From: a virus
IMG/VR virus record: IMGVR_UViG_3300032322_001765
Coordinates: 62,001-126,000 of that record
Reading direction: 5' to 3' (one strand)
DNA: 64,000 nucleotides
In this document: piece after piece, positions 1-64,000 of the stretch
Layout: each line of letters begins with the position of its first letter
How positions within the stretch are numbered: the stretch's first letter is position 1
Notes under the pieces: model-generated
Databases searched by the model: none
Told to the model about the DNA's origin: nothing
Seen by the model: the letters and a program-made list of their open reading frames with translations, nothing else
Position numbers and translations under genes: made by a program

Positions 1-783
1 GTAATTGTGGCTACAACTTGGACAAGTAAATGCTAAAGGTTTAGCTTCAGTTGTTTTTCTTAGATTAATACTTTGGTCTTTGATGTTATCATATTCTTTC
101 TTTGGTATATTTTCTAAGAACTCTTTTATGTACTCTTTTTCAATGACTACGCTTTCAGGAGTTTTGACATATTCTACAATTTCTAATATCAATTCTGTTG
201 CAATCTCATTCATTTCTTTTACCAACTCAGACATTTTATTTTCTTTGTCAGCACCTTCTTCCATTTTTGATATTATTCCATATGCTCTTTGTAAGTCAAA
301 TTGTTTTTGACTGTTCTCATTTACTTTTGTATATGTCAATGGTTTAAATTTTATTTGCACATCGTTGTACACTGGATAAAGTTTGTTATAATCCCCTGGA
401 CTGAATTCATTAAGCATTCCAGTTAAATTTACATCGTATTTGGCGTCGTGATTGCAATTTGGGCATACAGTTAAAATTTCCATAGTAGACCCATTAGTTG
501 CAATTTTAATTGCTAGAAGAATAGGATCTAAATCAATTTGTAGTAATTGCCATGGGTCTTTGATATTTGGTGCGCAACTGTGAATAATTTCAACTACTGC
601 TTGGCCATTAAAAAGTGCATCTGGTGTGCGTGTGGTAATTTCGTCTAATGCAGTCATGGGAAAAATTGGTATCTCCCCTGACTCCGGTAAATCAATGGCA
701 TTTTCTTTATATCCTATGCCTTTGCTAGGTAATTTCAAATATAATGCAGGTTTACGAAAATAACTTTTTAGTGGGTTAGACAT
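1..783 (-). CDS. gp26: gp26-like baseplate hub protein (5' part, runs off the window)
   Basis: The frame starts at an ATG at 783 (complement), with a GGAG ribosome site a few bases upstream, and stays open to base 1, giving 261 residues without a stop. The protein begins MSNPLKSYFRKPALYLKLPS and has PMTALDEITTRTPDALFNGQ near residue 45. It carries two paired-cysteine motifs, VCPNCNHDAKY (about residues 125-135) and FTCPSCSHNY at the window edge, which look like one zinc site split across the chain. The kPxlYlkLPS start, the PDALfNG segment and the CPxC pairs match my memory of the T4 gp26 / 'T4 baseplate protein' family, which takes part in hub assembly. It is the only minus-strand gene here and diverges from the tape-measure-like gene. 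Family assignment is from recall; the zinc site is inference. Confidence 0.65.
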   Translation of the reverse strand, partial: MSNPLKSYFRKPALYLKLPSKGIGYKENAIDLPESGEIPIFPMTALDEITTRTPDALFNGQAVVEIIHSCAPNIKDPWQLLQIDLDPILLAIKIATNGSTMEILTVCPNCNHDAKYDVNLTGMLNEFSPGDYNKLYPVYNDVQIKFKPLTYTKVNENSQKQFDLQRAYGIISKMEEGADKENKMSELVKEMNEIATELILEIVEYVKTPESVVIEKEYIKEFLENIPKKEYDNIKDQSINLRKTTEAKPLAFTCPSCSHNY

Positions 784-815
784 TTTTTCTCCAAAATTTG
801 ACAGTAATTTTTCAA

Positions 816-822
816 CTAAATA
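816..822 (+). promoter_or_regulatory. Putative late promoter box CTAAATA
   Basis: CTAAATA lies 24 bases before the ATG at 847. T4-like phages use a short TATAAATA-like -10 box for late transcription, and relaxed forms such as CTAAATA are used in marine relatives. The same box recurs before genes at 36697 and 45235 in this window. Confidence 0.45.
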
Positions 823-827
823 CAAGA

Positions 828-835
828 TATTTATA
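828..835 (-). promoter_or_regulatory. Putative late promoter box TATAAATA (minus strand)
   Basis: The complement reads TATAAATA, the exact T4 late-promoter -10 sequence, 45 bases before the minus-strand hub gene start at 783. It sits 5 bases from the plus-strand CTAAATA box, so the two divergent transcripts would start almost back to back. Confidence 0.5.
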
Positions 836-846
836 GGTAAAATATT

Positions 847-3585
847 ATGGCTGAAATTAACGACGAAAGACTAGAACGGTTCTTCGAACTCATTGGAGAT
901 ATCAATGAAGCCCTTACAGTTGAGGAGCGTGAAAAGAAACGTTTACAGAAAGAAGCGGATGAGCGAAGGGCAAAAGTAGTTACTTTGTTCAAGGGATTGG
1001 GAGATAGTCTTTCTAATTTTGGTAAAGCAATTTCAAATTCAGACCAAGGATTTTCAAAATTTAGTGGCAGCGTTAATGCAACTACGGATGCAGTAGCAGG
1101 ATTCGCCTCAAATATGGGACCAGCTGGAAAGGCTGTTGCGGCATTAACTAAAGTTATTGGCGGGTTAGTAACTTTAAGTTTTGAGCAAAATGACAAATTG
1201 CTTAAAGCTTACCAAGGCTTGAGTAGAATGGGTAGTGTAACTACTGGGGGATTAGAAGAACTTCAAAGTAGGATGAATAAAATGGGTTACACAAGTGAAA
1301 AGGATTATGAAAAATTCCTTGAAGTGCTGAAACCTGTTACCAAAGAAATGGCATTGCTTGGTGGGTCTGTAACATTTGGTCGAGATAAACTAGAGCAAAT
1401 TTTTCAAGGTTTTATATCATCAGATAATCAACGTGAAGCTGCCTTAAAAAGATTAGGATATACAACAGAAGAATATCAAGCCGGTATCGCAGAATACCTA
1501 CAACTGCAAACACGATTAGGTATTGCACAAACTAAAACGGTTAAAGATTTAGATAAAGAAGCATTTAAATATCTTAGAACAATTAAAGATTTAGAAGAAA
1601 TTACAGGTTTAACACGTGATGAACAAGCTAAGGCAAGAGAAAAACTTATGTCTGATGCACGTGCGGATCTATATTATACAAAACTTCAACAAGAAAATAG
1701 AGGCAAAGAAGCAGACAACTTTATGAACTTTATGGTATCTTTCAATGAAAGATACGGCGATGAAGCTGCTCAAGGTCTGCAAGACCTATTAATGAATCAA
1801 GGCAGAATAACAACTGATGCCGCCGCCGCAATATTCCAAGCAGCCCCTAATGCTTATCAAGAAGCACTTAAGGCGATGGATAAAGGTTCAGATTATTTTA
1901 ATGTTGCTATGAAAAATATCGGTCAGTCCGGTATGAATAGAGTTAAGCAACTTGAAGGCACGTTTATGCTTCAAGAAAATGTCTTAAAAGATATGGGGTT
2001 AAACAATAAATTTGTAATAGGGTCTATGAAGTCTATGGGCATTAACACAGATGCAGCAGCAAAACGTAGAGCAGCACTTAATAATATTGAAAAGAAAAAC
2101 GGGGATATGTTAGAAGATAACATTAAAACCGAACAGCAAATGAGAACTATGAGAATGCTAGCTGATAATATGTTGATTGAAATTACTAAGCTAGTTACTA
2201 AAGCATTCGCATATTTGGTTAAAATTACCTATAAATTAGTCAAATCATTTGCCAAAGCCACCGACTGGTTTATGGGTTTAATCGGCAAAAAAACTAACTT
2301 TGCAGCAGCATTTAGGGATGAAGAGGACATTGTAGAAGACCTTAAAGCAAGCAATGATATTATTTTGGCTAAAGAAAAAATCATATCAGAAAAAGAAAAG
2401 CAACTAGCACAAGTAAAAGAAGGTAAAAAAGTTGGATATGAAGCGGTACAAGATACATTTACCGAAGAAAGAAGTCTATTTGACAGATTGAGTCGTGCAA
2501 AAACAGATGCAGAAAAAGATGAAATTAAAAAACTAATTGAATATAATTATAAATTACGAACTTTTTATCAAGACTTTGTTAATAAAAATGCTAAAGAACA
2601 AAAAGAAATTTTAGAAAAAGATTTAGAAAATGAAAAAAAATTACTAGATGCTCAGAAAAAGAAAAGTGAAGATTTAAAAAAAGAAAAAGTTAAAATTATT
2701 GATCAAGAAAAACAGTTAGATAGGTATGTTACAGGCGATTTAACAGTTGAGGGCGGGCAATTGCCTTCCACTGCAGTGGGAGGAAAGGAAAAAGAAAAAT
2801 TAGGTTACAATGCGGCAGGACAAAGAGTAGATGAAGCTACTATGAAAAAACGCACATCAGCCGCAGAAGGATTAAAACTTACTACAAAAACTGAAGCAAA
2901 AGATATTATAGAAAGGCTAAACAAAAAAGGTTCTTTTGGTACTCAAAAACAATTTGAAGAAAGAATTGGGGGAGGTGATGCAGACCCGGCTTTAGTATCA
3001 TTAGCGGATAAAATTATATCAAGATTTGGTGGGACAATAACTGCGCTCAACGACAAATATCATTGGAAAAAATATGATCCAAAAACAGGTAAAGATTATA
3101 GTAGACACTTAGAAGGTAAGGCTCTTGACTTTGTATTACCTTTTCAACCTACAAAAGAAGATATTCAGAGAATACGTGAAGAACTAAAAGATTTGGGAGC
3201 CAGCAGAGTACATGATGAATATTTTGAAGATACGTCTGGATCTGGTAGACATCTGCACGTTGAAGTGGCTAAGTATGGTGGACTGTTTAGTGGACCTGAC
3301 AAGGGATATCCAGTAATGTTGCATGGAAAAAATGAAAGCGCATGGCCAGAAGCTCAACTAAAATCTTTGTTGAAAGATGTACAAAAAAGTAGTTTAGCAC
3401 AGTACAAAAATCAATTAATGAGTGAAATGGGTTTATCAACATCTACCACTGATATGGGTACAGGAACAGATAACAAATTAGTCTCTGCATTTACTAATTT
3501 TTCAAATAAATTAGACGATGTTATTAATCGTCTAGAAAGGTCTAATAGTATACAGGATGAATTATTAACGTACACTAGAGCCTAA
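847..3585 (+). CDS. Tape-measure-like tail protein with C-terminal M15-type peptidase domain
   Basis: This 912-residue protein starts with a charged coiled-coil-like stretch (residues 1-60) and a small-residue, weakly hydrophobic segment (about 65-120). A long helical middle follows, with a hydrophobic patch near 440-490 and a Lys/Glu-rich coiled coil at about 500-640. The C-terminal part carries SRHLEGKALDF (His754, Asp761) and GRHLHVEV (His802, His804). These fit the SxHxxGxAxD and HxH zinc-binding motifs of M15-type peptidoglycan peptidases. Large helical tail proteins ending in a murein hydrolase are typical tape measures that help the tail cross the cell wall; T4 gp29 is shorter (590 aa) and lacks this domain. 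The gene lies directly before the portal gene. Tape-measure role is inferred from shape; the peptidase call rests on the motifs. Confidence 0.6.
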   Translation: MAEINDERLERFFELIGDINEALTVEEREKKRLQKEADERRAKVVTLFKGLGDSLSNFGKAISNSDQGFSKFSGSVNATTDAVAGFASNMGPAGKAVAALTKVIGGLVTLSFEQNDKLLKAYQGLSRMGSVTTGGLEELQSRMNKMGYTSEKDYEKFLEVLKPVTKEMALLGGSVTFGRDKLEQIFQGFISSDNQREAALKRLGYTTEEYQAGIAEYLQLQTRLGIAQTKTVKDLDKEAFKYLRTIKDLEEITGLTRDEQAKAREKLMSDARADLYYTKLQQENRGKEADNFMNFMVSFNERYGDEAAQGLQDLLMNQGRITTDAAAAIFQAAPNAYQEALKAMDKGSDYFNVAMKNIGQSGMNRVKQLEGTFMLQENVLKDMGLNNKFVIGSMKSMGINTDAAAKRRAALNNIEKKNGDMLEDNIKTEQQMRTMRMLADNMLIEITKLVTKAFAYLVKITYKLVKSFAKATDWFMGLIGKKTNFAAAFRDEEDIVEDLKASNDIILAKEKIISEKEKQLAQVKEGKKVGYEAVQDTFTEERSLFDRLSRAKTDAEKDEIKKLIEYNYKLRTFYQDFVNKNAKEQKEILEKDLENEKKLLDAQKKKSEDLKKEKVKIIDQEKQLDRYVTGDLTVEGGQLPSTAVGGKEKEKLGYNAAGQRVDEATMKKRTSAAEGLKLTTKTEAKDIIERLNKKGSFGTQKQFEERIGGGDADPALVSLADKIISRFGGTITALNDKYHWKKYDPKTGKDYSRHLEGKALDFVLPFQPTKEDIQRIREELKDLGASRVHDEYFEDTSGSGRHLHVEVAKYGGLFSGPDKGYPVMLHGKNESAWPEAQLKSLLKDVQKSSLAQYKNQLMSEMGLSTSTTDMGTGTDNKLVSAFTNFSNKLDDVINRLERSNSIQDELLTYTRA

Positions 3586-3587
3586 TA

Positions 3588-3595
3588 GATAAATA
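3588..3595 (+). promoter_or_regulatory. Putative late promoter box GATAAATA before the portal gene
   Basis: GATAAATA begins 3 bases after the previous stop codon and ends 6 bases before the portal ATG at 3602. No Shine-Dalgarno sequence fits in between. If it works as a T4-type -10 box, transcription would begin at or next to the ATG. Confidence 0.4.
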
Positions 3596-3601
3596 TAAAT
3601 C

Positions 3602-5380
3602 ATGTCATATAAAAAGCGTTTTACTAATTTAACAGGTCAACTAAGTCCCATATCCGGTGGTAACAGTAATATTGGTGCATGGAACGGTGCTGGTTATAAT
3701 CAAACACCTACAGGTGGTTGGAACAATGATCAATTTGGGTATAAAAATTATCAAAGCCGTTTACCAGAAGTTTATACAGGGCATCCTAATCGCATCGAAC
3801 GATATAACCAATATGAAATGATGGATGTAGACGCAGAAATTAATGCGTGTTTAGATATAATTGCTGAGTTTAGCACACAGAAAAATTTACAGAATAATAC
3901 CCCTTTTGAAATAGAATTTCGTGACGATCCTACCCCACATGAAGTTGACTTAATTAAGAAGCAATTACAACAATGGTGCAAATTAAATGAATTTGATACC
4001 AGAGCATTTAAAATTTTTAGAAATACAATCAAGTACGGAGATCAAGTTTTTATAAGAGATCCCGAAAATTTTAAATTATATTGGGTAGACATGACCAAAG
4101 TTAGCAAAGTAATTGTTAACGAAAGTGAAGGTAAAAAACCTGAACAATATGTCGTAAAAGATATTAATCCAAACTTACAAAACTTAAGTATAGCAGAAAA
4201 AACGACAACAGATTTTCAAGCACAACCACCAACTGCTGGATATTCAGCGCCCTATAGTTATACAGTCCCTAACGAACCATATGGTACGACTGGTAGCAGA
4301 TTCAGTTTAGGGTTGAATGAAGCCGCAATTGATGCTAAACATATTGTGCATTTAAGCTTAACCGAAGGGCTAGATCGTTACTGGCCTTTTGGTCAGAGCA
4401 TACTTGAAAACATTTTCAAAGTCTACAAGCAAAAAGAATTATTAGAAGATGCAATATTAATATATCGTATTAGTCGTGCGCCCGAACGTAGAGTTTTTAA
4501 AATTGATGTTGGTAACATGCCAAGTCATATGGCCATGGCTTTTATCGAAAGAATTAAAAACGAAATACATCAACGTAGAATACCAAGTGTACAGGGTGGT
4601 CAATCTGTACTAGATGCTACCTATAATCCATTAAGTATTAACGAAGATTACTTTTTCCCAGTTACTGAGGGAGGCAGAGGTAGTGATGTAACTACATTGC
4701 AAGGTGGACAAAACTTAGGTGAAATTGACGATTTACGTTATTTTAATAATAGATTAGCACGTGGTTTACGTGTACCAAGTAGTTATTTGCCTACTGGGCC
4801 TGAAGATAATCCTACACCACTTAGTGATGGTCGTGTTGGTACAGCTATGATTCAGGAATTTAGATTTAACGAATATTGCAAACGTTTACAAAACTATATT
4901 AGTCAAAAATTAAATGACGAATTTAAACTCTTTATGAGATGGCGTGGACTTAATATCGATTCTAGTTTATTTGATATTAAGTTTGGAGCCCCGCAAAACT
5001 TTGCTGCTTACAGACAAAGTGAATTAGATACCGCTAGAGTAACTGTTTTTCAAACAATGGAAGCATTTCCGTATATTAGTAAACGATTTGCAATGCAACG
5101 TTTCTTAGGATTAACCGAAGAAGAAATAGAAGAAAATAGCAGACTTTGGTTTGAAGAAAGAGAAAAACCAGAAGACCAAGAAGCGTCAGGTGGTGACTTA
5201 AGAAGTATTGGTATTAGTGCAGGTGACCTTGAATCTGATACTGAAACCGCAGAAAATCTACCTAATGAGGAAGAACAAATGGGGCAAATGCCTCCGGAAA
5301 TAGGACCTGCAGTTGCTGGTCCAGAAGCAGCACCGGCAGCCGGTGGCGGTGCACCTCCTCCCCCGCCTCCTCCGGTATAA
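3602..5380 (+). CDS. gp20: Portal vertex protein (T4 gp20 family)
   Basis: The 592-residue product is a T4-type portal protein, the dodecameric ring at one capsid vertex through which DNA is packaged and ejected and on which the prohead starts to assemble. Recognisable family segments are YEMMDVDAEINACLDIIAEF near residue 72, IYRISRAPERRVFKIDVGNM near 290, the block at about residues 342-370 with NPLSINEDYFFP and GRGSDVTTLQGG, and NNRLARGLRVPSSYLP near 382. T4 gp20 is 524 aa. The extra length here includes a C-terminal tail of about 70 residues that is first acidic (EEEQMGQMPPE) and then Ala/Gly/Pro-rich, ending in seven prolines and a valine. It opens the 20-21-22-23 head block. Identification is secure; the tail's function is unknown. 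Confidence 0.95.
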   Translation: MSYKKRFTNLTGQLSPISGGNSNIGAWNGAGYNQTPTGGWNNDQFGYKNYQSRLPEVYTGHPNRIERYNQYEMMDVDAEINACLDIIAEFSTQKNLQNNTPFEIEFRDDPTPHEVDLIKKQLQQWCKLNEFDTRAFKIFRNTIKYGDQVFIRDPENFKLYWVDMTKVSKVIVNESEGKKPEQYVVKDINPNLQNLSIAEKTTTDFQAQPPTAGYSAPYSYTVPNEPYGTTGSRFSLGLNEAAIDAKHIVHLSLTEGLDRYWPFGQSILENIFKVYKQKELLEDAILIYRISRAPERRVFKIDVGNMPSHMAMAFIERIKNEIHQRRIPSVQGGQSVLDATYNPLSINEDYFFPVTEGGRGSDVTTLQGGQNLGEIDDLRYFNNRLARGLRVPSSYLPTGPEDNPTPLSDGRVGTAMIQEFRFNEYCKRLQNYISQKLNDEFKLFMRWRGLNIDSSLFDIKFGAPQNFAAYRQSELDTARVTVFQTMEAFPYISKRFAMQRFLGLTEEEIEENSRLWFEEREKPEDQEASGGDLRSIGISAGDLESDTETAENLPNEEEQMGQMPPEIGPAVAGPEAAPAAGGGAPPPPPPPV

Positions 5381-5382
5381 AA

Positions 5383-5390
5383 GATAAATA
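5383..5390 (+). promoter_or_regulatory. Putative late promoter box GATAAATA
   Basis: GATAAATA starts 3 bases after the portal stop codon and ends 5 bases before the next ATG at 5396. This repeats the arrangement seen before the portal gene, again without a Shine-Dalgarno sequence. Confidence 0.35.
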
Positions 5391-5395
5391 TCTTT

Positions 5396-5620
5396 ATGAA
5401 GTTATTTGAAATGTACGATGCCCCTGTCCAAGGATACCAAGATCCCGCAGAAGATCAAAGTAAATATAAATGGACAGAAACTAGAAAAACCAAACTTACG
5501 CTAAGACAGATACGTAAGTTGCGTAAAATGCTGGATGTTCGTAATTATGAACAAGCCAAAAATCTCAAAAAAATCCGCAAGCAGTACACCCCCGCACAGC
5601 CTGAAACCCCAGGATTATAA
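5396..5620 (+). CDS. Small basic protein in the gp67 position of the head block
   Basis: This 74-residue protein starts MKLFEMYDAPVQGYQDPAED and continues into a basic helix, ETRKTKLTLRQIRKLRKMLD, then RNYEQAKNLKKIRKQY. Small proteins with this ETRKxKLTLRxIxxLRKM pattern occur, as I recall, between portal and protease genes of T4-like environmental phages, usually annotated as hypothetical. In T4 the slot holds gp67, an acidic prohead core protein, so position suggests a prohead or portal-associated role. The charge is opposite, so I do not call it gp67. It lies 15 bases after the portal gene. Function is inferred from location only. Confidence 0.7.
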   Translation: MKLFEMYDAPVQGYQDPAEDQSKYKWTETRKTKLTLRQIRKLRKMLDVRNYEQAKNLKKIRKQYTPAQPETPGL

Positions 5621-5679
5621 TTTATTTGTAACAAAAGTGTAAAAAAATAGCACTTATTACAGTGTTTTATAGTATATTG

Positions 5680-5687
5680 TGTAAATA
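5680..5687 (+). promoter_or_regulatory. Possible late promoter box TGTAAATA
   Basis: The 101-base gap before the acidic core-protein gene contains TGTAAATA, ending 34 bases before the ATG at 5722. The surrounding sequence is very AT-rich, so this single-base variant of the late box could be chance. Confidence 0.25.
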
Positions 5688-5721
5688 TACTACAAGCCAT
5701 TTTTTATCAGGAGAAAAAACA

Positions 5722-6558
5722 ATGGATAACAAAAAATTTGAACAGCTTATTGATTTGATTATCAATGAGGACGAAGAAAAAGCACGTGCATTATTTCACG
5801 ATATTGTTGTAGAAAAAAGTCGTGAAATTTATGAACACATGATGATGGATGAAGAAATGGTCGATAGTCCTGTAGAAGGTCTATTAGACGAAATTTCTGC
5901 CGAAGAAGAAGGCATGACCGAAGAAGATGAAGAAATGGTTGACATCGATGTTGACGACGGCATGGGCGACGAAGGCGAAATAGATATGGATTCTGACGAC
6001 ATGGGAGATGAAGAATCAGAAGGTGATTTGGAAGACCGTGTTGTTGATTTAGAAGATAAGCTCGATGAATTAATGGCTGAGTTTGAAGAACTAATGGGTC
6101 AAAGTGATGACGATATGGGTTCTGATGATGAAGAAATGATGGAAGCATCAGAAGATGATGAAGAATCACTTGAAGAAGCCAAAGAAGAAGATGATGATGA
6201 AGAAGAAACATTAGAAGAAGCTGTTCAGTTACAGAAAGTTTCTGTAACACATGGTGACAATGGTCAAAATACCAAAAGCCCAGTAAGCGGTGGACCTAAA
6301 GTTTCTGGTAACGGCGCAAGCGCAGCTAACTTGAACAAAGGTGGCGACGGTGGTAAAGGTGGTACACAGGGTGGTTTGTTAAATCCTGCTACTAAAGATT
6401 TACCAGGCGCAGGATCATTTAAAAACGCACCTGGTGCAGGAAAGTTTAATGAAAAGGGTGAGGCAGCACCAAAGCCAAAGCATGGTGATGACGGCTCAAA
6501 TTCAAAAAGCCCTGTAGCAGAAAGCAAAAAGATTGTAAAGAAAATCATTAAGAAGTAA
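5722..6558 (+). CDS. Acidic prohead core (gp68-like) protein
   Basis: The frame is open from 5662, but I place the start at the ATG at 5722 because CAGGAGAAA, a good ribosome site, lies just upstream and the protein then begins MDNKKFEQLIDLIINEDEEK. The 278-residue product has an N-terminal helical part (EKARALFHDIVVEKSREIYE), a very acidic middle (about residues 45-165, long runs of D/E with DDMG and EEM motifs), a Gly/Asn-rich part and a lysine-rich end (KKIVKKIIKK). The motif HGDxGxNxKSPV occurs twice, near residues 176 and 253. Location between portal and protease, strong acidity and the N-terminal pattern fit an internal prohead core protein like T4 gp67/gp68, which the protease usually degrades. 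It is much longer than T4 gp68 (141 aa). The exact T4 counterpart is uncertain. Confidence 0.65.
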   Translation: MDNKKFEQLIDLIINEDEEKARALFHDIVVEKSREIYEHMMMDEEMVDSPVEGLLDEISAEEEGMTEEDEEMVDIDVDDGMGDEGEIDMDSDDMGDEESEGDLEDRVVDLEDKLDELMAEFEELMGQSDDDMGSDDEEMMEASEDDEESLEEAKEEDDDEEETLEEAVQLQKVSVTHGDNGQNTKSPVSGGPKVSGNGASAANLNKGGDGGKGGTQGGLLNPATKDLPGAGSFKNAPGAGKFNEKGEAAPKPKHGDDGSNSKSPVAESKKIVKKIIKK

Positions 6559-6574
6559 TTAGGACCTGAAAATA

Positions 6575-7207
6575 ATGGCTGCATACCTAAAAGAAAACCT
6601 AACTTTCGACCGCGCTCAAATGGTGGTCGAAAGTGAAGGTGAGGGTAATAAAAAGAGTCTTTTTATGAAAGGCATTTTTATTCAGGGAGGTGTACGTAAT
6701 GCAAATGAACGTGTATACCCTGTTAATGAAATAGAAAAAGCTGTTGTAACACTTAATGAACAGATAGGCGAAGGTCTTTCTGTGTTAGGTGAAGTAGATC
6801 ATCCAGATGATTTAAAAATTAATTTAGATCGTGTTAGTCACATGATTACAAACATGTGGATGGATGGTGCTAATGGGTTTGGAAAGTTAAAGATTTTGCC
6901 TACTCCAATGGGAGAACTTGTTTCTACTATGTTACAGAGTGGTGTAAAGTTAGGTGTAAGTAGCAGAGGAAGCGGCAACGTAGATGATGCTACAGGTAAG
7001 GTAAGTGACTTTGAAATAGTCACTGTGGATATTGTCGCACAGCCTAGTGCGCCTAATGCATATCCAAAAGCAATTTATGAAGGTATGATGAATATGCGTC
7101 ATGGTCATAAAATGTTGGATATCGCTAAAGATGCACAAAACGACAAGAAAGTACAGAGATACCTGAAGGACGAAGTGGTTCGTCTTATCAAGGATCTCAA
7201 ACTATAA
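6575..7207 (+). CDS. gp21: Prohead core protease (T4 gp21 family, serine peptidase S80)
   Basis: The 210-residue product is the maturation protease that trims capsid and core proteins before DNA packaging. Family features are GGVRNANERVYPV near residue 38, the catalytic-His segment LGEVDHPDDL (His76), and the nucleophile segment KLGVSSRGSGNV (Ser129/Ser130). FEIVTVDIVAQPSAPNA follows near residue 147. Length matches T4 gp21 (212 aa). An AGGA ribosome site precedes the ATG by about 11 bases. The gene sits between the acidic core protein and the scaffold, exactly as in T4. Identification is secure. Confidence 0.93.
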   Translation: MAAYLKENLTFDRAQMVVESEGEGNKKSLFMKGIFIQGGVRNANERVYPVNEIEKAVVTLNEQIGEGLSVLGEVDHPDDLKINLDRVSHMITNMWMDGANGFGKLKILPTPMGELVSTMLQSGVKLGVSSRGSGNVDDATGKVSDFEIVTVDIVAQPSAPNAYPKAIYEGMMNMRHGHKMLDIAKDAQNDKKVQRYLKDEVVRLIKDLKL

Positions 7208-7219
7208 GGGGAATTAAGC

Positions 7220-8323
7220 ATGTTTGATGCTATTAAACCATTGCTAGAATCTGGCATCATTAACGAAGAAACCAGCCAAGCTATAAACGAAGCCTGGGAA
7301 TCTAAGTTATTTGAAGCCCGTGAGCAAATTCGTGGAGAACTGCGTGATGAGTTTGCACAGCGTTATGAACACGACAAAAATATAATGGTTGACGCCCTTG
7401 ACAAAATGGTAACAGAAGGTTTATCAGCAGAAATTGAAGAATTTAATGCTGAAAGACAGGCAATGAACGAAGACCGCGTAAAAGCAAAACAAAAGCTACG
7501 TGAAAACGCAGCTAAGTTCAATAATTTTATGGTTGAAAAACTAGCAGAAGAAATTAAAGAACTACGTTCTGAGCGCAAACTACAAGTAGAAAGTCAGCAA
7601 AAGCTAGAGCAATTTATTGTTCATGCTCTTGCACGTGAAATCAAAGAATTTGCACAAGACAAACAAGCTGTAGTTGAAGCTAAGGTCAAGTTAGTTGCTG
7701 AAGGCCGTAAGCAACTCGAAGCACTAAAGGCAAAATTTGTTAGTGAAAGTGCTAAGAGACTTAATGTTGCTGTTGCGTCACAATTAAAAGGTGAAATAAG
7801 TCAACTAAAAGAAGATATCAAAATTGCACGTGAAAACGATTTTGGTCGTCGCATCTTTGAATCCTTTGCTAGTGAATATAGTGGAACTTATCTTAACGAT
7901 AAGGCAGAAACACGTAAACTACTAGTACAAATGGATGAGAAGGAACAGCAATTAGCTGAAAGTATTAAGCAAATGAATGAAGCTAAGAAATTAGTGGAAT
8001 CAAAAGAACGTGAAGTACGTATTATTAAAGAAAATAACCAACGTCAGAAGGTTATGGATGAATTACTTTCTACATTAAATGTAGAAAAGGCATCAATAAT
8101 GCGTGACTTACTAGAAAGCGTCCAAACACCTCGTCTACAGGTCGCTTTTGATAAATATCTCCCAAGTGTTTTGAATACAATTACAGAAAAGAAAGAGACT
8201 AAAAAACCTGTTCTTACTGAAAGTGTAAAAGAAATTACTGGGGATAAAACTGCCGTGACACAACATGTTGAAAGCGAAGAACGTGATAACGTTATTGAGC
8301 TTAGACGTTTGGCAGGGCTTTAA
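7220..8323 (+). CDS. gp22: Prohead scaffold protein (T4 gp22 family)
   Basis: The 367-residue product is almost entirely helical and charged, as expected for the major prohead scaffold that shapes the capsid and is then digested by gp21. Segments typical of the family are MFDAIKPLLESGIINEETSQ at the start and ENDFGRRIFESFASEYSGTY near residue 208. Between about residues 50 and 200 there are several related helical units with the pattern AxEIkEfxxxRqxxxEakxK, so the rod appears to have grown by internal duplication. It is longer than T4 gp22 (269 aa). Many [IL]-x-E sites suit the family protease. AGGGG lies 8 bases before the ATG. Confidence 0.9.
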   Translation: MFDAIKPLLESGIINEETSQAINEAWESKLFEAREQIRGELRDEFAQRYEHDKNIMVDALDKMVTEGLSAEIEEFNAERQAMNEDRVKAKQKLRENAAKFNNFMVEKLAEEIKELRSERKLQVESQQKLEQFIVHALAREIKEFAQDKQAVVEAKVKLVAEGRKQLEALKAKFVSESAKRLNVAVASQLKGEISQLKEDIKIARENDFGRRIFESFASEYSGTYLNDKAETRKLLVQMDEKEQQLAESIKQMNEAKKLVESKEREVRIIKENNQRQKVMDELLSTLNVEKASIMRDLLESVQTPRLQVAFDKYLPSVLNTITEKKETKKPVLTESVKEITGDKTAVTQHVESEERDNVIELRRLAGL

Positions 8324-8354
8324 TATAAAGACATATAATTTAGGAGAAATATAA

Positions 8355-9557
8355 ATGTCACAAGTTCTATTAGAAAACCGTTGGGACGAGACCAAAGAAG
8401 CCCTACTTGAAGGTCTTAAAGGTACTCGCCGTTCAACAATGAGTGTTATCTTAGAAAATACTCGCAAGCAGTTACTTTCAGAAAGTTCTGCAGGTACAAC
8501 AACCGCTGGTAATATTGCTACACTAAACCGTGTAATTCTACCAGTTATTCGTCGTGTGATGCCAACAGTTATCGCTAACGAATTAGTCGGTGTTCAGCCA
8601 ATGACTGGCCCAGTTGGTCAGATTCATACACTACGTGTACGCTATGCACAGTCATTAACTGACAACAGCGCAGCAAACACAAGCGTAACAGCAGGTGAAG
8701 AAGCATTAAGCCCATTCAAGATTGCTCAAGCTTACTCACGTACACCAGGTGGTGCAGCTAACCCAACAGTAACAAGCTACACAGCTAATGATACTGCTGC
8801 AATGGAAGGCAATGGCGGTCGTCAAATCAGCGTACAAATCTTACGTCAGGCTGTTGAAGCTAAGTCACGTAAGTTACAAGCACGTTGGACATTTGAAGCA
8901 GCACAAGATGCACAAAGTCAGCATGGTATTGATGTTGAAGCAGAAATTATGGCAGCACTTGCTCAAGAAATTACTGCTGAAATTGATCAAGAAATTCTAT
9001 TAAGCCTATCAACATTGGCTTCAACTGAATTTACATTCAACCAAGCTACTGTATCTGGTACTGCTACATTCGTTGGTGACGAACATGCTGCTTTAGCAGT
9101 TCTAATCAATCGTGTTGCAAACTTGATCGCACAACGTACTCGTCGTGGTGCTGGTAACTGGGCAGTTGTTTCCCCAGCAGCATTAACCGTACTACAGAGT
9201 GCTACAACTTCTGCATTTGCACGTACAACAGAAGGTACATTCGAAGCTCCAACAAATACTAAGTTCGTTGGTACACTAAATGGCGCAATGCGTATTTTTG
9301 TTAATACATATGCACCAGATACACAACCAGTATTAGTTGGTTACAAAGGTTCAAGCGAAACGGATGCAGCAGCATTCTACTGCCCATATATTCCATTAAT
9401 GAGCAGCGGTGTTGTTCTAGATCCATCAACATTCGAACCAGTAGTTAGCTTTATGACTCGTTATGGTTATATCGAGTTAACAAATACAGCGTCATCATTC
9501 GGTAACGCTGCTGACTACTTAGGTGAGATTGCTGTTCAGAACCTAACATTCCAATAA
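8355..9557 (+). CDS. gp23: Major capsid protein (T4 gp23 family)
   Basis: The 400-residue product is the main shell protein, HK97-fold. Its N-terminal region (MSQVLLENRWDETKEALLEG...) looks like the charged propeptide removed by gp21. A good [IL]-x-E site is LSE at residues 41-43, just before SSAGTTTAGNIATLNR. Family segments include VILPVIRRVMPTVIANELVG (about residues 62-81), GPVGQIHTLRVRY, and KSRKLQARWTFEAAQD with the long alpha helix. The C-terminal part carries VLVGYKGSSETDAAAFYCPY and MTRYGYIELTN. At 400 aa it is clearly shorter than T4 gp23 (521 aa), consistent with loss of the T4 insertion domain. AGGAG lies 8 bases upstream. A hairpin terminator follows, in keeping with a very highly expressed gene. 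Confidence 0.95.
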   Translation: MSQVLLENRWDETKEALLEGLKGTRRSTMSVILENTRKQLLSESSAGTTTAGNIATLNRVILPVIRRVMPTVIANELVGVQPMTGPVGQIHTLRVRYAQSLTDNSAANTSVTAGEEALSPFKIAQAYSRTPGGAANPTVTSYTANDTAAMEGNGGRQISVQILRQAVEAKSRKLQARWTFEAAQDAQSQHGIDVEAEIMAALAQEITAEIDQEILLSLSTLASTEFTFNQATVSGTATFVGDEHAALAVLINRVANLIAQRTRRGAGNWAVVSPAALTVLQSATTSAFARTTEGTFEAPTNTKFVGTLNGAMRIFVNTYAPDTQPVLVGYKGSSETDAAAFYCPYIPLMSSGVVLDPSTFEPVVSFMTRYGYIELTNTASSFGNAADYLGEIAVQNLTFQ

Positions 9558-9582
9558 TTCTCAATCGGGATGGGAAAACATT

Positions 9583-9605
9583 AAACCGCCGAAAGGCGGT
9601 TTTTT
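9583..9605 (+). terminator. Rho-independent terminator after the capsid gene
   Basis: The 8-bp stem AAACCGCC/GGCGGTTT with a GAAA tetraloop runs directly into T residues (TTTTTG), 25 bases after the gene 23 stop. It is the clearest terminator in the window and separates the head block from the fibre superlocus. Confidence 0.9.
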
Positions 9606-9646
9606 GTTACATACATTGAATGCCAAAACTACAATTGTTAAAAAAT

Positions 9647-9654
9647 GATAAATA
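9647..9654 (+). promoter_or_regulatory. Putative late promoter box GATAAATA opening the fibre superlocus
   Basis: GATAAATA lies 42 bases after the capsid terminator and 30 bases before the first fibre-gene ATG (9685). This is a normal promoter position, since upstream transcription should stop at the hairpin. Confidence 0.5.
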
Positions 9655-9684
9655 ACTAATAAAAGAAAATATTTGGAACCATAC

Positions 9685-10374
9685 ATGGCGGCAGACCCAT
9701 TTAACAGTAAAAGTGGCTACACAGTTGGCATACCTCCAATAGAAGTTATTGATGCTAATGGAAATATATATGCTGGTTATGCAGAGATTGGTAACGTAAC
9801 AATAAGCGGAGACCAGGTTGTTACCGGCACAATTTCAGCAAACTTGTTTACAGGCACTTTCGAAGGTAATATAACAGGTAATTTTGTTGTACCAGGATTA
9901 AACACATATGTAATTTATAATGATAATGGCAATGCAGGAGCCAGTCAGTTTTTTACATTTGATAGCGCAGATAAACTTCTTACAATAGATGGCGACCTAG
10001 TAGCAAATTCAATTACTTTAGGATCACAAAGTTTAGAATTTTCTACACAAAGAGTATTTTTTGCAACAACTAACAGTAATGCACCTGATCAGGTATTGTA
10101 TACGATTAATGCTAATACCATAATTTCTGTTGATTTTACTGTCATAGCGACAGATGCTACAGGTAACAATAGACAAACAAGTAAATTGTTTGCAAGTATT
10201 TTAGGAACTGAAGTCGGATATTACGAAATTGCTACAATTGATGTACCATATTTAGGTCCAGGCGTAGGCGATTTTGTAGTAAGATATAACGCAGGAAATA
10301 TTGAACTAACTGTTCAGCCCGTTACATCTTCTTTAGTCGATTATAGAATTATGGTAACAAGTTATAAAGAATAA
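9685..10374 (+). CDS. Short beta-rich fibre protein
   Basis: The frame is also open from a TTG at 9673, but the ATG at 9685 gives MAADPFNSKSGYTVGIPPIE, which matches the opening of the neighbouring fibres (aromatic-Asn, then G-x-T-x-G), so I use it. The 229-residue product is Asn/Thr/Gly-rich. It carries one NTYVIYNDNGNAGASQFFTF unit (about residues 73-92), the same NTxVQFND module found repeatedly in the larger fibres. A C-terminal domain of about 100 residues (from STQRVFFATTN) may act as an end cap. It looks like a minimal version of the following 718- and 2642-aa fibres. It is probably a virion fibre or fibre-connector; the family is not named. Confidence 0.6.
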   Translation: MAADPFNSKSGYTVGIPPIEVIDANGNIYAGYAEIGNVTISGDQVVTGTISANLFTGTFEGNITGNFVVPGLNTYVIYNDNGNAGASQFFTFDSADKLLTIDGDLVANSITLGSQSLEFSTQRVFFATTNSNAPDQVLYTINANTIISVDFTVIATDATGNNRQTSKLFASILGTEVGYYEIATIDVPYLGPGVGDFVVRYNAGNIELTVQPVTSSLVDYRIMVTSYKE

Positions 10375-10386
10375 GGAAAACAAAAA

Positions 10387-12543
10387 ATGGCAATTAGAAC
10401 ATTTAACTCGGTAGGCGGATTTTCAGTAGGTGAAACACCTACTACGATTATTTTAGCCAATGGAGATATCACTACTGCTAACGGTACTTTTACTGCAAAC
10501 GTAGGCGCATTAAGAGTTTTAACTGATAATTTATTATATGCAAATGGTGTACCTTGGGATTTTCAACAAGCCGCTGGTACAGGCAATTATCAAATTCAAT
10601 ATAACAGCAATAATGATTTTGGTGCTAGTGCTAATTTTACATTTGATCCTACAACCAATTTATTAAATCTAAGCAATGGTAATGCAATTGTTTCTGGTAA
10701 TATTACCTCATCAACATTCGTAGGTAATTTATCAGGTAATATTATTGGTAATATTACAGCAGCAGGTTCTAATACACAAGTTCAATATAATAGTAATGGC
10801 ATACTTGGTGGTAGTTCTGCATTTGTTTTTGATTATACAACAAATGCGTTAACAGTATCAGGAAATATTACAAGTTTAAATGCCAATTTAGGTAACATTG
10901 CAACAGCTAACTACTTTACAGGTACTCTAACTACAAATGCACAACCAAATGTAACAAGTCTTGGTACATTAAGTAGCTTAACAATTTCAGGCACAGGTGC
11001 GATAACAGGTGCTAATTCAGTAAGTGCTAACTTTTTAACAGGAACACTAACAACAGCACTACAACCAAACATTACGCAAGTAGGTACTTTAGGTAGTTTG
11101 AGTGTTCTTGGAAATGCTGTAGTTGGTAATCTAACTGGTGCTAATATTGTAATAGGTAATTTTTTAGATGGCACACTAGTTACTGCGGCACAACCAAATA
11201 TCACAAGTTTAGGTAACTTAACATCACTGCGTGTAACTGGAAATGCAAATATTGATGGTAATATTAATGGTGGTAATTTAAGCTTAACCGGTAAAGTATT
11301 GACATCAGTAATTCCAGGAACAAATGATACACTAACATTAGGCAATACAGGTAATGTTTGGAACAGCTTATTTGTAAGTAACATTAACATAGGATCCACT
11401 TATATTAGGTCAAGTGCTAATGTAATATTAATGGATGCCGCTAACATAGCAAACAATATATCGACAGGAACATTGACAGTTAGAAACGATGGGTCAGTTC
11501 AAGGTAACTTGACAGTATCAGGTAATTTAACGGTTTCTGGTAATACAACTTACATTAATGTAACTAACTTAGATATTGTTGACCCGTTAATTTCAATGGG
11601 TGGTTCAGGTAACGGTGGAAACGCAACTGCATATGACGGCAAAGATCGAGGTATGGTTCTTCTTAACTACTATAGCAATGGTAGTGGACCAGTCAATGAA
11701 GCATTTATTTGGAAGACAGGTAATAGTGAATTCCAAGCAATCAGTCAAATTAATAGTATAACCAATGAAGTTGTAACTGCCAGTGCATTTGCAAATATTC
11801 GCGGTGATACATTTATAGGTAATTTAAGCGGAACAATATTAACCGCTGCGCAACCCAATATTACTAGTTTAGGTACATTAGGTAATCTAACAATTAGTGG
11901 TAACTTAAAAGTTAACACTACAGCTAACTTAAATGCTTTAGTTGCAGGTGGACTTACATATCCAGTAATTGACGGAACAACATCACAAGTATTATCTACA
12001 TATGGTAACGGACAACTCTATTGGGCTACAATTAGCACAAGTAGTTTGTCAAATGGAAACAGTAATATTGTTGTTTATTCTAGCGGTAATGTTGCAATTA
12101 GTGCTATAGGTACAGCGAACGTACTTAACATTTCTAATACTACTGCTACAGTTAACGGTATATTAAATGTTACAGGTAACTTAACGTCAGGTAATGCTGA
12201 TGTATCGAACCTAATTATAAGTAATTCTACTATTAGGTCAGTAACAGTAACAACAACTAGCACAGGCGCAAATCAAACTATAGCAAGTTTATCAACAACT
12301 GGAGTAAGAGGAGCTGTGTTTGATATAAGCGGTCAAGAAACTGCAGGTGGAAAATATAGTATAGCGACCGTGTATTGTGTACATGATGGGGTTAATGTAG
12401 ATTATTCAGTTTCGGGTACAGTATTATTAGGTGGTGCAACAGGTACTTTAGTAGTTAATTTAGTGGGATCAACATTATTTTTAAGTGTTACTCCTACAAG
12501 TAGTAATTCTACAAGATGGACTACACAATATAGAACAATTTAA
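10387..12543 (+). CDS. Beta-repeat tail fibre-like protein (718 aa)
   Basis: Starts MAIRTFNSVGGFSVGETP after an AAGGAAAA ribosome site. It has two NTQVQYNS-type units (about residues 70-160) and four QPN[IV]T units (xxAQPNITSLGTLxSL pattern). About residues 390-470 hold a divergent copy of the DGKDRG module (DGKDRGMVLLNYYS, EAFIWKTGNSEFQ). The C-terminal domain of about 100 residues contains YSIATVYCVHDGVN. The low-complexity Asn/Thr/Gly/Ser composition and regular short strands suggest a trimeric beta-structured fibre. Such repeats are common in T4-like environmental phage virion proteins. The exact place on the virion (long fibre, short fibre or collar) cannot be told. Confidence 0.7.
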   Translation: MAIRTFNSVGGFSVGETPTTIILANGDITTANGTFTANVGALRVLTDNLLYANGVPWDFQQAAGTGNYQIQYNSNNDFGASANFTFDPTTNLLNLSNGNAIVSGNITSSTFVGNLSGNIIGNITAAGSNTQVQYNSNGILGGSSAFVFDYTTNALTVSGNITSLNANLGNIATANYFTGTLTTNAQPNVTSLGTLSSLTISGTGAITGANSVSANFLTGTLTTALQPNITQVGTLGSLSVLGNAVVGNLTGANIVIGNFLDGTLVTAAQPNITSLGNLTSLRVTGNANIDGNINGGNLSLTGKVLTSVIPGTNDTLTLGNTGNVWNSLFVSNINIGSTYIRSSANVILMDAANIANNISTGTLTVRNDGSVQGNLTVSGNLTVSGNTTYINVTNLDIVDPLISMGGSGNGGNATAYDGKDRGMVLLNYYSNGSGPVNEAFIWKTGNSEFQAISQINSITNEVVTASAFANIRGDTFIGNLSGTILTAAQPNITSLGTLGNLTISGNLKVNTTANLNALVAGGLTYPVIDGTTSQVLSTYGNGQLYWATISTSSLSNGNSNIVVYSSGNVAISAIGTANVLNISNTTATVNGILNVTGNLTSGNADVSNLIISNSTIRSVTVTTTSTGANQTIASLSTTGVRGAVFDISGQETAGGKYSIATVYCVHDGVNVDYSVSGTVLLGGATGTLVVNLVGSTLFLSVTPTSSNSTRWTTQYRTI

Positions 12544-12567
12544 AAGGCCAATTGACGGAAAACTATA

Positions 12568-15500
12568 ATGGCAATAACAAAGTTTAATGTAGTTGAAGGT
12601 CTTACGGTTGGTGGTCTTGTTCAAATACCTGTCATTGACAATACTGCAAACGTCAGTGCTAACAACTTAAATGTACAAGGTGACTCTAACTTAGGTAACC
12701 TAGCCACTGCTAATTATTTTACTGGTAATGGTAGATTACTATCTGGTATAACTCTTGCCAACACAATCGCTGATGTATCAATAACGTCACCTACCAATGG
12801 TCAAACTTTAATCTACAACGGGTTAGTTTGGGTAAACACTAATACAGGTGCGGTGTCTGCAGGACAGGGTGTTAGCTTTTGGCTTTCTACTCCGATAATA
12901 AACGCAATAAATGCTAACAATGCTATTCAAGTTGATTCATTAAGTAGTACACCAAATACCTCAGCACAAACATATGCAAACGTTACAGTTAACGGTACGG
13001 CAGCTATTGCTGGATTTGTTTCACCACCATTAAACAGAACTAGTTGGGATGCAGGTAATTGGGACTTTTCAATTTGGGCTAATATTAGTGCTACAGGTGG
13101 CACTAACACGTTGAATGCGGGCATTCATCAAATATTGCCTAATGCTGGAACAGTAACTACTACAGGTACAGGTACCACAAGAACAGCAACAGCTAGCACT
13201 GGTACACCATTTGCTAATGTAGTAGCTGGGTCAAACGTAATATTATCTAGTTACATACAAACACCTCAAGGTTTATATCGTATTACTGCTAAAACTAGTG
13301 ACACAGTAGTAAGTATTAATGTTCCCACTACGTACACGAATGAAACAACTGTGTCTGCGAGTGTGTGGGTACCGTTGTTTAATATTGGTTCAGCAGATAT
13401 GTCTACAACATCGCTGTTTGAATATAATTTTACCACAACAGAACCTGCTTGGCCTGTTACTACCAATTCATCAATGGGTTTATTATTGGCGGCAACTACG
13501 TCATCATCAAAATCTGTATATGTTACAATAAATGGTACAAATCAAGCAAGTCATTTTACAACGCCATTAGCAACATTACACGATCAATTGGCAGGATTGC
13601 AAGGCGGTCAGATTGATGAATATTACCATTTAACATACAATGAATATGCAGGCACAGGCACGGGTAATTTTGTAAGACAAAGTAATGCAAACTTAATTAA
13701 TCCCAACATCGATAGTGCAACGGGGTTGAGTTTAACACTAACAGGTAATTTAGTATCAGGTAATGCGAATTTAGGTAATTTAGCAGTAGCAAATTATGTT
13801 ACTGGAACACTTACTACAGGTAATCAACCAAACATAACTAGTTTAGGTACACTAAGTGGCTTGACAAGTAATGGCATCGTTAATTTTACAACTGCAAGTA
13901 ACGTATCGTTGGGTGATGTTTCTAATTTAAAAATACTAGGCGGTACTGCAGGATACGTTTTAAAAACAGACGGTACTGGTAATTTAAGTTGGGGTATAGA
14001 TACAACAGCAGCGGCAGGCAATAACACATACGTACAGTTTAATGATGGTGGATCATTAGGCGGTAACGCAAACTTTACGTTTGATAAATCTACTTCATTA
14101 TTAACAGTTACAGGTAATGTCAATGCATTGAATGCAGACTTAGGTAATCTAGTTGCTGCAAACTTCTTTAGCGGTAATGGTTCATTACTAAGTTCTATTA
14201 CTGGTGGCAACGTTACTGGTCAAGTAGGAAATGCATTAGTCGCTGGTACTGTTTATACTAATGCACAGCCAAATATAACAAGTTTAGGTACGCTAACTTC
14301 TTTATCTGTTTCGGGTAATGCTTCTTTTACAGGAGCAAATACATATTTTTCTAATATTGCAAATGTTAAAATACCAGGCGGAAGTAATGGATATGTATTA
14401 AAAACAGATGGTGCTGGAAACTTAAGTTGGGGCATCGACGTAACAGACTATAGTAATACAAACGTTGCAGCATATCTCCCTACGTATACTGGAAACTTTA
14501 CTGCGGGTAACGCTAATATTTCAGGTAATATCATTTCTGGTAATGCAAGTTTAGGTAACTTAGCAACAGCAAATTATTTTAGTGGTGATGGATCATTATT
14601 ATCTAACATCACAGGCGGCAATGTTGTAGGACAAGTAGGTAATGCACTGGTTGCTGGTACGGTCTACACTAACGCACAACCAAATATAACAAGTTTAGGA
14701 ACATTAACGTCATTAAGTGTTACAGGCAATATTACATCAGGTAATGCAAGTTTAGGAAACTTAGCAACAGCAAACTATTTTAGTGGTGATGGGTCGCTAC
14801 TTACATCAATAACCGGTGGTAACGTTACTGGTCAGGTTGCAAATGCACTCATAGCCGGCACAGTATATACAAATGCACAGCCTAATATAACTTCAGTTGG
14901 TAATCTTTCAAGCCTAACAGTTAGTGGTAATATCACATCAGGCAACGCAAGTTTAGGTAACTTAGCAGTAGCTAATTATTTTAACGGTGATGGGTCATTA
15001 TTATCAAGTCTAACCGGTAGTAATGTAACAGGTCAAGTAGCTAATGCATTAATAGCTGGTACCGTATATACGAATGCACAACCAAACATCACTAGTGTTG
15101 GTACATTAACAAGCCTAAATATAACAGGTAATGTTAGTTCAGGTAATGCGAATTTAGGTAATTTAGTATTAGCAAATTATTTCAGTGGTGATGGTTCTTT
15201 ACTCAGTAATTTAAATGTTGCAAATATTGGTACTGTAGCAAATGCAAATTATGCAGCATTTGCAGGTAATGTTACACTCGCATCACAACCTAATATTACT
15301 AGTGTTGGTAATTTATCGAGCCTGACTGTTAGTGGTAATACAACAATAGCAGGAAACTTAACTGTATCTGGTACAACTGTTTACGCTAATGTTACAACGT
15401 TAAATGTTAAAGATCCGATAATTGAATTAGGTGGCACAGGCAATAATGATCCACTAAGTTCTAATGATGGCAAAGACAGAGGCACATTACTACATTACTA

Positions 15501-18500
15501 TACAACTACTCCAATTGATGCGTTTATGGGTTGGGACAACTCGAACGGTGAGTTTGGGTTCGGTAGTAACGTCACAGCTACAAATGAAGTAATTACGTGG
15601 AACAGCTACGGTAATATTAGAGCAGGTTATATTATTGCTGATGGAAGTCTGTTAACATCAATTACAGGCGGTAATGTCACTGGACAAGTAGGCAATGCAT
15701 TAATTGCTGGTACAGTTTACACTAATGCGCAACCAAATATTACAAGTTTAGGTACACTTAGTAGTTTAAGTGTTACTGGTAATATTAGTGCAGGTAATGC
15801 GAATTTAGGTAATTTAGTAACAGCAAATTATTTTATTGGTGATGGTTCTTTACTCAGCAATTTAAATACTGCAAATATAGGAACCGTTGCTAATGCAAAC
15901 TATGCAGCTTTTGCCGGCAACGTAGTGCTTGCGAGTCAACCCAACATAACAAGTTTAGGAACTTTAGTAAGTTTATCTGTTACAGGTAATATTACTTCAG
16001 GTAATGCGAATTTAGGTAATTTAGCAGTAGCAAACTATTTTAGTGGCAATGGATCACTACTTACATCAATAACCGGTGGTAATGTTACAGGACAAGTAGG
16101 CAACGCATTAATTGCAGGCACAGTGTACACTAATGCACAACCAAATATTACAAGTGTTGGTACATTACAAAGTACTACACTAGCAGCAAACGCCAACCTA
16201 ACTTTAAGTGGCAGTTTATCTCAAATAACCGGTGCTAATTTAGTAAGTGCGTCATTGTTGACTGGTACATTAACTACAGCAGCACAACCAAATATTACTA
16301 GCCTTGGTACTTTAGGAAATTTAACTGTTACAGCAAACGCAAGTGCGGGTAATATATTAACTAACAATTTATTATATTCTAACGGTACTCCTTGGAATCT
16401 TAACGGAACATATTCAAATACAAATGTAGCTGCCTATTTACCGACTTATACAGGGAACTTGACAGCAGGTAATGCGAACATTTCAGGTAACATTTTTGGT
16501 AACAATGGAACACTAACCGGTGCCTTACTATTGGGTTCAGGTTCAGGCGGAAATATATCAGGAGCAAATGTTGTTACTGCTAATCTGTTTACAGGTACTT
16601 TAACAACAGGCGCCCAACCAAACATTACAAGTTTAGGTACCTTAGCTAGTTTAACCGTAACCGCTAATATTAGTTCTGGTAACGCTAATTTGGGTAATTT
16701 AGTAGTAGCAAACTTCTTCTCAGGTAATGGAGCATTACTAACATCAATTACAGGTGCTAATGTTACAGGTCAAGTAGGTAATGCATTGGTTTCAGGTACA
16801 GTATATACAAATGCACAACCAAACATAACATCAGTTGGTACATTAACGTCTTTATCTGTTACAGGTAATGTTAGTGCAGGTAATGCTAACTTAGGTAATT
16901 TAGCTAGAGCAAACTTCTTTAGCGGAGATGGTGGCTTTTTATCAAATATAAATCCTAGTAATATTGGTACAGTCGCAAATGCAAACTATGCGGCATTTGC
17001 AGGAAACGTAACATTAGCATCACAACCAAATATTACAAGTGTTGGTAATCTAGCAAGCCTAACAGTTAGTGGCAATACAACGATTGCAGGAAATCTAACA
17101 GTTTCAGGAACAACAATTTATGCTAATGTATCTACATTAAATGTTAAAGATCCAATCATTGAATTAGGTGGTACAGGTAATAACGATCCATTAACAAGTA
17201 ATGACGGTAAAGACAGAGGTACATTATTACATTATTATACTACTGCTCCAGTTGACGCATTTATGGGTTGGGACAACTCAAACGCTGAATTTGGGTTCGG
17301 TAGTAATGTTACAGTTACAAATGAAGTAGTTACATGGAATAGTTACGGTAATATACGTGCCAATTATTTTATTGGTAATGGTGCATTATTAACAGGAATG
17401 TATTCTAATACAAATGTTGCTGCCTACTTACCTACATATACTGGTAATGTTGCGGCAAACTACTTTATTGGAAATGGTAGTGCATTAACTTCAATAACAG
17501 GTGCTAATGTTACAGGTCAAGTAGCAAATGCATTGATTGCTGGTACTGTTTACACTGCTGCTCAACCTAATATTACAAGCGTTGGTACCCTCTCATCGTT
17601 GACTGTATCAGGATTAATTACAGCGACTGGTACAGGTATAAAAGTTGCTAACATTTATGATAGTACTACAACACTTACTATTGAAACAAAATACGGTAAT
17701 ATAGCGGGTGATGCAGGTGTCTATGGAAATCTAACGGTAGGAACCAGTGGTGCAGGAAATATTACTGCATACAACGCTAATTTAGGTAACTTAGTTATTG
17801 GTAATTTCTTACAGGGAACATTAACAACAGGTGCTCAACCAAATATAACAAGTGTTGGTACTTTAGGAAATTTATCCGTAACAGCAAATGCAAGTGCAGG
17901 TAATATATTAACTAATAATTTGTTATATGCAAATGGAACTCCGTGGAGTTTTGGAGATGTGTACTCTAATGCCAACGTAGCTAATTACTTACCTACATAC
18001 ACTGGAAACTTTACAGCGGGTAATATTTCAGTTACAGGATCAGTAATAGGAAATGCCGTTACGGCAAATTATGTAATGGTTACTGAGCGTACAACTGGAA
18101 ATTATTATCCAACGTTCGTTTCAAGTAATAGTTCAGGTAATTATGCGTTAGGTGCTAATGCAGACATATCTTATGATGCTGGTAACAGTACATTATACAT
18201 ATCTAAGCTTTCAAGTGGTTCAGGCAACGGCGGAACTATATCCGGTGCAAACTTAGTAAGTGCAAACTTCTTCCAAGGTGACGGTGGATTACTTTCTAAC
18301 ATATCTGCAAGTAACGTAGCTAGCGCAAACTATTCAAATTTTGCAGGTACCGTTATAACAGCAGCACAACCAAATATCACAAGTTTAGGAACATTAAGTA
18401 ATTTAAGTGTAACAGGAAATGTAAGTGCTGGTAACATATTAACGGACAGTTTACTTTATGCTAATGGAGTTGCATGGAGTTTTGGTAGTACCTATTCGAA

Positions 18501-20496
18501 TGCAAACGTAGCGAATTATTTACCAACATATACAGGTAATTTACAAGCTGGTAACTTTACATTAAATTCATTAGGTACAGGACAAATAGCAATATCATCA
18601 AGTGGCTTAATAGTTGGTGGTCCTGATTTAATTTGGGATTTTGCTAATTCAGCGTTAACTATTACTAATCTAAAAGCTAACGGTGTAATCAGCACAACAT
18701 CTAATGTAACCGCAAGTAATGCTAACTTAGGCAACTTAGTAACAGCAAATTATTTCACAGGTAATGCTTCATTATTAAGTTCGATCACAGGTGGCAATGT
18801 AACCGGTCAAGTAGGTAATGCATTGTTAGCGGGTACAGTATATACAAATGCACAACCAAATATTACGAGTCTTGGTAACTTAAGTGGTTTAACAAGTAAT
18901 GGCGTTATTGATTTTAACAATTCAAGTAATGTAACTTTAGGTAACGTAAGTAATTTACATATAGCAGGTGGTAGTTTAGGCTACGTCTTAAAAACAGACG
19001 GCGCTGGAAATTTAAGTTGGGGTATTGATTCAGCAGCAGCAGGTGGTAGTAATACAGAGGTTCAGTTTAATGATAATAATAGTCTTGCCGGTAGTGCAAA
19101 CTTTACATTTAACAAAACCACAAACACGTTAAGTGTAACAAACATCATAGGTAATGGCGCTGGCATCACTTATATCACAGGTAGCAATGTAAATGGTCAA
19201 GTAGGGAACGCATTAGTAGCCGGAACAGTGTATACTAATGCGCAACCAAACATCACAAGTTTAGGTACTTTAAGTAGTTTATCAGTAACAGCAAACGTTA
19301 GCGCAGGAAACATTAAATCGGATAATCTATTATATGCTAATGGTACTCCATACGTCTTTACTACAAATGCAGCTGGAAGTAATACACAAATTCAATTTAA
19401 TGACGGTAATGCTTTTGCCGGAAGTGCAAATCTAACATTCAATAAAGCGACCAACACACTTACAGCATATAACTTTGTAACTACAAATGCAAATGTTAAT
19501 GGTATAGCTAATTTAGGATCTGTAAGTAATGTTAAGATAACCGGCGGTTCAGCTGGCTATACACTAACAACAGATGGATTAGGTAACTTAAGTTGGCAAG
19601 TTGGTGCAGGTGGTGGTGCAGGGTTTGTTAATATTAATAAAGATAATTTTGTTGGTAACGGAGTACAAACTAATTTTACATTATCAACAGTACCTTCTGC
19701 TGAAGCAGCATTACAAGTTAACATCGACGGTTTAATTCAGCAGGATTGGGTTTACTCATTGTCAGGTAGTACTTTAATATTCTCTGATCCGCCTGCTAAT
19801 AATGCTAATATTGAAGTAACTATATACGGGGCAATAACTATATCCGGTGCAAATACACAGGTTCTGTTTATAGATGGTTCAAACGTAAATTCAAATAGTA
19901 ACTTTACGTTCAACAAAACCACTAGCACGTTATCAGTATCTAACCTTTCTGTTACCGGTAATGTTTCAAGTGGTAATTTATCAGCTACTTCTGGTTTATT
20001 AACATTAGGATCAGGAACTATTGAGGTATCCGGTAGTAATGCTGGTATCTTTACAGTTGGTATAGGAAACACTAATATTGGTCTAGCCGGTAATGTGACA
20101 TTAGGGAGTGCGTCAGGAAATGTTACGGTTCAGGGCAATTTATCAGTTGCTAATACAGCGACTATAACAAATCTAAAAGTAAATGATTTTTACAGCAATA
20201 GAACTCCTATTGTTGTTACAACTGGTACTGTTGTGGATAGCTTCAGTACCACAAAATATAGATCAGCTAAATACACTATGCGGGTTAATAGTGATGACGG
20301 TTATCAGGCTGTAGAAGTATTGCTGATTCACAACGGTACTAACAGTTTTGTAACAATCTATGGTAGTTTGTCTACAATCGGTTCTGATATTATTACTTTA
20401 AGCACAGATATTAATTCTGGAAATGTCAGAATGTTAGCAACAACATTGTCAGCTAATACTACGGTAAATTTATTAGGTACTTATGTATCAGATTAA
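12568..20496 (+). CDS. Giant beta-repeat tail fibre-like protein (2642 aa)
   Basis: Starts MAITKFNVVEGLTVGGLVQI, the same anchor as its neighbours. Residues of about 60-390 are a non-repetitive insert that includes FSIWANISATGG and DQLAGLQGGQIDEYYHLTYN, a segment seen in other phage tail proteins. About 18 QPNITS units follow, alternating with GNANLGNLxxANYFxGDGSL and GNVTGQVGNALxAGTVYTNA blocks. Two full DGKDRGTLLHYYTT modules lie near residues 935-1020 and 1515-1600. Near 2352-2430 is an FVGNGVQTNFTLST domain. The last 100 residues (RSAKYTMRVNSDDGYQAVEV) match the end of the 846-aa fibre. At 7.9 kb it is the longest complete gene here. Fibre role is inferred from composition and repeat architecture. 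Confidence 0.72.
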   Translation: MAITKFNVVEGLTVGGLVQIPVIDNTANVSANNLNVQGDSNLGNLATANYFTGNGRLLSGITLANTIADVSITSPTNGQTLIYNGLVWVNTNTGAVSAGQGVSFWLSTPIINAINANNAIQVDSLSSTPNTSAQTYANVTVNGTAAIAGFVSPPLNRTSWDAGNWDFSIWANISATGGTNTLNAGIHQILPNAGTVTTTGTGTTRTATASTGTPFANVVAGSNVILSSYIQTPQGLYRITAKTSDTVVSINVPTTYTNETTVSASVWVPLFNIGSADMSTTSLFEYNFTTTEPAWPVTTNSSMGLLLAATTSSSKSVYVTINGTNQASHFTTPLATLHDQLAGLQGGQIDEYYHLTYNEYAGTGTGNFVRQSNANLINPNIDSATGLSLTLTGNLVSGNANLGNLAVANYVTGTLTTGNQPNITSLGTLSGLTSNGIVNFTTASNVSLGDVSNLKILGGTAGYVLKTDGTGNLSWGIDTTAAAGNNTYVQFNDGGSLGGNANFTFDKSTSLLTVTGNVNALNADLGNLVAANFFSGNGSLLSSITGGNVTGQVGNALVAGTVYTNAQPNITSLGTLTSLSVSGNASFTGANTYFSNIANVKIPGGSNGYVLKTDGAGNLSWGIDVTDYSNTNVAAYLPTYTGNFTAGNANISGNIISGNASLGNLATANYFSGDGSLLSNITGGNVVGQVGNALVAGTVYTNAQPNITSLGTLTSLSVTGNITSGNASLGNLATANYFSGDGSLLTSITGGNVTGQVANALIAGTVYTNAQPNITSVGNLSSLTVSGNITSGNASLGNLAVANYFNGDGSLLSSLTGSNVTGQVANALIAGTVYTNAQPNITSVGTLTSLNITGNVSSGNANLGNLVLANYFSGDGSLLSNLNVANIGTVANANYAAFAGNVTLASQPNITSVGNLSSLTVSGNTTIAGNLTVSGTTVYANVTTLNVKDPIIELGGTGNNDPLSSNDGKDRGTLLHYYTTTPIDAFMGWDNSNGEFGFGSNVTATNEVITWNSYGNIRAGYIIADGSLLTSITGGNVTGQVGNALIAGTVYTNAQPNITSLGTLSSLSVTGNISAGNANLGNLVTANYFIGDGSLLSNLNTANIGTVANANYAAFAGNVVLASQPNITSLGTLVSLSVTGNITSGNANLGNLAVANYFSGNGSLLTSITGGNVTGQVGNALIAGTVYTNAQPNITSVGTLQSTTLAANANLTLSGSLSQITGANLVSASLLTGTLTTAAQPNITSLGTLGNLTVTANASAGNILTNNLLYSNGTPWNLNGTYSNTNVAAYLPTYTGNLTAGNANISGNIFGNNGTLTGALLLGSGSGGNISGANVVTANLFTGTLTTGAQPNITSLGTLASLTVTANISSGNANLGNLVVANFFSGNGALLTSITGANVTGQVGNALVSGTVYTNAQPNITSVGTLTSLSVTGNVSAGNANLGNLARANFFSGDGGFLSNINPSNIGTVANANYAAFAGNVTLASQPNITSVGNLASLTVSGNTTIAGNLTVSGTTIYANVSTLNVKDPIIELGGTGNNDPLTSNDGKDRGTLLHYYTTAPVDAFMGWDNSNAEFGFGSNVTVTNEVVTWNSYGNIRANYFIGNGALLTGMYSNTNVAAYLPTYTGNVAANYFIGNGSALTSITGANVTGQVANALIAGTVYTAAQPNITSVGTLSSLTVSGLITATGTGIKVANIYDSTTTLTIETKYGNIAGDAGVYGNLTVGTSGAGNITAYNANLGNLVIGNFLQGTLTTGAQPNITSVGTLGNLSVTANASAGNILTNNLLYANGTPWSFGDVYSNANVANYLPTYTGNFTAGNISVTGSVIGNAVTANYVMVTERTTGNYYPTFVSSNSSGNYALGANADISYDAGNSTLYISKLSSGSGNGGTISGANLVSANFFQGDGGLLSNISASNVASANYSNFAGTVITAAQPNITSLGTLSNLSVTGNVSAGNILTDSLLYANGVAWSFGSTYSNANVANYLPTYTGNLQAGNFTLNSLGTGQIAISSSGLIVGGPDLIWDFANSALTITNLKANGVISTTSNVTASNANLGNLVTANYFTGNASLLSSITGGNVTGQVGNALLAGTVYTNAQPNITSLGNLSGLTSNGVIDFNNSSNVTLGNVSNLHIAGGSLGYVLKTDGAGNLSWGIDSAAAGGSNTEVQFNDNNSLAGSANFTFNKTTNTLSVTNIIGNGAGITYITGSNVNGQVGNALVAGTVYTNAQPNITSLGTLSSLSVTANVSAGNIKSDNLLYANGTPYVFTTNAAGSNTQIQFNDGNAFAGSANLTFNKATNTLTAYNFVTTNANVNGIANLGSVSNVKITGGSAGYTLTTDGLGNLSWQVGAGGGAGFVNINKDNFVGNGVQTNFTLSTVPSAEAALQVNIDGLIQQDWVYSLSGSTLIFSDPPANNANIEVTIYGAITISGANTQVLFIDGSNVNSNSNFTFNKTTSTLSVSNLSVTGNVSSGNLSATSGLLTLGSGTIEVSGSNAGIFTVGIGNTNIGLAGNVTLGSASGNVTVQGNLSVANTATITNLKVNDFYSNRTPIVVTTGTVVDSFSTTKYRSAKYTMRVNSDDGYQAVEVLLIHNGTNSFVTIYGSLSTIGSDIITLSTDINSGNVRMLATTLSANTTVNLLGTYVSD

Positions 20497-20514
20497 GATT
20501 AAGGAAAATTTAAA

Positions 20515-23055
20515 ATGACAACAAAATATTTTAACGTCAAACAGGGTATAACAACTGGTAATGTTGTTATTGACGCAGCTACTGGTAACCTAGCTAATGT
20601 AGGGAATATAACTGCGCTAACCGGAATTACAGCAAACTTAGGTAATTTAGTAATTTCGAATCACTTTCAAGGTAATGGTAGTCAGTTATCAGGTTTAGCT
20701 GGGGCGAATATTACTGGGCAAGTAGGTAATGCATTAATATCTGGTACAGTTTACACAAATGCTCAACCCAACATCACTAGTTTAGGTACATTAAGTTCTG
20801 TTGATATTACTGGTAATGCGACTGCAGGTAATATTACTGGTGCTAATTTAATTTCAGGTAATTTTATTACAGGTACACTAACAACAAATGCGCAACCAAA
20901 TATTACAAGCGTTGGGTTGTTATCGAGTCTAACTGTCGGGAATAGTACAGCAAATGTAGAAATTTCAGTAGGAGTTAATGGCACACTAAACGCTACTGCT
21001 AATATCACAGCACCTTATTTTATTGGTAACGTTCAAGGTAATATAAGTGGTAATATTGTTGTACCGGGTAATAACACTGCTGTATTGTTTAATAATTCAG
21101 GAAATGCAGGTGCAAGTGATGCATTTACGTTTAATCAATCTACGAATGTAGTAACAATTAGTGGTAATTTAACATCAGTAAATGCAAATTTAGGAAACTT
21201 AACGGTATCAAATTACTTTCAAGGTAATGGATATTTAATTACTAATATAAATGGAAGTAATGTTTCTGGTGACGTATCAGGTGCAAATCATGCAAACGTT
21301 GCTGATAGTGCAAACAGTGTTGCTGGAGGTAATGTATCAGGTCAAGTAGGCAATGCATTACTTGCTGGAACGGTTTATACAAATGCACAGCCTAATATTA
21401 CAAGCTTAGGTACTCTAGCTAATCTTGTAGTGACAGGTACAGCGAATACAGGTGATGCACTTATAAGTGGTAATGCAACCGTTACTGGTAACTTAACTGT
21501 TCAAGGCAATACGATTTATGCGAATGTAGAAACTCTTGTTGTTGAAGATCCAATCATTGAACTTGGCGGCGGTCCAAATGGTGCACCACTTACCACAAAT
21601 GACGGCAAAGATAGAGGTACATTATTACATTACTATACAACAGCTCCGATTGATGCATTTATGGGTTGGGATAATAGTAATGGGGAATTTGGTTTCGGTA
21701 GTAACGTAACAAATTCAAGTGAGGTGATGACCTTCAACAGTTACGGTAATATTAGAGCAGGATACTTCTTAGGAAACGGTAGTCTATTAACTGGTGTTGC
21801 TACATCAGCGACAGCTAATACCGTAACTGATGGGTCACAGCCAAATATTACTAGTGTAGGTACATTGACTACACTCACAGTTTCAGGTAATGTTACCTCA
21901 GGTAATGCAAGCTTAGGAAATTTAGTTGTAGGTAATTATTTCAGTGGTGACGGTAGTTTACTTACTAACTTAAACGGTAGTAATGTAACTGGGACCGTAG
22001 CAAATGCTAACTATGCAACTTATGCAGGAACAGTACTAACAAACGCACAACCTAACATTACAAGCGTTGGCACACTAACAAGCTTAGATGTAACCGGTAA
22101 TGTAAGCGCAGGCAATATTAAGTCAGATAACTTATTATATGCAAATGGTACCCCATACGTATTCACTACAAATGCAGCAGGTAGCAATACACAAGTTCAG
22201 TTTAATGATGGTAATGCATTTGCTGGTAGTGCAAACTTTACATTTAATAAGGGAACAAACACATTAAGTGTAACTAATATTGTTGCCAATGGTGCAGGGT
22301 TAACAAGCGTCCCAGGTGGTAATATAACAGGTCAGGTAGCAAATGCATTAGTAGCCGGTACCGTGTATACAGCAGCACAACCAAACATCACTAGTGTTGG
22401 CACACTAAGTAGCTTAACGGTTACTGGTTTAATTACTGCAACAGCAAATGGTGTAAAAACTGCAAACATCTACGACAGTACAGGTACACTAACATTAGAA
22501 ACCAAATATGGTAATAATGCAGGTGACTTAGGTGTATATGGTAATTTAGTTGTAGGAACAAGCGGTACTGGTAATGTAACAGCATATAATGCTAACTTGG
22601 GTAACTTAGTACTCGCTAACTTTATTACAGGAACACTAACAACAGGTGCTCAGCCAAATATTACTAGTGTTGGTACATTAAGCTCATTAAATGTTTCTGG
22701 TAATACAACAACAGGTAATTTATTATTAAATGGTGGATTAACAAGTAATCGTAGTAATGTAAGTGTAACTACAAATACGGTTATCGATCAATTTGCTCCA
22801 ACAACATATCGTACTGCTAAGTATATAATTAGTGCAAGCGGTGACGATGGTTATCAATCGGTTGAAACATTATTAGTGCATGATGGTACAAATTCATATA
22901 TAACAATATATGGTAGTATTTGTAGTAATAATAGTGCTGATATTATTGATTTATCTAGCAACATTAACGGTATTTCTGGTAATGTAAGTGTATATGCAAC
23001 ATCAACAAGTGCTAATGCAAAGGTAAACATGGTAGTGAGTTATATTAAAACATAA
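20515..23055 (+). CDS. Beta-repeat tail fibre-like protein (846 aa)
   Basis: Starts MTTKYFNVKQGITTGNVVID behind AAGGAAAA. It contains seven QPNITS units, two NTxVxFN units (near residues 188 and 563), one DGKDRGTLLHYYTT module (about residues 320-415) and an IYDSTGTLTLETKYG unit also present in the 2642-, 1023- and 459-aa fibres. The C-terminal 95 residues (YRTAKYIISASGDDGYQSVE, LLVHDGTNSYITIYG) are a clear paralogue of the end of the 2642-aa protein; this domain is familiar from T4-like cyanophage structural proteins. It looks like a shorter sibling of the gene before it, with the same anchor, modules and cap but fewer repeats. Confidence 0.72.
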   Translation: MTTKYFNVKQGITTGNVVIDAATGNLANVGNITALTGITANLGNLVISNHFQGNGSQLSGLAGANITGQVGNALISGTVYTNAQPNITSLGTLSSVDITGNATAGNITGANLISGNFITGTLTTNAQPNITSVGLLSSLTVGNSTANVEISVGVNGTLNATANITAPYFIGNVQGNISGNIVVPGNNTAVLFNNSGNAGASDAFTFNQSTNVVTISGNLTSVNANLGNLTVSNYFQGNGYLITNINGSNVSGDVSGANHANVADSANSVAGGNVSGQVGNALLAGTVYTNAQPNITSLGTLANLVVTGTANTGDALISGNATVTGNLTVQGNTIYANVETLVVEDPIIELGGGPNGAPLTTNDGKDRGTLLHYYTTAPIDAFMGWDNSNGEFGFGSNVTNSSEVMTFNSYGNIRAGYFLGNGSLLTGVATSATANTVTDGSQPNITSVGTLTTLTVSGNVTSGNASLGNLVVGNYFSGDGSLLTNLNGSNVTGTVANANYATYAGTVLTNAQPNITSVGTLTSLDVTGNVSAGNIKSDNLLYANGTPYVFTTNAAGSNTQVQFNDGNAFAGSANFTFNKGTNTLSVTNIVANGAGLTSVPGGNITGQVANALVAGTVYTAAQPNITSVGTLSSLTVTGLITATANGVKTANIYDSTGTLTLETKYGNNAGDLGVYGNLVVGTSGTGNVTAYNANLGNLVLANFITGTLTTGAQPNITSVGTLSSLNVSGNTTTGNLLLNGGLTSNRSNVSVTTNTVIDQFAPTTYRTAKYIISASGDDGYQSVETLLVHDGTNSYITIYGSICSNNSADIIDLSSNINGISGNVSVYATSTSANAKVNMVVSYIKT

Positions 23056-23093
23056 TTTATAAAAATTAGTAAACAAACAGGGATAATGGAACT

Positions 23094-24299
23094 GTGACAT
23101 TAAAGTATTTTAACGTTAAGAACGGCTTAACGACCGGCAATATTACGCTTAATTCTGGTAACAGTAATATTACGGCTAATAACTATAGTGGCACAGGAGT
23201 AATATTAACTGGTAATATAACTTCCGGTAACGCTAATTTAGGAAATCTTGCTACCGCAAACTATTTTAGCGGAGATGGATCACTTCTCACATCAATTACA
23301 GCAGGTAATGTAACAGGTCAAGTAGGCAATGCATTAGTTGCTGGTACTGTTTACACTAATGCACAACCTAATATCACTTCAGTTGGTACGCTGACTAGTC
23401 TAACAGTATCAGGTAACTTATCTTTTACTGGGGCCAATGCGTATTTTTCTAATATCGCAAACGTTAAAATACCAGGTGGTTCAGCCAATTATGTAATTGT
23501 AACTGATGGATCTGGAAATTTAAGTTGGGCTGCACAATCAGGCGGTGGAGGTGGTGGCACACCTGGTGGTAGTAATACACAACTACAGTTTAATGACGGC
23601 GGCAGTTTTGGTGGTACTAGTAATGTAACATATGATAAAACAACTAATACGTTATCGGTTACTGGAAATCTTGCAGTTAGTGGTGGTAATGTAAGTTTAG
23701 GTGATATTTCTAATATACACATTACCGGCGGCGCCAATGGTCAAGTAATTACTACAGATGGATCAGGTAATTTAAGTTTTGTAAGTGCAGGTTCTACTAC
23801 ATATAGTACAGTTTTTGTCGATGCGTTTACAGGTAACGGTGTACAAACAAGCTTTACATTGAGTACATCACCAACAAGCATCAATACTACTCAGGTTAAT
23901 TATAATGGTGTCATTGTATTACGTTCTGATTATAGTATTACAGGCAACACACTTTCTTTTACAAATGCTCCAGCTAATAATTCAAGCATTGAAGTTACTA
24001 CTACTAATTTAGTTTCAGGTGGTGCCGGAAGTTTTGTAGTAAGAACATATACTGGTAATGGTAGTACTGTAAATTATAGTGTAACGAATGGAGCAACTGT
24101 AAGTAGTGTATTGGTAACACTAGACGGTGTATTACAAACACCAACAGCAGATTATACAATTACAGGAACGACATTAACCTTTACAACAGCGCCGGGTGAT
24201 AGTGTAGCAATACAAATAAGAGAATTAGCTGTAGTTCAATCTACTAGTGACGTAACAACAGGAAAAGCGATAGCAATGGCAATCGTTTTTGGATTTTAA
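23094..24299 (+). CDS. Beta-repeat fibre protein with FTGNG tip domains (401 aa, GTG start)
   Basis: I use the GTG at 23094 because it yields MTLKYFNVKNGLTTGNITLN, matching the 846-aa fibre start. The only nearby ATG (23084) hits a stop after three codons. One QPNITS unit is followed by a six-glycine hinge and NTQLQFNDGGSFGG (about residues 155-180). Two tandem domains of about 75 residues then follow: FTGNGVQTSFTLSTSP, ending in IEVTT, and YTGNGSTVNYSVTNG, ending in IQIREL. The chain ends GKAIAMAIVFGF. The same hinge occurs in the 1023- and 459-aa proteins. It is followed at 9 bases by the 119-aa accessory gene; the 637-aa fibre has the same partner arrangement. Confidence 0.7.
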   Translation: MTLKYFNVKNGLTTGNITLNSGNSNITANNYSGTGVILTGNITSGNANLGNLATANYFSGDGSLLTSITAGNVTGQVGNALVAGTVYTNAQPNITSVGTLTSLTVSGNLSFTGANAYFSNIANVKIPGGSANYVIVTDGSGNLSWAAQSGGGGGGTPGGSNTQLQFNDGGSFGGTSNVTYDKTTNTLSVTGNLAVSGGNVSLGDISNIHITGGANGQVITTDGSGNLSFVSAGSTTYSTVFVDAFTGNGVQTSFTLSTSPTSINTTQVNYNGVIVLRSDYSITGNTLSFTNAPANNSSIEVTTTNLVSGGAGSFVVRTYTGNGSTVNYSVTNGATVSSVLVTLDGVLQTPTADYTITGTTLTFTTAPGDSVAIQIRELAVVQSTSDVTTGKAIAMAIVFGF

Positions 24300-24308
24300 G
24301 GAAAGAAT

Positions 24309-24668
24309 ATGGCAAACCCAAATATAGTAAATGTAACTACAATTTATGGAAATACAGCAGTCGCTAACGTAACTACAAGTGCGTCAGCAATTGTTACTAA
24401 CAATTCTTCAAGTGGTAAAATATATAAGGTAAATATGTTGGTAGTAGCTAATATAGACACAAGTAACAGTGCAACACTTACAGTGGATTTATATAGAGGT
24501 AGTGTTGCAACTCAAATAATAAGTAACGTTGCAATTGCAATAAACACGGCTTACACACCAATAGATAAAACATTAAGTTTATATTTGTTAGAAGGTGACA
24601 GCGTAAGAGTCACTGCAAACGCAAATAGTAGATTGCAAGCAGTATGTAGCTGGGAAGAAATTAATTAA
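24309..24668 (+). CDS. Small virion accessory protein (119 aa), paralogue of the gene at 47150
   Basis: A good AAGGAAAG site precedes the ATG. The 119 residues (MANPNIVNVTTIYGNTAVAN..., ending RLQAVCSWEEIN) predict mostly beta strand. It aligns along its whole length with the 118-aa product at 47150: MA-PN, NVTT, I-TN-SSS, K---V-N, LYLLEGDSV/IYLEEGDVL, then -A-A-S. Each copy follows directly behind a fibre ending in a short hydrophobic FG-type tail. This suggests a fibre-plus-partner cassette, with the small protein perhaps a tip, adaptor or chaperone. No family name is certain. Confidence 0.65.
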   Translation: MANPNIVNVTTIYGNTAVANVTTSASAIVTNNSSSGKIYKVNMLVVANIDTSNSATLTVDLYRGSVATQIISNVAIAINTAYTPIDKTLSLYLLEGDSVRVTANANSRLQAVCSWEEIN

Positions 24669-24670
24669 AA

Positions 24671-27600
24671 ATGTTTAATAGTGGGTTTAGGGGTAAAAGA
24701 GCTTCCGATAATACAGGTACAGTTGACAAACAAAGTCAGTTTGTGCAACAGAAGTACCCACAACCTAGTATTACTGGGTATAGTATTCAGGGCAGTGACG
24801 ATACAGCATTAAACCCAGCCGGTGGACAAACAGTATTAGTAAATGGTACTGGTTTTGCAAGCGGCGCCGCAGTTACAGTAAATGGTGTAACAATTAGCCC
24901 AGTTACAGTTATAAGTCCAACACAATTAAGTTTTACAAGTACAGCATTAGCAGGTGGAAGTTATACACTAATCGTTTATAATAGTACAGGCGGCGCAGCT
25001 ATATTAGTACCGGGTTTGGTTTACTCTAGTGTGCCTACATATACTACTCCAGCTGGAAGTATTGGTACAAGCTATGAAACTAGACCAATTAATACTAGTG
25101 TAGTTGCAACCAGCGATAGTCCCATTACTTATAGTTTAGCAAGTGGAAGTTTGCCTAGTGGTGCAACACTTTATGCAAATGGTGTAATTACAGGAACAAG
25201 TCCTATTGAAAGTGGCAGCACAACATATACTTTTGCTATCAAAGCAGAAGATGCAGAATTACAGGACGTTACTCGCACCTTCACATTAACAGTTAATACT
25301 GATGTAGTGACATGGAGTAGTCCGGCAAGTGGTGCAGTAATTTCTACTTACGAATATCTACCAATAGCTAACACTACATTAACAGCAACAAGTGCAGCAG
25401 GGTATGGTGTTCAATATAGTGGAACAAACTTACCTACTGGTATTAATATAAGCGGCAATTTATTAGTCGGTACAGCAAACACAGTAGCAAATACAAACAT
25501 AACATTAACAGCAACAGCAAATACAACAAATAGAACTGCAAACAGAACGGCTTATATAAATGTGCAACAGGATGCAGTAACATGGAATAGTCCCGCTGAC
25601 AATACGACATATACGGTGGCTGCAAATACAGCAATTAGTAACGTATCATTAAATGCAACTAGTGCTGCAGGTTTTGGTGTAGTATATGCAGCAAATACAT
25701 TACCCACTGGATTAACTTTATCGGGAAATATAATTGCTGGAACACCAACTGCTGTAGCAAATACTTCTTCATTATTAACTGCAACAGCGAATACATCTAA
25801 TAGAACTGCTACAAGAACAATTAATTGGGTAGTACAATTAGGAAATGATCCATATTTTAATTTAACTACACTCTTATTATCAGGGGAAACAACAAGTCCT
25901 TACTGGATACAGGATGCAAGTACGAATGGTTTCGCATTAACAGTAAATGGCGATACAAGACCAGTTGCTTTGAGTCCATATAATGTAAGCTGGAGTAATT
26001 ATTTTGATGGCAATGGTGATTATTTAAGTACACCTGCAAATACTGCATTTTCATTTGGTACAGGTGATTTTACTATAGAATGTTGGATAAACACAAGCGT
26101 TGGTGGTCTTGCGCCCGGTCCCGGATATTCACGTAGTATTATGTCAATGGGTGATTTAGTTTTTTATTTAAGAGTATCACAATATCATGGCGGAACTAAC
26201 GGAGCTTTAAGAGTAAGCGGATTGACTCCAATAGATGGATCTACTGTTACACTAACTGATGGATTTTGGCATCACATTGCAGTTGTTAGACAATCAAGTG
26301 TAGTAAGATATTGGATAGATGGGGTTTATCAAACAGAAGCATCTGGGTCAACTGTAACAACTAACTTTACTAATAATAATTTAAATGTAATAGGAGCACA
26401 AAGTAATCCAGTAGAAGGTTGGTTTAATGGATATATTAGTAATGTAAGAGTAGTTAAAGGTACAGCAGTATATATAGGAACAGCTAACTTTGTTCCTAGC
26501 ACATCTCCATTAACTGCTGTATCAGGTACAAGTTTATTAACATGTCAAAGTAATAGATTTATTGATAATAGTACAAATAGTTTTACGATATCTGTGTTTG
26601 GCAATACGTTTATTTCAAATTACGGGGGTGTAACAGAAACAGATTTAACAACAGGTAGTGGTTATTTTGATGGATCAACAGATTATATTACGCAAACCAC
26701 AAATTCAAGTTATGGTTTTGGTACTGGAGATTTTACAATTGAATTTTGGTTGTATTTGAATAGTACGGGGCTACAAACTATTTACAGTAACTTAGCTTCT
26801 GCATCTAGTACTAATCCTCATATCTATATTAGTAGTACTATACGATATTTTACTGCCAGTGCTGATAGAATTACTGGAAGTTCGTTAAGCACTAGTATAT
26901 GGTATCATATTGCGGTAGCTCGTGCCTCAGGATCAACCAAACTTTTCATAAATGGCACACAATCTGGATCGACTTATACCGATGGAAATAATTATGGGGC
27001 AACTGCACCTTTAGGTATTGGAACTTATTGGGAAGGTGGTTCACCGTATACGTCAAGTACATTATTTGGATATATAAACAATTTGCGTGTTGTAAAGGGA
27101 ACCGCAGTCTATACTTCAAACTTCACCCCGCCGGCATCACCTCTTACCGCAGTTGCAAATACAAGTCTATTAACATTGCAAAATAGATTTGGTGAAAACA
27201 ACAATCGTTTTGTTGATACATCTGGTATTAATAATATTATTACACGCAATGGTAATCCAACGCAAGGTACATTTAGTCCATTTAGTCAAACAGGTTGGAG
27301 TAATTATTTTGATGGAAATAGTGATTATATTTCAACAACACTACCTACTGCAATAGGTACAAGTAATTTTACATTTGAGGCGTGGGTTTACAGAGCAGCT
27401 CAAGCCAGTAATGATAGTATTTTTACTATTGGGGGTACTGGTAATTTATATGTACAATTTTATTTAACGTATTTTAGATGTTGGGTCGGAGGTTTAAGTT
27501 CATCATTTCTTGAGTATGACGGAGTTGTAAATAATACATGGTACCATGTTGCCTGTACAAGATCAGGTTCTACTGTTAGATTATTTTTAAATGGTACACT

Positions 27601-29752
27601 AAGAGCTTCAGGATCAACATCACAGAATTTAACAGATACAACTACTAGAATAGGTGCATTAGATTTAAGTGCTGGAACTTGGTGGACAGGATATATTAGT
27701 AATTTACGACTTGTTATAGGAACGGCTCTTTATACTGCAACATTTACTCCGTCAACTACTCCACTTGCACCGGTCACAAATACTGCATTATTAACCTGTC
27801 AAACATATAGAATAATAGACAATAGTGGTAATAGACTAACATTAACAAGAAATGGTGATGTCAGTACTCATTCGTTTGGGCCATTTGGACCATCAATAAC
27901 TACACCAGTAAGTTACAGTGGCTATTTTGATGGAAATGATTCTTTAACTTATACACATGGTTCAGAGTTGGCTTTTGGCACAGGTGATTTCACAATAGAA
28001 TATTGGTTGTATGCTAACAGTGCCGTACATCAAGGTATCCTGCAGGGTGATATCAACGTAGGTTGGGGATTATTTGTTTTAAGTGGAACTCTTTATTGGC
28101 AAAGTGTGGTTAATCAAGTCAATCGGTTAACTGCGAGTGTGGCTGCATATTTAACAGCCATATGGAGGCACTGGGCACTAGTGCGGTCGAGCGGAACCCT
28201 AAGTTTATATATTGATGGGCAGTTGATTACATCAGTAGCGGACAGCACAAACTATTCTGATGCATCAGGCACTTTCTATATTGGTCAGGCTCCGGTACTC
28301 GCCATATACATAAATGGATACTTATCAAATTTAAGAATAGTAAAAGGCACCGCAGTATACACTTCTAATTTTACACCACCAACTAGCCCATTAACTGCAA
28401 TTGCAAATACAAGTTTATTGACATGTCAATCAAGTACATTTATCGATAACAGTGCAAACTATTTTACAATAACTGCGAGTGGTAATACAATACCATCAGA
28501 ATTTAATCCATTTGGAATAACTTCTGCAACAGGTGGAAGTGCAACGTATTCAGTAGCCACTATTGGTGGAAGTTCATACTTTGATGGCACAGGAGATTAT
28601 TTGACTGTACTTGATAATGTTGGATTTCACTTTACAGGTAATTTTACAATTGAAGCATGGGTATATAGAAGCAGTACAGCATATGGATGTATAGCAGCAC
28701 AGTGGGTGGCAAATTCGCCGTCAGATACATCATGGATATTCAGTGTTAACGCCAATGGTACAATTTATTTTGCATATAATATATCCGGCGCAGTTGGCAC
28801 TTCGGGTACCACTGCAATTGCCACTCCGTTTCAATGGAATCACGTAGCGGTTACACGGTTGGGAACTACTCTAAGATTTTTTGTAAACGGAGTTGTTGAT
28901 GCAAGTACTTTTACTGTCTCTGGTTCATTTGTGAATTCAGCCGGAGCCGTAACTGTTGGAATTGTTAATACTAGTGACGGCGGTGCATTTAACGGATTCA
29001 TTCATGGTCCTAGAATAGTACAAGGTAAAGCACTATACACAACGTCATTCTCACCTAGTACTACACCTTTACAATCTATTAATGCAACTTCGTTGTTAGT
29101 GACGGGAACTAACGCAGGCATATTTGATTATACAAGTAGAATGAGTTTAGAAACTGTAGGTAGTAGTACTCAACTCTCTACATTAGTTAAAAAGTTTGGT
29201 AATTCTAGTATGTCGTTTAATGGATCGACAACCAGCTTAACTAGTTCAGCAACGATAACTTCGCCTCAATTATCGTTTGGTGCCGGCAACTTTACAATAG
29301 AAGGATGGTTTTATTTTAACAGTGTTGCATCAAGAGCAGCAATAATAAATCAAGGTTGGGGCGAAACAGGATATAATACCCAAGGTGGTTTTACATTCGA
29401 TATAGCAGGAAATACTGGTGGCGCACTTTCATTAGCTGTAGGAACTGAAAATTCAGGTGCGTTTTGGTTACAGAGTATGGGATCATTTACAACTGGCGTG
29501 TGGTATCATATAGCATTGGTTAGAAATGGAGTTAATATTAGCGTATATTCTAATGGAACATCTATAGGATCAGGTAATTTATCTGGAGGAGCAAGCACAC
29601 TTGTAGGTAATATGGGAAGAATAACTATAGGCTCATATCAAAATGGCGGTTTCCCATTCAATGGTTATGTTGACGATTTTAGAATAACTAAAGGATATGC
29701 AAGATATACAGGTAATTTTACAGCACCAACAAGTGCATTTAGTCTATTTTAA
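24671..29752 (+). CDS. TIG/Ig-like protein with six LamG (concanavalin-like) domains (1693 aa)
   Basis: Residues of about 32-118 are a TIG/IPT-like Ig domain (GGQTVLVNGTGFASGAAVTV). About 122-395 hold three putative Ig (He_PIG-like) domains (SLPSGATLYANGVITGT, NLPTGINISGNLLVGT, TLPTGLTLSGNIIAGT). Then come six LamG-type jelly rolls of about 170 residues, each opening SxYFDGxxDY and FGTGDFTIExW and closing GYISNxRxVKGTAVYTxNFT, at about 440-610, 657-830, 873-1030, 1078-1247, 1300-1467 and 1507-1693. LamG domains commonly bind glycans, so a host-surface adhesin is the natural reading. It starts 2 bases after the 119-aa gene with no clear ribosome site. It is a close architectural paralogue of the 1720- and 1361-aa proteins. 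Confidence 0.78.
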   Translation: MFNSGFRGKRASDNTGTVDKQSQFVQQKYPQPSITGYSIQGSDDTALNPAGGQTVLVNGTGFASGAAVTVNGVTISPVTVISPTQLSFTSTALAGGSYTLIVYNSTGGAAILVPGLVYSSVPTYTTPAGSIGTSYETRPINTSVVATSDSPITYSLASGSLPSGATLYANGVITGTSPIESGSTTYTFAIKAEDAELQDVTRTFTLTVNTDVVTWSSPASGAVISTYEYLPIANTTLTATSAAGYGVQYSGTNLPTGINISGNLLVGTANTVANTNITLTATANTTNRTANRTAYINVQQDAVTWNSPADNTTYTVAANTAISNVSLNATSAAGFGVVYAANTLPTGLTLSGNIIAGTPTAVANTSSLLTATANTSNRTATRTINWVVQLGNDPYFNLTTLLLSGETTSPYWIQDASTNGFALTVNGDTRPVALSPYNVSWSNYFDGNGDYLSTPANTAFSFGTGDFTIECWINTSVGGLAPGPGYSRSIMSMGDLVFYLRVSQYHGGTNGALRVSGLTPIDGSTVTLTDGFWHHIAVVRQSSVVRYWIDGVYQTEASGSTVTTNFTNNNLNVIGAQSNPVEGWFNGYISNVRVVKGTAVYIGTANFVPSTSPLTAVSGTSLLTCQSNRFIDNSTNSFTISVFGNTFISNYGGVTETDLTTGSGYFDGSTDYITQTTNSSYGFGTGDFTIEFWLYLNSTGLQTIYSNLASASSTNPHIYISSTIRYFTASADRITGSSLSTSIWYHIAVARASGSTKLFINGTQSGSTYTDGNNYGATAPLGIGTYWEGGSPYTSSTLFGYINNLRVVKGTAVYTSNFTPPASPLTAVANTSLLTLQNRFGENNNRFVDTSGINNIITRNGNPTQGTFSPFSQTGWSNYFDGNSDYISTTLPTAIGTSNFTFEAWVYRAAQASNDSIFTIGGTGNLYVQFYLTYFRCWVGGLSSSFLEYDGVVNNTWYHVACTRSGSTVRLFLNGTLRASGSTSQNLTDTTTRIGALDLSAGTWWTGYISNLRLVIGTALYTATFTPSTTPLAPVTNTALLTCQTYRIIDNSGNRLTLTRNGDVSTHSFGPFGPSITTPVSYSGYFDGNDSLTYTHGSELAFGTGDFTIEYWLYANSAVHQGILQGDINVGWGLFVLSGTLYWQSVVNQVNRLTASVAAYLTAIWRHWALVRSSGTLSLYIDGQLITSVADSTNYSDASGTFYIGQAPVLAIYINGYLSNLRIVKGTAVYTSNFTPPTSPLTAIANTSLLTCQSSTFIDNSANYFTITASGNTIPSEFNPFGITSATGGSATYSVATIGGSSYFDGTGDYLTVLDNVGFHFTGNFTIEAWVYRSSTAYGCIAAQWVANSPSDTSWIFSVNANGTIYFAYNISGAVGTSGTTAIATPFQWNHVAVTRLGTTLRFFVNGVVDASTFTVSGSFVNSAGAVTVGIVNTSDGGAFNGFIHGPRIVQGKALYTTSFSPSTTPLQSINATSLLVTGTNAGIFDYTSRMSLETVGSSTQLSTLVKKFGNSSMSFNGSTTSLTSSATITSPQLSFGAGNFTIEGWFYFNSVASRAAIINQGWGETGYNTQGGFTFDIAGNTGGALSLAVGTENSGAFWLQSMGSFTTGVWYHIALVRNGVNISVYSNGTSIGSGNLSGGASTLVGNMGRITIGSYQNGGFPFNGYVDDFRITKGYARYTGNFTAPTSAFSLF

Positions 29753-29764
29753 GGATTATAAATA

Positions 29765-30226
29765 ATGACAACAAAAGTTTCAACATTAATGATTAATCAA
29801 ACCGGTAATGTAAATTTTACCGGGTCAAACGTAAGTTTGGGTAATGTTGCAAACTTACATATTAGTGGTGGTAACAGTGGACAAGCATTAACAACTGATG
29901 GTAGTGGTAATTTAAGTTTTGGCAATGTTGCAAGTTATACATATTCAAGTGTTAGTGGTAATACTAGCTTAGTTGCATCAACTAGATATATTGTTGATAC
30001 GTCAACTGCAAACATTACATTAACATTACCATCTAGTCCAACATTTGGAGATGAAATAGGTATAATAGACGGTACTGGAAATGCAAACACTAATGCAATT
30101 ACTATTAATAGAAATGGTTCTAATATACAAGGGGATGCAAGTAATTTAACGGTTACTACTAATAGAGCAGCATTTGTCCTAGTTTATTACAATGCAGCAC
30201 AAGGTTGGATATTAACACAGGTATAA
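29765..30226 (+). CDS. Small fibre protein with a VDTS/GDxIxIxD C-terminal domain (153 aa)
   Basis: An AAGGA site sits 7 bases before the ATG. Residues 1-60 resemble one fibre repeat unit (NVSLGNVANLHISGGNSGQA, then TTDGSGNLSF). The remaining 95 residues (RYIVDTSTANITLTLPSSPT, FGDEIGIIDGTG, INRNGSNIQG, and the end GWILTQV) form the same beta domain that ends the 1023-aa fibre (YFVDTSAGAKTMTLPASASL ... GWKILEVV). It could be a stand-alone tip domain, a truncated fibre, or a trimerising partner for the adhesins on either side, from which it is separated by 12 and 4 bases. Confidence 0.65.
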   Translation: MTTKVSTLMINQTGNVNFTGSNVSLGNVANLHISGGNSGQALTTDGSGNLSFGNVASYTYSSVSGNTSLVASTRYIVDTSTANITLTLPSSPTFGDEIGIIDGTGNANTNAITINRNGSNIQGDASNLTVTTNRAAFVLVYYNAAQGWILTQV

Positions 30227-30230
30227 TAAA

Positions 30231-33200
30231 ATGGCAGATTATTTTCAAATTAAAAATCAAAGTATCTTAAACCCGCCGGCTAATACTAATTTAGGTAATT
30301 CTACGAACCAGTTTAATACTGCCTATATCCAAAGTAACTTAGTCGTTTCTAATACTACGTTTACGTCATCAACATTAGGTGCTCCTAAAATTACTACAAT
30401 TACATACCCTGGCGACGATACTGCCGCAGATACAGCAGGTGGTCAAACAATTACATTAACTGGTAGTGGTTTTCTAAATGGAGCTAGTGTATTAATCAAT
30501 GGGAGTGCGGTTGGTGTTGTTACAGTAGTTAATAATACAACAATAACCTTTACAAGCCCTGCTAACAATGCAGGTAGTTATGTTCTTTATGTGATTAATA
30601 CAGATGGTAGCACAGCTATTGCTATACCAGGTATACAATATAGTGGCACACCAAATTGGACTACAGCAGCAGGAACTTTAGGTACAGTCTATGAAACACA
30701 AAGTTTTAGTAATACAGTTGTTGCTACAGGTGATGCTCCGATAAGTTATAGTTTGTTTAGTGGCACGCTACCAACGGGTGCTACACTAAACAGTAACGGT
30801 ACAATAACTGGAACAAGCAGTAGTACCGCAAATTCAACGACCTATACATTTACTATTCGTGCAACCGATAACGAACAACAGGATACTAACAGACAATTTA
30901 GTTTAACAATTAATCCAGACGTGGTTACATGGAGTAACCCAGCTAATGCCTCAGTTATCAACTCATATGAATATGTTGCCATAAGCAATACAACATTAAG
31001 TGCAACAAACTTAGTTGGTGGCAACATCAGTTATACTGGTGCAAATTTACCAGCTGGTATTACTGTTACTGGTAATTTATTAACCGGAACATCAAACACT
31101 GTTGCTAATACAACGGTTACTCTAACTGCTACTTCAAATACATCAACTAGAAGTGCTGATAGAACAACTTTTATCAATGTACAACAGGATGTTGTAACAT
31201 GGAACAGTCCTGCAAACAACAATACATATACATCCGATGTTAATAGTGCGATTAGTAACGTTACACTAAATGCAACCAGCGCCGCTGGTTTTAGTGTTAG
31301 TTATAGTGCAAATACATTACCAACAGGCTTAACAATAACTGGTAACGTAATTGCTGGAACTCCAACTGTTGCAGCAAATTCTAGTTCACTAATTACTGCA
31401 ACAGCGGCGACAACAAATAGAAGTGCTACAAGAACTTTTAACTGGGTAATACAAGTTGGCAACGATCCGTATTTTAATTTAGTTACGTTATTGTTAAATG
31501 GCGAAACAAGTAGTAATTATTGGACACAAGATGCAAGTACAAATAAATTCGCAGTTACAGTAGTTGGTGATACAAGACCTATGGCATTTAGTCCATATGA
31601 AACTGTTTGGAGTAATTATTTTGATGGCACTGGGGATTATCTATCTTCGACTGCCACATCTGCGACTCAAATGGGTTCTTCAACATTTACAACGGAACTT
31701 TGGTATTACTGCAATTCGTTGGCAGCAGATCAGTGTCTTTATATTCAGCAAGATGCAGATGTACAAAATAATAGCAGTTTGTCCTACGGATTCTTTGTTG
31801 CCCCAACTAGTGGTACATTAACGGTTCTTCTTGCTCAATCAAATAGTAGATATGACTTTGCCGTTACTAATGCAATAAAGACAGGAACTTGGTATCACAT
31901 TGCCCTTGTCAGAAACGGAAATGTATTTACTTTGTATATTAACGGAGTAAGTGCTGGCACAACTACGCAAGCAATTACCCTCAACTCAAACGCCCTAAAT
32001 TACATCGGCACTTATATCAACGCTGGCGCAGGCCAGAACATGTCGGTTAATGGGTACATCAGCAATTTTAGAATTGTAAAAGGCACTGCACTTTACACAT
32101 CAAACTTTACACCACCAACATCACCACTCACAGCGATAGCAAATACAAGTTTATTAACATGTCAAACAAACAGATTAATAGATAACAGTACAAATAATTT
32201 TACACTAACAAGAAACGGAGATGTAAGTGTACGTAATTTTGGTCCATTCACAGAAACAGATTTAACAACAGGTAGTGGTTATTTTGATGGTACCGGCGAC
32301 TACATTTCTGCACCGTATTCAGCTAGCACAGCTAATTGGTACAGCTCTAATACTACTATAGAAATGTGGGTTTATCCTTTTTCTATAACAGTTAGCGGTA
32401 CTAATTCTGCACCCCTCCAAATTTCTCATGGTCAATTTAATTCTGATGTATTATATTGGAGTTTTGGTTATAACGCTTCAGGTCGTGTGGGGTTATATTA
32501 TTTCAACGGTGGAACACAAAACGTTACTGCTACTTCTGGAACGGTTTTAGTAAATCAGTGGAATCATCTTGCTATGACACATAACAATTCTTCGGGAGAA
32601 ATCAGATTATATTTAAATGGAACTTTAGTAGGTACAGGTACTAAATCTGGAACTCCGCAGTCAAGTGCTTCTTTCCCAATAAACATAGGTGTTGCTCAAT
32701 CAACTTATTACACTGGTTATATTTCTAATTTAAGAATAGTTAATGGTACATTAGTTTACACCGCTAACTTTACCCCACCTACTGCACCACTTACAGCAAT
32801 TACAAATACAAGCCTATTAACATTACAAAATCGATTTGGTGAAAACAATAATCGTTTTGTCGATACATCTGGCATCGGTAATTTTATTACCCGTAACGGT
32901 AACACAACGCAGGGTGCGTTATCGCCGTTTAGTCAGACAGGATGGAGTTACTATCAAGATGGTACTTCAACATATCTATCATATGGTTCAAGTGCAGATT
33001 TTACTTTTGGTACAGGCGATTTTACAGTTGAAGCTTGGATTTTTGTAACAAGTATAGGAACCGGTTTTAGTATGTTTAATGTTGGTAGTGCAAATGCCGG
33101 AGCTTATAGTTTGTATGTTAACGGTTCTGGTAATATTGAAAGCACAAGATACGGTGATGGTGCCGGAGCAGGAAGAACGACATCAACAATAACTACAAAT

Positions 33201-35393
33201 ACTTGGGTTCACATTGCAGCTGTCCGTGCCAGCGGCACTGCTAGAGTTTATATAAATGGAACTTCAGACTCCGGTGCAACTTATAGTATGGGTAATATTA
33301 CTGCCACAGTAGCAGAAACAGGTCGTATTTGGCAAACAGGATACACAGGAACAAGTTATATTTCTAATCTTAGAGTTTGTAAGGGTACAGCGGTGTATAC
33401 GAATAACTTTACACCAGCTACATCACCTTTAACTATAACAAGTCAAAGTGCGTCAAATTGCGTATTACTTACATTCCAAAATAATAGATTCGTTGATGCA
33501 TCTAGTTCTCCAAAAACCTGCACACCAAGTGGAACACCATCTGTACAATCTTTCAGTCCATTCGTATCAGCAATCATAACACCAACAAGTTATAGTGGTT
33601 ATTTTGATGGCAATGGAGATTATTTAAGTGGCCCACAAAACGCAGCATTTGCATTTGGGACAGGTAGCTTTACAGTTGAATTTTTTGTTTATACAATAAG
33701 TACAACAGCGCAAATGGTATTTGATACTTTGCAACCAAATACACCCGGTGGCGGATCAAATAGATTTTATGTTTATATTAAGTCCGATCAGAAAATAGTT
33801 ACTGGACCTGCCACACAAGAATTAACTAGCACAGGTACTATACAACTTGGTGCATGGACCCACGTAGCTGTCGTTCGTAATGGAACATCAAGAATAATTT
33901 ATATTAATGGTGTTGCAAATGGTTCTGATACCTTTAATAATAATTTAACTGAAAACTATTGCACTATTGGTTTTGACGCAGCAACAAACGGCACCATTAT
34001 TATTAATGGATATTTAAGTAACTTGCGGGTCGTGAAGGGTACAGCAGTTTATACTTCAGCATTTACCTCACCAACCTCACCATTAACTGCAATATCAGGT
34101 ACAAGTTTATTAACATGTGAGTCAAATAGATTTATCGATAACAGTACAAACAATTTTACAATCACAGTAAACGGAAATTCAATACCAAGACAATTTAATC
34201 CGTTTGGTAATACATCAACTACAGGAACTAATTCAGTTTATGGAATAACTACAGTAGGCGGTAGTGGATACTTTGACGGATCTAGTAATTACTTACTAGT
34301 ACCAGACAATACGGCGTTAGAATCCTTTAATGATTTTACAATTGAATTTTGGGTATATTTTACTTCTGTTTCAACAGCGCAGATTATAATAGATAAGGGC
34401 TGGAACAACGGAGGCGGTTATAGCCCTTATTTCATACTTCTATCTGGTGGGAATTTATTAGCATATGCTTCTTCTTCAGGTACAGTTAACGACGTACTAT
34501 CTGGTGCGTCTTTTGGAGCCATGGTGGCGGGTCAATGGTATCATATTGCTTTGACTAGATCGGGTTCTGCTATTAAATTATTTACCAATGGTGCTGTAAT
34601 TACTTCTGCTACAAATTCATCTACACTTATGAGTAACAGTACTAATTTGGGAGTAGGATCCGTTCCATTAACAGGTGCTTTCTTACTTAATGGTTATCTA
34701 TCAAATTTGAGAATAATCAAAGGCTCTGCTGTTTATACTTCAGCATTTGTGCCTCCGGTTGCACCAGTCTCTGCAATCAGTAACACAGTTTTATTGTTGA
34801 ACTTTACAAATAGTGGTATCGTTGATTATACAAGTAAAAATAATTTACAGACTGTAGGCAATACGCAATTAAGTACAACACAAACTAAGTTTGGCAATGC
34901 GAGTATGAGTTTTGACGGTAGTGGGGATTACGTTGCTGCTCTATCAAATCAAACAGGTGTATTTGGAACAGGCAATTTTACTATTGAGGGGTGGTTTTAT
35001 TGGAATTCACTTGCAAGTGAATCTGCTATTGTTTTTAACAATGATGGAGCCACTTTTCGTTTTTGGACTTTTTACATATTTCCAGCAAGCAAATTGCAGT
35101 GGGGCAAATGGGACGCAAACTTGATAACCGGCGCAACAACTTTAGTAACTGGACAGTGGTATCATATCGCCGTGACACGGGCCAGCGGCACAGTTAGATT
35201 GTTTGTGAATGGCGTAGTTGATGGCTCCGCAACTGATACCACCAATTACAATTCAACTGGATTCGTGGAACTTGGTAAAAGTCATAGCGGTAATTTTTTC
35301 AATGGGTATGTGGATGATTTTCGCATCACCAGAGGTTTCGCACGTTATACTGCTAACTTTACGCCACCAACAACGGCGTTTTTAACTTATTAA
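30231..35393 (+). CDS. TIG/Ig-like protein with six LamG domains (1720 aa)
   Basis: Starts MADYFQIKNQSILNPPANTN. TIG-like domain at about residues 52-140 (GGQTITLTGSGFLNGASVLI), three He_PIG-like Ig domains at about 140-410, then LamG-type domains at about 457-627, 678-850, 902-1067, 1120-1287, 1340-1510 and 1553-1720. Conserved LamG openings include FGTGDFTVEAWIF and FGTGNFTIEGWFY, and strands such as NTWVHIAAVRASGTARVYIN are clear. Linkers, for example NRFGENNNRFVDTSGI, are nearly identical to those of the 1693- and 1361-aa proteins, while several LamG cores differ strongly. Likely a glycan-binding adhesin on the tail or head surface. Starts 4 bases after the 153-aa gene. Confidence 0.78.
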   Translation: MADYFQIKNQSILNPPANTNLGNSTNQFNTAYIQSNLVVSNTTFTSSTLGAPKITTITYPGDDTAADTAGGQTITLTGSGFLNGASVLINGSAVGVVTVVNNTTITFTSPANNAGSYVLYVINTDGSTAIAIPGIQYSGTPNWTTAAGTLGTVYETQSFSNTVVATGDAPISYSLFSGTLPTGATLNSNGTITGTSSSTANSTTYTFTIRATDNEQQDTNRQFSLTINPDVVTWSNPANASVINSYEYVAISNTTLSATNLVGGNISYTGANLPAGITVTGNLLTGTSNTVANTTVTLTATSNTSTRSADRTTFINVQQDVVTWNSPANNNTYTSDVNSAISNVTLNATSAAGFSVSYSANTLPTGLTITGNVIAGTPTVAANSSSLITATAATTNRSATRTFNWVIQVGNDPYFNLVTLLLNGETSSNYWTQDASTNKFAVTVVGDTRPMAFSPYETVWSNYFDGTGDYLSSTATSATQMGSSTFTTELWYYCNSLAADQCLYIQQDADVQNNSSLSYGFFVAPTSGTLTVLLAQSNSRYDFAVTNAIKTGTWYHIALVRNGNVFTLYINGVSAGTTTQAITLNSNALNYIGTYINAGAGQNMSVNGYISNFRIVKGTALYTSNFTPPTSPLTAIANTSLLTCQTNRLIDNSTNNFTLTRNGDVSVRNFGPFTETDLTTGSGYFDGTGDYISAPYSASTANWYSSNTTIEMWVYPFSITVSGTNSAPLQISHGQFNSDVLYWSFGYNASGRVGLYYFNGGTQNVTATSGTVLVNQWNHLAMTHNNSSGEIRLYLNGTLVGTGTKSGTPQSSASFPINIGVAQSTYYTGYISNLRIVNGTLVYTANFTPPTAPLTAITNTSLLTLQNRFGENNNRFVDTSGIGNFITRNGNTTQGALSPFSQTGWSYYQDGTSTYLSYGSSADFTFGTGDFTVEAWIFVTSIGTGFSMFNVGSANAGAYSLYVNGSGNIESTRYGDGAGAGRTTSTITTNTWVHIAAVRASGTARVYINGTSDSGATYSMGNITATVAETGRIWQTGYTGTSYISNLRVCKGTAVYTNNFTPATSPLTITSQSASNCVLLTFQNNRFVDASSSPKTCTPSGTPSVQSFSPFVSAIITPTSYSGYFDGNGDYLSGPQNAAFAFGTGSFTVEFFVYTISTTAQMVFDTLQPNTPGGGSNRFYVYIKSDQKIVTGPATQELTSTGTIQLGAWTHVAVVRNGTSRIIYINGVANGSDTFNNNLTENYCTIGFDAATNGTIIINGYLSNLRVVKGTAVYTSAFTSPTSPLTAISGTSLLTCESNRFIDNSTNNFTITVNGNSIPRQFNPFGNTSTTGTNSVYGITTVGGSGYFDGSSNYLLVPDNTALESFNDFTIEFWVYFTSVSTAQIIIDKGWNNGGGYSPYFILLSGGNLLAYASSSGTVNDVLSGASFGAMVAGQWYHIALTRSGSAIKLFTNGAVITSATNSSTLMSNSTNLGVGSVPLTGAFLLNGYLSNLRIIKGSAVYTSAFVPPVAPVSAISNTVLLLNFTNSGIVDYTSKNNLQTVGNTQLSTTQTKFGNASMSFDGSGDYVAALSNQTGVFGTGNFTIEGWFYWNSLASESAIVFNNDGATFRFWTFYIFPASKLQWGKWDANLITGATTLVTGQWYHIAVTRASGTVRLFVNGVVDGSATDTTNYNSTGFVELGKSHSGNFFNGYVDDFRITRGFARYTANFTPPTTAFLTY
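32187..32236. repeat. 50-bp perfect repeat, copy 1 (LamG linker)
   Basis: This stretch is identical base for base to 42675-42724 in the 1361-aa LamG gene. It encodes the linker STNNFTLTRNGDVSVRN between the first and second LamG domains. Flanking sequence continues to match with only scattered substitutions. Confidence 0.9.
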
Positions 35394-35415
35394 TTTTACA
35401 AAGAAAGGAAACAAA

Positions 35416-35784
35416 ATGGCACATTTTGCAAAATTAGATGAAAATAATGTTGTATTAGAAGTTCACGTAGTTCATAACAATGAACTATTAGATGAAAACG
35501 GTCAAGAAAGTGAACAGAAAGGTATCGACTTTCTAACGTCTTGGTCAGGAGGATATACCATGTGGAAACAAACAAGCTATAATGGTACTTTTAGAAAAAA
35601 CTACGCAGGCCAAGGATATACATATAATGCAGAACTCGATGCATTCATTCCACCTAAACCATTCAATAGTTGGATATTAAATGAAACAACTTGCATTTGG
35701 GAAAGTCCAGTGCCGTATCCAAATGATGATGGTAGATATGTTTGGGATGAAGAAACAACTAATTGGGTAGAGGTACCAGCGTAA
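35416..35784 (+). CDS. Conserved small phage protein MAHFAKLDENN (122 aa)
   Basis: A strong AAGGAAA site precedes the ATG. The product begins MAHFAKLDENNVVLEVHVVH and is rich in Trp/Tyr/Asn, including GYTMWKQTSYNGTFRKNYAG, FIPPKPFNSWILNETTCIWE and RYVWDEETTNWVEV. I recall the same protein type in many T4-like and other marine phages, next to tail-fibre genes, with no assigned function. The W-x-E repeats at the end resemble the PPKPFxSW...W pattern of that group. Its stop codon overlaps the next ATG by one base (TAATG), so the two genes are probably translationally coupled. Confidence 0.75.
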   Translation: MAHFAKLDENNVVLEVHVVHNNELLDENGQESEQKGIDFLTSWSGGYTMWKQTSYNGTFRKNYAGQGYTYNAELDAFIPPKPFNSWILNETTCIWESPVPYPNDDGRYVWDEETTNWVEVPA

Positions 35785-36665
35785 TGCCATTAGATATAGG
35801 TCCTGGGATTACGATTGGCGGTGGTATTTCAATTACAACGCCTCCATCAGTCACAGCAGTTGATTATCTAGTTGTTGCTGGTGGTGGCGGTGGCGCAGCA
35901 GATGATGGCGGCGGGGGCGGCGCCGGCGGATTTAGAACAGGAGATTCATTTTCTGTAACACCAGAAACAACCTACTCAATTACTGTGGGCGGAGGAGGAT
36001 CCGGTGCACCAAGAGCAGATGCAGACAGCGCAACTAAAGGGTCAGATTCAATCTTTAGTACGATAACTTCTACTGGAGGTGGCGCCGGACATAAAGCTGG
36101 CGCGGCACCTTCAAAATCAAACGGGGGTTCCGGCGGAGGCGGCGGATATGATTTAGGTATAGGTGGTTTAGGAAATACTCCCTCTACATCTCCTAGTCAA
36201 GGTAATAATGGTGGTAATAATAATTATACAGGCGCGGGCGGTGGCGGTGGCGCAGGCAGTGCTGGTACGAATGGTCAAGGACCGAATCCTAATACGGAAA
36301 CTGCTGCTGGTAATGGTGGTGCAGGAGCAGCTTCTTCTATGTCAGGATCATCAGTAACATATGCTGGCGGAGGTGGAGGAGGTGGTAGATCATCTGCAGG
36401 CGGTACAGGTGGCACAGGAGGTGGAGGTAACGGTCAACGCAATGGACAAACCGGAAGTGCCGGTACAGCAAATACCGGAGGCGGTGGGGGTGGGTGCGGG
36501 GATGTCGGGACAGTCAGAAACTCATTCAGCGGCGGATCCGGAATAGTTATTATTCGTTACCCTGATTCATTTACGGCTGCAACAACTACAGGAAGCCCAA
36601 CATACACTGTTACAGGTGGCTATAGAATTTACACATTTACCGGCAATGGGTCAATAACTTTCTAA
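35784..36665 (+). CDS. Glycine-rich adhesin-like protein (293 aa)
   Basis: The ATG at 35784 overlaps the previous stop; a TTG start 21 bases earlier is possible but lies inside that gene. After a short leader (MPLDIGPGITIGGGISITTP) comes VDYLVVAGGGGGA. Long polyglycine runs follow, broken by recurring YSITVGGGG, FSTITSTGGGAG, GSSVTYAGGGGGGG and SGIVIIRYPD. The C-terminus is SPTYTVTGGYRIYTFTGNGS followed by ITF. This is the Gly-rich domain seen in many phage tail proteins. Polyglycine-helix sandwiches form the receptor-binding tip of T4-type gp38 adhesins, so a fibre-tip role is plausible. GC content is locally raised by GGC/GGT codons. The same C-terminus is found in the 443- and 320-aa proteins. 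Confidence 0.72.
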   Translation: MPLDIGPGITIGGGISITTPPSVTAVDYLVVAGGGGGAADDGGGGGAGGFRTGDSFSVTPETTYSITVGGGGSGAPRADADSATKGSDSIFSTITSTGGGAGHKAGAAPSKSNGGSGGGGGYDLGIGGLGNTPSTSPSQGNNGGNNNYTGAGGGGGAGSAGTNGQGPNPNTETAAGNGGAGAASSMSGSSVTYAGGGGGGGRSSAGGTGGTGGGGNGQRNGQTGSAGTANTGGGGGGCGDVGTVRNSFSGGSGIVIIRYPDSFTAATTTGSPTYTVTGGYRIYTFTGNGSITF

Positions 36666-36668
36666 TAG

Positions 36669-36675
36669 CTAAATA
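36669..36675 (+). promoter_or_regulatory. Putative late promoter box CTAAATA
   Basis: CTAAATA lies 3 bases after the previous stop codon and 21 bases before the ATG at 36697. The context TAATAGCTAAATA closely matches TAATAGACTAAATA at 45202 and TAATAGATAAATA at 3583. Confidence 0.5.
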
Positions 36676-36696
36676 CTATAATTAGAATAAAAAATT

Positions 36697-39600
36697 ATGG
36701 CAATTACATTATTACAACCGTTTAATTTAGATACAGCAGGTAATTACACTTTCAATACCTTAACGGCTAACATTAAAACGGATAATTTAATGTATGCTAA
36801 TGGTAGTCCATACGTATTTTCAGGTAATCCTGCAGGTACTAATACACAAGTTCAATTTAACGATGCTAATAGTTTTGGTGCTAGTGCAGCGTTTACGTTT
36901 AATAAATCATCAAACGTATTAACAATATCAGGTAATTTAACAAGTACTAATGCTAATTTAGGTAACTTAGTTACAGCTAACTTTGTTACAGGTACATTAA
37001 CAACAGGTGCTCAACCTAATATTACAAGTACAGGTACACTATCAAGTTTAACTGTTACTGGATTAGTTATTGCAACAGCAAATGGTGTTAAAACTGCAAA
37101 TATCTATGATAGTACAGGTACACTTACTATAGAAACAAAATATGGTAATAGTGCAGGTGACGCTGGTGTTTACGGAAATCTAACAGTTGGTACAAGTGGT
37201 ACTGGCAACATAACAGCATATAACGCTAATTTAGGTAACTTAGTTATTGGTAACTTCTTGCAAGGTACACTAACAACACAAGCACAACCAAACATAACAA
37301 GTGTTGGAACTTTAAGCAGTTTAAGTGTTACGGCTAATGTAAGTGCCGGTAATGTTTTAACAAACAATTTATTATATGCAAATGGAGTTGCATGGAGTTT
37401 TGGAAGCACGTATTCAAACACAAATGTTGCTGCATATCTTCCAACTTATACAGGTAACATTGCAGCTAATTATTTTATAGGAAATGGTGCTACACTAACA
37501 AATTTAACAGGCGGTAACGTAACTGGTCAAGTAGCTAATGCACTAATAGCCGGTACTGTTTATACTAATGCACAACCTAATATTACTTCAGTTGGTACAT
37601 TAGCAAGTCTAACTGTGAGTGGTAATGCTAACGTTTCTACAAATTTAAATGTTACAGGTAATGCATTGGTTAGTGGTAATTTAACTGTTCAAGGTAACAC
37701 AAATTATATAAACGTTGATACACTGGTTGTTGAAGATCCAATTATTGAATTAGGTGGAGGCCCAAATGGTGCACCACTAACAACTAATGACGGCAAAGAT
37801 AGAGGCACACTACTACATTATTATACAACTGCACCCGTTGATGCATTTATGGGTTGGGATAATAGTAATGGCGAGTTTGCGTTTGGTAGCAATGTAAGCC
37901 TGAGTAGCGAAGTCGTTACATTTAATAGTTTTGGTAATGTACGTGCAAGTTATTTTATAGGAAACGGTAGTCAATTAACTGGTGTCGTTGGTAGCGCAAA
38001 CTATTCTACATTTGCTGGTACAGTATTAACCAATGCACAACCTAATATTACAAGTGTTGGTACACTTGCAAGCCTTACCGTAACCGGTAATTTAACCGCC
38101 GGTAATGCCAATTTAGGTAATTTAGTTATTGCTAATTTCTTCTCAGGTAACGGAAGTTTATTGACTTCAATTACCGGTGGCAATGTAAGTGGTCAAGTAG
38201 GTAACGCATTAATAGCGGGAACAGTTTACACAAATGCGCAACCTAATATTACAAGCGTAGGAACGTTAAGTAGTTTAACCGTTACAGCAAACATTAGTTC
38301 AGGTAATGCGAACTTAGGTAATTTAGTTACATCTAATTATTTTGTTGGTGATGGCTCATTATTAAGTTCTATCGCTGCTGGTAATATTACTGGTCAAGTT
38401 GCAAATGCGTTAATAGCTGGCACTGTTTATACTAACGCACAGCCTAACATTACTAGTGTTGGAACATTAACTAGCACTACATTAGCAGCTAATAGTAATA
38501 TTACAATGAGTGGTAGTTTATCTCAGATTAGCGGTGCTAATTTAATAGATGCAACTTATCTAACCGGTACGTTAACAACAGCAGCACAGCCAAACGTTAC
38601 AAGTTTAGGCACGTTAACTGGTTTAACTGTATCAGGCAATTTATCATTTACTGGTGCTAATGCATACTTTTCAAATATTAGTAATGTTAAAATACCAGGT
38701 GGTTCAGCGAACTATGTAATCATTACTGATGGGTCTGGTAATTTAAGTTGGGCAGCACAAACCGGCGGTGGCGGAGGTGGCACACCTGGTGGCAGTAATA
38801 CACAATTACAATTTAACGATGGTGGCAGTTTTGCCGGTACTGCAAACGTTACATATGATAAAACAACAAATACATTAAGTGTCACAGGTAATGCAAGTTT
38901 TACTGGAGCTAATGTAAGTTTAGGTAATATAGCAAATCTTAAGATCACCGGTGGTTCTAATGGTTATTTCCTTAGCACAGATGGTGCAGGTAATTTAAGT
39001 TGGACACAAGAAAGTGTATCAGCACTTAATATAACTGTAGATGACTTTACCGGTAATGGCGTACAGTCTAACTTTACATTAAGCACGACACCAGTCAGCG
39101 AAGATTTCACGATTGTTAGTTTGGCAGGTACATTCCAACCACGCACAACATATACGGTTTCAGGTAATGTAATATCGTTTAGCTCTGCGCCACCAAATAA
39201 TGCTCCAATTGAAGTTACAACATTTGCTGGATATGCAGCTACACCAGCAGTTTATACAACAAGAACATATACAGGTAATGGATCACAAACTGTGTTTACT
39301 GTCACTAGTGGATCTAGTGTTGATAGTTTACTTGTAACAGAAAACGGTGTATTACAAGTACCAACAACTGATTATACAGTAGCAGGTGCGTCACTCACAT
39401 TTACTACAGCACCATCAAGTAATGTAGCAATTCAAGTACGTGAGTTACCAACAAGTTTAGGTGGTGCAGGTGGATTAACATGGAATATTGCAAACGCTAA
39501 CGCAACGATGTCAGCAAGCAACGGGTACTTTGTTGATACATCAGCTGGTGCAAAAACGATGACATTGCCGGCTAGTGCAAGTTTAGGTGATACAATTAGA

Positions 39601-39768
39601 ATTAATGATTTAGCAGGTACATTTGGTAGTAATGCATGTACTATAAACAGAAATGGACATAACATTCAAGGTGTTGCAGATGATTTAGTTGCAAATACGG
39701 CACAGGCTAGCTTTGGTTTAGTGTACAGTAATAGCACATATGGTTGGAAGATATTAGAGGTAGTATAA
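36697..39768 (+). CDS. Beta-repeat tail fibre-like protein (1023 aa)
   Basis: Starts MAITLLQPFNLDTAGNYTFN, the second fibre anchor type, shared with the 637- and 459-aa proteins. It has seven QPN[IV]TS units, an IYDSTGTLTIETKYG unit and one DGKDRGTLLHYYTT module (about residues 325-415). Near 685 is a six-glycine hinge followed by NTQLQFNDGGSFAG. Two tandem FTGNGVQ/YTGNGSQ domains lie at about 780-930. The last 95 residues (YFVDTSAGAKTMTLPASASL through GWKILEVV) are the same domain as in the 153-aa protein. Its stop overlaps the next ATG by one base. Probably a tail fibre; position on the virion is unknown. Confidence 0.72.
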   Translation: MAITLLQPFNLDTAGNYTFNTLTANIKTDNLMYANGSPYVFSGNPAGTNTQVQFNDANSFGASAAFTFNKSSNVLTISGNLTSTNANLGNLVTANFVTGTLTTGAQPNITSTGTLSSLTVTGLVIATANGVKTANIYDSTGTLTIETKYGNSAGDAGVYGNLTVGTSGTGNITAYNANLGNLVIGNFLQGTLTTQAQPNITSVGTLSSLSVTANVSAGNVLTNNLLYANGVAWSFGSTYSNTNVAAYLPTYTGNIAANYFIGNGATLTNLTGGNVTGQVANALIAGTVYTNAQPNITSVGTLASLTVSGNANVSTNLNVTGNALVSGNLTVQGNTNYINVDTLVVEDPIIELGGGPNGAPLTTNDGKDRGTLLHYYTTAPVDAFMGWDNSNGEFAFGSNVSLSSEVVTFNSFGNVRASYFIGNGSQLTGVVGSANYSTFAGTVLTNAQPNITSVGTLASLTVTGNLTAGNANLGNLVIANFFSGNGSLLTSITGGNVSGQVGNALIAGTVYTNAQPNITSVGTLSSLTVTANISSGNANLGNLVTSNYFVGDGSLLSSIAAGNITGQVANALIAGTVYTNAQPNITSVGTLTSTTLAANSNITMSGSLSQISGANLIDATYLTGTLTTAAQPNVTSLGTLTGLTVSGNLSFTGANAYFSNISNVKIPGGSANYVIITDGSGNLSWAAQTGGGGGGTPGGSNTQLQFNDGGSFAGTANVTYDKTTNTLSVTGNASFTGANVSLGNIANLKITGGSNGYFLSTDGAGNLSWTQESVSALNITVDDFTGNGVQSNFTLSTTPVSEDFTIVSLAGTFQPRTTYTVSGNVISFSSAPPNNAPIEVTTFAGYAATPAVYTTRTYTGNGSQTVFTVTSGSSVDSLLVTENGVLQVPTTDYTVAGASLTFTTAPSSNVAIQVRELPTSLGGAGGLTWNIANANATMSASNGYFVDTSAGAKTMTLPASASLGDTIRINDLAGTFGSNACTINRNGHNIQGVADDLVANTAQASFGLVYSNSTYGWKILEVV

Positions 39769-41099
39769 TGCCACAGAATTTAAAAAGTTTAGTTACACAA
39801 TCATTATATCCTAAAATTACAACAGTCACTACCGAAAGTGCTACTGCTGTTATACCAGCCGGCGGCGAAACAGTTACAGTTACAGGTAGTGGTTTTTTAA
39901 GTGGTGCAGTTGTTTGGATAAACAATAGCAATGTATCTACCACATTTACTAGCTCAACAACGTTAACTTTTACTTCTCCTGCACAAAGTGCTGGATTTTA
40001 TCAATTATTTGTATATAACACCGATGGGTCAGTTGCTACTAAACCAGGTGGATTAATTTATAATGCAGCTCCTGTTTGGTCAACTGCAAGTGGAGCGTTA
40101 CTTCCTCTTGTAACTAATGTTGCATATAGTACAACTTTAGTTGCTACAAGCGGAACAATAACATATTCAATAACTTCAGGAAGTTTGCCTTCAGGAATTT
40201 CATTAAATTCTAGTACTGGAGTAATATCGGGCACCTCTTCAGTCACTACCGGTACTTTTAGTTTTACTGTTGCGGCGACTAATGAATACAATCAAGTTAC
40301 AACAAGAAATTTTAGCATCACAGTATCAGCATTAATAGTAGAAACATTATTAGTAGCTGGTGGTGGAGCCGGCTCCGGTGGCGGCGGTGGAGCAGGTGGG
40401 TTATTATATTATGGATCTGAAACACCAAAAACACCTAACGGTAGTGCTTTAGGATTACAAACAGGTGTTACATACAGTATTACAGTGGGCGGTGGAGGCA
40501 CAAGTTCAAGTAATGGATCTAATAGTGTAATGTCAGGTACAAACTTTACAACATTAACCGCAGTAGGTGGCGGAGCCGGCGGTGGCGGCTCAAATGGCGG
40601 GAACGGTGGATCAGGAGGTGGTGCTCCGAGAATTATTCCAACTGGCATAGGATTAGGCACGACAGGGCAAGGTAATAACGGTGGAACAGGTGTTGATGCA
40701 AACAATGCTTCAGGTGGCGGTGGTGGAGCCGGCGCGGTTGGTGGTAATGCTGGCGGAGCCGGCGGTAATGGTGGTGCTGGATTAAATTATAGTATATCAG
40801 GATCCTCAGTAGGATACGCTGGTGGAGGAGGTGGTGGTGGTGCTAACGGCGGTGGTTCGGCCGCACAAGGGGGTGGCGCAGGTGCCAGTGGTGGCGCAGC
40901 CTCAGGCACTACAAACACAGGTGGAGGTGGTGGAGGTATTTACACTAATGGTCCGGGTGCCGGTGGTTCCGGAGTAGTAATATTACGATATTCTGACAGT
41001 CTAGCAGCAGCCACTAGTACAACAGGATCTCCAACATACACAGTGACAGGTGGCTACAGAATTTATAGGTTTACCGGCAACGGATCAATAACATTTTAA
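39768..41099 (+). CDS. Hybrid TIG/Ig and glycine-rich protein (443 aa)
   Basis: The frame is open from a TTG at 39744, but the ATG at 39768 (TAATG overlap with the previous stop) gives MPQNLKSLVTQSLYPKITTV, parallel to the PKITTITYP start of the LamG adhesins, so I choose it. Residues of about 12-98 are a TIG-like domain (GGETVTVTGSGFLSGAVVWI). About 103-188 are one He_PIG-like Ig domain (SLPSGISLNSSTGVISGTSS). About 191-408 are a polyglycine region, and the end is TVTGGYRIYRFTGNGSITF. It therefore joins the N-terminal half of the LamG class to the C-terminal half of the Gly-rich class. Probably an adhesin. Confidence 0.75.
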   Translation: MPQNLKSLVTQSLYPKITTVTTESATAVIPAGGETVTVTGSGFLSGAVVWINNSNVSTTFTSSTTLTFTSPAQSAGFYQLFVYNTDGSVATKPGGLIYNAAPVWSTASGALLPLVTNVAYSTTLVATSGTITYSITSGSLPSGISLNSSTGVISGTSSVTTGTFSFTVAATNEYNQVTTRNFSITVSALIVETLLVAGGGAGSGGGGGAGGLLYYGSETPKTPNGSALGLQTGVTYSITVGGGGTSSSNGSNSVMSGTNFTTLTAVGGGAGGGGSNGGNGGSGGGAPRIIPTGIGLGTTGQGNNGGTGVDANNASGGGGGAGAVGGNAGGAGGNGGAGLNYSISGSSVGYAGGGGGGGANGGGSAAQGGGAGASGGAASGTTNTGGGGGGIYTNGPGAGGSGVVILRYSDSLAAATSTTGSPTYTVTGGYRIYRFTGNGSITF

Positions 41100-41114
41100 T
41101 TAAATTGTAATAAC

Positions 41115-44100
41115 ATGACTACAAAAATTTCTAGTGATAACATACAAACAGCAACACTTAATACATTAGGTGGACCTAAAATACAAACGATTACTTATCC
41201 AGGTGATGATACTGCTGCTGATCCAGCCGGCGGGCAAACGATTACATTGACTGGTTCAGGTTTTGAAGCAAGTGCAAGTGTTGTTATTAATACAACAGCA
41301 GTTGGTGTTGTTACAGTCGTAAGTTCTACTACAATTACTTTTACAACTCCGGCATTAAGTGCTGGTAGTTATACTCTTTACGTGATTAATCCAAATGGTG
41401 GAACTGCGATTGCAGTGCCGGGTATACAATATAGTGGTACGCCAACTTGGAGTACTGCTGCTGGTAGTTTGGGTAACGTATACGAAGCTGCTGCAATCAA
41501 TAATACATTAGTTGCTACTGGTGATGCACCCATTACATATAGTTTGTTTAGTGGTACACTTCCACTTACATCAACATTAAACAGTTCTACTGGTGTATTA
41601 AGTGGTACAGCAGATGCAACAGCAAGCCCAACTACATATACATTTACAATTCGTGCGACTGATGCAGAAAGTCAAGATACAAACAGACAATTTAGTTTAA
41701 CAATTAATCCAGACGTAGTTACATGGAATAGTCCTGCAAATAATATCACATATACTAGTAATGTAAATCAGGCTATCTCTAATGTTACAATGAGTGCTAC
41801 AAGTGCTGCAGGGTATGGTATCACATATACAGCTAATAGTTTACCAACTGGTTTAAGCATTAGTGGAGCAAACATTACAGGTACACCAACGGTTGTCGCA
41901 AATAGTAGTTCATTAATTACTGCAACAGCAAGTACATCGAATAGAACTGCAACCAGAACATTTAATTGGGTAGTACAGTTAGGCACTGACCCATATTTTA
42001 ATTTAACTACATTATTATTAAACTCTGAAGCATCTGCAAACGCATGGATAAGTGATAGTAGCACAAATAGTTTTGCAATTACTGTTAACGGTGATACAAG
42101 ACCTGCTGCATTTAGTCCATATGAAACAGTGTATAGTAATCAATTTGATGGCACTGGTGATTATTTAACTGTACCAACTAATGCTGCTTTGGATTTTGGT
42201 ACTGGGGATTTTACAGTTGAACTTTGGTGGTATCCAACTTCATTAGCAGCCGATCATGGATTTTTAGGAGCGACTGTTGGCGCTGGTTACGATTTTGTTT
42301 ATAGAACATCTACCGGTTTTAATATAGCAAGGATTAATGTAGCATTTGACAATACATTTGCTTATACCGCAGTTGTTAATACCTGGTATCATGTAGCGTA
42401 TTCTCGCTCAGGAACTAATTTAAGAGTATTTGTTAATGGTGTACAAATTGGCAGTACCGCTACAAATAGTATTTCGTATGGTACGAATGGAGGCACCGCA
42501 GTTATAGGTGGATCAACAAACGCAGACCGTTTACTAGCAGGATATATGTCTAACATGCGACTAGTCAAAGGCACTGCACTTTACACATCAAACTTTATAC
42601 CATCAACAACACCTTTAACAGCAGTGTCAGGTACAAGTTTATTAACATGTCAAAGTAATAGATTAATTGATAATAGTACAAATAATTTTACACTAACAAG
42701 AAACGGAGATGTAAGTGTACGTAACTTTGGCCCATTTGTAGAAACAGATTTAACAACTGGTAGTGGTTATTTTGATGGCACTGGAGATTGGTTAACGGCA
42801 ACGGCTAATTCTGCGTTTGCATTGGGGTCTGGGAATTTTACTATTGACGGTTGGATATATCCAACAGCATCAAATGGTATGATTATCGACACTAGAAATA
42901 CTAATGGAAGTGCAAGTGGATTCGCAGTAGAAACTGATTCATCTAACCAATTTTTAATTTATACAGATAGTGCTAAACTAACAGCAGGTACAGCACCTTT
43001 AAATATTTGGACTTTTTTTGCTATTGTAAGATCAGGTAGCACTATAACCGTATATGTTAATGGTGTTAGTGCAGGATCTTATTCTAGTTCACAAAATTTT
43101 TCAGATAATGCATTGGTTATTGCTAGTAATGAACCTAAAAATAAATCGTTGACTGGCTATCTAAGTAATGTTCGTATAGTAAAAGGTACAGCAGTTTATA
43201 CCACAACCTTTACCCCACCAACAAGTCCACTAACAGCAATTGCAAATACAAGTTTACTGACATTACAAAACAGATTTGGTGAAAACAATAATCGTTTTGT
43301 TGATACATCCGGTATTAATAATATTATTACACGTAATGGTAATACTACACAAGGTACATTTAGTCCGTTCAGTCAGACCGGTTGGAGTAATTATTTTGAT
43401 GGTAGCAGCACACTGTATTTCGCAGGAACACCTATCTCAACAACACAAACAAATTTTACAATTGAAGCTTGGGTTTATTTAACAGCAGATCCAACATTTG
43501 GTGGCGGCGTAGGTCAGGTGGTAGTCGATGGCGGCGGCTTGGCGGGAGGATCATTTTGGGGCTTCGGTTTAAATACATCAAGAAATATAGTATTCAGATG
43601 GTATGACGGAGCATCCGGTTTTAATTGTACTTCTACTAGTGCAGTTTCTCTCAACCAATGGGCTCACATTGCAGTATCAGTAAGTTCAAATGCAATTAAA
43701 CTATTTATAAATGGTAATTTACAAAGCACTACAGGAACATCTACCTTAACAAATCGTGGAGGTAATCAAGGTAACATTAACGTAGGAAGATACGCTACCT
43801 CAGATGCTTTGTATGGTTATATTTCCAATGCCAGAATTGTTACTGGTGCCGGCCTTTATTCTACCTCATTCACACCAAGCACAACTCCATTAACGACTAC
43901 TGTTCCTTCCGGAACAGTGGCATTTCTTACTGCCCAGTCAAATAGATTTGTCGATACTAGTACAAGTAATAGAACACCTGTTTTAGCTGGATCTACTTCT
44001 GTACAGGCATTTAGTCCATTCGTACCTACTACTGAGTATAGCGCAGCTACAGTGGGGGGTAGTATGTATTTTGATGGTACTGGAGATTATTTAACCGTAG

Positions 44101-45200
44101 CTTCTTCTACTGTATTTGGTTTGGGAACTGAAAATTTTACCTTTGAATGCTGGTTATACCCTACAGCAAATCCTGCAAATGGACCAGGTACTATTTTTGA
44201 TGCTCGTTCGGGAGTAGTAGCTGAAGGTTATGTAATTCGTGCGTTTAATGACAGAACGATTGGAATTTATACGTCTACAAATTCTTATGTTTATTCTACT
44301 GGAACTATTACTTTAAATGCGTGGAATCATATAGCACTAGTTCGAACATCAACGTCTACCAACGGTTTAGCTTTCTATATTAACGGAGCGGCTGCCGGAA
44401 CTGTTACTGTTAGTAGTAATTTGGGAACCTCATGGTCACCATTAATAGGTTACAATAGAGCAGGTTCAGGATTTGAATGGAATGGTTATATAAGTAATTT
44501 AAGACTTATTAAAGGTTCAGCATTCTATACATCCTCATTTTCGGCACCGGTTGCGCCACTAACTACTGTTGGAGCAACATTATTACTTAATGGCACTAAT
44601 AGTGGTATCATTGATTATACTAGCAAAAATAATTTAGAAACAGCTGGTAACGCACAACTATCATATAGTGTAAAAAAGTTTGGCAATGCGAGTATGAGTT
44701 TTGATGGAACGGGAGATTGGCTAATAATACCAAACAGCCAAAATTTTGTATTCGGCTTTGGTAATTGGACAATTGAACTGTGGGTAAGACCAGGAGCAAC
44801 AGGAAGACAGGGGTTTGTAGCATTAGAAAATGCTGCTGGTACAATCGTCCCATGGGAGTTAGGAATAAACAATGGAAACACATTCCGAGTGCTTGTGCAA
44901 ACATCTAGTGGACAGTATATAGTTGATGGAACAACATCTGTATCTACGAACACTTGGTATCACGTTGCAGCCGTAAGAAACGGATCTACAGTCACGCTTT
45001 ATGTGAACGGTACATCAGAGGGAACCCCGGCAAATGTTTCTACCAATGCTTTGGTTTCTGAAACATCTCCTATTTACGTCGGAACTTATAACTATGGATT
45101 TCCGTTGACCGGCTACATAGATGATCTACGTATCACTAAAGGCTATGCACGTTATACAAGTAATTTTACACCACCGACCTCAGCGTTCATTACGTATTAA
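41115..45200 (+). CDS. TIG/Ig-like protein with five LamG domains (1361 aa)
   Basis: Starts MTTKISSDNIQTATLNTLGG. TIG-like domain at about residues 21-108 (GGQTITLTGSGFEASASVVI), two He_PIG-like Ig domains at about 108-285, one fewer than its 1693- and 1720-aa paralogues. LamG-type domains lie at about 334-500, 547-702, 754-922, 976-1142 and 1187-1361, each with the YFDGTGDY and FTxExW pattern and a closing GYISNxRxxKG segment. The last domain ends GYIDDLRITKGYARYTSNFT, matching the last LamG of both paralogues, so the terminal domain is conserved in position while internal ones were lost or gained. Likely glycan-binding adhesin. No clear ribosome site; 15 bases after the 443-aa gene. Confidence 0.78.
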   Translation: MTTKISSDNIQTATLNTLGGPKIQTITYPGDDTAADPAGGQTITLTGSGFEASASVVINTTAVGVVTVVSSTTITFTTPALSAGSYTLYVINPNGGTAIAVPGIQYSGTPTWSTAAGSLGNVYEAAAINNTLVATGDAPITYSLFSGTLPLTSTLNSSTGVLSGTADATASPTTYTFTIRATDAESQDTNRQFSLTINPDVVTWNSPANNITYTSNVNQAISNVTMSATSAAGYGITYTANSLPTGLSISGANITGTPTVVANSSSLITATASTSNRTATRTFNWVVQLGTDPYFNLTTLLLNSEASANAWISDSSTNSFAITVNGDTRPAAFSPYETVYSNQFDGTGDYLTVPTNAALDFGTGDFTVELWWYPTSLAADHGFLGATVGAGYDFVYRTSTGFNIARINVAFDNTFAYTAVVNTWYHVAYSRSGTNLRVFVNGVQIGSTATNSISYGTNGGTAVIGGSTNADRLLAGYMSNMRLVKGTALYTSNFIPSTTPLTAVSGTSLLTCQSNRLIDNSTNNFTLTRNGDVSVRNFGPFVETDLTTGSGYFDGTGDWLTATANSAFALGSGNFTIDGWIYPTASNGMIIDTRNTNGSASGFAVETDSSNQFLIYTDSAKLTAGTAPLNIWTFFAIVRSGSTITVYVNGVSAGSYSSSQNFSDNALVIASNEPKNKSLTGYLSNVRIVKGTAVYTTTFTPPTSPLTAIANTSLLTLQNRFGENNNRFVDTSGINNIITRNGNTTQGTFSPFSQTGWSNYFDGSSTLYFAGTPISTTQTNFTIEAWVYLTADPTFGGGVGQVVVDGGGLAGGSFWGFGLNTSRNIVFRWYDGASGFNCTSTSAVSLNQWAHIAVSVSSNAIKLFINGNLQSTTGTSTLTNRGGNQGNINVGRYATSDALYGYISNARIVTGAGLYSTSFTPSTTPLTTTVPSGTVAFLTAQSNRFVDTSTSNRTPVLAGSTSVQAFSPFVPTTEYSAATVGGSMYFDGTGDYLTVASSTVFGLGTENFTFECWLYPTANPANGPGTIFDARSGVVAEGYVIRAFNDRTIGIYTSTNSYVYSTGTITLNAWNHIALVRTSTSTNGLAFYINGAAAGTVTVSSNLGTSWSPLIGYNRAGSGFEWNGYISNLRLIKGSAFYTSSFSAPVAPLTTVGATLLLNGTNSGIIDYTSKNNLETAGNAQLSYSVKKFGNASMSFDGTGDWLIIPNSQNFVFGFGNWTIELWVRPGATGRQGFVALENAAGTIVPWELGINNGNTFRVLVQTSSGQYIVDGTTSVSTNTWYHVAAVRNGSTVTLYVNGTSEGTPANVSTNALVSETSPIYVGTYNYGFPLTGYIDDLRITKGYARYTSNFTPPTSAFITY
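42675..42724. repeat. 50-bp perfect repeat, copy 2 (LamG linker)
   Basis: Identical to 32187-32236. It lies at the equivalent linker between LamG domains 1 and 2 of the 1361-aa protein. Confidence 0.9.
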
Positions 45201-45208
45201 GTAATAGA

Positions 45209-45215
45209 CTAAATA
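45209..45215 (+). promoter_or_regulatory. Putative late promoter box CTAAATA
   Basis: CTAAATA lies 8 bases after the stop of the LamG gene and 19 bases before the ATG at 45235, within TAATAGACTAAATA. Confidence 0.5.
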
Positions 45216-45234
45216 TTAAAAAGGCATAAAATAA

Positions 45235-47148
45235 ATGGCAATTATCAAGATTCAACCGTATATACTAGACGAAACGCAAAATTTTACTTTTGCTAACGTT
45301 ACTATTACGGCGAATACAACTTCAGGTAATGCTAATTTAGGTAATGCCGCTACAGCAAACTTCTTCATAGGAAATGGTAGTTTACTTACAGGTATAGCAG
45401 GAACTTATAGTAATGCTGATGTTGCAAACTATCTTCCAACTTATACAGGTAATGTTGCTGCTGGCAATGTTTTAACAAATAATTTATTATACGCAAATGG
45501 AGTTGCATGGAGCTTTGGTAGTTCGTATTCAAACACAAATGTCGCTGCATATCTCCCTACATACACCAGTAATTTAACTGCCGGTAATATATTAGGTGCT
45601 AATTTAATTAGTGGTAATTTCTTAACTGGAACACTAACAACAGCAGCACAACCTAATATTACTTCAGTTGGAACATTATCTAGTTTAAGTGTTACTGCTA
45701 ATGTAAGTGCCGGTAACATCTTAACAGACAATTTATTATATGCTAACGGAACATTATGGAATCTTTCAGGTAGTTATTCTAATACAAACGTTGCTGCATA
45801 CCTTCCAACTTACACTGGTAATTTTACAGCAGGCAATGCTAATGTAACAGGAAACATCACAGCCGGTAATTTAATTACATCAGGAAGTGGTGGAAATATT
45901 ACAGGTGCAAATGTTATTTCCGCTACAACATTTACTGCGACAGGAAATATAAGTTCTGGGAACGCTAATTTAGGTAATGCAGTAACAGCAAACTTCTTTA
46001 TAGGAAATGGTAGTTTATTAACTGGACTTCCTGCAAGTTATAGTAACACGAATGTTGCTGCTTACTTACCTACTTATACAGGAAATTTAACAGCAGGTAA
46101 TGCTAACTTAGGTAATGCAGTAACAGCAAACTTCTTTATGGGAAATGGTAGCTTATTAACTGGACTACCAGCAAGCTACAGCAATACGAATGTTGCTGCA
46201 TATCTACCAACTTACACAGGTAACTTTACTGCTAATAATATTGTAGCATCAAATAATATTAATGCAAGTAGCATCACAACTACTGGAAGTAGTGGAAATA
46301 TAAGTGGCGCTAATTATGTAATAGCTAATTTCTTTAGTGGTAACGGAAGTCTACTTACAAGTATTGCCGGAGGTAATATAACTGGTCAAGTAGCTAATGC
46401 ACTAGTTGCTGGTACCGTATATACTAACGCACAACCAAACATAACAAGTGTTGGAACTTTAAGTAGTCTAAGTGTAACCGCTAATGTAAGTGCTGGTAAT
46501 ATTTTAACAGACAATTTACTTTATGCTAATGGAGTTACATGGACTTTTGGTAGTACATATTCTAACACTAATGTTGCAGCATATCTACCAACTTATACAG
46601 GTAACATCAGTGCAAATTATTATACCGGCGATGGATCATTATTGACTGGTATTACAGCTACAGTTGCGCAAACTGTAAGTAATGCCGCACAACCAAATAT
46701 TACAAGTGTTGGTACACTAAGTGGGTTAACTGTTTCAGGTAACTTATCGTTTACTGGAGCTAATGCGTATTTTTCTAATGTAGGTAATTTAAAAATACTT
46801 GGTGGAAATAATAATCAGGTGTTGAGTACAGATGGTACCGGTAATCTATCTTGGATCACCTCTACGTCAGCAAACATGACGGTAGACACTTTTAGTGCAA
46901 ACGGTAATGCAAATAGCTTCACGCTTTCTACTTCCCCAACAGATGCAAATTATGTTTTTGTAAACATTAATGGAGTATTTCAATTTAGGGATGCATATTC
47001 ATTAGCAGGAAATGTGATAACGTTAGGTAGTACTCCTACTAATGGAAGTACAATAGAAGTAAGTGCAATGAATGTAGGTGCGAGTTCAGGCGGTGGAGGA
47101 ACTAATACCTCAGTAGTATATACAATGGGATTAATATTCGGAGGATAA
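45235..47148 (+). CDS. Beta-repeat tail fibre-like protein (637 aa)
   Basis: Starts MAIIKIQPYILDETQNFTFA, second anchor type. Built from YSNTNVAAYLPTYTGN units (about seven copies), GNANLGNAVTANFFIGNGSL units and three QPNITS units. One FTGNG-like domain follows at about residues 555-615 (FSANGNANSFTLSTSPTDAN, then VNINGVFQFRDAYSL). The chain ends in a Gly/Ser linker and TSVVYTMGLIFGG. The hydrophobic GLIFGG end resembles the AIVFGF end of the 401-aa fibre, and both are followed at once by a 118/119-aa accessory gene. AAGGC lies 10 bases upstream of the ATG. Confidence 0.72.
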   Translation: MAIIKIQPYILDETQNFTFANVTITANTTSGNANLGNAATANFFIGNGSLLTGIAGTYSNADVANYLPTYTGNVAAGNVLTNNLLYANGVAWSFGSSYSNTNVAAYLPTYTSNLTAGNILGANLISGNFLTGTLTTAAQPNITSVGTLSSLSVTANVSAGNILTDNLLYANGTLWNLSGSYSNTNVAAYLPTYTGNFTAGNANVTGNITAGNLITSGSGGNITGANVISATTFTATGNISSGNANLGNAVTANFFIGNGSLLTGLPASYSNTNVAAYLPTYTGNLTAGNANLGNAVTANFFMGNGSLLTGLPASYSNTNVAAYLPTYTGNFTANNIVASNNINASSITTTGSSGNISGANYVIANFFSGNGSLLTSIAGGNITGQVANALVAGTVYTNAQPNITSVGTLSSLSVTANVSAGNILTDNLLYANGVTWTFGSTYSNTNVAAYLPTYTGNISANYYTGDGSLLTGITATVAQTVSNAAQPNITSVGTLSGLTVSGNLSFTGANAYFSNVGNLKILGGNNNQVLSTDGTGNLSWITSTSANMTVDTFSANGNANSFTLSTSPTDANYVFVNINGVFQFRDAYSLAGNVITLGSTPTNGSTIEVSAMNVGASSGGGGTNTSVVYTMGLIFGG

Positions 47149-47149
47149 A

Positions 47150-47506
47150 ATGGCAGCGCCAAACACATTAAATTTAACAACAGTGACACTTAAAACATCG
47201 TTTGCGGCGTTGACTACGGTTACAGGTAACATTATAACTAATAGCACATCTAGTAATACGGTAGATAAAATCAATGATGTAATTGTTTGTAATTATTCTG
47301 GATCAGCAATTACAGCTAATGTAATGGTAAATAGAAGTTCAACCGCGTATTATTTGGCAGGTAATATAAGTGTTCCTGCGTATTCAACATTGGTAGTGTT
47401 AGGAAAAGATACAGCAATATATTTAGAAGAAGGTGATGTATTACAAGCAAATGTAAGTGCAAATAGTGCAGCACACATTTCTGCTGCGTATGAGTTAATA
47501 ACGTAA
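47150..47506 (+). CDS. Small virion accessory protein (118 aa), paralogue of the gene at 24309
   Basis: A strong GGAGG ribosome site lies inside the end of the fibre gene, 5 bases before the ATG. The product (MAAPNTLNLTTVTLKTSFAA ... AAHISAAYELIT) is beta-rich and matches the 119-aa protein at 24309 across its length, including the IYLEEGDVLQANVSANS segment. Sequence identity is modest, so the duplication is old or the copies have adapted to different fibres. Role is inferred only from its fixed place behind an FG-ending fibre. Confidence 0.65.
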   Translation: MAAPNTLNLTTVTLKTSFAALTTVTGNIITNSTSSNTVDKINDVIVCNYSGSAITANVMVNRSSTAYYLAGNISVPAYSTLVVLGKDTAIYLEEGDVLQANVSANSAAHISAAYELIT

Positions 47507-47508
47507 TT

Positions 47509-48471
47509 ATGACTAGACAAAGAACAAATTATGGTATAACAGGTTCGGAACAGACTGTTACTCAAGGTTCAAAGAATGGCCTCTATACTATTGTTGATGC
47601 ACAAATAGCTCAAGGAGCTGGCAAGTGGCCAGCTCCTGGCATAGATGTAAACTATTTAGTAATTGCAGGTGGAGGCAGTGCAGGTAAGGGACAATCCGGC
47701 GGCGGCGGCGCCGGAGGATATAGATCAAACTTAATAGGTCAAGCTTCAGGTGGGGGTGCAAGCGCAGAAGCACCACTTATTGTAAGTTATAATACTACTT
47801 TTAATGTAACAGTTGGTGCAGGAGGTGCAGCGCAAACAACTTTAGACCTTCAAGGTAATAACGGAAGTGACTCAAGTTTTGGTAGTATAACTTCTACTGG
47901 AGGAGGCGGTGGCGGCGCATATGGAACTCCAGCTGGTAAAAATGGAGGCTCTGGTGGAGGACAGGGAAATAACACAGGAGCCACTGGAGGAAGTGGAACT
48001 TCAGGTCAGGGCTATAACGGCGGTAATGTAGCTGTTTATTCTTCGCCTTATCGAGGCGCAGGGGGCGGCGGTGCCGGCGCGGTAGGTGCCAATGGATATA
48101 CCGGTACTGGCGAGGGAGGTACCGGTGTAGCATCATCGATTACCGGAAGTTCAGTGACTAGAGCAGGTGGTGGAGGAGGAGGTATATTTGGTAGCAGTAC
48201 TCCTGCAGCGGGCGGCGCGGGTGGCGGCGGCGCCGGCACTGGCTCAGGTAACGGCGGCGATGGTAGTGCTAACACAGGCGGCGGCGGTGGAGGAACGACT
48301 TACCCAGGAGGAAACTCGGGCGCTGGCGGTTCTGGTGTTGTAATTATTCGTTATTCTGATACACATGCTAATGCCTCAGCAACTACAGGATCACCTACAT
48401 TATCTGTTACTGGTGGCTACAGAATCTATACTTTTACTGGTAACGGATCAATAACTTTTCCAGCCAGCTAA
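47509..48471 (+). CDS. Glycine-rich adhesin-like protein (320 aa)
   Basis: Starts MTRQRTNYGITGSEQTVTQG, with about 45 residues of non-glycine leader containing GLYTIVDAQIAQGAGKWPAP. The Gly-rich domain follows: VNYLVIAGGGSAG, FNVTVGAGG, FGSITSTGGGGGG, GSSVTRAGGGGGGI, SGVVIIRYSD and TVTGG/SVTGGYRIYTFTGNGSITF near the end, here with three extra residues (PAS). It is the third member of the Gly-rich class. The leader differs completely from the other two, so the common tip-like domain has been joined to different N-termini. Starts 2 bases after the 118-aa gene. Confidence 0.72.
   Translation: MTRQRTNYGITGSEQTVTQGSKNGLYTIVDAQIAQGAGKWPAPGIDVNYLVIAGGGSAGKGQSGGGGAGGYRSNLIGQASGGGASAEAPLIVSYNTTFNVTVGAGGAAQTTLDLQGNNGSDSSFGSITSTGGGGGGAYGTPAGKNGGSGGGQGNNTGATGGSGTSGQGYNGGNVAVYSSPYRGAGGGGAGAVGANGYTGTGEGGTGVASSITGSSVTRAGGGGGGIFGSSTPAAGGAGGGGAGTGSGNGGDGSANTGGGGGGTTYPGGNSGAGGSGVVIIRYSDTHANASATTGSPTLSVTGGYRIYTFTGNGSITFPAS
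47613..47637. repeat. 10-bp inverted repeat inside a coding region
   Basis: AGGAGCTGGC and GCCAGCTCCT are perfect complements separated by five bases (AAGTG). They lie in the leader of the 320-aa Gly-rich gene. No T-run follows, so it is not an ordinary terminator. Confidence 0.8.
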
Positions 48472-48505
48472 GTTACAATTAAAGAATTTTTAAGAGAATT
48501 AAACT

Positions 48506-49885
48506 ATGGCAGCAATAACAAAAATTACACCAATAGCGTTAGATGAAACAGCTAACTATACAGTTAATAATTTAACTGTAACATCTAACGTCAGTTTTGG
48601 TAACAGTAATTTAGGTAATTTATCAGTTGCTAATTTCTTTTCAGGCAATGGATCATTATTAACTTCACTTACAGGCGGTAATGTAACAGGACAAGTAGGT
48701 AATGCATTAATCGCTGGTACAGTGTACACTAATGCACAGCCAAATATTACAAGCGTTGGTACATTAAGTAGTCTAAGTGTAACTGCTAATGCAAGTGCTG
48801 GTAATATTTTAACAGATAACTTGTTATACGCTAATGGCACAGCATGGACTTTTGGTAGTGGATCATATTCAAATACAAATGTTGCTGCGTACTTACCTAC
48901 GTATACTGGTAATTTTACTGCTGGTAATGTTTCAGGCGCTAATTTAATCAGTGGTAATTTCTTAACCGGTACATTAACTACAGCAGCACAACCGAATATT
49001 ACTAGTGTTGGTACATTATCATCACTAACAGTTACTGGACTAATTACTGCAACAGCAAATGGTGTTAAAGCTGCAAATATTTACGATAGTACCGGTACAT
49101 TAACAATTGAAACAAAATACGGTAACTTAGCGGGTGATGCAGGAGTATATGGCAATTTAACTGTTGGTACAAGTGGTACCGGAAATATTACAGCGTATAA
49201 TGCTAACTTAGGTAATTTAGTTATTGGTAACTTCTTGCAAGGAACATTAACAACAGCACTACAACCAAATATTACTTCAGTTGGCACATTGTCTAATCTT
49301 ACAGTATCAGGTAATGTCTCATTGACTGGAGCAAATGTTTATGTAAGCAACGTAGCTAATTTAAAAATACCCGGCGGAACTGCTAATTATGTATTATCAA
49401 CTGATGGGACAGGTAACTTAAGTTGGGCAGCGCAAACTGGTGGCGGAGGTGGCGGCACACCTGGTGGTAGTAATACACAACTACAGTTTAACAATTCAAA
49501 TGCGTTTGGCGGTACAACTGGTTTAACATTTGATTCAGTTAATAATAGATTATCGATTACTAATTACACATTACCAACAAACGCATTAGGTAATATAAGT
49601 GGTAATACAACCATAAATTTAAATGCTGGTATGTATGTTACTGCTACTGTAACTGGTTCGGTAACTTGGACTTTTAGTAATTCAGCAACTTCGTCAAATG
49701 CTTCAGGCTTTATTTTAGAATTAACAAATGGTGGTAGCAGTACTCAAATTTGGCCTACTTCAGTTAGATGGCCAAGTGGTGTAGCACCTGCTCTCACAGT
49801 AACAGGTGTCGATTTACTTGCTTTTGTTACTGACGATAATGGCACTAATTGGCGTGGTGTCGCTTCAATGATTGATAGTAAATAA
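48506..49885 (+). CDS. Beta-repeat tail fibre-like protein (459 aa)
   Basis: Starts MAAITKITPIALDETANYTV, second anchor type, behind AAGAGAA. It has three QPNITS units, one YSNTNVAAYLPTYTGN unit and one IYDSTGTLTIETKYG unit. The six-glycine hinge with NTQLQFNNSNAFGG is at about residues 312-335. A different C-terminal domain (about 350-459) contains WTFSNSATSSNASGFILELT, WPTSVRWPSGVAPALTVTGV and FVTDDNGTNWRGVASMIDSK. I recall that WP...TGVDLL.FVTDDNGT.WRG domain as the end of many phage tail fibres. The next gene encodes a tail-assembly-chaperone-like protein, which fits a true tail-fibre role. Confidence 0.75.
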   Translation: MAAITKITPIALDETANYTVNNLTVTSNVSFGNSNLGNLSVANFFSGNGSLLTSLTGGNVTGQVGNALIAGTVYTNAQPNITSVGTLSSLSVTANASAGNILTDNLLYANGTAWTFGSGSYSNTNVAAYLPTYTGNFTAGNVSGANLISGNFLTGTLTTAAQPNITSVGTLSSLTVTGLITATANGVKAANIYDSTGTLTIETKYGNLAGDAGVYGNLTVGTSGTGNITAYNANLGNLVIGNFLQGTLTTALQPNITSVGTLSNLTVSGNVSLTGANVYVSNVANLKIPGGTANYVLSTDGTGNLSWAAQTGGGGGGTPGGSNTQLQFNNSNAFGGTTGLTFDSVNNRLSITNYTLPTNALGNISGNTTINLNAGMYVTATVTGSVTWTFSNSATSSNASGFILELTNGGSSTQIWPTSVRWPSGVAPALTVTGVDLLAFVTDDNGTNWRGVASMIDSK

Positions 49886-49889
49886 TATT

Positions 49890-50378
49890 ATGGCAAATTT
49901 TGCATTAGTTGAAAATAACGTAATTATAGAAAGACATGATTTACTTCCAACAACATGGAGAAATGTTAGTGGATTAAGTTTGTTGAAAGATGATGAAGAA
50001 TTATTAAATAATTTAGGTTGGTATACAGTTACTAAAGTATATCCTAATTATGATATATCAACTCAGTATATCGACGGATATGAGTATTCTTTTGTTGATA
50101 ATAAAGTCTTAGAAACACCTATACTTAAAAACATTGAGATTGTTGTAATTTCTGAGGAAGAACGTTTTGCAACTTTATTAGCAGAATTAAGACTTAAAAG
50201 AGATAGCTTGTTAATTGAATCTGATTGGACACAATTAGCAGACGTACAAGCAAGTCACACAAATGATTGGAAAACAGCTTGGGCTAATTATAGGCAACAA
50301 CTTCGTGATTTACCAAACCTATGCATAGTGGGTCAGATAAATATATATGAAGTTATATGGCCTACTAAACCCGAGTAA
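49890..50378 (+). CDS. Phage tail assembly chaperone-like protein (162 aa)
   Basis: A start at 49872 is possible but overlaps the previous gene; the ATG at 49890 gives MANFALVENNVIIERHDLLP, similar to the MAHFAKLDENN start of the 122-aa protein, so I choose it. The C-terminal half contains LLAELRLKRDSLLIESDWTQ, LADVQASHTNDWKTAWANYR and QQLRDLPN. This pattern (R..LL..SDWTQ.D, W..YRq.LRdlp) is characteristic of the tail assembly chaperone family encoded beside tail-fibre genes in many phages. N-terminal half: non-catalytic, Tyr/Asn-rich. It stands between a tail fibre and the RCC1 giants and may help fold or attach either. Domain call fairly firm; client unknown. Confidence 0.78.
   Translation: MANFALVENNVIIERHDLLPTTWRNVSGLSLLKDDEELLNNLGWYTVTKVYPNYDISTQYIDGYEYSFVDNKVLETPILKNIEIVVISEEERFATLLAELRLKRDSLLIESDWTQLADVQASHTNDWKTAWANYRQQLRDLPNLCIVGQINIYEVIWPTKPE
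50336..50343 (+). promoter_or_regulatory. Putative late promoter box GATAAATA before the RCC1 genes
   Basis: GATAAATA lies inside the 3' end of the chaperone-like gene, 37 bases before the ATG at 50381. The spacing would suit a promoter for the giant RCC1 pair, but the box also codes for protein (Q-I-N-I), so it may be chance. Confidence 0.35.
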
Positions 50379-50380
50379 AC

Positions 50381-53300
50381 ATGTTTTTCAAAGAATTTTT
50401 ATACAAAGCACAAACTCAAACTTTCACCTCCAATAAGCTTTTTACTTGGGGATTAGGCACATCTGGTCAATTAGGCTCTTACGGTGAATCAAATTTATCA
50501 CTAGTACAAGCAAGTGCCGGACAATCACACGTGCTTGCTATTACTAGTGATAGTAGATTGTTATCGTGGGGAGTTAACAGTGATGGTCAATTGGGCGATG
50601 GCACTACTATCAATAAATCTAATCCTGTACAGGTAGGTCAACCTGGTTGGAAAAAAGTAGCAGCAGGATTACTTCATAGTGTTGCAATTAGAAGTGACGG
50701 AACATTATTTTCATGGGGCTCAAATAGCGTTGGTCAATTAGGATTAAATTTAGGAACAGCGGCTACAGCTCGCCGGTCTAATCCAACACAAATTGGTTCA
50801 TTAGCAAACTGGATAGATATAAGTGGTAAAGCAACTACAACAATAGCATTAAATGAAGCTAGAGAACTGTATGCTTGGGGAAATAATAACTTAGGCCAAA
50901 TAGGTGTTAACGACACAATCAATAGATCAAGCCCCGTACAAATTGGAATAGGATTAAGTTGGTATAAAGTTTCTGTTGGTAGTCATGTTATGGGTGTTAC
51001 AGTGACTGGTGAACTATATGGTTGGGGAGCTAATGGGGCTGGTCAATTAGGAATAAATGCAACAAATAATAGAAGTAGCCCAACTCTAGTTGCTAATTCT
51101 GGTTATACTGATGTAAGCATAGGTGAAGGCCATACATTAGGATTAGCGTCAGGTAATTTATTGTTTGCTTGGGGAAATAACCTTGAAGGACAATTGGGTG
51201 ACGGTACAACTATATTAAAATCTAGTCCAGTACAAATAGGTTCAAGTTCTTTTACTTTTATTAGTGCAGCTTCTAGATTTAGTCAAGCAATAAGATTAGA
51301 TGGGGGATTGTTTGCTTGGGGATTAAACACAAGTGGTCAAATTGGAACTAATAATCAAATAGGTAGGTCAAGCCCAGTACAAGTAGGAACGAGTAGTTGG
51401 TCGCTAGTGGCAAGTAGTTTAGTGAGTGGTTGGGTTATAGGAACCACTTCTGACAAAACTGCATATGGATGGGGGGCGAACGGTTCAGGACAATTAGGTA
51501 ATAATACTACCATTACACGATCAAGCCCGACTTTAGTTGCAAGTTCAATTGTTGGTAATTATAGTGTGCCAATACAAGTAGGGACACTTTCATGGAATGC
51601 AATTTCAACTGGGGGTACACATACAATTGCATTAAGAAGTGATAATTTATTATTTGCATGGGGTTTAAACACTTCAGGCCAATTAGGTGACAATACAGCG
51701 ATAAGCAAGTCAAGCCCAGTGCAGATAGGTACAAGTAGTTGGACAGCAGTAACAGCAGGTGAAGCTGATAGTTCTTTTGCCATTAGAAGTGACAATACAT
51801 TATGGACTTGGGGTAACGTTACAACAAACTTAACTGGTGGAAATATATTAACAGAAAGTTGGCAACAGGTAACCAATAATGCAAACAGTTCAATTGGATT
51901 AAGAGCAGACGGTACATTATGGACATGGGGAGAAAATAGTTTTGGTCAAATTGGTAATAATACCACAATTAATAGATCAAGCCCTGTACAAATTGCAAGT
52001 GATAAGAGTTGGTTAAAATTAGGTGAAAATAACAATGTAAATAATGCGGTTGCGGCAATAGACTCAAATTATAAACTTTGGGTATGGGGTCGCAATAACA
52101 CTGGTCAACTAGCCACAGGTGATACGATTAATAGATCAAGTCCTGTATTAGTAATGAGTGATAAAAGCTGGAGTATGGTATCAGCAAGTAAAGGTATTAC
52201 TACTGATGGTAAACTTTGGAGTTGGGGAGCAGGTGCTACCGGTTTAATTGGAGACAACACCACCGTTGATAAATCAAGCCCAGTGCAGTTAAGTGTTGGT
52301 ACAAGTTTTACATTGGTTTCCGGAGCTTCAGACTCTAATCGTCATACATTTGCTATAAGCACAACTGGATTGTTGTATGGTTGGGGATTTAATAACACAG
52401 GACAATTAGGTTTAGGTAATACACTAAACAGATCCCAACCTACTTTATTGGCCTCCCCGTTCGACACGTTTTCGTGGAATTTCGTTAGTGTTGGCGGCAC
52501 TGATGGTACTGGCTCAACAGGTGGCCATACATTAGCTTTAAGAAATGATAATACTTTATATGTTTGGGGATTAAACAACGTAGGACAATTAGGTAATAAT
52601 ACTACTATCAACCGAAGCTCACCATTACAAGTATCATTTGTTAATATTCCACTAAGTTGGGCTACAGTGGCAGCTGCTGCTTCAAGATCAACTGCTTTAG
52701 ATTTTGATGGAAAATTATGGGGTTGGGGTATTAATACGACCTACGGCGCAGTTGGTGACTCTACAACAGTTAACAGATCATCCCCCGTAATATTAACAAG
52801 CACTGGTGTTACTTTTGCAAAAATTACGTCAGGATATTTTCACAGTAATGGAATAAGAGATGATGGATATTTATATGCATGGGGCGCAAATAATTTAGGA
52901 AACTTAGGAAATAATACAACAATTAATAGATCCTCACCGGCACTAATAAGTTCTATTCCAACAAACTTATCAAGTCCAGTGCAACTAGGTGTAGGTAAAT
53001 CAAATTGGAGTGCTATCCATTCTGGAACTTCAACACATGCAGCAATCGATGCGACAGGCGCGTTATACATTTGGGGAAGTAATGCGACAGGTCAATTAGG
53101 AAATAATAGTGTTTTTACTCGAACAGGATTAAGAGTACTTGACAATAATAGTTGGAATAGTGTCAGTGTTGGTGCAAGTCATGTGTTAGCCATACGAAAT
53201 AATAATCAATTGTATGCATGGGGCGGTAATGCAAGTTTTCAAATTGGCGATAATTCCAGTATTAATAAATCAAGTCCGATTCTCATTGATTCGGCTAGCT

Positions 53301-56300
53301 GGCTAAGTGTAAGTGCAGGTATTAACCACTCTCTTGCAATTAAATCCGGGGGAGGTTTATATGCATGGGGTAGTGGTTTATTTGGTCAAACCGGTATTAT
53401 TACAGACATTTATTCTTGGACACAAATAAATGCTGGTACAAACTTTGTTTTAGGTGTAAGACAAGATAGTACATTATGGGGTTATGGACTAAACACTAGT
53501 GGTCAACTAGGAGATAGCACTGCCGCTACAAAATCTAGCCCCACTCAAGTAGGTACGACTAGTTGGAGTAAAATTAGTGCAGGAGGCTCAAATGCACTTG
53601 GTATCACTATAGATGGTAAATTATTTTCTTGGGGTTCTGGATCAACATTTCAACTCGGTGATGGCACAACAATAAACAAATCTAGTCCAGTACAAATAGG
53701 AACCAGTAGCTGGTCACAAATTACTACAGGTACAGCACATAGTTTAGCTATTGACATAAATGGCAGATTATTTGGTTGGGGTACATCTACAGCATTAAAT
53801 GCTAGCACAGCTCCATTTAGTTGGACAGTTGTATCTGAAAATACATCACATGTAGCAGCAGTTCGAAGTGACGGATTGTTGTTTGTATGGGGTCTCAATA
53901 GTTCAGGACAAGTTGGAGACAATACAACTATTAATAAATCAAGTCCAGTACAAATAGGTACAAGTAGTTGGTTAACTGTAAGTAGTGGTGTCGATCATAC
54001 ATTAGCTATAACAAGCGATTATAGATTATTTGCCTGGGGCGGTAACACAGGTTTCCAACTAGGTGATAACACTACTATAAGTAAATCAAGTCCGGTATTA
54101 TTGTCAGGTCCTAGTTGGACAACGGTAGTCGCTGCAAATAGTTATAGTATGGCATTAAAATCTAATAATACATTATGGGCGTGGGGTTTAGGAACTTCAG
54201 GTCAATTAGGTACACTAACTGAACCTAAGTCATGGATAGAATTAAGTGCAGGCAATAGTACAAGTTTAGCGATCCGCAGTGATAATACCTTATGGGGATG
54301 GGGATTAAACACTAGTTTTCAAATTGGAAATGGCGCAAGTGTAACACAATCTAGTCCAGTACAAGTAGATAGTTCATTGAGTTGGATAAAAGTAAGCTCA
54401 GGCAATAATCATGGCTTAGCAATTACTAATACAGGAGTTTTATATGGCTGGGGAACAAATGCTCAAGGTCAAGTCGGGAATAATACATCAGTAAATCGTA
54501 GTTTACCTACCCTAGTTGATTCATCCGGTAGTTGGAGTGTAGTGAGTGCAGGTAACAGTTTCTCATTGGGAATAAAAGAAAATAAATTATACACTTGGGG
54601 ACAAAATAGCTTAGGTCAGTTAGGACAGGGTGATACTATAACAAGATTAAGCCCAACTCAAGTAGGATTGAACAATTGGACTGTAATAACTTCAAGCGAA
54701 ACTAATAATTATGCAGGTGCGATTGATAGTAGTAATAGATTATTTTTATGGGGAGTAAACACTAATTACCAATTAGGTGATGGCACAACAACAAATAGAA
54801 ATAGCCCTGTTGCAGTATTTGCTACTGGTACAAGTAGTTATGTTCAAGTAAGTGTAGGAGCAAGTCATACATTAGCAGTTCAAAGTGATGGCACATTGTG
54901 GGCCTGGGGGTCAAATACAAATTACATATTAGGATTAGGTGATACGAATATACGTTCAATACCAACACAAATGGGTTCAAGTAGTTGGACAAGTGTAAGT
55001 GCAGGAACAGATCATAGTATGGCAATCAAGTCTGACGGCACACTTTGGGGTTGGGGATTTAATCTTTTTGGACAAGTTGGTCTTGCAACAACTGTGTATT
55101 CTTGGACTCAAGTTGCAAACACTGGCCTCACAACACACGCTATTAGAAGTGATGGTTTACTATTTGGCTGGGGTTTAAATACTTCAGGGGAAATAGGGGA
55201 TAACTCGATTATTAATAAATCGAGTCCTGTACAAGTAGGAATCAAAACATGGAAAAAAGTTTATAATTTTACGGCTCTAGTTGGAAATCTTGCTTCTGTA
55301 TTAGCCATTGACAATAACGACAATTTGTTTGCTTGGGGCAATAACACATCCGGAAATTTAGGGGACAATACAGTAATTAGTAGATCCTCACCTGTTGCGG
55401 TGGTGATTAAAGGAACAGGTAGCTATACACAAGTCTTTGTTGGTCCGGCTACAGTTGCAATACAAAATGATGGAACACTTTGGTCATGGGGTGCTGGATC
55501 CTTTGTCGGAGACAACACAACCATTAGTAGATCAAGTCCAGTGCAGATAGGTTCTAGTACATGGTCTGCAGTAGGAGGTGCTTTATCCACTATTGCTGCT
55601 ATAGATGCAACTGGTAGATTATTTACTTGGGGTAACCAATCAGCATCGGGTAGTGGCTCGTTAGGCACAAACGATCTTATAAATAGATCAAGTCCTACAC
55701 TAGTTGCAGGCGCACCAGGTGCATTTAGTTGGACAAGTGTAAGTTCTGGTGGGGCTAATCATGTTTTAGCTATTCGTGAAAATGGAGCTGCGTACGGAAC
55801 GGGTTTAAATGCTCAAGGTCAGTTAGGTGACAACACTGCAACTAGCAAGTCAACTTTTACTTTAGTTTCTGGGACAACAAGTTTTACTCAAGTAAGGTGT
55901 GGATTTAGTTTTACAATAGCATCAGCAAGTGACGGCACGCTTTGGGGTTGGGGGAACAATGATTGGGGGCAACTTACTACTACTTTACCAATTGCTGCTA
56001 ACAGATCAAATCCGGTTCAAATAGTAGCGCCAGGCCCAACAGTGTATTCTACTGGTCAATATAATTTAGCCACAATCTATTCTAATGGTTTATTGTATAA
56101 TCAAGGATACAATTTAAATGGGATGCTAGGAGATGGAACAACAACTAGTAAGTCGCTACCTGTTCAAATCGGAAACAATCCGATCATAAATATATCAGTA
56201 CCCGTACAAATTGGTACCGGCAGCTGGAATCAAGTAAATGCAGGTACTCAATATACATTAGCAAGAGATACTAATAATGTTCTTTATGCTTGGGGTCAGG

Positions 56301-56326
56301 ATACATCAGGACAATTAGGTTTTTAA
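50381..56326 (+). CDS. Giant RCC1-repeat protein A (1981 aa, about 40 repeats)
   Basis: After MFFKEFLYKAQTQTFTSNK the protein is a continuous array of RCC1-type units of about 49 residues: SSW..VSAG..HTLAI..DG.L(F/Y/W)AWG.N..GQLGDNTT.NKSSPVQIG. I count 40 WG/GQLG cores. Several units are shortened by loss of the DNTT...VQIG part, for example LYAWGSGLFGQTGIITDIYS near nt 53360. RCC1 repeats form seven-bladed beta-propellers in cellular proteins, so 40 units could make five to six propellers in a row. There is no signal peptide or enzyme domain. Placed after a fibre and a tail chaperone in a virion locus, it is most likely a structural adhesin. It ends mid-repeat at GQLGF and TAA, followed at once by an in-frame ATG. 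Confidence 0.85.
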   Translation: MFFKEFLYKAQTQTFTSNKLFTWGLGTSGQLGSYGESNLSLVQASAGQSHVLAITSDSRLLSWGVNSDGQLGDGTTINKSNPVQVGQPGWKKVAAGLLHSVAIRSDGTLFSWGSNSVGQLGLNLGTAATARRSNPTQIGSLANWIDISGKATTTIALNEARELYAWGNNNLGQIGVNDTINRSSPVQIGIGLSWYKVSVGSHVMGVTVTGELYGWGANGAGQLGINATNNRSSPTLVANSGYTDVSIGEGHTLGLASGNLLFAWGNNLEGQLGDGTTILKSSPVQIGSSSFTFISAASRFSQAIRLDGGLFAWGLNTSGQIGTNNQIGRSSPVQVGTSSWSLVASSLVSGWVIGTTSDKTAYGWGANGSGQLGNNTTITRSSPTLVASSIVGNYSVPIQVGTLSWNAISTGGTHTIALRSDNLLFAWGLNTSGQLGDNTAISKSSPVQIGTSSWTAVTAGEADSSFAIRSDNTLWTWGNVTTNLTGGNILTESWQQVTNNANSSIGLRADGTLWTWGENSFGQIGNNTTINRSSPVQIASDKSWLKLGENNNVNNAVAAIDSNYKLWVWGRNNTGQLATGDTINRSSPVLVMSDKSWSMVSASKGITTDGKLWSWGAGATGLIGDNTTVDKSSPVQLSVGTSFTLVSGASDSNRHTFAISTTGLLYGWGFNNTGQLGLGNTLNRSQPTLLASPFDTFSWNFVSVGGTDGTGSTGGHTLALRNDNTLYVWGLNNVGQLGNNTTINRSSPLQVSFVNIPLSWATVAAAASRSTALDFDGKLWGWGINTTYGAVGDSTTVNRSSPVILTSTGVTFAKITSGYFHSNGIRDDGYLYAWGANNLGNLGNNTTINRSSPALISSIPTNLSSPVQLGVGKSNWSAIHSGTSTHAAIDATGALYIWGSNATGQLGNNSVFTRTGLRVLDNNSWNSVSVGASHVLAIRNNNQLYAWGGNASFQIGDNSSINKSSPILIDSASWLSVSAGINHSLAIKSGGGLYAWGSGLFGQTGIITDIYSWTQINAGTNFVLGVRQDSTLWGYGLNTSGQLGDSTAATKSSPTQVGTTSWSKISAGGSNALGITIDGKLFSWGSGSTFQLGDGTTINKSSPVQIGTSSWSQITTGTAHSLAIDINGRLFGWGTSTALNASTAPFSWTVVSENTSHVAAVRSDGLLFVWGLNSSGQVGDNTTINKSSPVQIGTSSWLTVSSGVDHTLAITSDYRLFAWGGNTGFQLGDNTTISKSSPVLLSGPSWTTVVAANSYSMALKSNNTLWAWGLGTSGQLGTLTEPKSWIELSAGNSTSLAIRSDNTLWGWGLNTSFQIGNGASVTQSSPVQVDSSLSWIKVSSGNNHGLAITNTGVLYGWGTNAQGQVGNNTSVNRSLPTLVDSSGSWSVVSAGNSFSLGIKENKLYTWGQNSLGQLGQGDTITRLSPTQVGLNNWTVITSSETNNYAGAIDSSNRLFLWGVNTNYQLGDGTTTNRNSPVAVFATGTSSYVQVSVGASHTLAVQSDGTLWAWGSNTNYILGLGDTNIRSIPTQMGSSSWTSVSAGTDHSMAIKSDGTLWGWGFNLFGQVGLATTVYSWTQVANTGLTTHAIRSDGLLFGWGLNTSGEIGDNSIINKSSPVQVGIKTWKKVYNFTALVGNLASVLAIDNNDNLFAWGNNTSGNLGDNTVISRSSPVAVVIKGTGSYTQVFVGPATVAIQNDGTLWSWGAGSFVGDNTTISRSSPVQIGSSTWSAVGGALSTIAAIDATGRLFTWGNQSASGSGSLGTNDLINRSSPTLVAGAPGAFSWTSVSSGGANHVLAIRENGAAYGTGLNAQGQLGDNTATSKSTFTLVSGTTSFTQVRCGFSFTIASASDGTLWGWGNNDWGQLTTTLPIAANRSNPVQIVAPGPTVYSTGQYNLATIYSNGLLYNQGYNLNGMLGDGTTTSKSLPVQIGNNPIINISVPVQIGTGSWNQVNAGTQYTLARDTNNVLYAWGQDTSGQLGF
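50438..56323 (+). repeat. RCC1 repeat array A (about 40 units of roughly 147 bp)
   Basis: Units are recognised by the TGGGG-centred core (W-G) followed by GQLG codons. Protein sequence is well kept, but codons vary from unit to unit, so exact nucleotide repeats are short. Confidence 0.85.
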
Positions 56327-59300
56327 ATGCCAACGAATTCACCAGTTTTATTAGGAAACAAATTACCATATAATTTACCAGAGCCTCAAAAAGTTGACAA
56401 CAATAGTTGGACACAAGTTAGTGCATTTAACGACTTTACAGTAGGGTTGAGGTCTAACAGTATCTTGTATGCATGGGGCACAAATAATTCTTACCAAATT
56501 GGTGATGGTACTACACTAAACAAATCAACACCAACTCAAATTTCAAATAGTAGTTTCTTAGTGGTAAGTGCGGGCTTTGATCATAGTGCTGCGATTACCA
56601 CTAACAATACACTATTTGTTTGGGGAAACAGTGCTAGTACTTTTGTTCAAACTATTAATTTCTCATGGACTAAAGTTGCAAGTTCAGGTAACCACACATT
56701 AGCTATTCGTAATGATAATACATTATGGACTTGGGGATTAAACACCGCAGGTCAATTAGGTGACGGTACAACTATTAATAAATCAAGTCCAGTACAAATT
56801 GGTTCAGGTACATGGAATGATATTAGTGCAGCAGTAAGTCATTCTGTAGCAATTGACAGTGATTACAAACTTTATGTTTGGGGTCAAAACAATGCCGGAC
56901 AAATAGGCGACAATACATCGATTAACAAATCTAGTCCCGTTCAAATAGGTTCGAATAGTTGGCTACAAGTTGCATCTGGTAATAGTTATACTGTTTCAAT
57001 AAACTCATTAAATGAAATGTTTGCGTGGGGTTTAAACACAAGTTATCAACTTGGGGATAGAACAGTTATTAACAAATCTAGCCCTGTACAAATAGGTTCT
57101 ACTTTTAGTTGGTCAAGTGTCAGTGCAGGCGTAGATCATAGTTTAGCAATAACAACCGATAATCAATTATATATTTGGGGTAATCCAGCTGGTGCAGGTA
57201 TACAAGAACCAACTACAATATATTCATGGACGCAAGTAACCGCAGGTAATATTTACACAACTGCTATTAGAAGTGATGGCAGTCTTTGGACATGGGGTAG
57301 GAACACTGAAGGACAATTAGGTCAAAACAATGTTATACTTCAAAGTAGTCCTGTACAGGTAGGTAATAGTAGTTACACACAAGTATCAGGCAAATGGAGT
57401 CATACAAGTGCAATTAAAGCTGACAGTACAATAATAGGATACGGTAGCAATACATACGGGGAGCTTGGTGATGGCACAACTATTGCAAAATCAAATCCAG
57501 TTACATTATCTTCTAGCTTTACAAACACAAGCTGGACTTCAGTTAGTGCAAGTGTAAATCACACAGCAGCAATTAGAAATGATGGTAGAATTTATATTTG
57601 GGGTTTAAATACATCAGGTCAATTAGGTGACAATACTGCAATAAGCAAATCAAATCCTGTTAGTTTAGCAAGCCCATTTGACACAAGTAGTTGGACACAA
57701 GTAGATTTAGGAAGAGACTTCGCCCTTGCAAGAAGATTAGATGGTAAATTATATGCATGGGGATTTAATGATTTAGGACAATTGGGAATTGTAAATTCTA
57801 CTTTCCCAATTGGTGGCGATACTTTAAACAGAAGCAATCCAGTATTAATCAGTGATAGTAGTTGGATTCAAGTAAGTGCAGGCTTTGATCATAGTTTAGC
57901 TATACGCTCGGACAATACATTGTGGACATGGGGTAGCAGTGTGGCCATAGGATTAGTGACAGAACCAATGTCATGGCTCGCTGTGTCAGGTGGTGCAACA
58001 CACACATTAGGTATAAGAGATAATGGCACGTTATGGACATGGGGTACTAATGATCAAGGTCAATTAGGCAATTCAACAACTGTTATACGCTTAAGCCCAG
58101 TTCAAATCGGATTAACTAGATGGGCAAGTGTAAGTGCAGGTAGTAGTTATTCTCACGCTATTGATCAAGCTGGTTTATTATATGCATGGGGTTTAAATTC
58201 AAGTGGACAGTTAGGCGATAATTCATCGATTAATAAATCAAGCCCAGTACAGATAGGATCTAGCAGCTGGATAGAAGTAACTGATGGGGTTAATCATACA
58301 CTAGCAATTGATGCAGATGGTAGATTATATGGATGGGGTCAATTTACTAGTGGTCAAACAGGTGTATACGACGAAATTTATTCTTGGACACAAATCACTA
58401 GTGGATTGGGATTACGCACAGATGGTACCTTATGGGCTTGGGGGCAATTAACAGGTGATGGTACTACAATTATTAGGTCTAGTCCAGTACAGATAGGGTC
58501 AAGTGATTGGTCCTCAATAGCGCCTATATTTTCTATGATTGATCCAAAAGCTGCATTAAAAACAAACGGTACGCTTTGGATGTGGGGAACTAATGCACTA
58601 GGACAATTAGGACAAAATGATACCATTAATAGAAGTTCACCTGTACAGGTTGCAGGAAGTTGGAATCAAATAAGTGTGCAATCTGGTCATGCTGCTGCAA
58701 GAAATGTAAGCAATATTATCTATACTTGGGGCAAAAATGAAGCAGGCCAATTAGGTGATGGCACTACAATCGATAAATCAAGTCCTGTTTTATTGAGTGG
58801 TGCGTTTGGTACTACTAGTTGGACATCTGTTAGTGTTGGCTGGTCTCATACCGCAGCTTTAAGAAATGATAACATAATTTATATTTGGGGCTGGAACAAT
58901 CAGGGGCAGTTAGGTACTGGTCTTACCACAAGTAGATCCAATCCAGTAACTTTAGACGGAGCATTTGCTACAAGTAGTTTTGTAGCTGTAAGCAGTGGTG
59001 CTTTACACACACTTGCCGTCAGATCCGATAGTAGACTAGTAGCATGGGGATATAATTTAGAAGGTTCTTTGGGTGACAATACAACTATTAATAAGTCAAC
59101 ACCTGTAGTAATTGGAACTAGTAGTTGGTCAGTAGTTACCGCTGCACGAACTAATAATCTAGCAGTCACTACAACAGGCACACTTTGGTTTTGGGGTGCT
59201 GATGGAGGTAGTGGCTCATCAGCTCAAAATGCCACTATTAACAGAAGCGCGCCAACACAAATAGGAGCATTAACTAATTGGGCATCAGCCGGTGTAGTTT

Positions 59301-62300
59301 CAGCAATAAACAATTTAGGTGTGGCATTTGTTTGGGGCTCGGGTGGATCAGCCAACACTTCAAATACCTACTTACTTAATACAACAGTTGACGCATCAAG
59401 CCCCGTGCAAGTTGGCGGATTTAGATGGCCCCCTACGAAATACTATAGTCCACAACAAGTAGGAACAAGTAGTTTTTCTTTAGTAAGTGCAGGTAGTTCT
59501 TATTCAATGGGTATTAACGCAGAGGATTTATTATATGGCTGGGGAGTAAACAATTCAGGTCAGCAAGCAGATGGAACTACAGTAGCAAAATCAAGTCCGG
59601 TACAAATCACAACAAGTAGTTATATTAGTGTAAGTGCTGGATTCGATCATGTACTTGCTATTGCAAGTAATGGAACATTATGGACATGGGGAAATAGTGC
59701 AGCTATAGGATTAGTAGTTCAACCTCAATCGTGGTCAGAAATATCAAGTGGCAGTAGTCATACACTAGCAATACGTAGTGATGGTGCATTATTTGCCTGG
59801 GGTATCGGAACATCCGGTCAATTAGGTAACACTTTAGCAATTTCAAATTCAAGCCCAGTGCAAGTAGGAACAAGCAGTTGGAGTCAAGTTAAAGCCGGAA
59901 CCAACGTTAGTTTAGCAATAGACACAAATAATCGATTGTTTGGATGGGGACTTAATACTTCAGCACAACTTGGCATCGGTGTAATTACAAATAGATCAAG
60001 TCCTGTGCTAATAACTTCTGGAAGTTGGATAGGATTAGCAGCCGGTGGCACACATACATTTGCAATTGATTCAACTAATAAACTTTATGGCTGGGGAAAT
60101 AATGATTCAGGTCAAATCATACCATATGGAAGTTATTTTCCAACAGGCTACAGTCCTGTAAGTGCAGGTGGAGGATTCTTTGCTGCGATAAGAACATCTG
60201 ATTCAGGATTATTACTTTGGGGTAGAAATAACTTTGGTCAATTAGGTCAAGGAAATACAATTGACAGATCCAATCCTATACAGTTAGGTTCAAATAGTTG
60301 GAAACAAGTAGCAGCAGGTACAAGTTTTATTTCTGCTATTAGAAGTGACGACACATTATGGACATGGGGTTTAAACACCTCAGGTCAATTAGGAGATAAC
60401 ACATCAATAAGCAAATCAAGCCCTGTGCAAGTTGCTGGCTCATGGCTTTCAATATCAGGTGGTGCGACCCACGCATTAGGTGTTAAAATAGATAATACTC
60501 TTTGGAGTTGGGGTTCAAACGATGTTGGGCAATTAGGTGATAGTACCGTAGTAAATAAATCTAGTCCAGTACAAATTGGTACTAGAAGTTGGTCAAGTGT
60601 AAACGCTGGAAATAGTTATAGTTTAGCAATCGATACAACAGGTATCGTTTATGGTTGGGGTTGGAATACAAGCGGTCAATTAGGCGACGGCACAACTACG
60701 AATAGAAATTCTCCAGTATTACTAGCATCACCTTTTAATACTACTTCATTTTCTCAAGTCACTGCTGGATTTTCACATTCCTTAGGATTTACTACTTCTG
60801 GTTTATTATATTCATGGGGAGGTAATAGTGTAGGAGAATTAGGTTTAGGTCTTATTACTAGTAGATCAAACCCAACACAAATTACTCAATATTCTGGATT
60901 ATTGCCTCAAAATGGTAGTTGGTCTTTTATTTACGCAGGACAACAAATTTCTACTGCTATCAACAATAATAATTTATATGTTTGGGGATCAGGCGCTAGT
61001 GGACAATTAGGATTAGGCGATACTATTAATAGATCAATACCGGTACAAACAGGTATAGGATATAGTTGGAAAGCTGCTGCACTAGAAGTAGCAACCAATT
61101 TGGGTGCAGGATATTTAAGGTCAGATAATTCAGTTTGGGTTACTGGAAATAATACATTTGGTAACTTAGGCAATAGCACAACTGTTAATAGGTCTGCACC
61201 TGTGATAGTTGGTTCGACAAGCATATCAACTCCAGTACAAGTGGGTACAAGTAGTTGGAGTCAAATTAGCGCAGGTGCAAGTTACAGTGCAGGTATAGAT
61301 AGTTTAGGAAAACTATATACTTGGGGATTAAATAATACCTATCAATTAGGTAATAATACAACAGTCGATAGAAATGACGTTATCAATCAATTAACTAATA
61401 GTAGTTGGACAAGTGTAAGTACTGGTTTGAATCACGTTTTAGCTATAGCATCAAATAATAGTTTACATGCATGGGGATCGGCTGCGGCTGTTGGATTGTC
61501 TAATGTCACCGCACTATCATGGAGTACAATTGCAAGTGGTGGACAATCATCACACCTTGCTGCTATTAGAAGTGATGGTGCATTATTTACTTGGGGTTTA
61601 AACACTAATGGCCAATTAGGTGATGGTACAACAATAAACAAATCAAGTCCAACACAAATAAGCGGAACTATTAGCTGGACTTCGGTAGCAGTAGATTTAT
61701 CAAATACAATGGCTATCAGATTGGGCGGCACTTTATTTGTTTGGGGAGGTAACGCTAGTGGTCAGCTAGGATTAAGTGATACTATTAATAGATCAAATCC
61801 AGTATTGTTAGATTATAATAGTTGGAGTCAAATATCTGTAAACACATCTCATACAGCAGGTATTAGAAGTAATCAACTGTATGTATGGGGAAATAATGTA
61901 AGTGGTCAAATTGGTGACAATACAACCATCAATAAATCAAGTCCTGTACAGGTAACTGGTAGTTGGAATTCAGTTAGCGCCGGCGCTCAATATACTATAG
62001 GTATAAACAATTCTAGTTTATTATTTGTTTGGGGCGTCAACGCTGCCTTCCAATTAGGTACAGGTAACACGGTTAGCAGATCAAGTCCTGTACAGATTGC
62101 AACAGGAACTAGTTATTCAATAATTTCTGCAGGACCAACACATGCGGTTGCAATAGATACAACTAGTAAGCTATGGACATGGGGACAACAATCAAGCGTA
62201 GGGATTGATGTTAATTCATGGACTCAGGTTAGTATAGGTAATCAGTTTGTTCTAGCTATAAGAAATGACGGAAGATTATTTGCTTGGGGAGTCAATTCGT

Positions 62301-64000
62301 CTGGTCAATTAGGATTGGGTGATACGATACTAAGGTCTAGTCCTGTATTAGTGGGTAATAATAGTTGGTCGGCAATTTCAGCGGCTATTGGTGGAAATAA
62401 TAGCGCAGGTATTGCAAGCGACGGTAAATTATTTACTTGGGGTAATAATAATACGGGACAATTAGGTGATGGCACAACAATAAACAAATCGAGTCCAGTA
62501 CAGATTTCCTCAGGATCAAGCTTTAGTCTTGTTGCAGCAGGCCCAGGATTCCTGTTGGCTGCATCTACTAATTATGCATTATTTACTTCAGGAGGTAATA
62601 GTGTTGGACAATTAGGTGATGGCACAACAATAAACAAATCTACTCCAGTACAAATAACTGATCCGTCAGTTCAAAGTTGGATTTTTATAAGTGCAGGAAC
62701 TAGCTATAGTGGTGGCATAGATAATTTAGGAAAGTTATATACTTGGGGAACAAATTTCCTTGGTATTTTAGGTCATGGCGACACAATTAATCGTTCAAAA
62801 CCAACTATAGTATCAGGATCGACTAGTTGGTCTAAAGTAAGTGCAGGTGGTGTTAACACATTAGGTATTACTAATTTAGGAGCACTATATGCATGGGGAC
62901 AGAATAACGTAGGACAAATAGGTGATGGCACTACTATAAACAAATCTAGCCCAGTACAAATAGGTTCAAGTAGTTGGTCCGCAGTTGCAGCTAGTGATAG
63001 TGTATCTATGGCTATTAGGTCAGATAATACTCTATGGACTTGGGGGCATAATAGTGTAGGACAATTGGGTATAGGTCTTACTACAAATAGATCAAGTCCG
63101 GTGCAAGTTGTAGCTGGCGCACAATGGTCTTCAATAGCTAGTTCTGGTAATAATACTATGGTAGCTATCTCAATAGCTACTGGAACTAGTAATAAACTTT
63201 ACTTGTGGGGCTTCAATGCCTCAGGACAATTAGGTACAGGAGACACAGTAAATCGTAGTAGCCCCACATTACTAGCAGGAACTACAGGAACTGTTATACC
63301 AACTAAAATTTTAAATTATCAAAGCTTTAGCCAAGTAAGCACTGGTATATCTTACACTATAGCTAAAAGAGCTAATGACAATGTTTTAATGGGATGGGGT
63401 ATTAATACTTCTGGACAGTTAGGAGATAATACCGCAACACAAGCAAGAAGGAGTAATCCTACATTAATTGGATATAGAACTTTTGTAGACGCATCAGAAA
63501 ATAATATTACCTCAGTAACATTCACTGGCTCACCAAAAAATGTTGATTTTAGTCCTTTTGCAAATCAGCCATATAATACTGTCACTAGTGGTGGTAGCAC
63601 ACAATTTAGTGGATTAGGTGATGTCATTAACTGTGGCACAAACTCAGTATTTGCATTTGGTACAGGTCCGTTCTGTATTGAGTTTTGGTGCTATAATAAT
63701 ATATTGAAAGCTGTAGCAGCAGTAACAACCAATCCATCTGTCACAAGTGTTACAGATTCATTCATTGTGGGATGGGACGCCGCTGGTTCATATAACGTAG
63801 TGGTAGGAAATACTACATTTGCTTCTTCTCCGGGATTTATAAAGACTAATGTTTGGCAACATATTGTTTGTTGTCGTGATAGTTCCAATAATGTGGCTGT
63901 GTTTATTGATGGTGTGCGAGGATCTCCCGGCGTCGTTGCTAGCAACTTAGTCAGAACAACATTAGGAATAGGAGATTTCCCTACAACCCCATCTCAAAAT
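56327..64000 (+). CDS. Giant RCC1-repeat protein B with a LamG domain (partial, more than 2558 aa)
   Basis: The ATG at 56327 directly follows the TAA of protein A and the frame stays open for 2558 codons to the window edge. It starts MPTNSPVLLGNKLPYNLPEP, and from residue 20 onward carries about 48 RCC1-type units like those of protein A. After the last unit (MGWGINTSGQLGD near nt 63390) the chain changes to a LamG-type domain from about 63540: FSGLGDVINCGTNSVFAFGT, then GPFCIEFWCYNN and NVWQHIVCCRDSSNNVAVFI. Thus the RCC1 and LamG classes of this locus are joined in one protein. It has no ribosome site of its own, so translation probably depends on re-initiation or read-through at TAAATG. 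The 3' end is outside the window. Confidence 0.82.
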   Translation, partial: MPTNSPVLLGNKLPYNLPEPQKVDNNSWTQVSAFNDFTVGLRSNSILYAWGTNNSYQIGDGTTLNKSTPTQISNSSFLVVSAGFDHSAAITTNNTLFVWGNSASTFVQTINFSWTKVASSGNHTLAIRNDNTLWTWGLNTAGQLGDGTTINKSSPVQIGSGTWNDISAAVSHSVAIDSDYKLYVWGQNNAGQIGDNTSINKSSPVQIGSNSWLQVASGNSYTVSINSLNEMFAWGLNTSYQLGDRTVINKSSPVQIGSTFSWSSVSAGVDHSLAITTDNQLYIWGNPAGAGIQEPTTIYSWTQVTAGNIYTTAIRSDGSLWTWGRNTEGQLGQNNVILQSSPVQVGNSSYTQVSGKWSHTSAIKADSTIIGYGSNTYGELGDGTTIAKSNPVTLSSSFTNTSWTSVSASVNHTAAIRNDGRIYIWGLNTSGQLGDNTAISKSNPVSLASPFDTSSWTQVDLGRDFALARRLDGKLYAWGFNDLGQLGIVNSTFPIGGDTLNRSNPVLISDSSWIQVSAGFDHSLAIRSDNTLWTWGSSVAIGLVTEPMSWLAVSGGATHTLGIRDNGTLWTWGTNDQGQLGNSTTVIRLSPVQIGLTRWASVSAGSSYSHAIDQAGLLYAWGLNSSGQLGDNSSINKSSPVQIGSSSWIEVTDGVNHTLAIDADGRLYGWGQFTSGQTGVYDEIYSWTQITSGLGLRTDGTLWAWGQLTGDGTTIIRSSPVQIGSSDWSSIAPIFSMIDPKAALKTNGTLWMWGTNALGQLGQNDTINRSSPVQVAGSWNQISVQSGHAAARNVSNIIYTWGKNEAGQLGDGTTIDKSSPVLLSGAFGTTSWTSVSVGWSHTAALRNDNIIYIWGWNNQGQLGTGLTTSRSNPVTLDGAFATSSFVAVSSGALHTLAVRSDSRLVAWGYNLEGSLGDNTTINKSTPVVIGTSSWSVVTAARTNNLAVTTTGTLWFWGADGGSGSSAQNATINRSAPTQIGALTNWASAGVVSAINNLGVAFVWGSGGSANTSNTYLLNTTVDASSPVQVGGFRWPPTKYYSPQQVGTSSFSLVSAGSSYSMGINAEDLLYGWGVNNSGQQADGTTVAKSSPVQITTSSYISVSAGFDHVLAIASNGTLWTWGNSAAIGLVVQPQSWSEISSGSSHTLAIRSDGALFAWGIGTSGQLGNTLAISNSSPVQVGTSSWSQVKAGTNVSLAIDTNNRLFGWGLNTSAQLGIGVITNRSSPVLITSGSWIGLAAGGTHTFAIDSTNKLYGWGNNDSGQIIPYGSYFPTGYSPVSAGGGFFAAIRTSDSGLLLWGRNNFGQLGQGNTIDRSNPIQLGSNSWKQVAAGTSFISAIRSDDTLWTWGLNTSGQLGDNTSISKSSPVQVAGSWLSISGGATHALGVKIDNTLWSWGSNDVGQLGDSTVVNKSSPVQIGTRSWSSVNAGNSYSLAIDTTGIVYGWGWNTSGQLGDGTTTNRNSPVLLASPFNTTSFSQVTAGFSHSLGFTTSGLLYSWGGNSVGELGLGLITSRSNPTQITQYSGLLPQNGSWSFIYAGQQISTAINNNNLYVWGSGASGQLGLGDTINRSIPVQTGIGYSWKAAALEVATNLGAGYLRSDNSVWVTGNNTFGNLGNSTTVNRSAPVIVGSTSISTPVQVGTSSWSQISAGASYSAGIDSLGKLYTWGLNNTYQLGNNTTVDRNDVINQLTNSSWTSVSTGLNHVLAIASNNSLHAWGSAAAVGLSNVTALSWSTIASGGQSSHLAAIRSDGALFTWGLNTNGQLGDGTTINKSSPTQISGTISWTSVAVDLSNTMAIRLGGTLFVWGGNASGQLGLSDTINRSNPVLLDYNSWSQISVNTSHTAGIRSNQLYVWGNNVSGQIGDNTTINKSSPVQVTGSWNSVSAGAQYTIGINNSSLLFVWGVNAAFQLGTGNTVSRSSPVQIATGTSYSIISAGPTHAVAIDTTSKLWTWGQQSSVGIDVNSWTQVSIGNQFVLAIRNDGRLFAWGVNSSGQLGLGDTILRSSPVLVGNNSWSAISAAIGGNNSAGIASDGKLFTWGNNNTGQLGDGTTINKSSPVQISSGSSFSLVAAGPGFLLAASTNYALFTSGGNSVGQLGDGTTINKSTPVQITDPSVQSWIFISAGTSYSGGIDNLGKLYTWGTNFLGILGHGDTINRSKPTIVSGSTSWSKVSAGGVNTLGITNLGALYAWGQNNVGQIGDGTTINKSSPVQIGSSSWSAVAASDSVSMAIRSDNTLWTWGHNSVGQLGIGLTTNRSSPVQVVAGAQWSSIASSGNNTMVAISIATGTSNKLYLWGFNASGQLGTGDTVNRSSPTLLAGTTGTVIPTKILNYQSFSQVSTGISYTIAKRANDNVLMGWGINTSGQLGDNTATQARRSNPTLIGYRTFVDASENNITSVTFTGSPKNVDFSPFANQPYNTVTSGGSTQFSGLGDVINCGTNSVFAFGTGPFCIEFWCYNNILKAVAAVTTNPSVTSVTDSFIVGWDAAGSYNVVVGNTTFASSPGFIKTNVWQHIVCCRDSSNNVAVFIDGVRGSPGVVASNLVRTTLGIGDFPTTPSQN
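56440..63450 (+). repeat. RCC1 repeat array B (about 48 units)
   Basis: Continuous units as in array A. Shortened units with the core LWTWGSSVAIG, LWTWGNSAAIG and LHAWGSAAAVG recur at about 57920, 59677 and 61462, that is every 1.75-1.8 kb or 12 units, pointing to duplication of a 12-unit block. Confidence 0.8.

Follow-up and report, generated by a model that had tools for sequence, protein, structure and literature searches.

A putative branched scaffold of nested RCC1 propellers encoded by two adjoining genes of a T4-related jumbo phage

The RCC1 blade sequence and its seven-bladed fold are known from UVR8, the RLDs of HERC2, RPGR and human RCC1 (PF00415/PF25390), all of which resemble the products of the two phage genes described here, ORF1 and ORF2, and carry one propeller per domain. 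In multi-RLD proteins the propellers lie side by side and are not inserted into one another. Domain insertion is normally one level deep, and in DDB1 one propeller is inserted within, or intertwined with, another. DDB1 forms three propellers out of 21 WD40-like repeats (PMC3938054). It shares with ORF1 and ORF2 the presence of several propellers per chain, but has three of them, built of WD40-like repeats, with neither recursion nor a gene split.

RCC1 proteins are also already known in phages, some of them in virions. Members of PHROG 4219, 7220 and 16766, including proteins of Synechococcus phage BUCT-ZZ01 (UTS52180.1) and of S-SRM01, have RCC1 units about 35-41 % identical to those of ORF1 and ORF2. 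The 700-aa RCC1 protein of BUCT-ZZ01 is preceded by a Tfa-like chaperone and followed by a 571-aa protein (49 % identical) that is also encoded 3' of ORF2. Proteins of this type differ from ORF1 and ORF2 in having 7-14 regular units without the bracket linkers described below and without LamG domains, as a single gene or as single propellers. The Rak2-like jumbo coliphages (GAP32 gp1, phAPEC6, 121Q) likewise represent the RCC1 fold in jumbo myoviruses, with many paralogues (PMC5259590, PMC7247149), and GAP32 gp1 was detected in virions (PMC5259590). Unlike ORF1 and ORF2, the proteins of GAP32 and related BFVD entries are separate and about 385 aa long, the size of one propeller. The nearest counterparts are unannotated metagenomic IMG/VR contigs (L020, L021, L022, L119, L122, G001, G002 and G004-G006), mostly of the same locus family, with arrays of up to 7937 aa, a nested parse in several of them and topologies that differ by whole propellers. 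Nothing relevant on nested or inserted propellers, or on RCC1 proteins as phage receptor-binding proteins, was found in the open-access literature searched.

The window, the whole stretch of 64,000 nucleotides that was analysed, comprises bases 62001-126000 of the 220,867-bp IMG/VR virus record IMGVR_UViG_3300032322_001765. The phage is T4-related: upstream of ORF1 and ORF2 it encodes a portal, a head protease and a major head protein of T4 type. Its major head protein is 68 % identical to that of Vibrio jumbo phage 2.275.O and about 66 % identical to those of the Pseudomonas PA5oct group. The carrier is presumably a freshwater jumbo phage, the freshwater origin being taken from the sources of the named relatives and not from the record. 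An assignment to the cyanophages (Kyanoviridae) by RCC1 similarity was rejected, since the head protein is nearest to the Vibrio 2.275.O/PA5oct group and no psbA-type gene was found across the record. A run of fibre, LamG and glycine-rich fibre genes precedes ORF1. Several very large fibre genes occupy window positions 24671-29752, 30231-35393 and 41115-45200; one of them has LamG domains (Pfam) and another matches the same virion families. Segments of this region are 72-82 % identical to each other at the DNA level, which suggests module shuffling among the upstream fibre genes. The largest ORF of the record (5694 aa, genome positions 26929-44013, minus strand) is outside the window. The 571-aa protein 3' of ORF2 combines a methyltransferase-like domain with similarity to a TPR-annotated protein of S-SRM01, and in this phage its gene is followed by glycosyltransferase and methyltransferase genes.

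Units were counted by locating the C-strand tryptophan positions with a profile of the unit. By this unit HMM, ORF1 has 40 units and the part of ORF2 within the window 48, in total 88, exactly the sum of the roughly 40 and 48 estimated by the sequence-only reading (Table 1). ORF2 extends 5.9 kb beyond the window to genome position 131904, where it has 17 further units (89-105), which raise the total to 105, and LamG domains. PF00415 matched the record at 86 separate places, every one within the frames of ORF1 and ORF2, and had no match in 14 control genomes; nearly all of the 86 places exceeded the cut-off of 21.7 bits and hence belong to the RCC1 repeat family. Whole-protein profile scores (PF25390/PF00415) reached E values of about 0 and 2e-252, and the best PDB matches were UVR8, HERC2, RPGR and RCC1. 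The RCC1 identity and the layout over two neighbouring genes, both proposed beforehand, were thus confirmed by profile search. Five LamG domains were detected in ORF2. The first is cut by the window end, the other four are outside the window, each in a D-A loop between two propeller blades. Tandem repeats on the DNA level were sought in the array and none were left. The array is thus old and diverged, and recent slippage was excluded as its origin.

Table 1. Features of the RCC1 locus in the window; leaf propellers are numbered as in the nested parse
Feature	Position	Strand	Basis or remark
Tail-fibre protein, before the chaperone	48506..49885	+	PHROG 9017/6942
Tail-fibre assembly chaperone (Phage_tail_APC / Tfa-like), ending 2 bp before ORF1	49872..50378	+	PF16778
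ORF1, 1981 aa, RCC1 units 1-40; root C strand at the N terminus, full leaf propellers P1, P2 and P6, starts of P0, P3, P4 and P5	50381..56326	+	ORF list, Pfam, unit HMM
Leaf P1 (units 2-8), in blade 1 of root P0	50501..51550	+	Parse and AF2
Leaf P2 (units 11-17), in blade 3 of P0	51860..52960	+	Parse
Leaf P6 (units 33-39), in blade 6 of P5	55103..56185	+	Parse
Conserved junction island	56285..56620	+	Last ORF1 unit ends LYAWGQDTSGQLGF TAA; ORF2 opens MPTNSPVLLG
ORF2, first 2558 of 4525 aa, RCC1 units 41-88	56327..64000	+	Open at window end
Leaf P10 (units 55-61), in blade 3 of P9	58385..59425	+	Parse
Leaf P12 (units 67-73), in blade 3 of P11	60149..61210	+	Parse
Leaf P14 (units 81-87), in blade 5 of P13; deepest node, eight insertions	62219..63262	+	Parse
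First LamG domain of ORF2 (PF13385), cut by window end	63479..64000	+	Profile match

Each unit consists of the strands A (SWxxVSAG), B (HTLAI), C (LYAWG) and D (SSPVQIG), in agreement with the strand pattern of the AF2 models. The linkers, measured from the C-strand tryptophan of one unit to the A strand of the next, are trimodal in length: 13-19 aa without a D strand, 25-35 aa with one and 40-47 aa with two. Where the D strand is missing, the linker was read as an open, at which the C-D loop of the blade admits a new propeller. Where two D strands are present it was read as a close: first the final D strand of the child, then the delayed one of its parent. Parsed automatically at fixed length thresholds, ORF1 and ORF2 together gave 1(7)2(7)3(3(3(6(7)1)2(4(5(3(7)2(3(7)2(5(7)2)2)2)2)3)2)4)1, with the numbers giving units. 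The parse of the 105 units is balanced, with 14 opens and 14 closes; all 14 closed propellers and the root have seven blades (15 of 15), and the nesting is up to eight insertions deep. The fraction of valid token strings is 8e-19 (about 1e-18), and none of 400,000 shuffles was valid. LamG domains in D-A loops leave the blade count undisturbed. In the parse the root is closed by a C strand from the N terminus of ORF1 and A-B strands from the C terminus of ORF2, as in single phage RCC1 propellers.

From this parse we infer nesting in three dimensions: recursive domain insertion would make of ORF1 and ORF2 a single giant scaffold, branched and exposed on the virion. In it, every RCC1 unit would supply the A-B-C-D strands of a blade, seven blades would close a propeller, and in 14 places a whole further propeller would replace the C-D loop of a blade, giving a tree of 15. 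The root P0 would carry P1, P2 and P3, the last of which continues as P3>P4>(P5>P6, P7>P8>P9>(P10, P11>(P12, P13>P14))), with LamG (ConA-like) domains predicted in the D-A loops of P4, P8, P9, P11 and P13. The earlier picture of some 12 propellers in a chain is probably mistaken, as the linker classes yield 15 propellers nested as a branched tree and several of these are common to both genes.

Structure prediction, proposed as a check of the propeller fold, supported it. An AF2 model of ORF1 residues 1-870 (27-row alignment; pLDDT 80, pTM 0.51) contained at least one closed seven-bladed ring, matched by Foldseek to UVR8 with a TMt of 0.91 and an rmsd of 2.0 A over 383 columns; this match covers one ring only. 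The segment hence has the seven-bladed beta-propeller fold. The UVR8-like ring is probably P1 (residues 41-385), predicted with seven A-B-C-D sets and pLDDT values mostly of 80-96. Low-confidence breaks of this model at residues 1-37, 393-400, 480-491 and 862-870 lie where the parse has, in this order, the beginning of the root, a close, an open and another close. The second model joined ORF1 1574-1981 to ORF2 1-560, with the TAA codon rendered as Tyr for modelling only. It broke at every predicted bracket (361-370, 420-435, 511-521, 696-707 and 946-969) and in two further gaps, 58-62 and 901-904, at no bracket, and it placed the first D strand of ORF2 after the last C strand of ORF1. Whole-ring matches of the second model were poor (TMt about 0.5) save one at 0.78, as expected for a segment of mostly partial propellers. 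The modelled segments cut through the array, so that the root and inner propellers fall in cut segments, and pTM was about 0.5. The closest predicted viral structures were RCC1 proteins of uncultured Caudovirales and giant viruses.

The nesting rule was induced on the window itself, and relatives are the only independent tests of whether it is INDEPENDENTLY true. Before L119 was parsed, and with its own linkers already inspected, the thresholds had been relaxed by one residue at either end. This contig belongs to a different phage lineage (portal 34 % identical to that of the present phage), and its 1407-aa protein with 28 units parsed perfectly as 3(7)2(7)1(7)1, with four sevens out of four. 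L020 has 91 units with 12 opens and 12 closes, two levels being closed together by a single triple-D linker; ten of 12 sevens and a root of seven were obtained automatically. Shifting one open by one unit, a post hoc re-reading based on the D motif (TPQLI) in the linker of unit 13 and its absence from that of unit 14, gave 12 of 12 and thus seven blades in all thirteen propellers. On the incomplete contigs G002 and G001, 12 of 18 and 7 of 11 propellers were sevens, against shuffle means of 0.86 and 0.50. Contigs that are 3' fragments contained closes but no opens (13:0 in L075, 8:0 in L113, 4:0 in L123), as nesting demands. The outer nest ...2)4)1 is identical in the window, G001, G006, L075 and L113. 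G002 repeats the topology of the window over all of gene 1 and slightly beyond the junction, apart from one whole additional propeller at blade 2 of P5. This leaf lacks a counterpart in the window, whereas leaves that occupy equivalent nodes in the two phages match each other best or second best (P1-P1, P2-P2, P6-P7, P10-P12, P14-P19). Related phages would accordingly differ by gain and loss of whole propellers.

Complete arrays of the locus family are multiples of seven: 105, 91, 28, 28, 28, 14 and 56, and 28, 21 and 63 in G005. Under the same thresholds L122, G004 and G005 had no sensible bracket parse, though the complete arrays of L122 (56) and G005 (28, 21, 63) are still multiples of seven; L022 needs its linkers read by hand. 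The sole clear breach of the rule of seven among near-identical contigs is in gene 1 of L021, which has two RCC1 units (100 aa) fewer than L020 and thus one five-blade leaf, either a deletion and real five-bladed variant or an assembly collapse. Ordinary bacterial and phage RCC1 controls had mostly 7, 14 or 7~7~7~7~7 units without brackets. In L144 (Chryseobacterium sp. JM1, positions 5563-12759) a 2398-aa protein consists of five tandem groups of seven RCC1 units, a bead-on-string counterpart to the nested phage arrays. A search for equal arrays elsewhere, as had been suggested, brought up giant arrays of RCC1 units on further IMG/VR contigs.

ORF1 and ORF2 share a reading frame, and the boundary between them consists of TAA and ATG alone: ORF1 ends with LYAWGQDTSGQLGF and TAA, and ATG CCA ACG AAT TCA CCA GTT follows. 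The stop falls between the strands C and D of the last (seventh) blade of P5, and the MPTNSPVLLG at the start of ORF2 corresponds to the missing outer D strand of this blade, followed by a second D strand. A second contig with the same junction is 100 % identical and perhaps not independent. The same TAA and ATG are present in four phages, the present one and G001, G002 and G006. Among these, the junction island has an amino acid identity of 64-84 % within 150-300 nt, while it drops to about 15-48 % farther upstream and, beyond 300 nt on the downstream side, to about 26-66 %. Two further groups are split at this structural point too, but by other junctions: an ATGA overlap with a change of frame in L020/L021 and a 15-nt gap in L122/L130. 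Kept in four phages and recurring with different junctions, the split looks selected rather than an error; a sequencing error or a fresh nonsense mutation at the boundary was ruled out on these grounds. An ordinary pair of adjacent RCC1 genes was rejected as well, because ORF1 and ORF2 are cut between the strands C and D; pairs as in L023 and L030 begin at LY.WG and finish after SAG..HT.AI. Single-propeller RCC1 genes side by side, sometimes with adjacent stop and start, were observed in L023, L029, L033, L055 and L061. At the cut the parse leaves P0, P3, P4 and P5 open, with blade shares in ORF1 and ORF2 of 6+1 for P0, 3+4 for P3 and P4, and 7 for P5, whose last D strand would be contributed in trans. 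Since these four propellers are open at the stop/start, the two polypeptides should co-fold after coupled translation and would have four propellers in common.

The order of Tfa-like chaperone, RCC1 array and 571-aa protein is kept in BUCT-ZZ01 and many IMG/VR contigs, with arrays from 14 up to 84 units in one 7937-aa frame. PF16778 was found directly upstream of the RCC1 gene in every relative checked in which that flank was present, above the cut-off in the window, L119, L122, L129 and L021 and slightly below it in BUCT-ZZ01. The arrays of G001 and G002 hold glycine-rich inserts, for which a Pfam glycine-rich match was not obtained. Glycine-rich segments within RCC1 arrays of sister phages, in L135 (reverse strand 12562-13956) and in gene 2 of G002 (aa ~1715-2020), are similar in composition to the neighbouring glycine-rich fibre proteins. 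Because of the conserved locus order, the chaperone and fibre context, the LamG domains and the glycine-rich inserts of G001 and G002, a virion adhesin scaffold is the likeliest function. In such a tail-fibre-associated adhesin, host glycans or proteins would meet a large number of binding surfaces on the propellers and LamG domains. Gene order and the related RCC1 protein in GAP32 virions speak for a virion location. The sequence-only reading had placed the genes in a T4-like virion and fibre region and considered a role in host recognition or at the surface; the former agrees with the upstream head protein, portal and protease genes and the PF16778 chaperone directly before ORF1, the latter is supported, at the level of inference, by the chaperone and fibre context.

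A linear chain of consecutive sevens, as beads on a string with short and double linkers as flexible joints, has its model in the tandem look of other arrays without brackets, such as the 14 units of BUCT-ZZ01, the 28 of L129 and the 7~7~7~7~7 of L144. We consider it improbable for ORF1 and ORF2, as a linear reading of the window yields groups of 1, 7, 2, 7, 3, 3, 3, 6, 7, 1, ..., the 15 sevens appear only if nested, and 3' fragments contain closes alone. Somewhat less remote, though still unlikely, is one 6507-aa protein instead of two chains, arising by readthrough of the TAA or hidden by a recent nonsense mutation or assembly error: the single frame, the stop that interrupts a blade and the need of both halves for nesting would fit, but the split is kept in four phages, an ATG directly follows the TAA, and neither the ATGA overlap of L020/L021 nor the 15-nt gap of L122 could be fused by readthrough alone.

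Another function to be weighed is that of a DNA-organising protein like eukaryotic RCC1, in the head or the cell. Annotations as 'regulator of chromosome condensation', the PHROG category and the role proposed by the authors of phAPEC6 for their RCC1-like proteins (PMC7247149) point that way. A seven-bladed fold does not imply chromatin binding, however, and the gene resides in a fibre and chaperone operon with LamG and glycine-rich fibre genes and has LamG inserted in its propellers, so this role is highly improbable; the gene context likewise argues against a function as Ran GEF or in nucleosome binding. More can be said for a role other than that of a receptor-binding adhesin: decoration of the capsid or tail surface ('whiskers'), or a glycan-modified coat, on which the products of the adjacent glycosyltransferase and methyltransferase genes might act. 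Across the locus family the RCC1 array is followed by the gene for the 571-aa protein with its methyltransferase domain, in this phage with glycosyltransferase genes after it, and phage CBB has whiskers of which the gene is unassigned. On the other hand, the gene directly before ORF1 encodes a chaperone of tail-fibre type, and the whiskered CBB was reported without a homologue of the GAP32 RCC1 protein, which leaves decoration a rather doubtful possibility. The products of the neighbouring glycosyltransferase- and methyltransferase-like genes may in any case modify the RCC1 scaffold. A nested, branched scaffold of ORF1 and ORF2, formed by two co-folding chains and acting as a tail-fibre-associated adhesin, is in our judgement the probable explanation of the locus.

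The expectation of an undescribed type of filament held for scale and architecture; it did not hold for phage RCC1 proteins as such, represented by PHROG 4219/7220/16766, the Rak2-like coliphages and the cyanophages. New, to our knowledge, are the nested architecture and the two-chain split: we know of no recursive propeller nesting this deep, nor of a gene boundary inside such a nest. That recursive insertion of whole seven-bladed propellers, 15 in number and eight deep, in two co-translated chains sharing four of them and evolving by gain and loss of whole propellers, constitutes a new architecture of a branching phage adhesin appears to us fairly likely. If true, the strict grammar of open, close and always seven, legible in the lengths of the linkers, would exemplify recursion in protein topology; the three-dimensional connectivity of proteins of up to about 8000 aa would be deducible from sequence alone, and two chains would be woven together via four shared propellers. 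Nesting would then offer a scaffold principle for protein design, and phages would be shown to build very large branched appendages with many candidate binding sites from ready-folded inserts.
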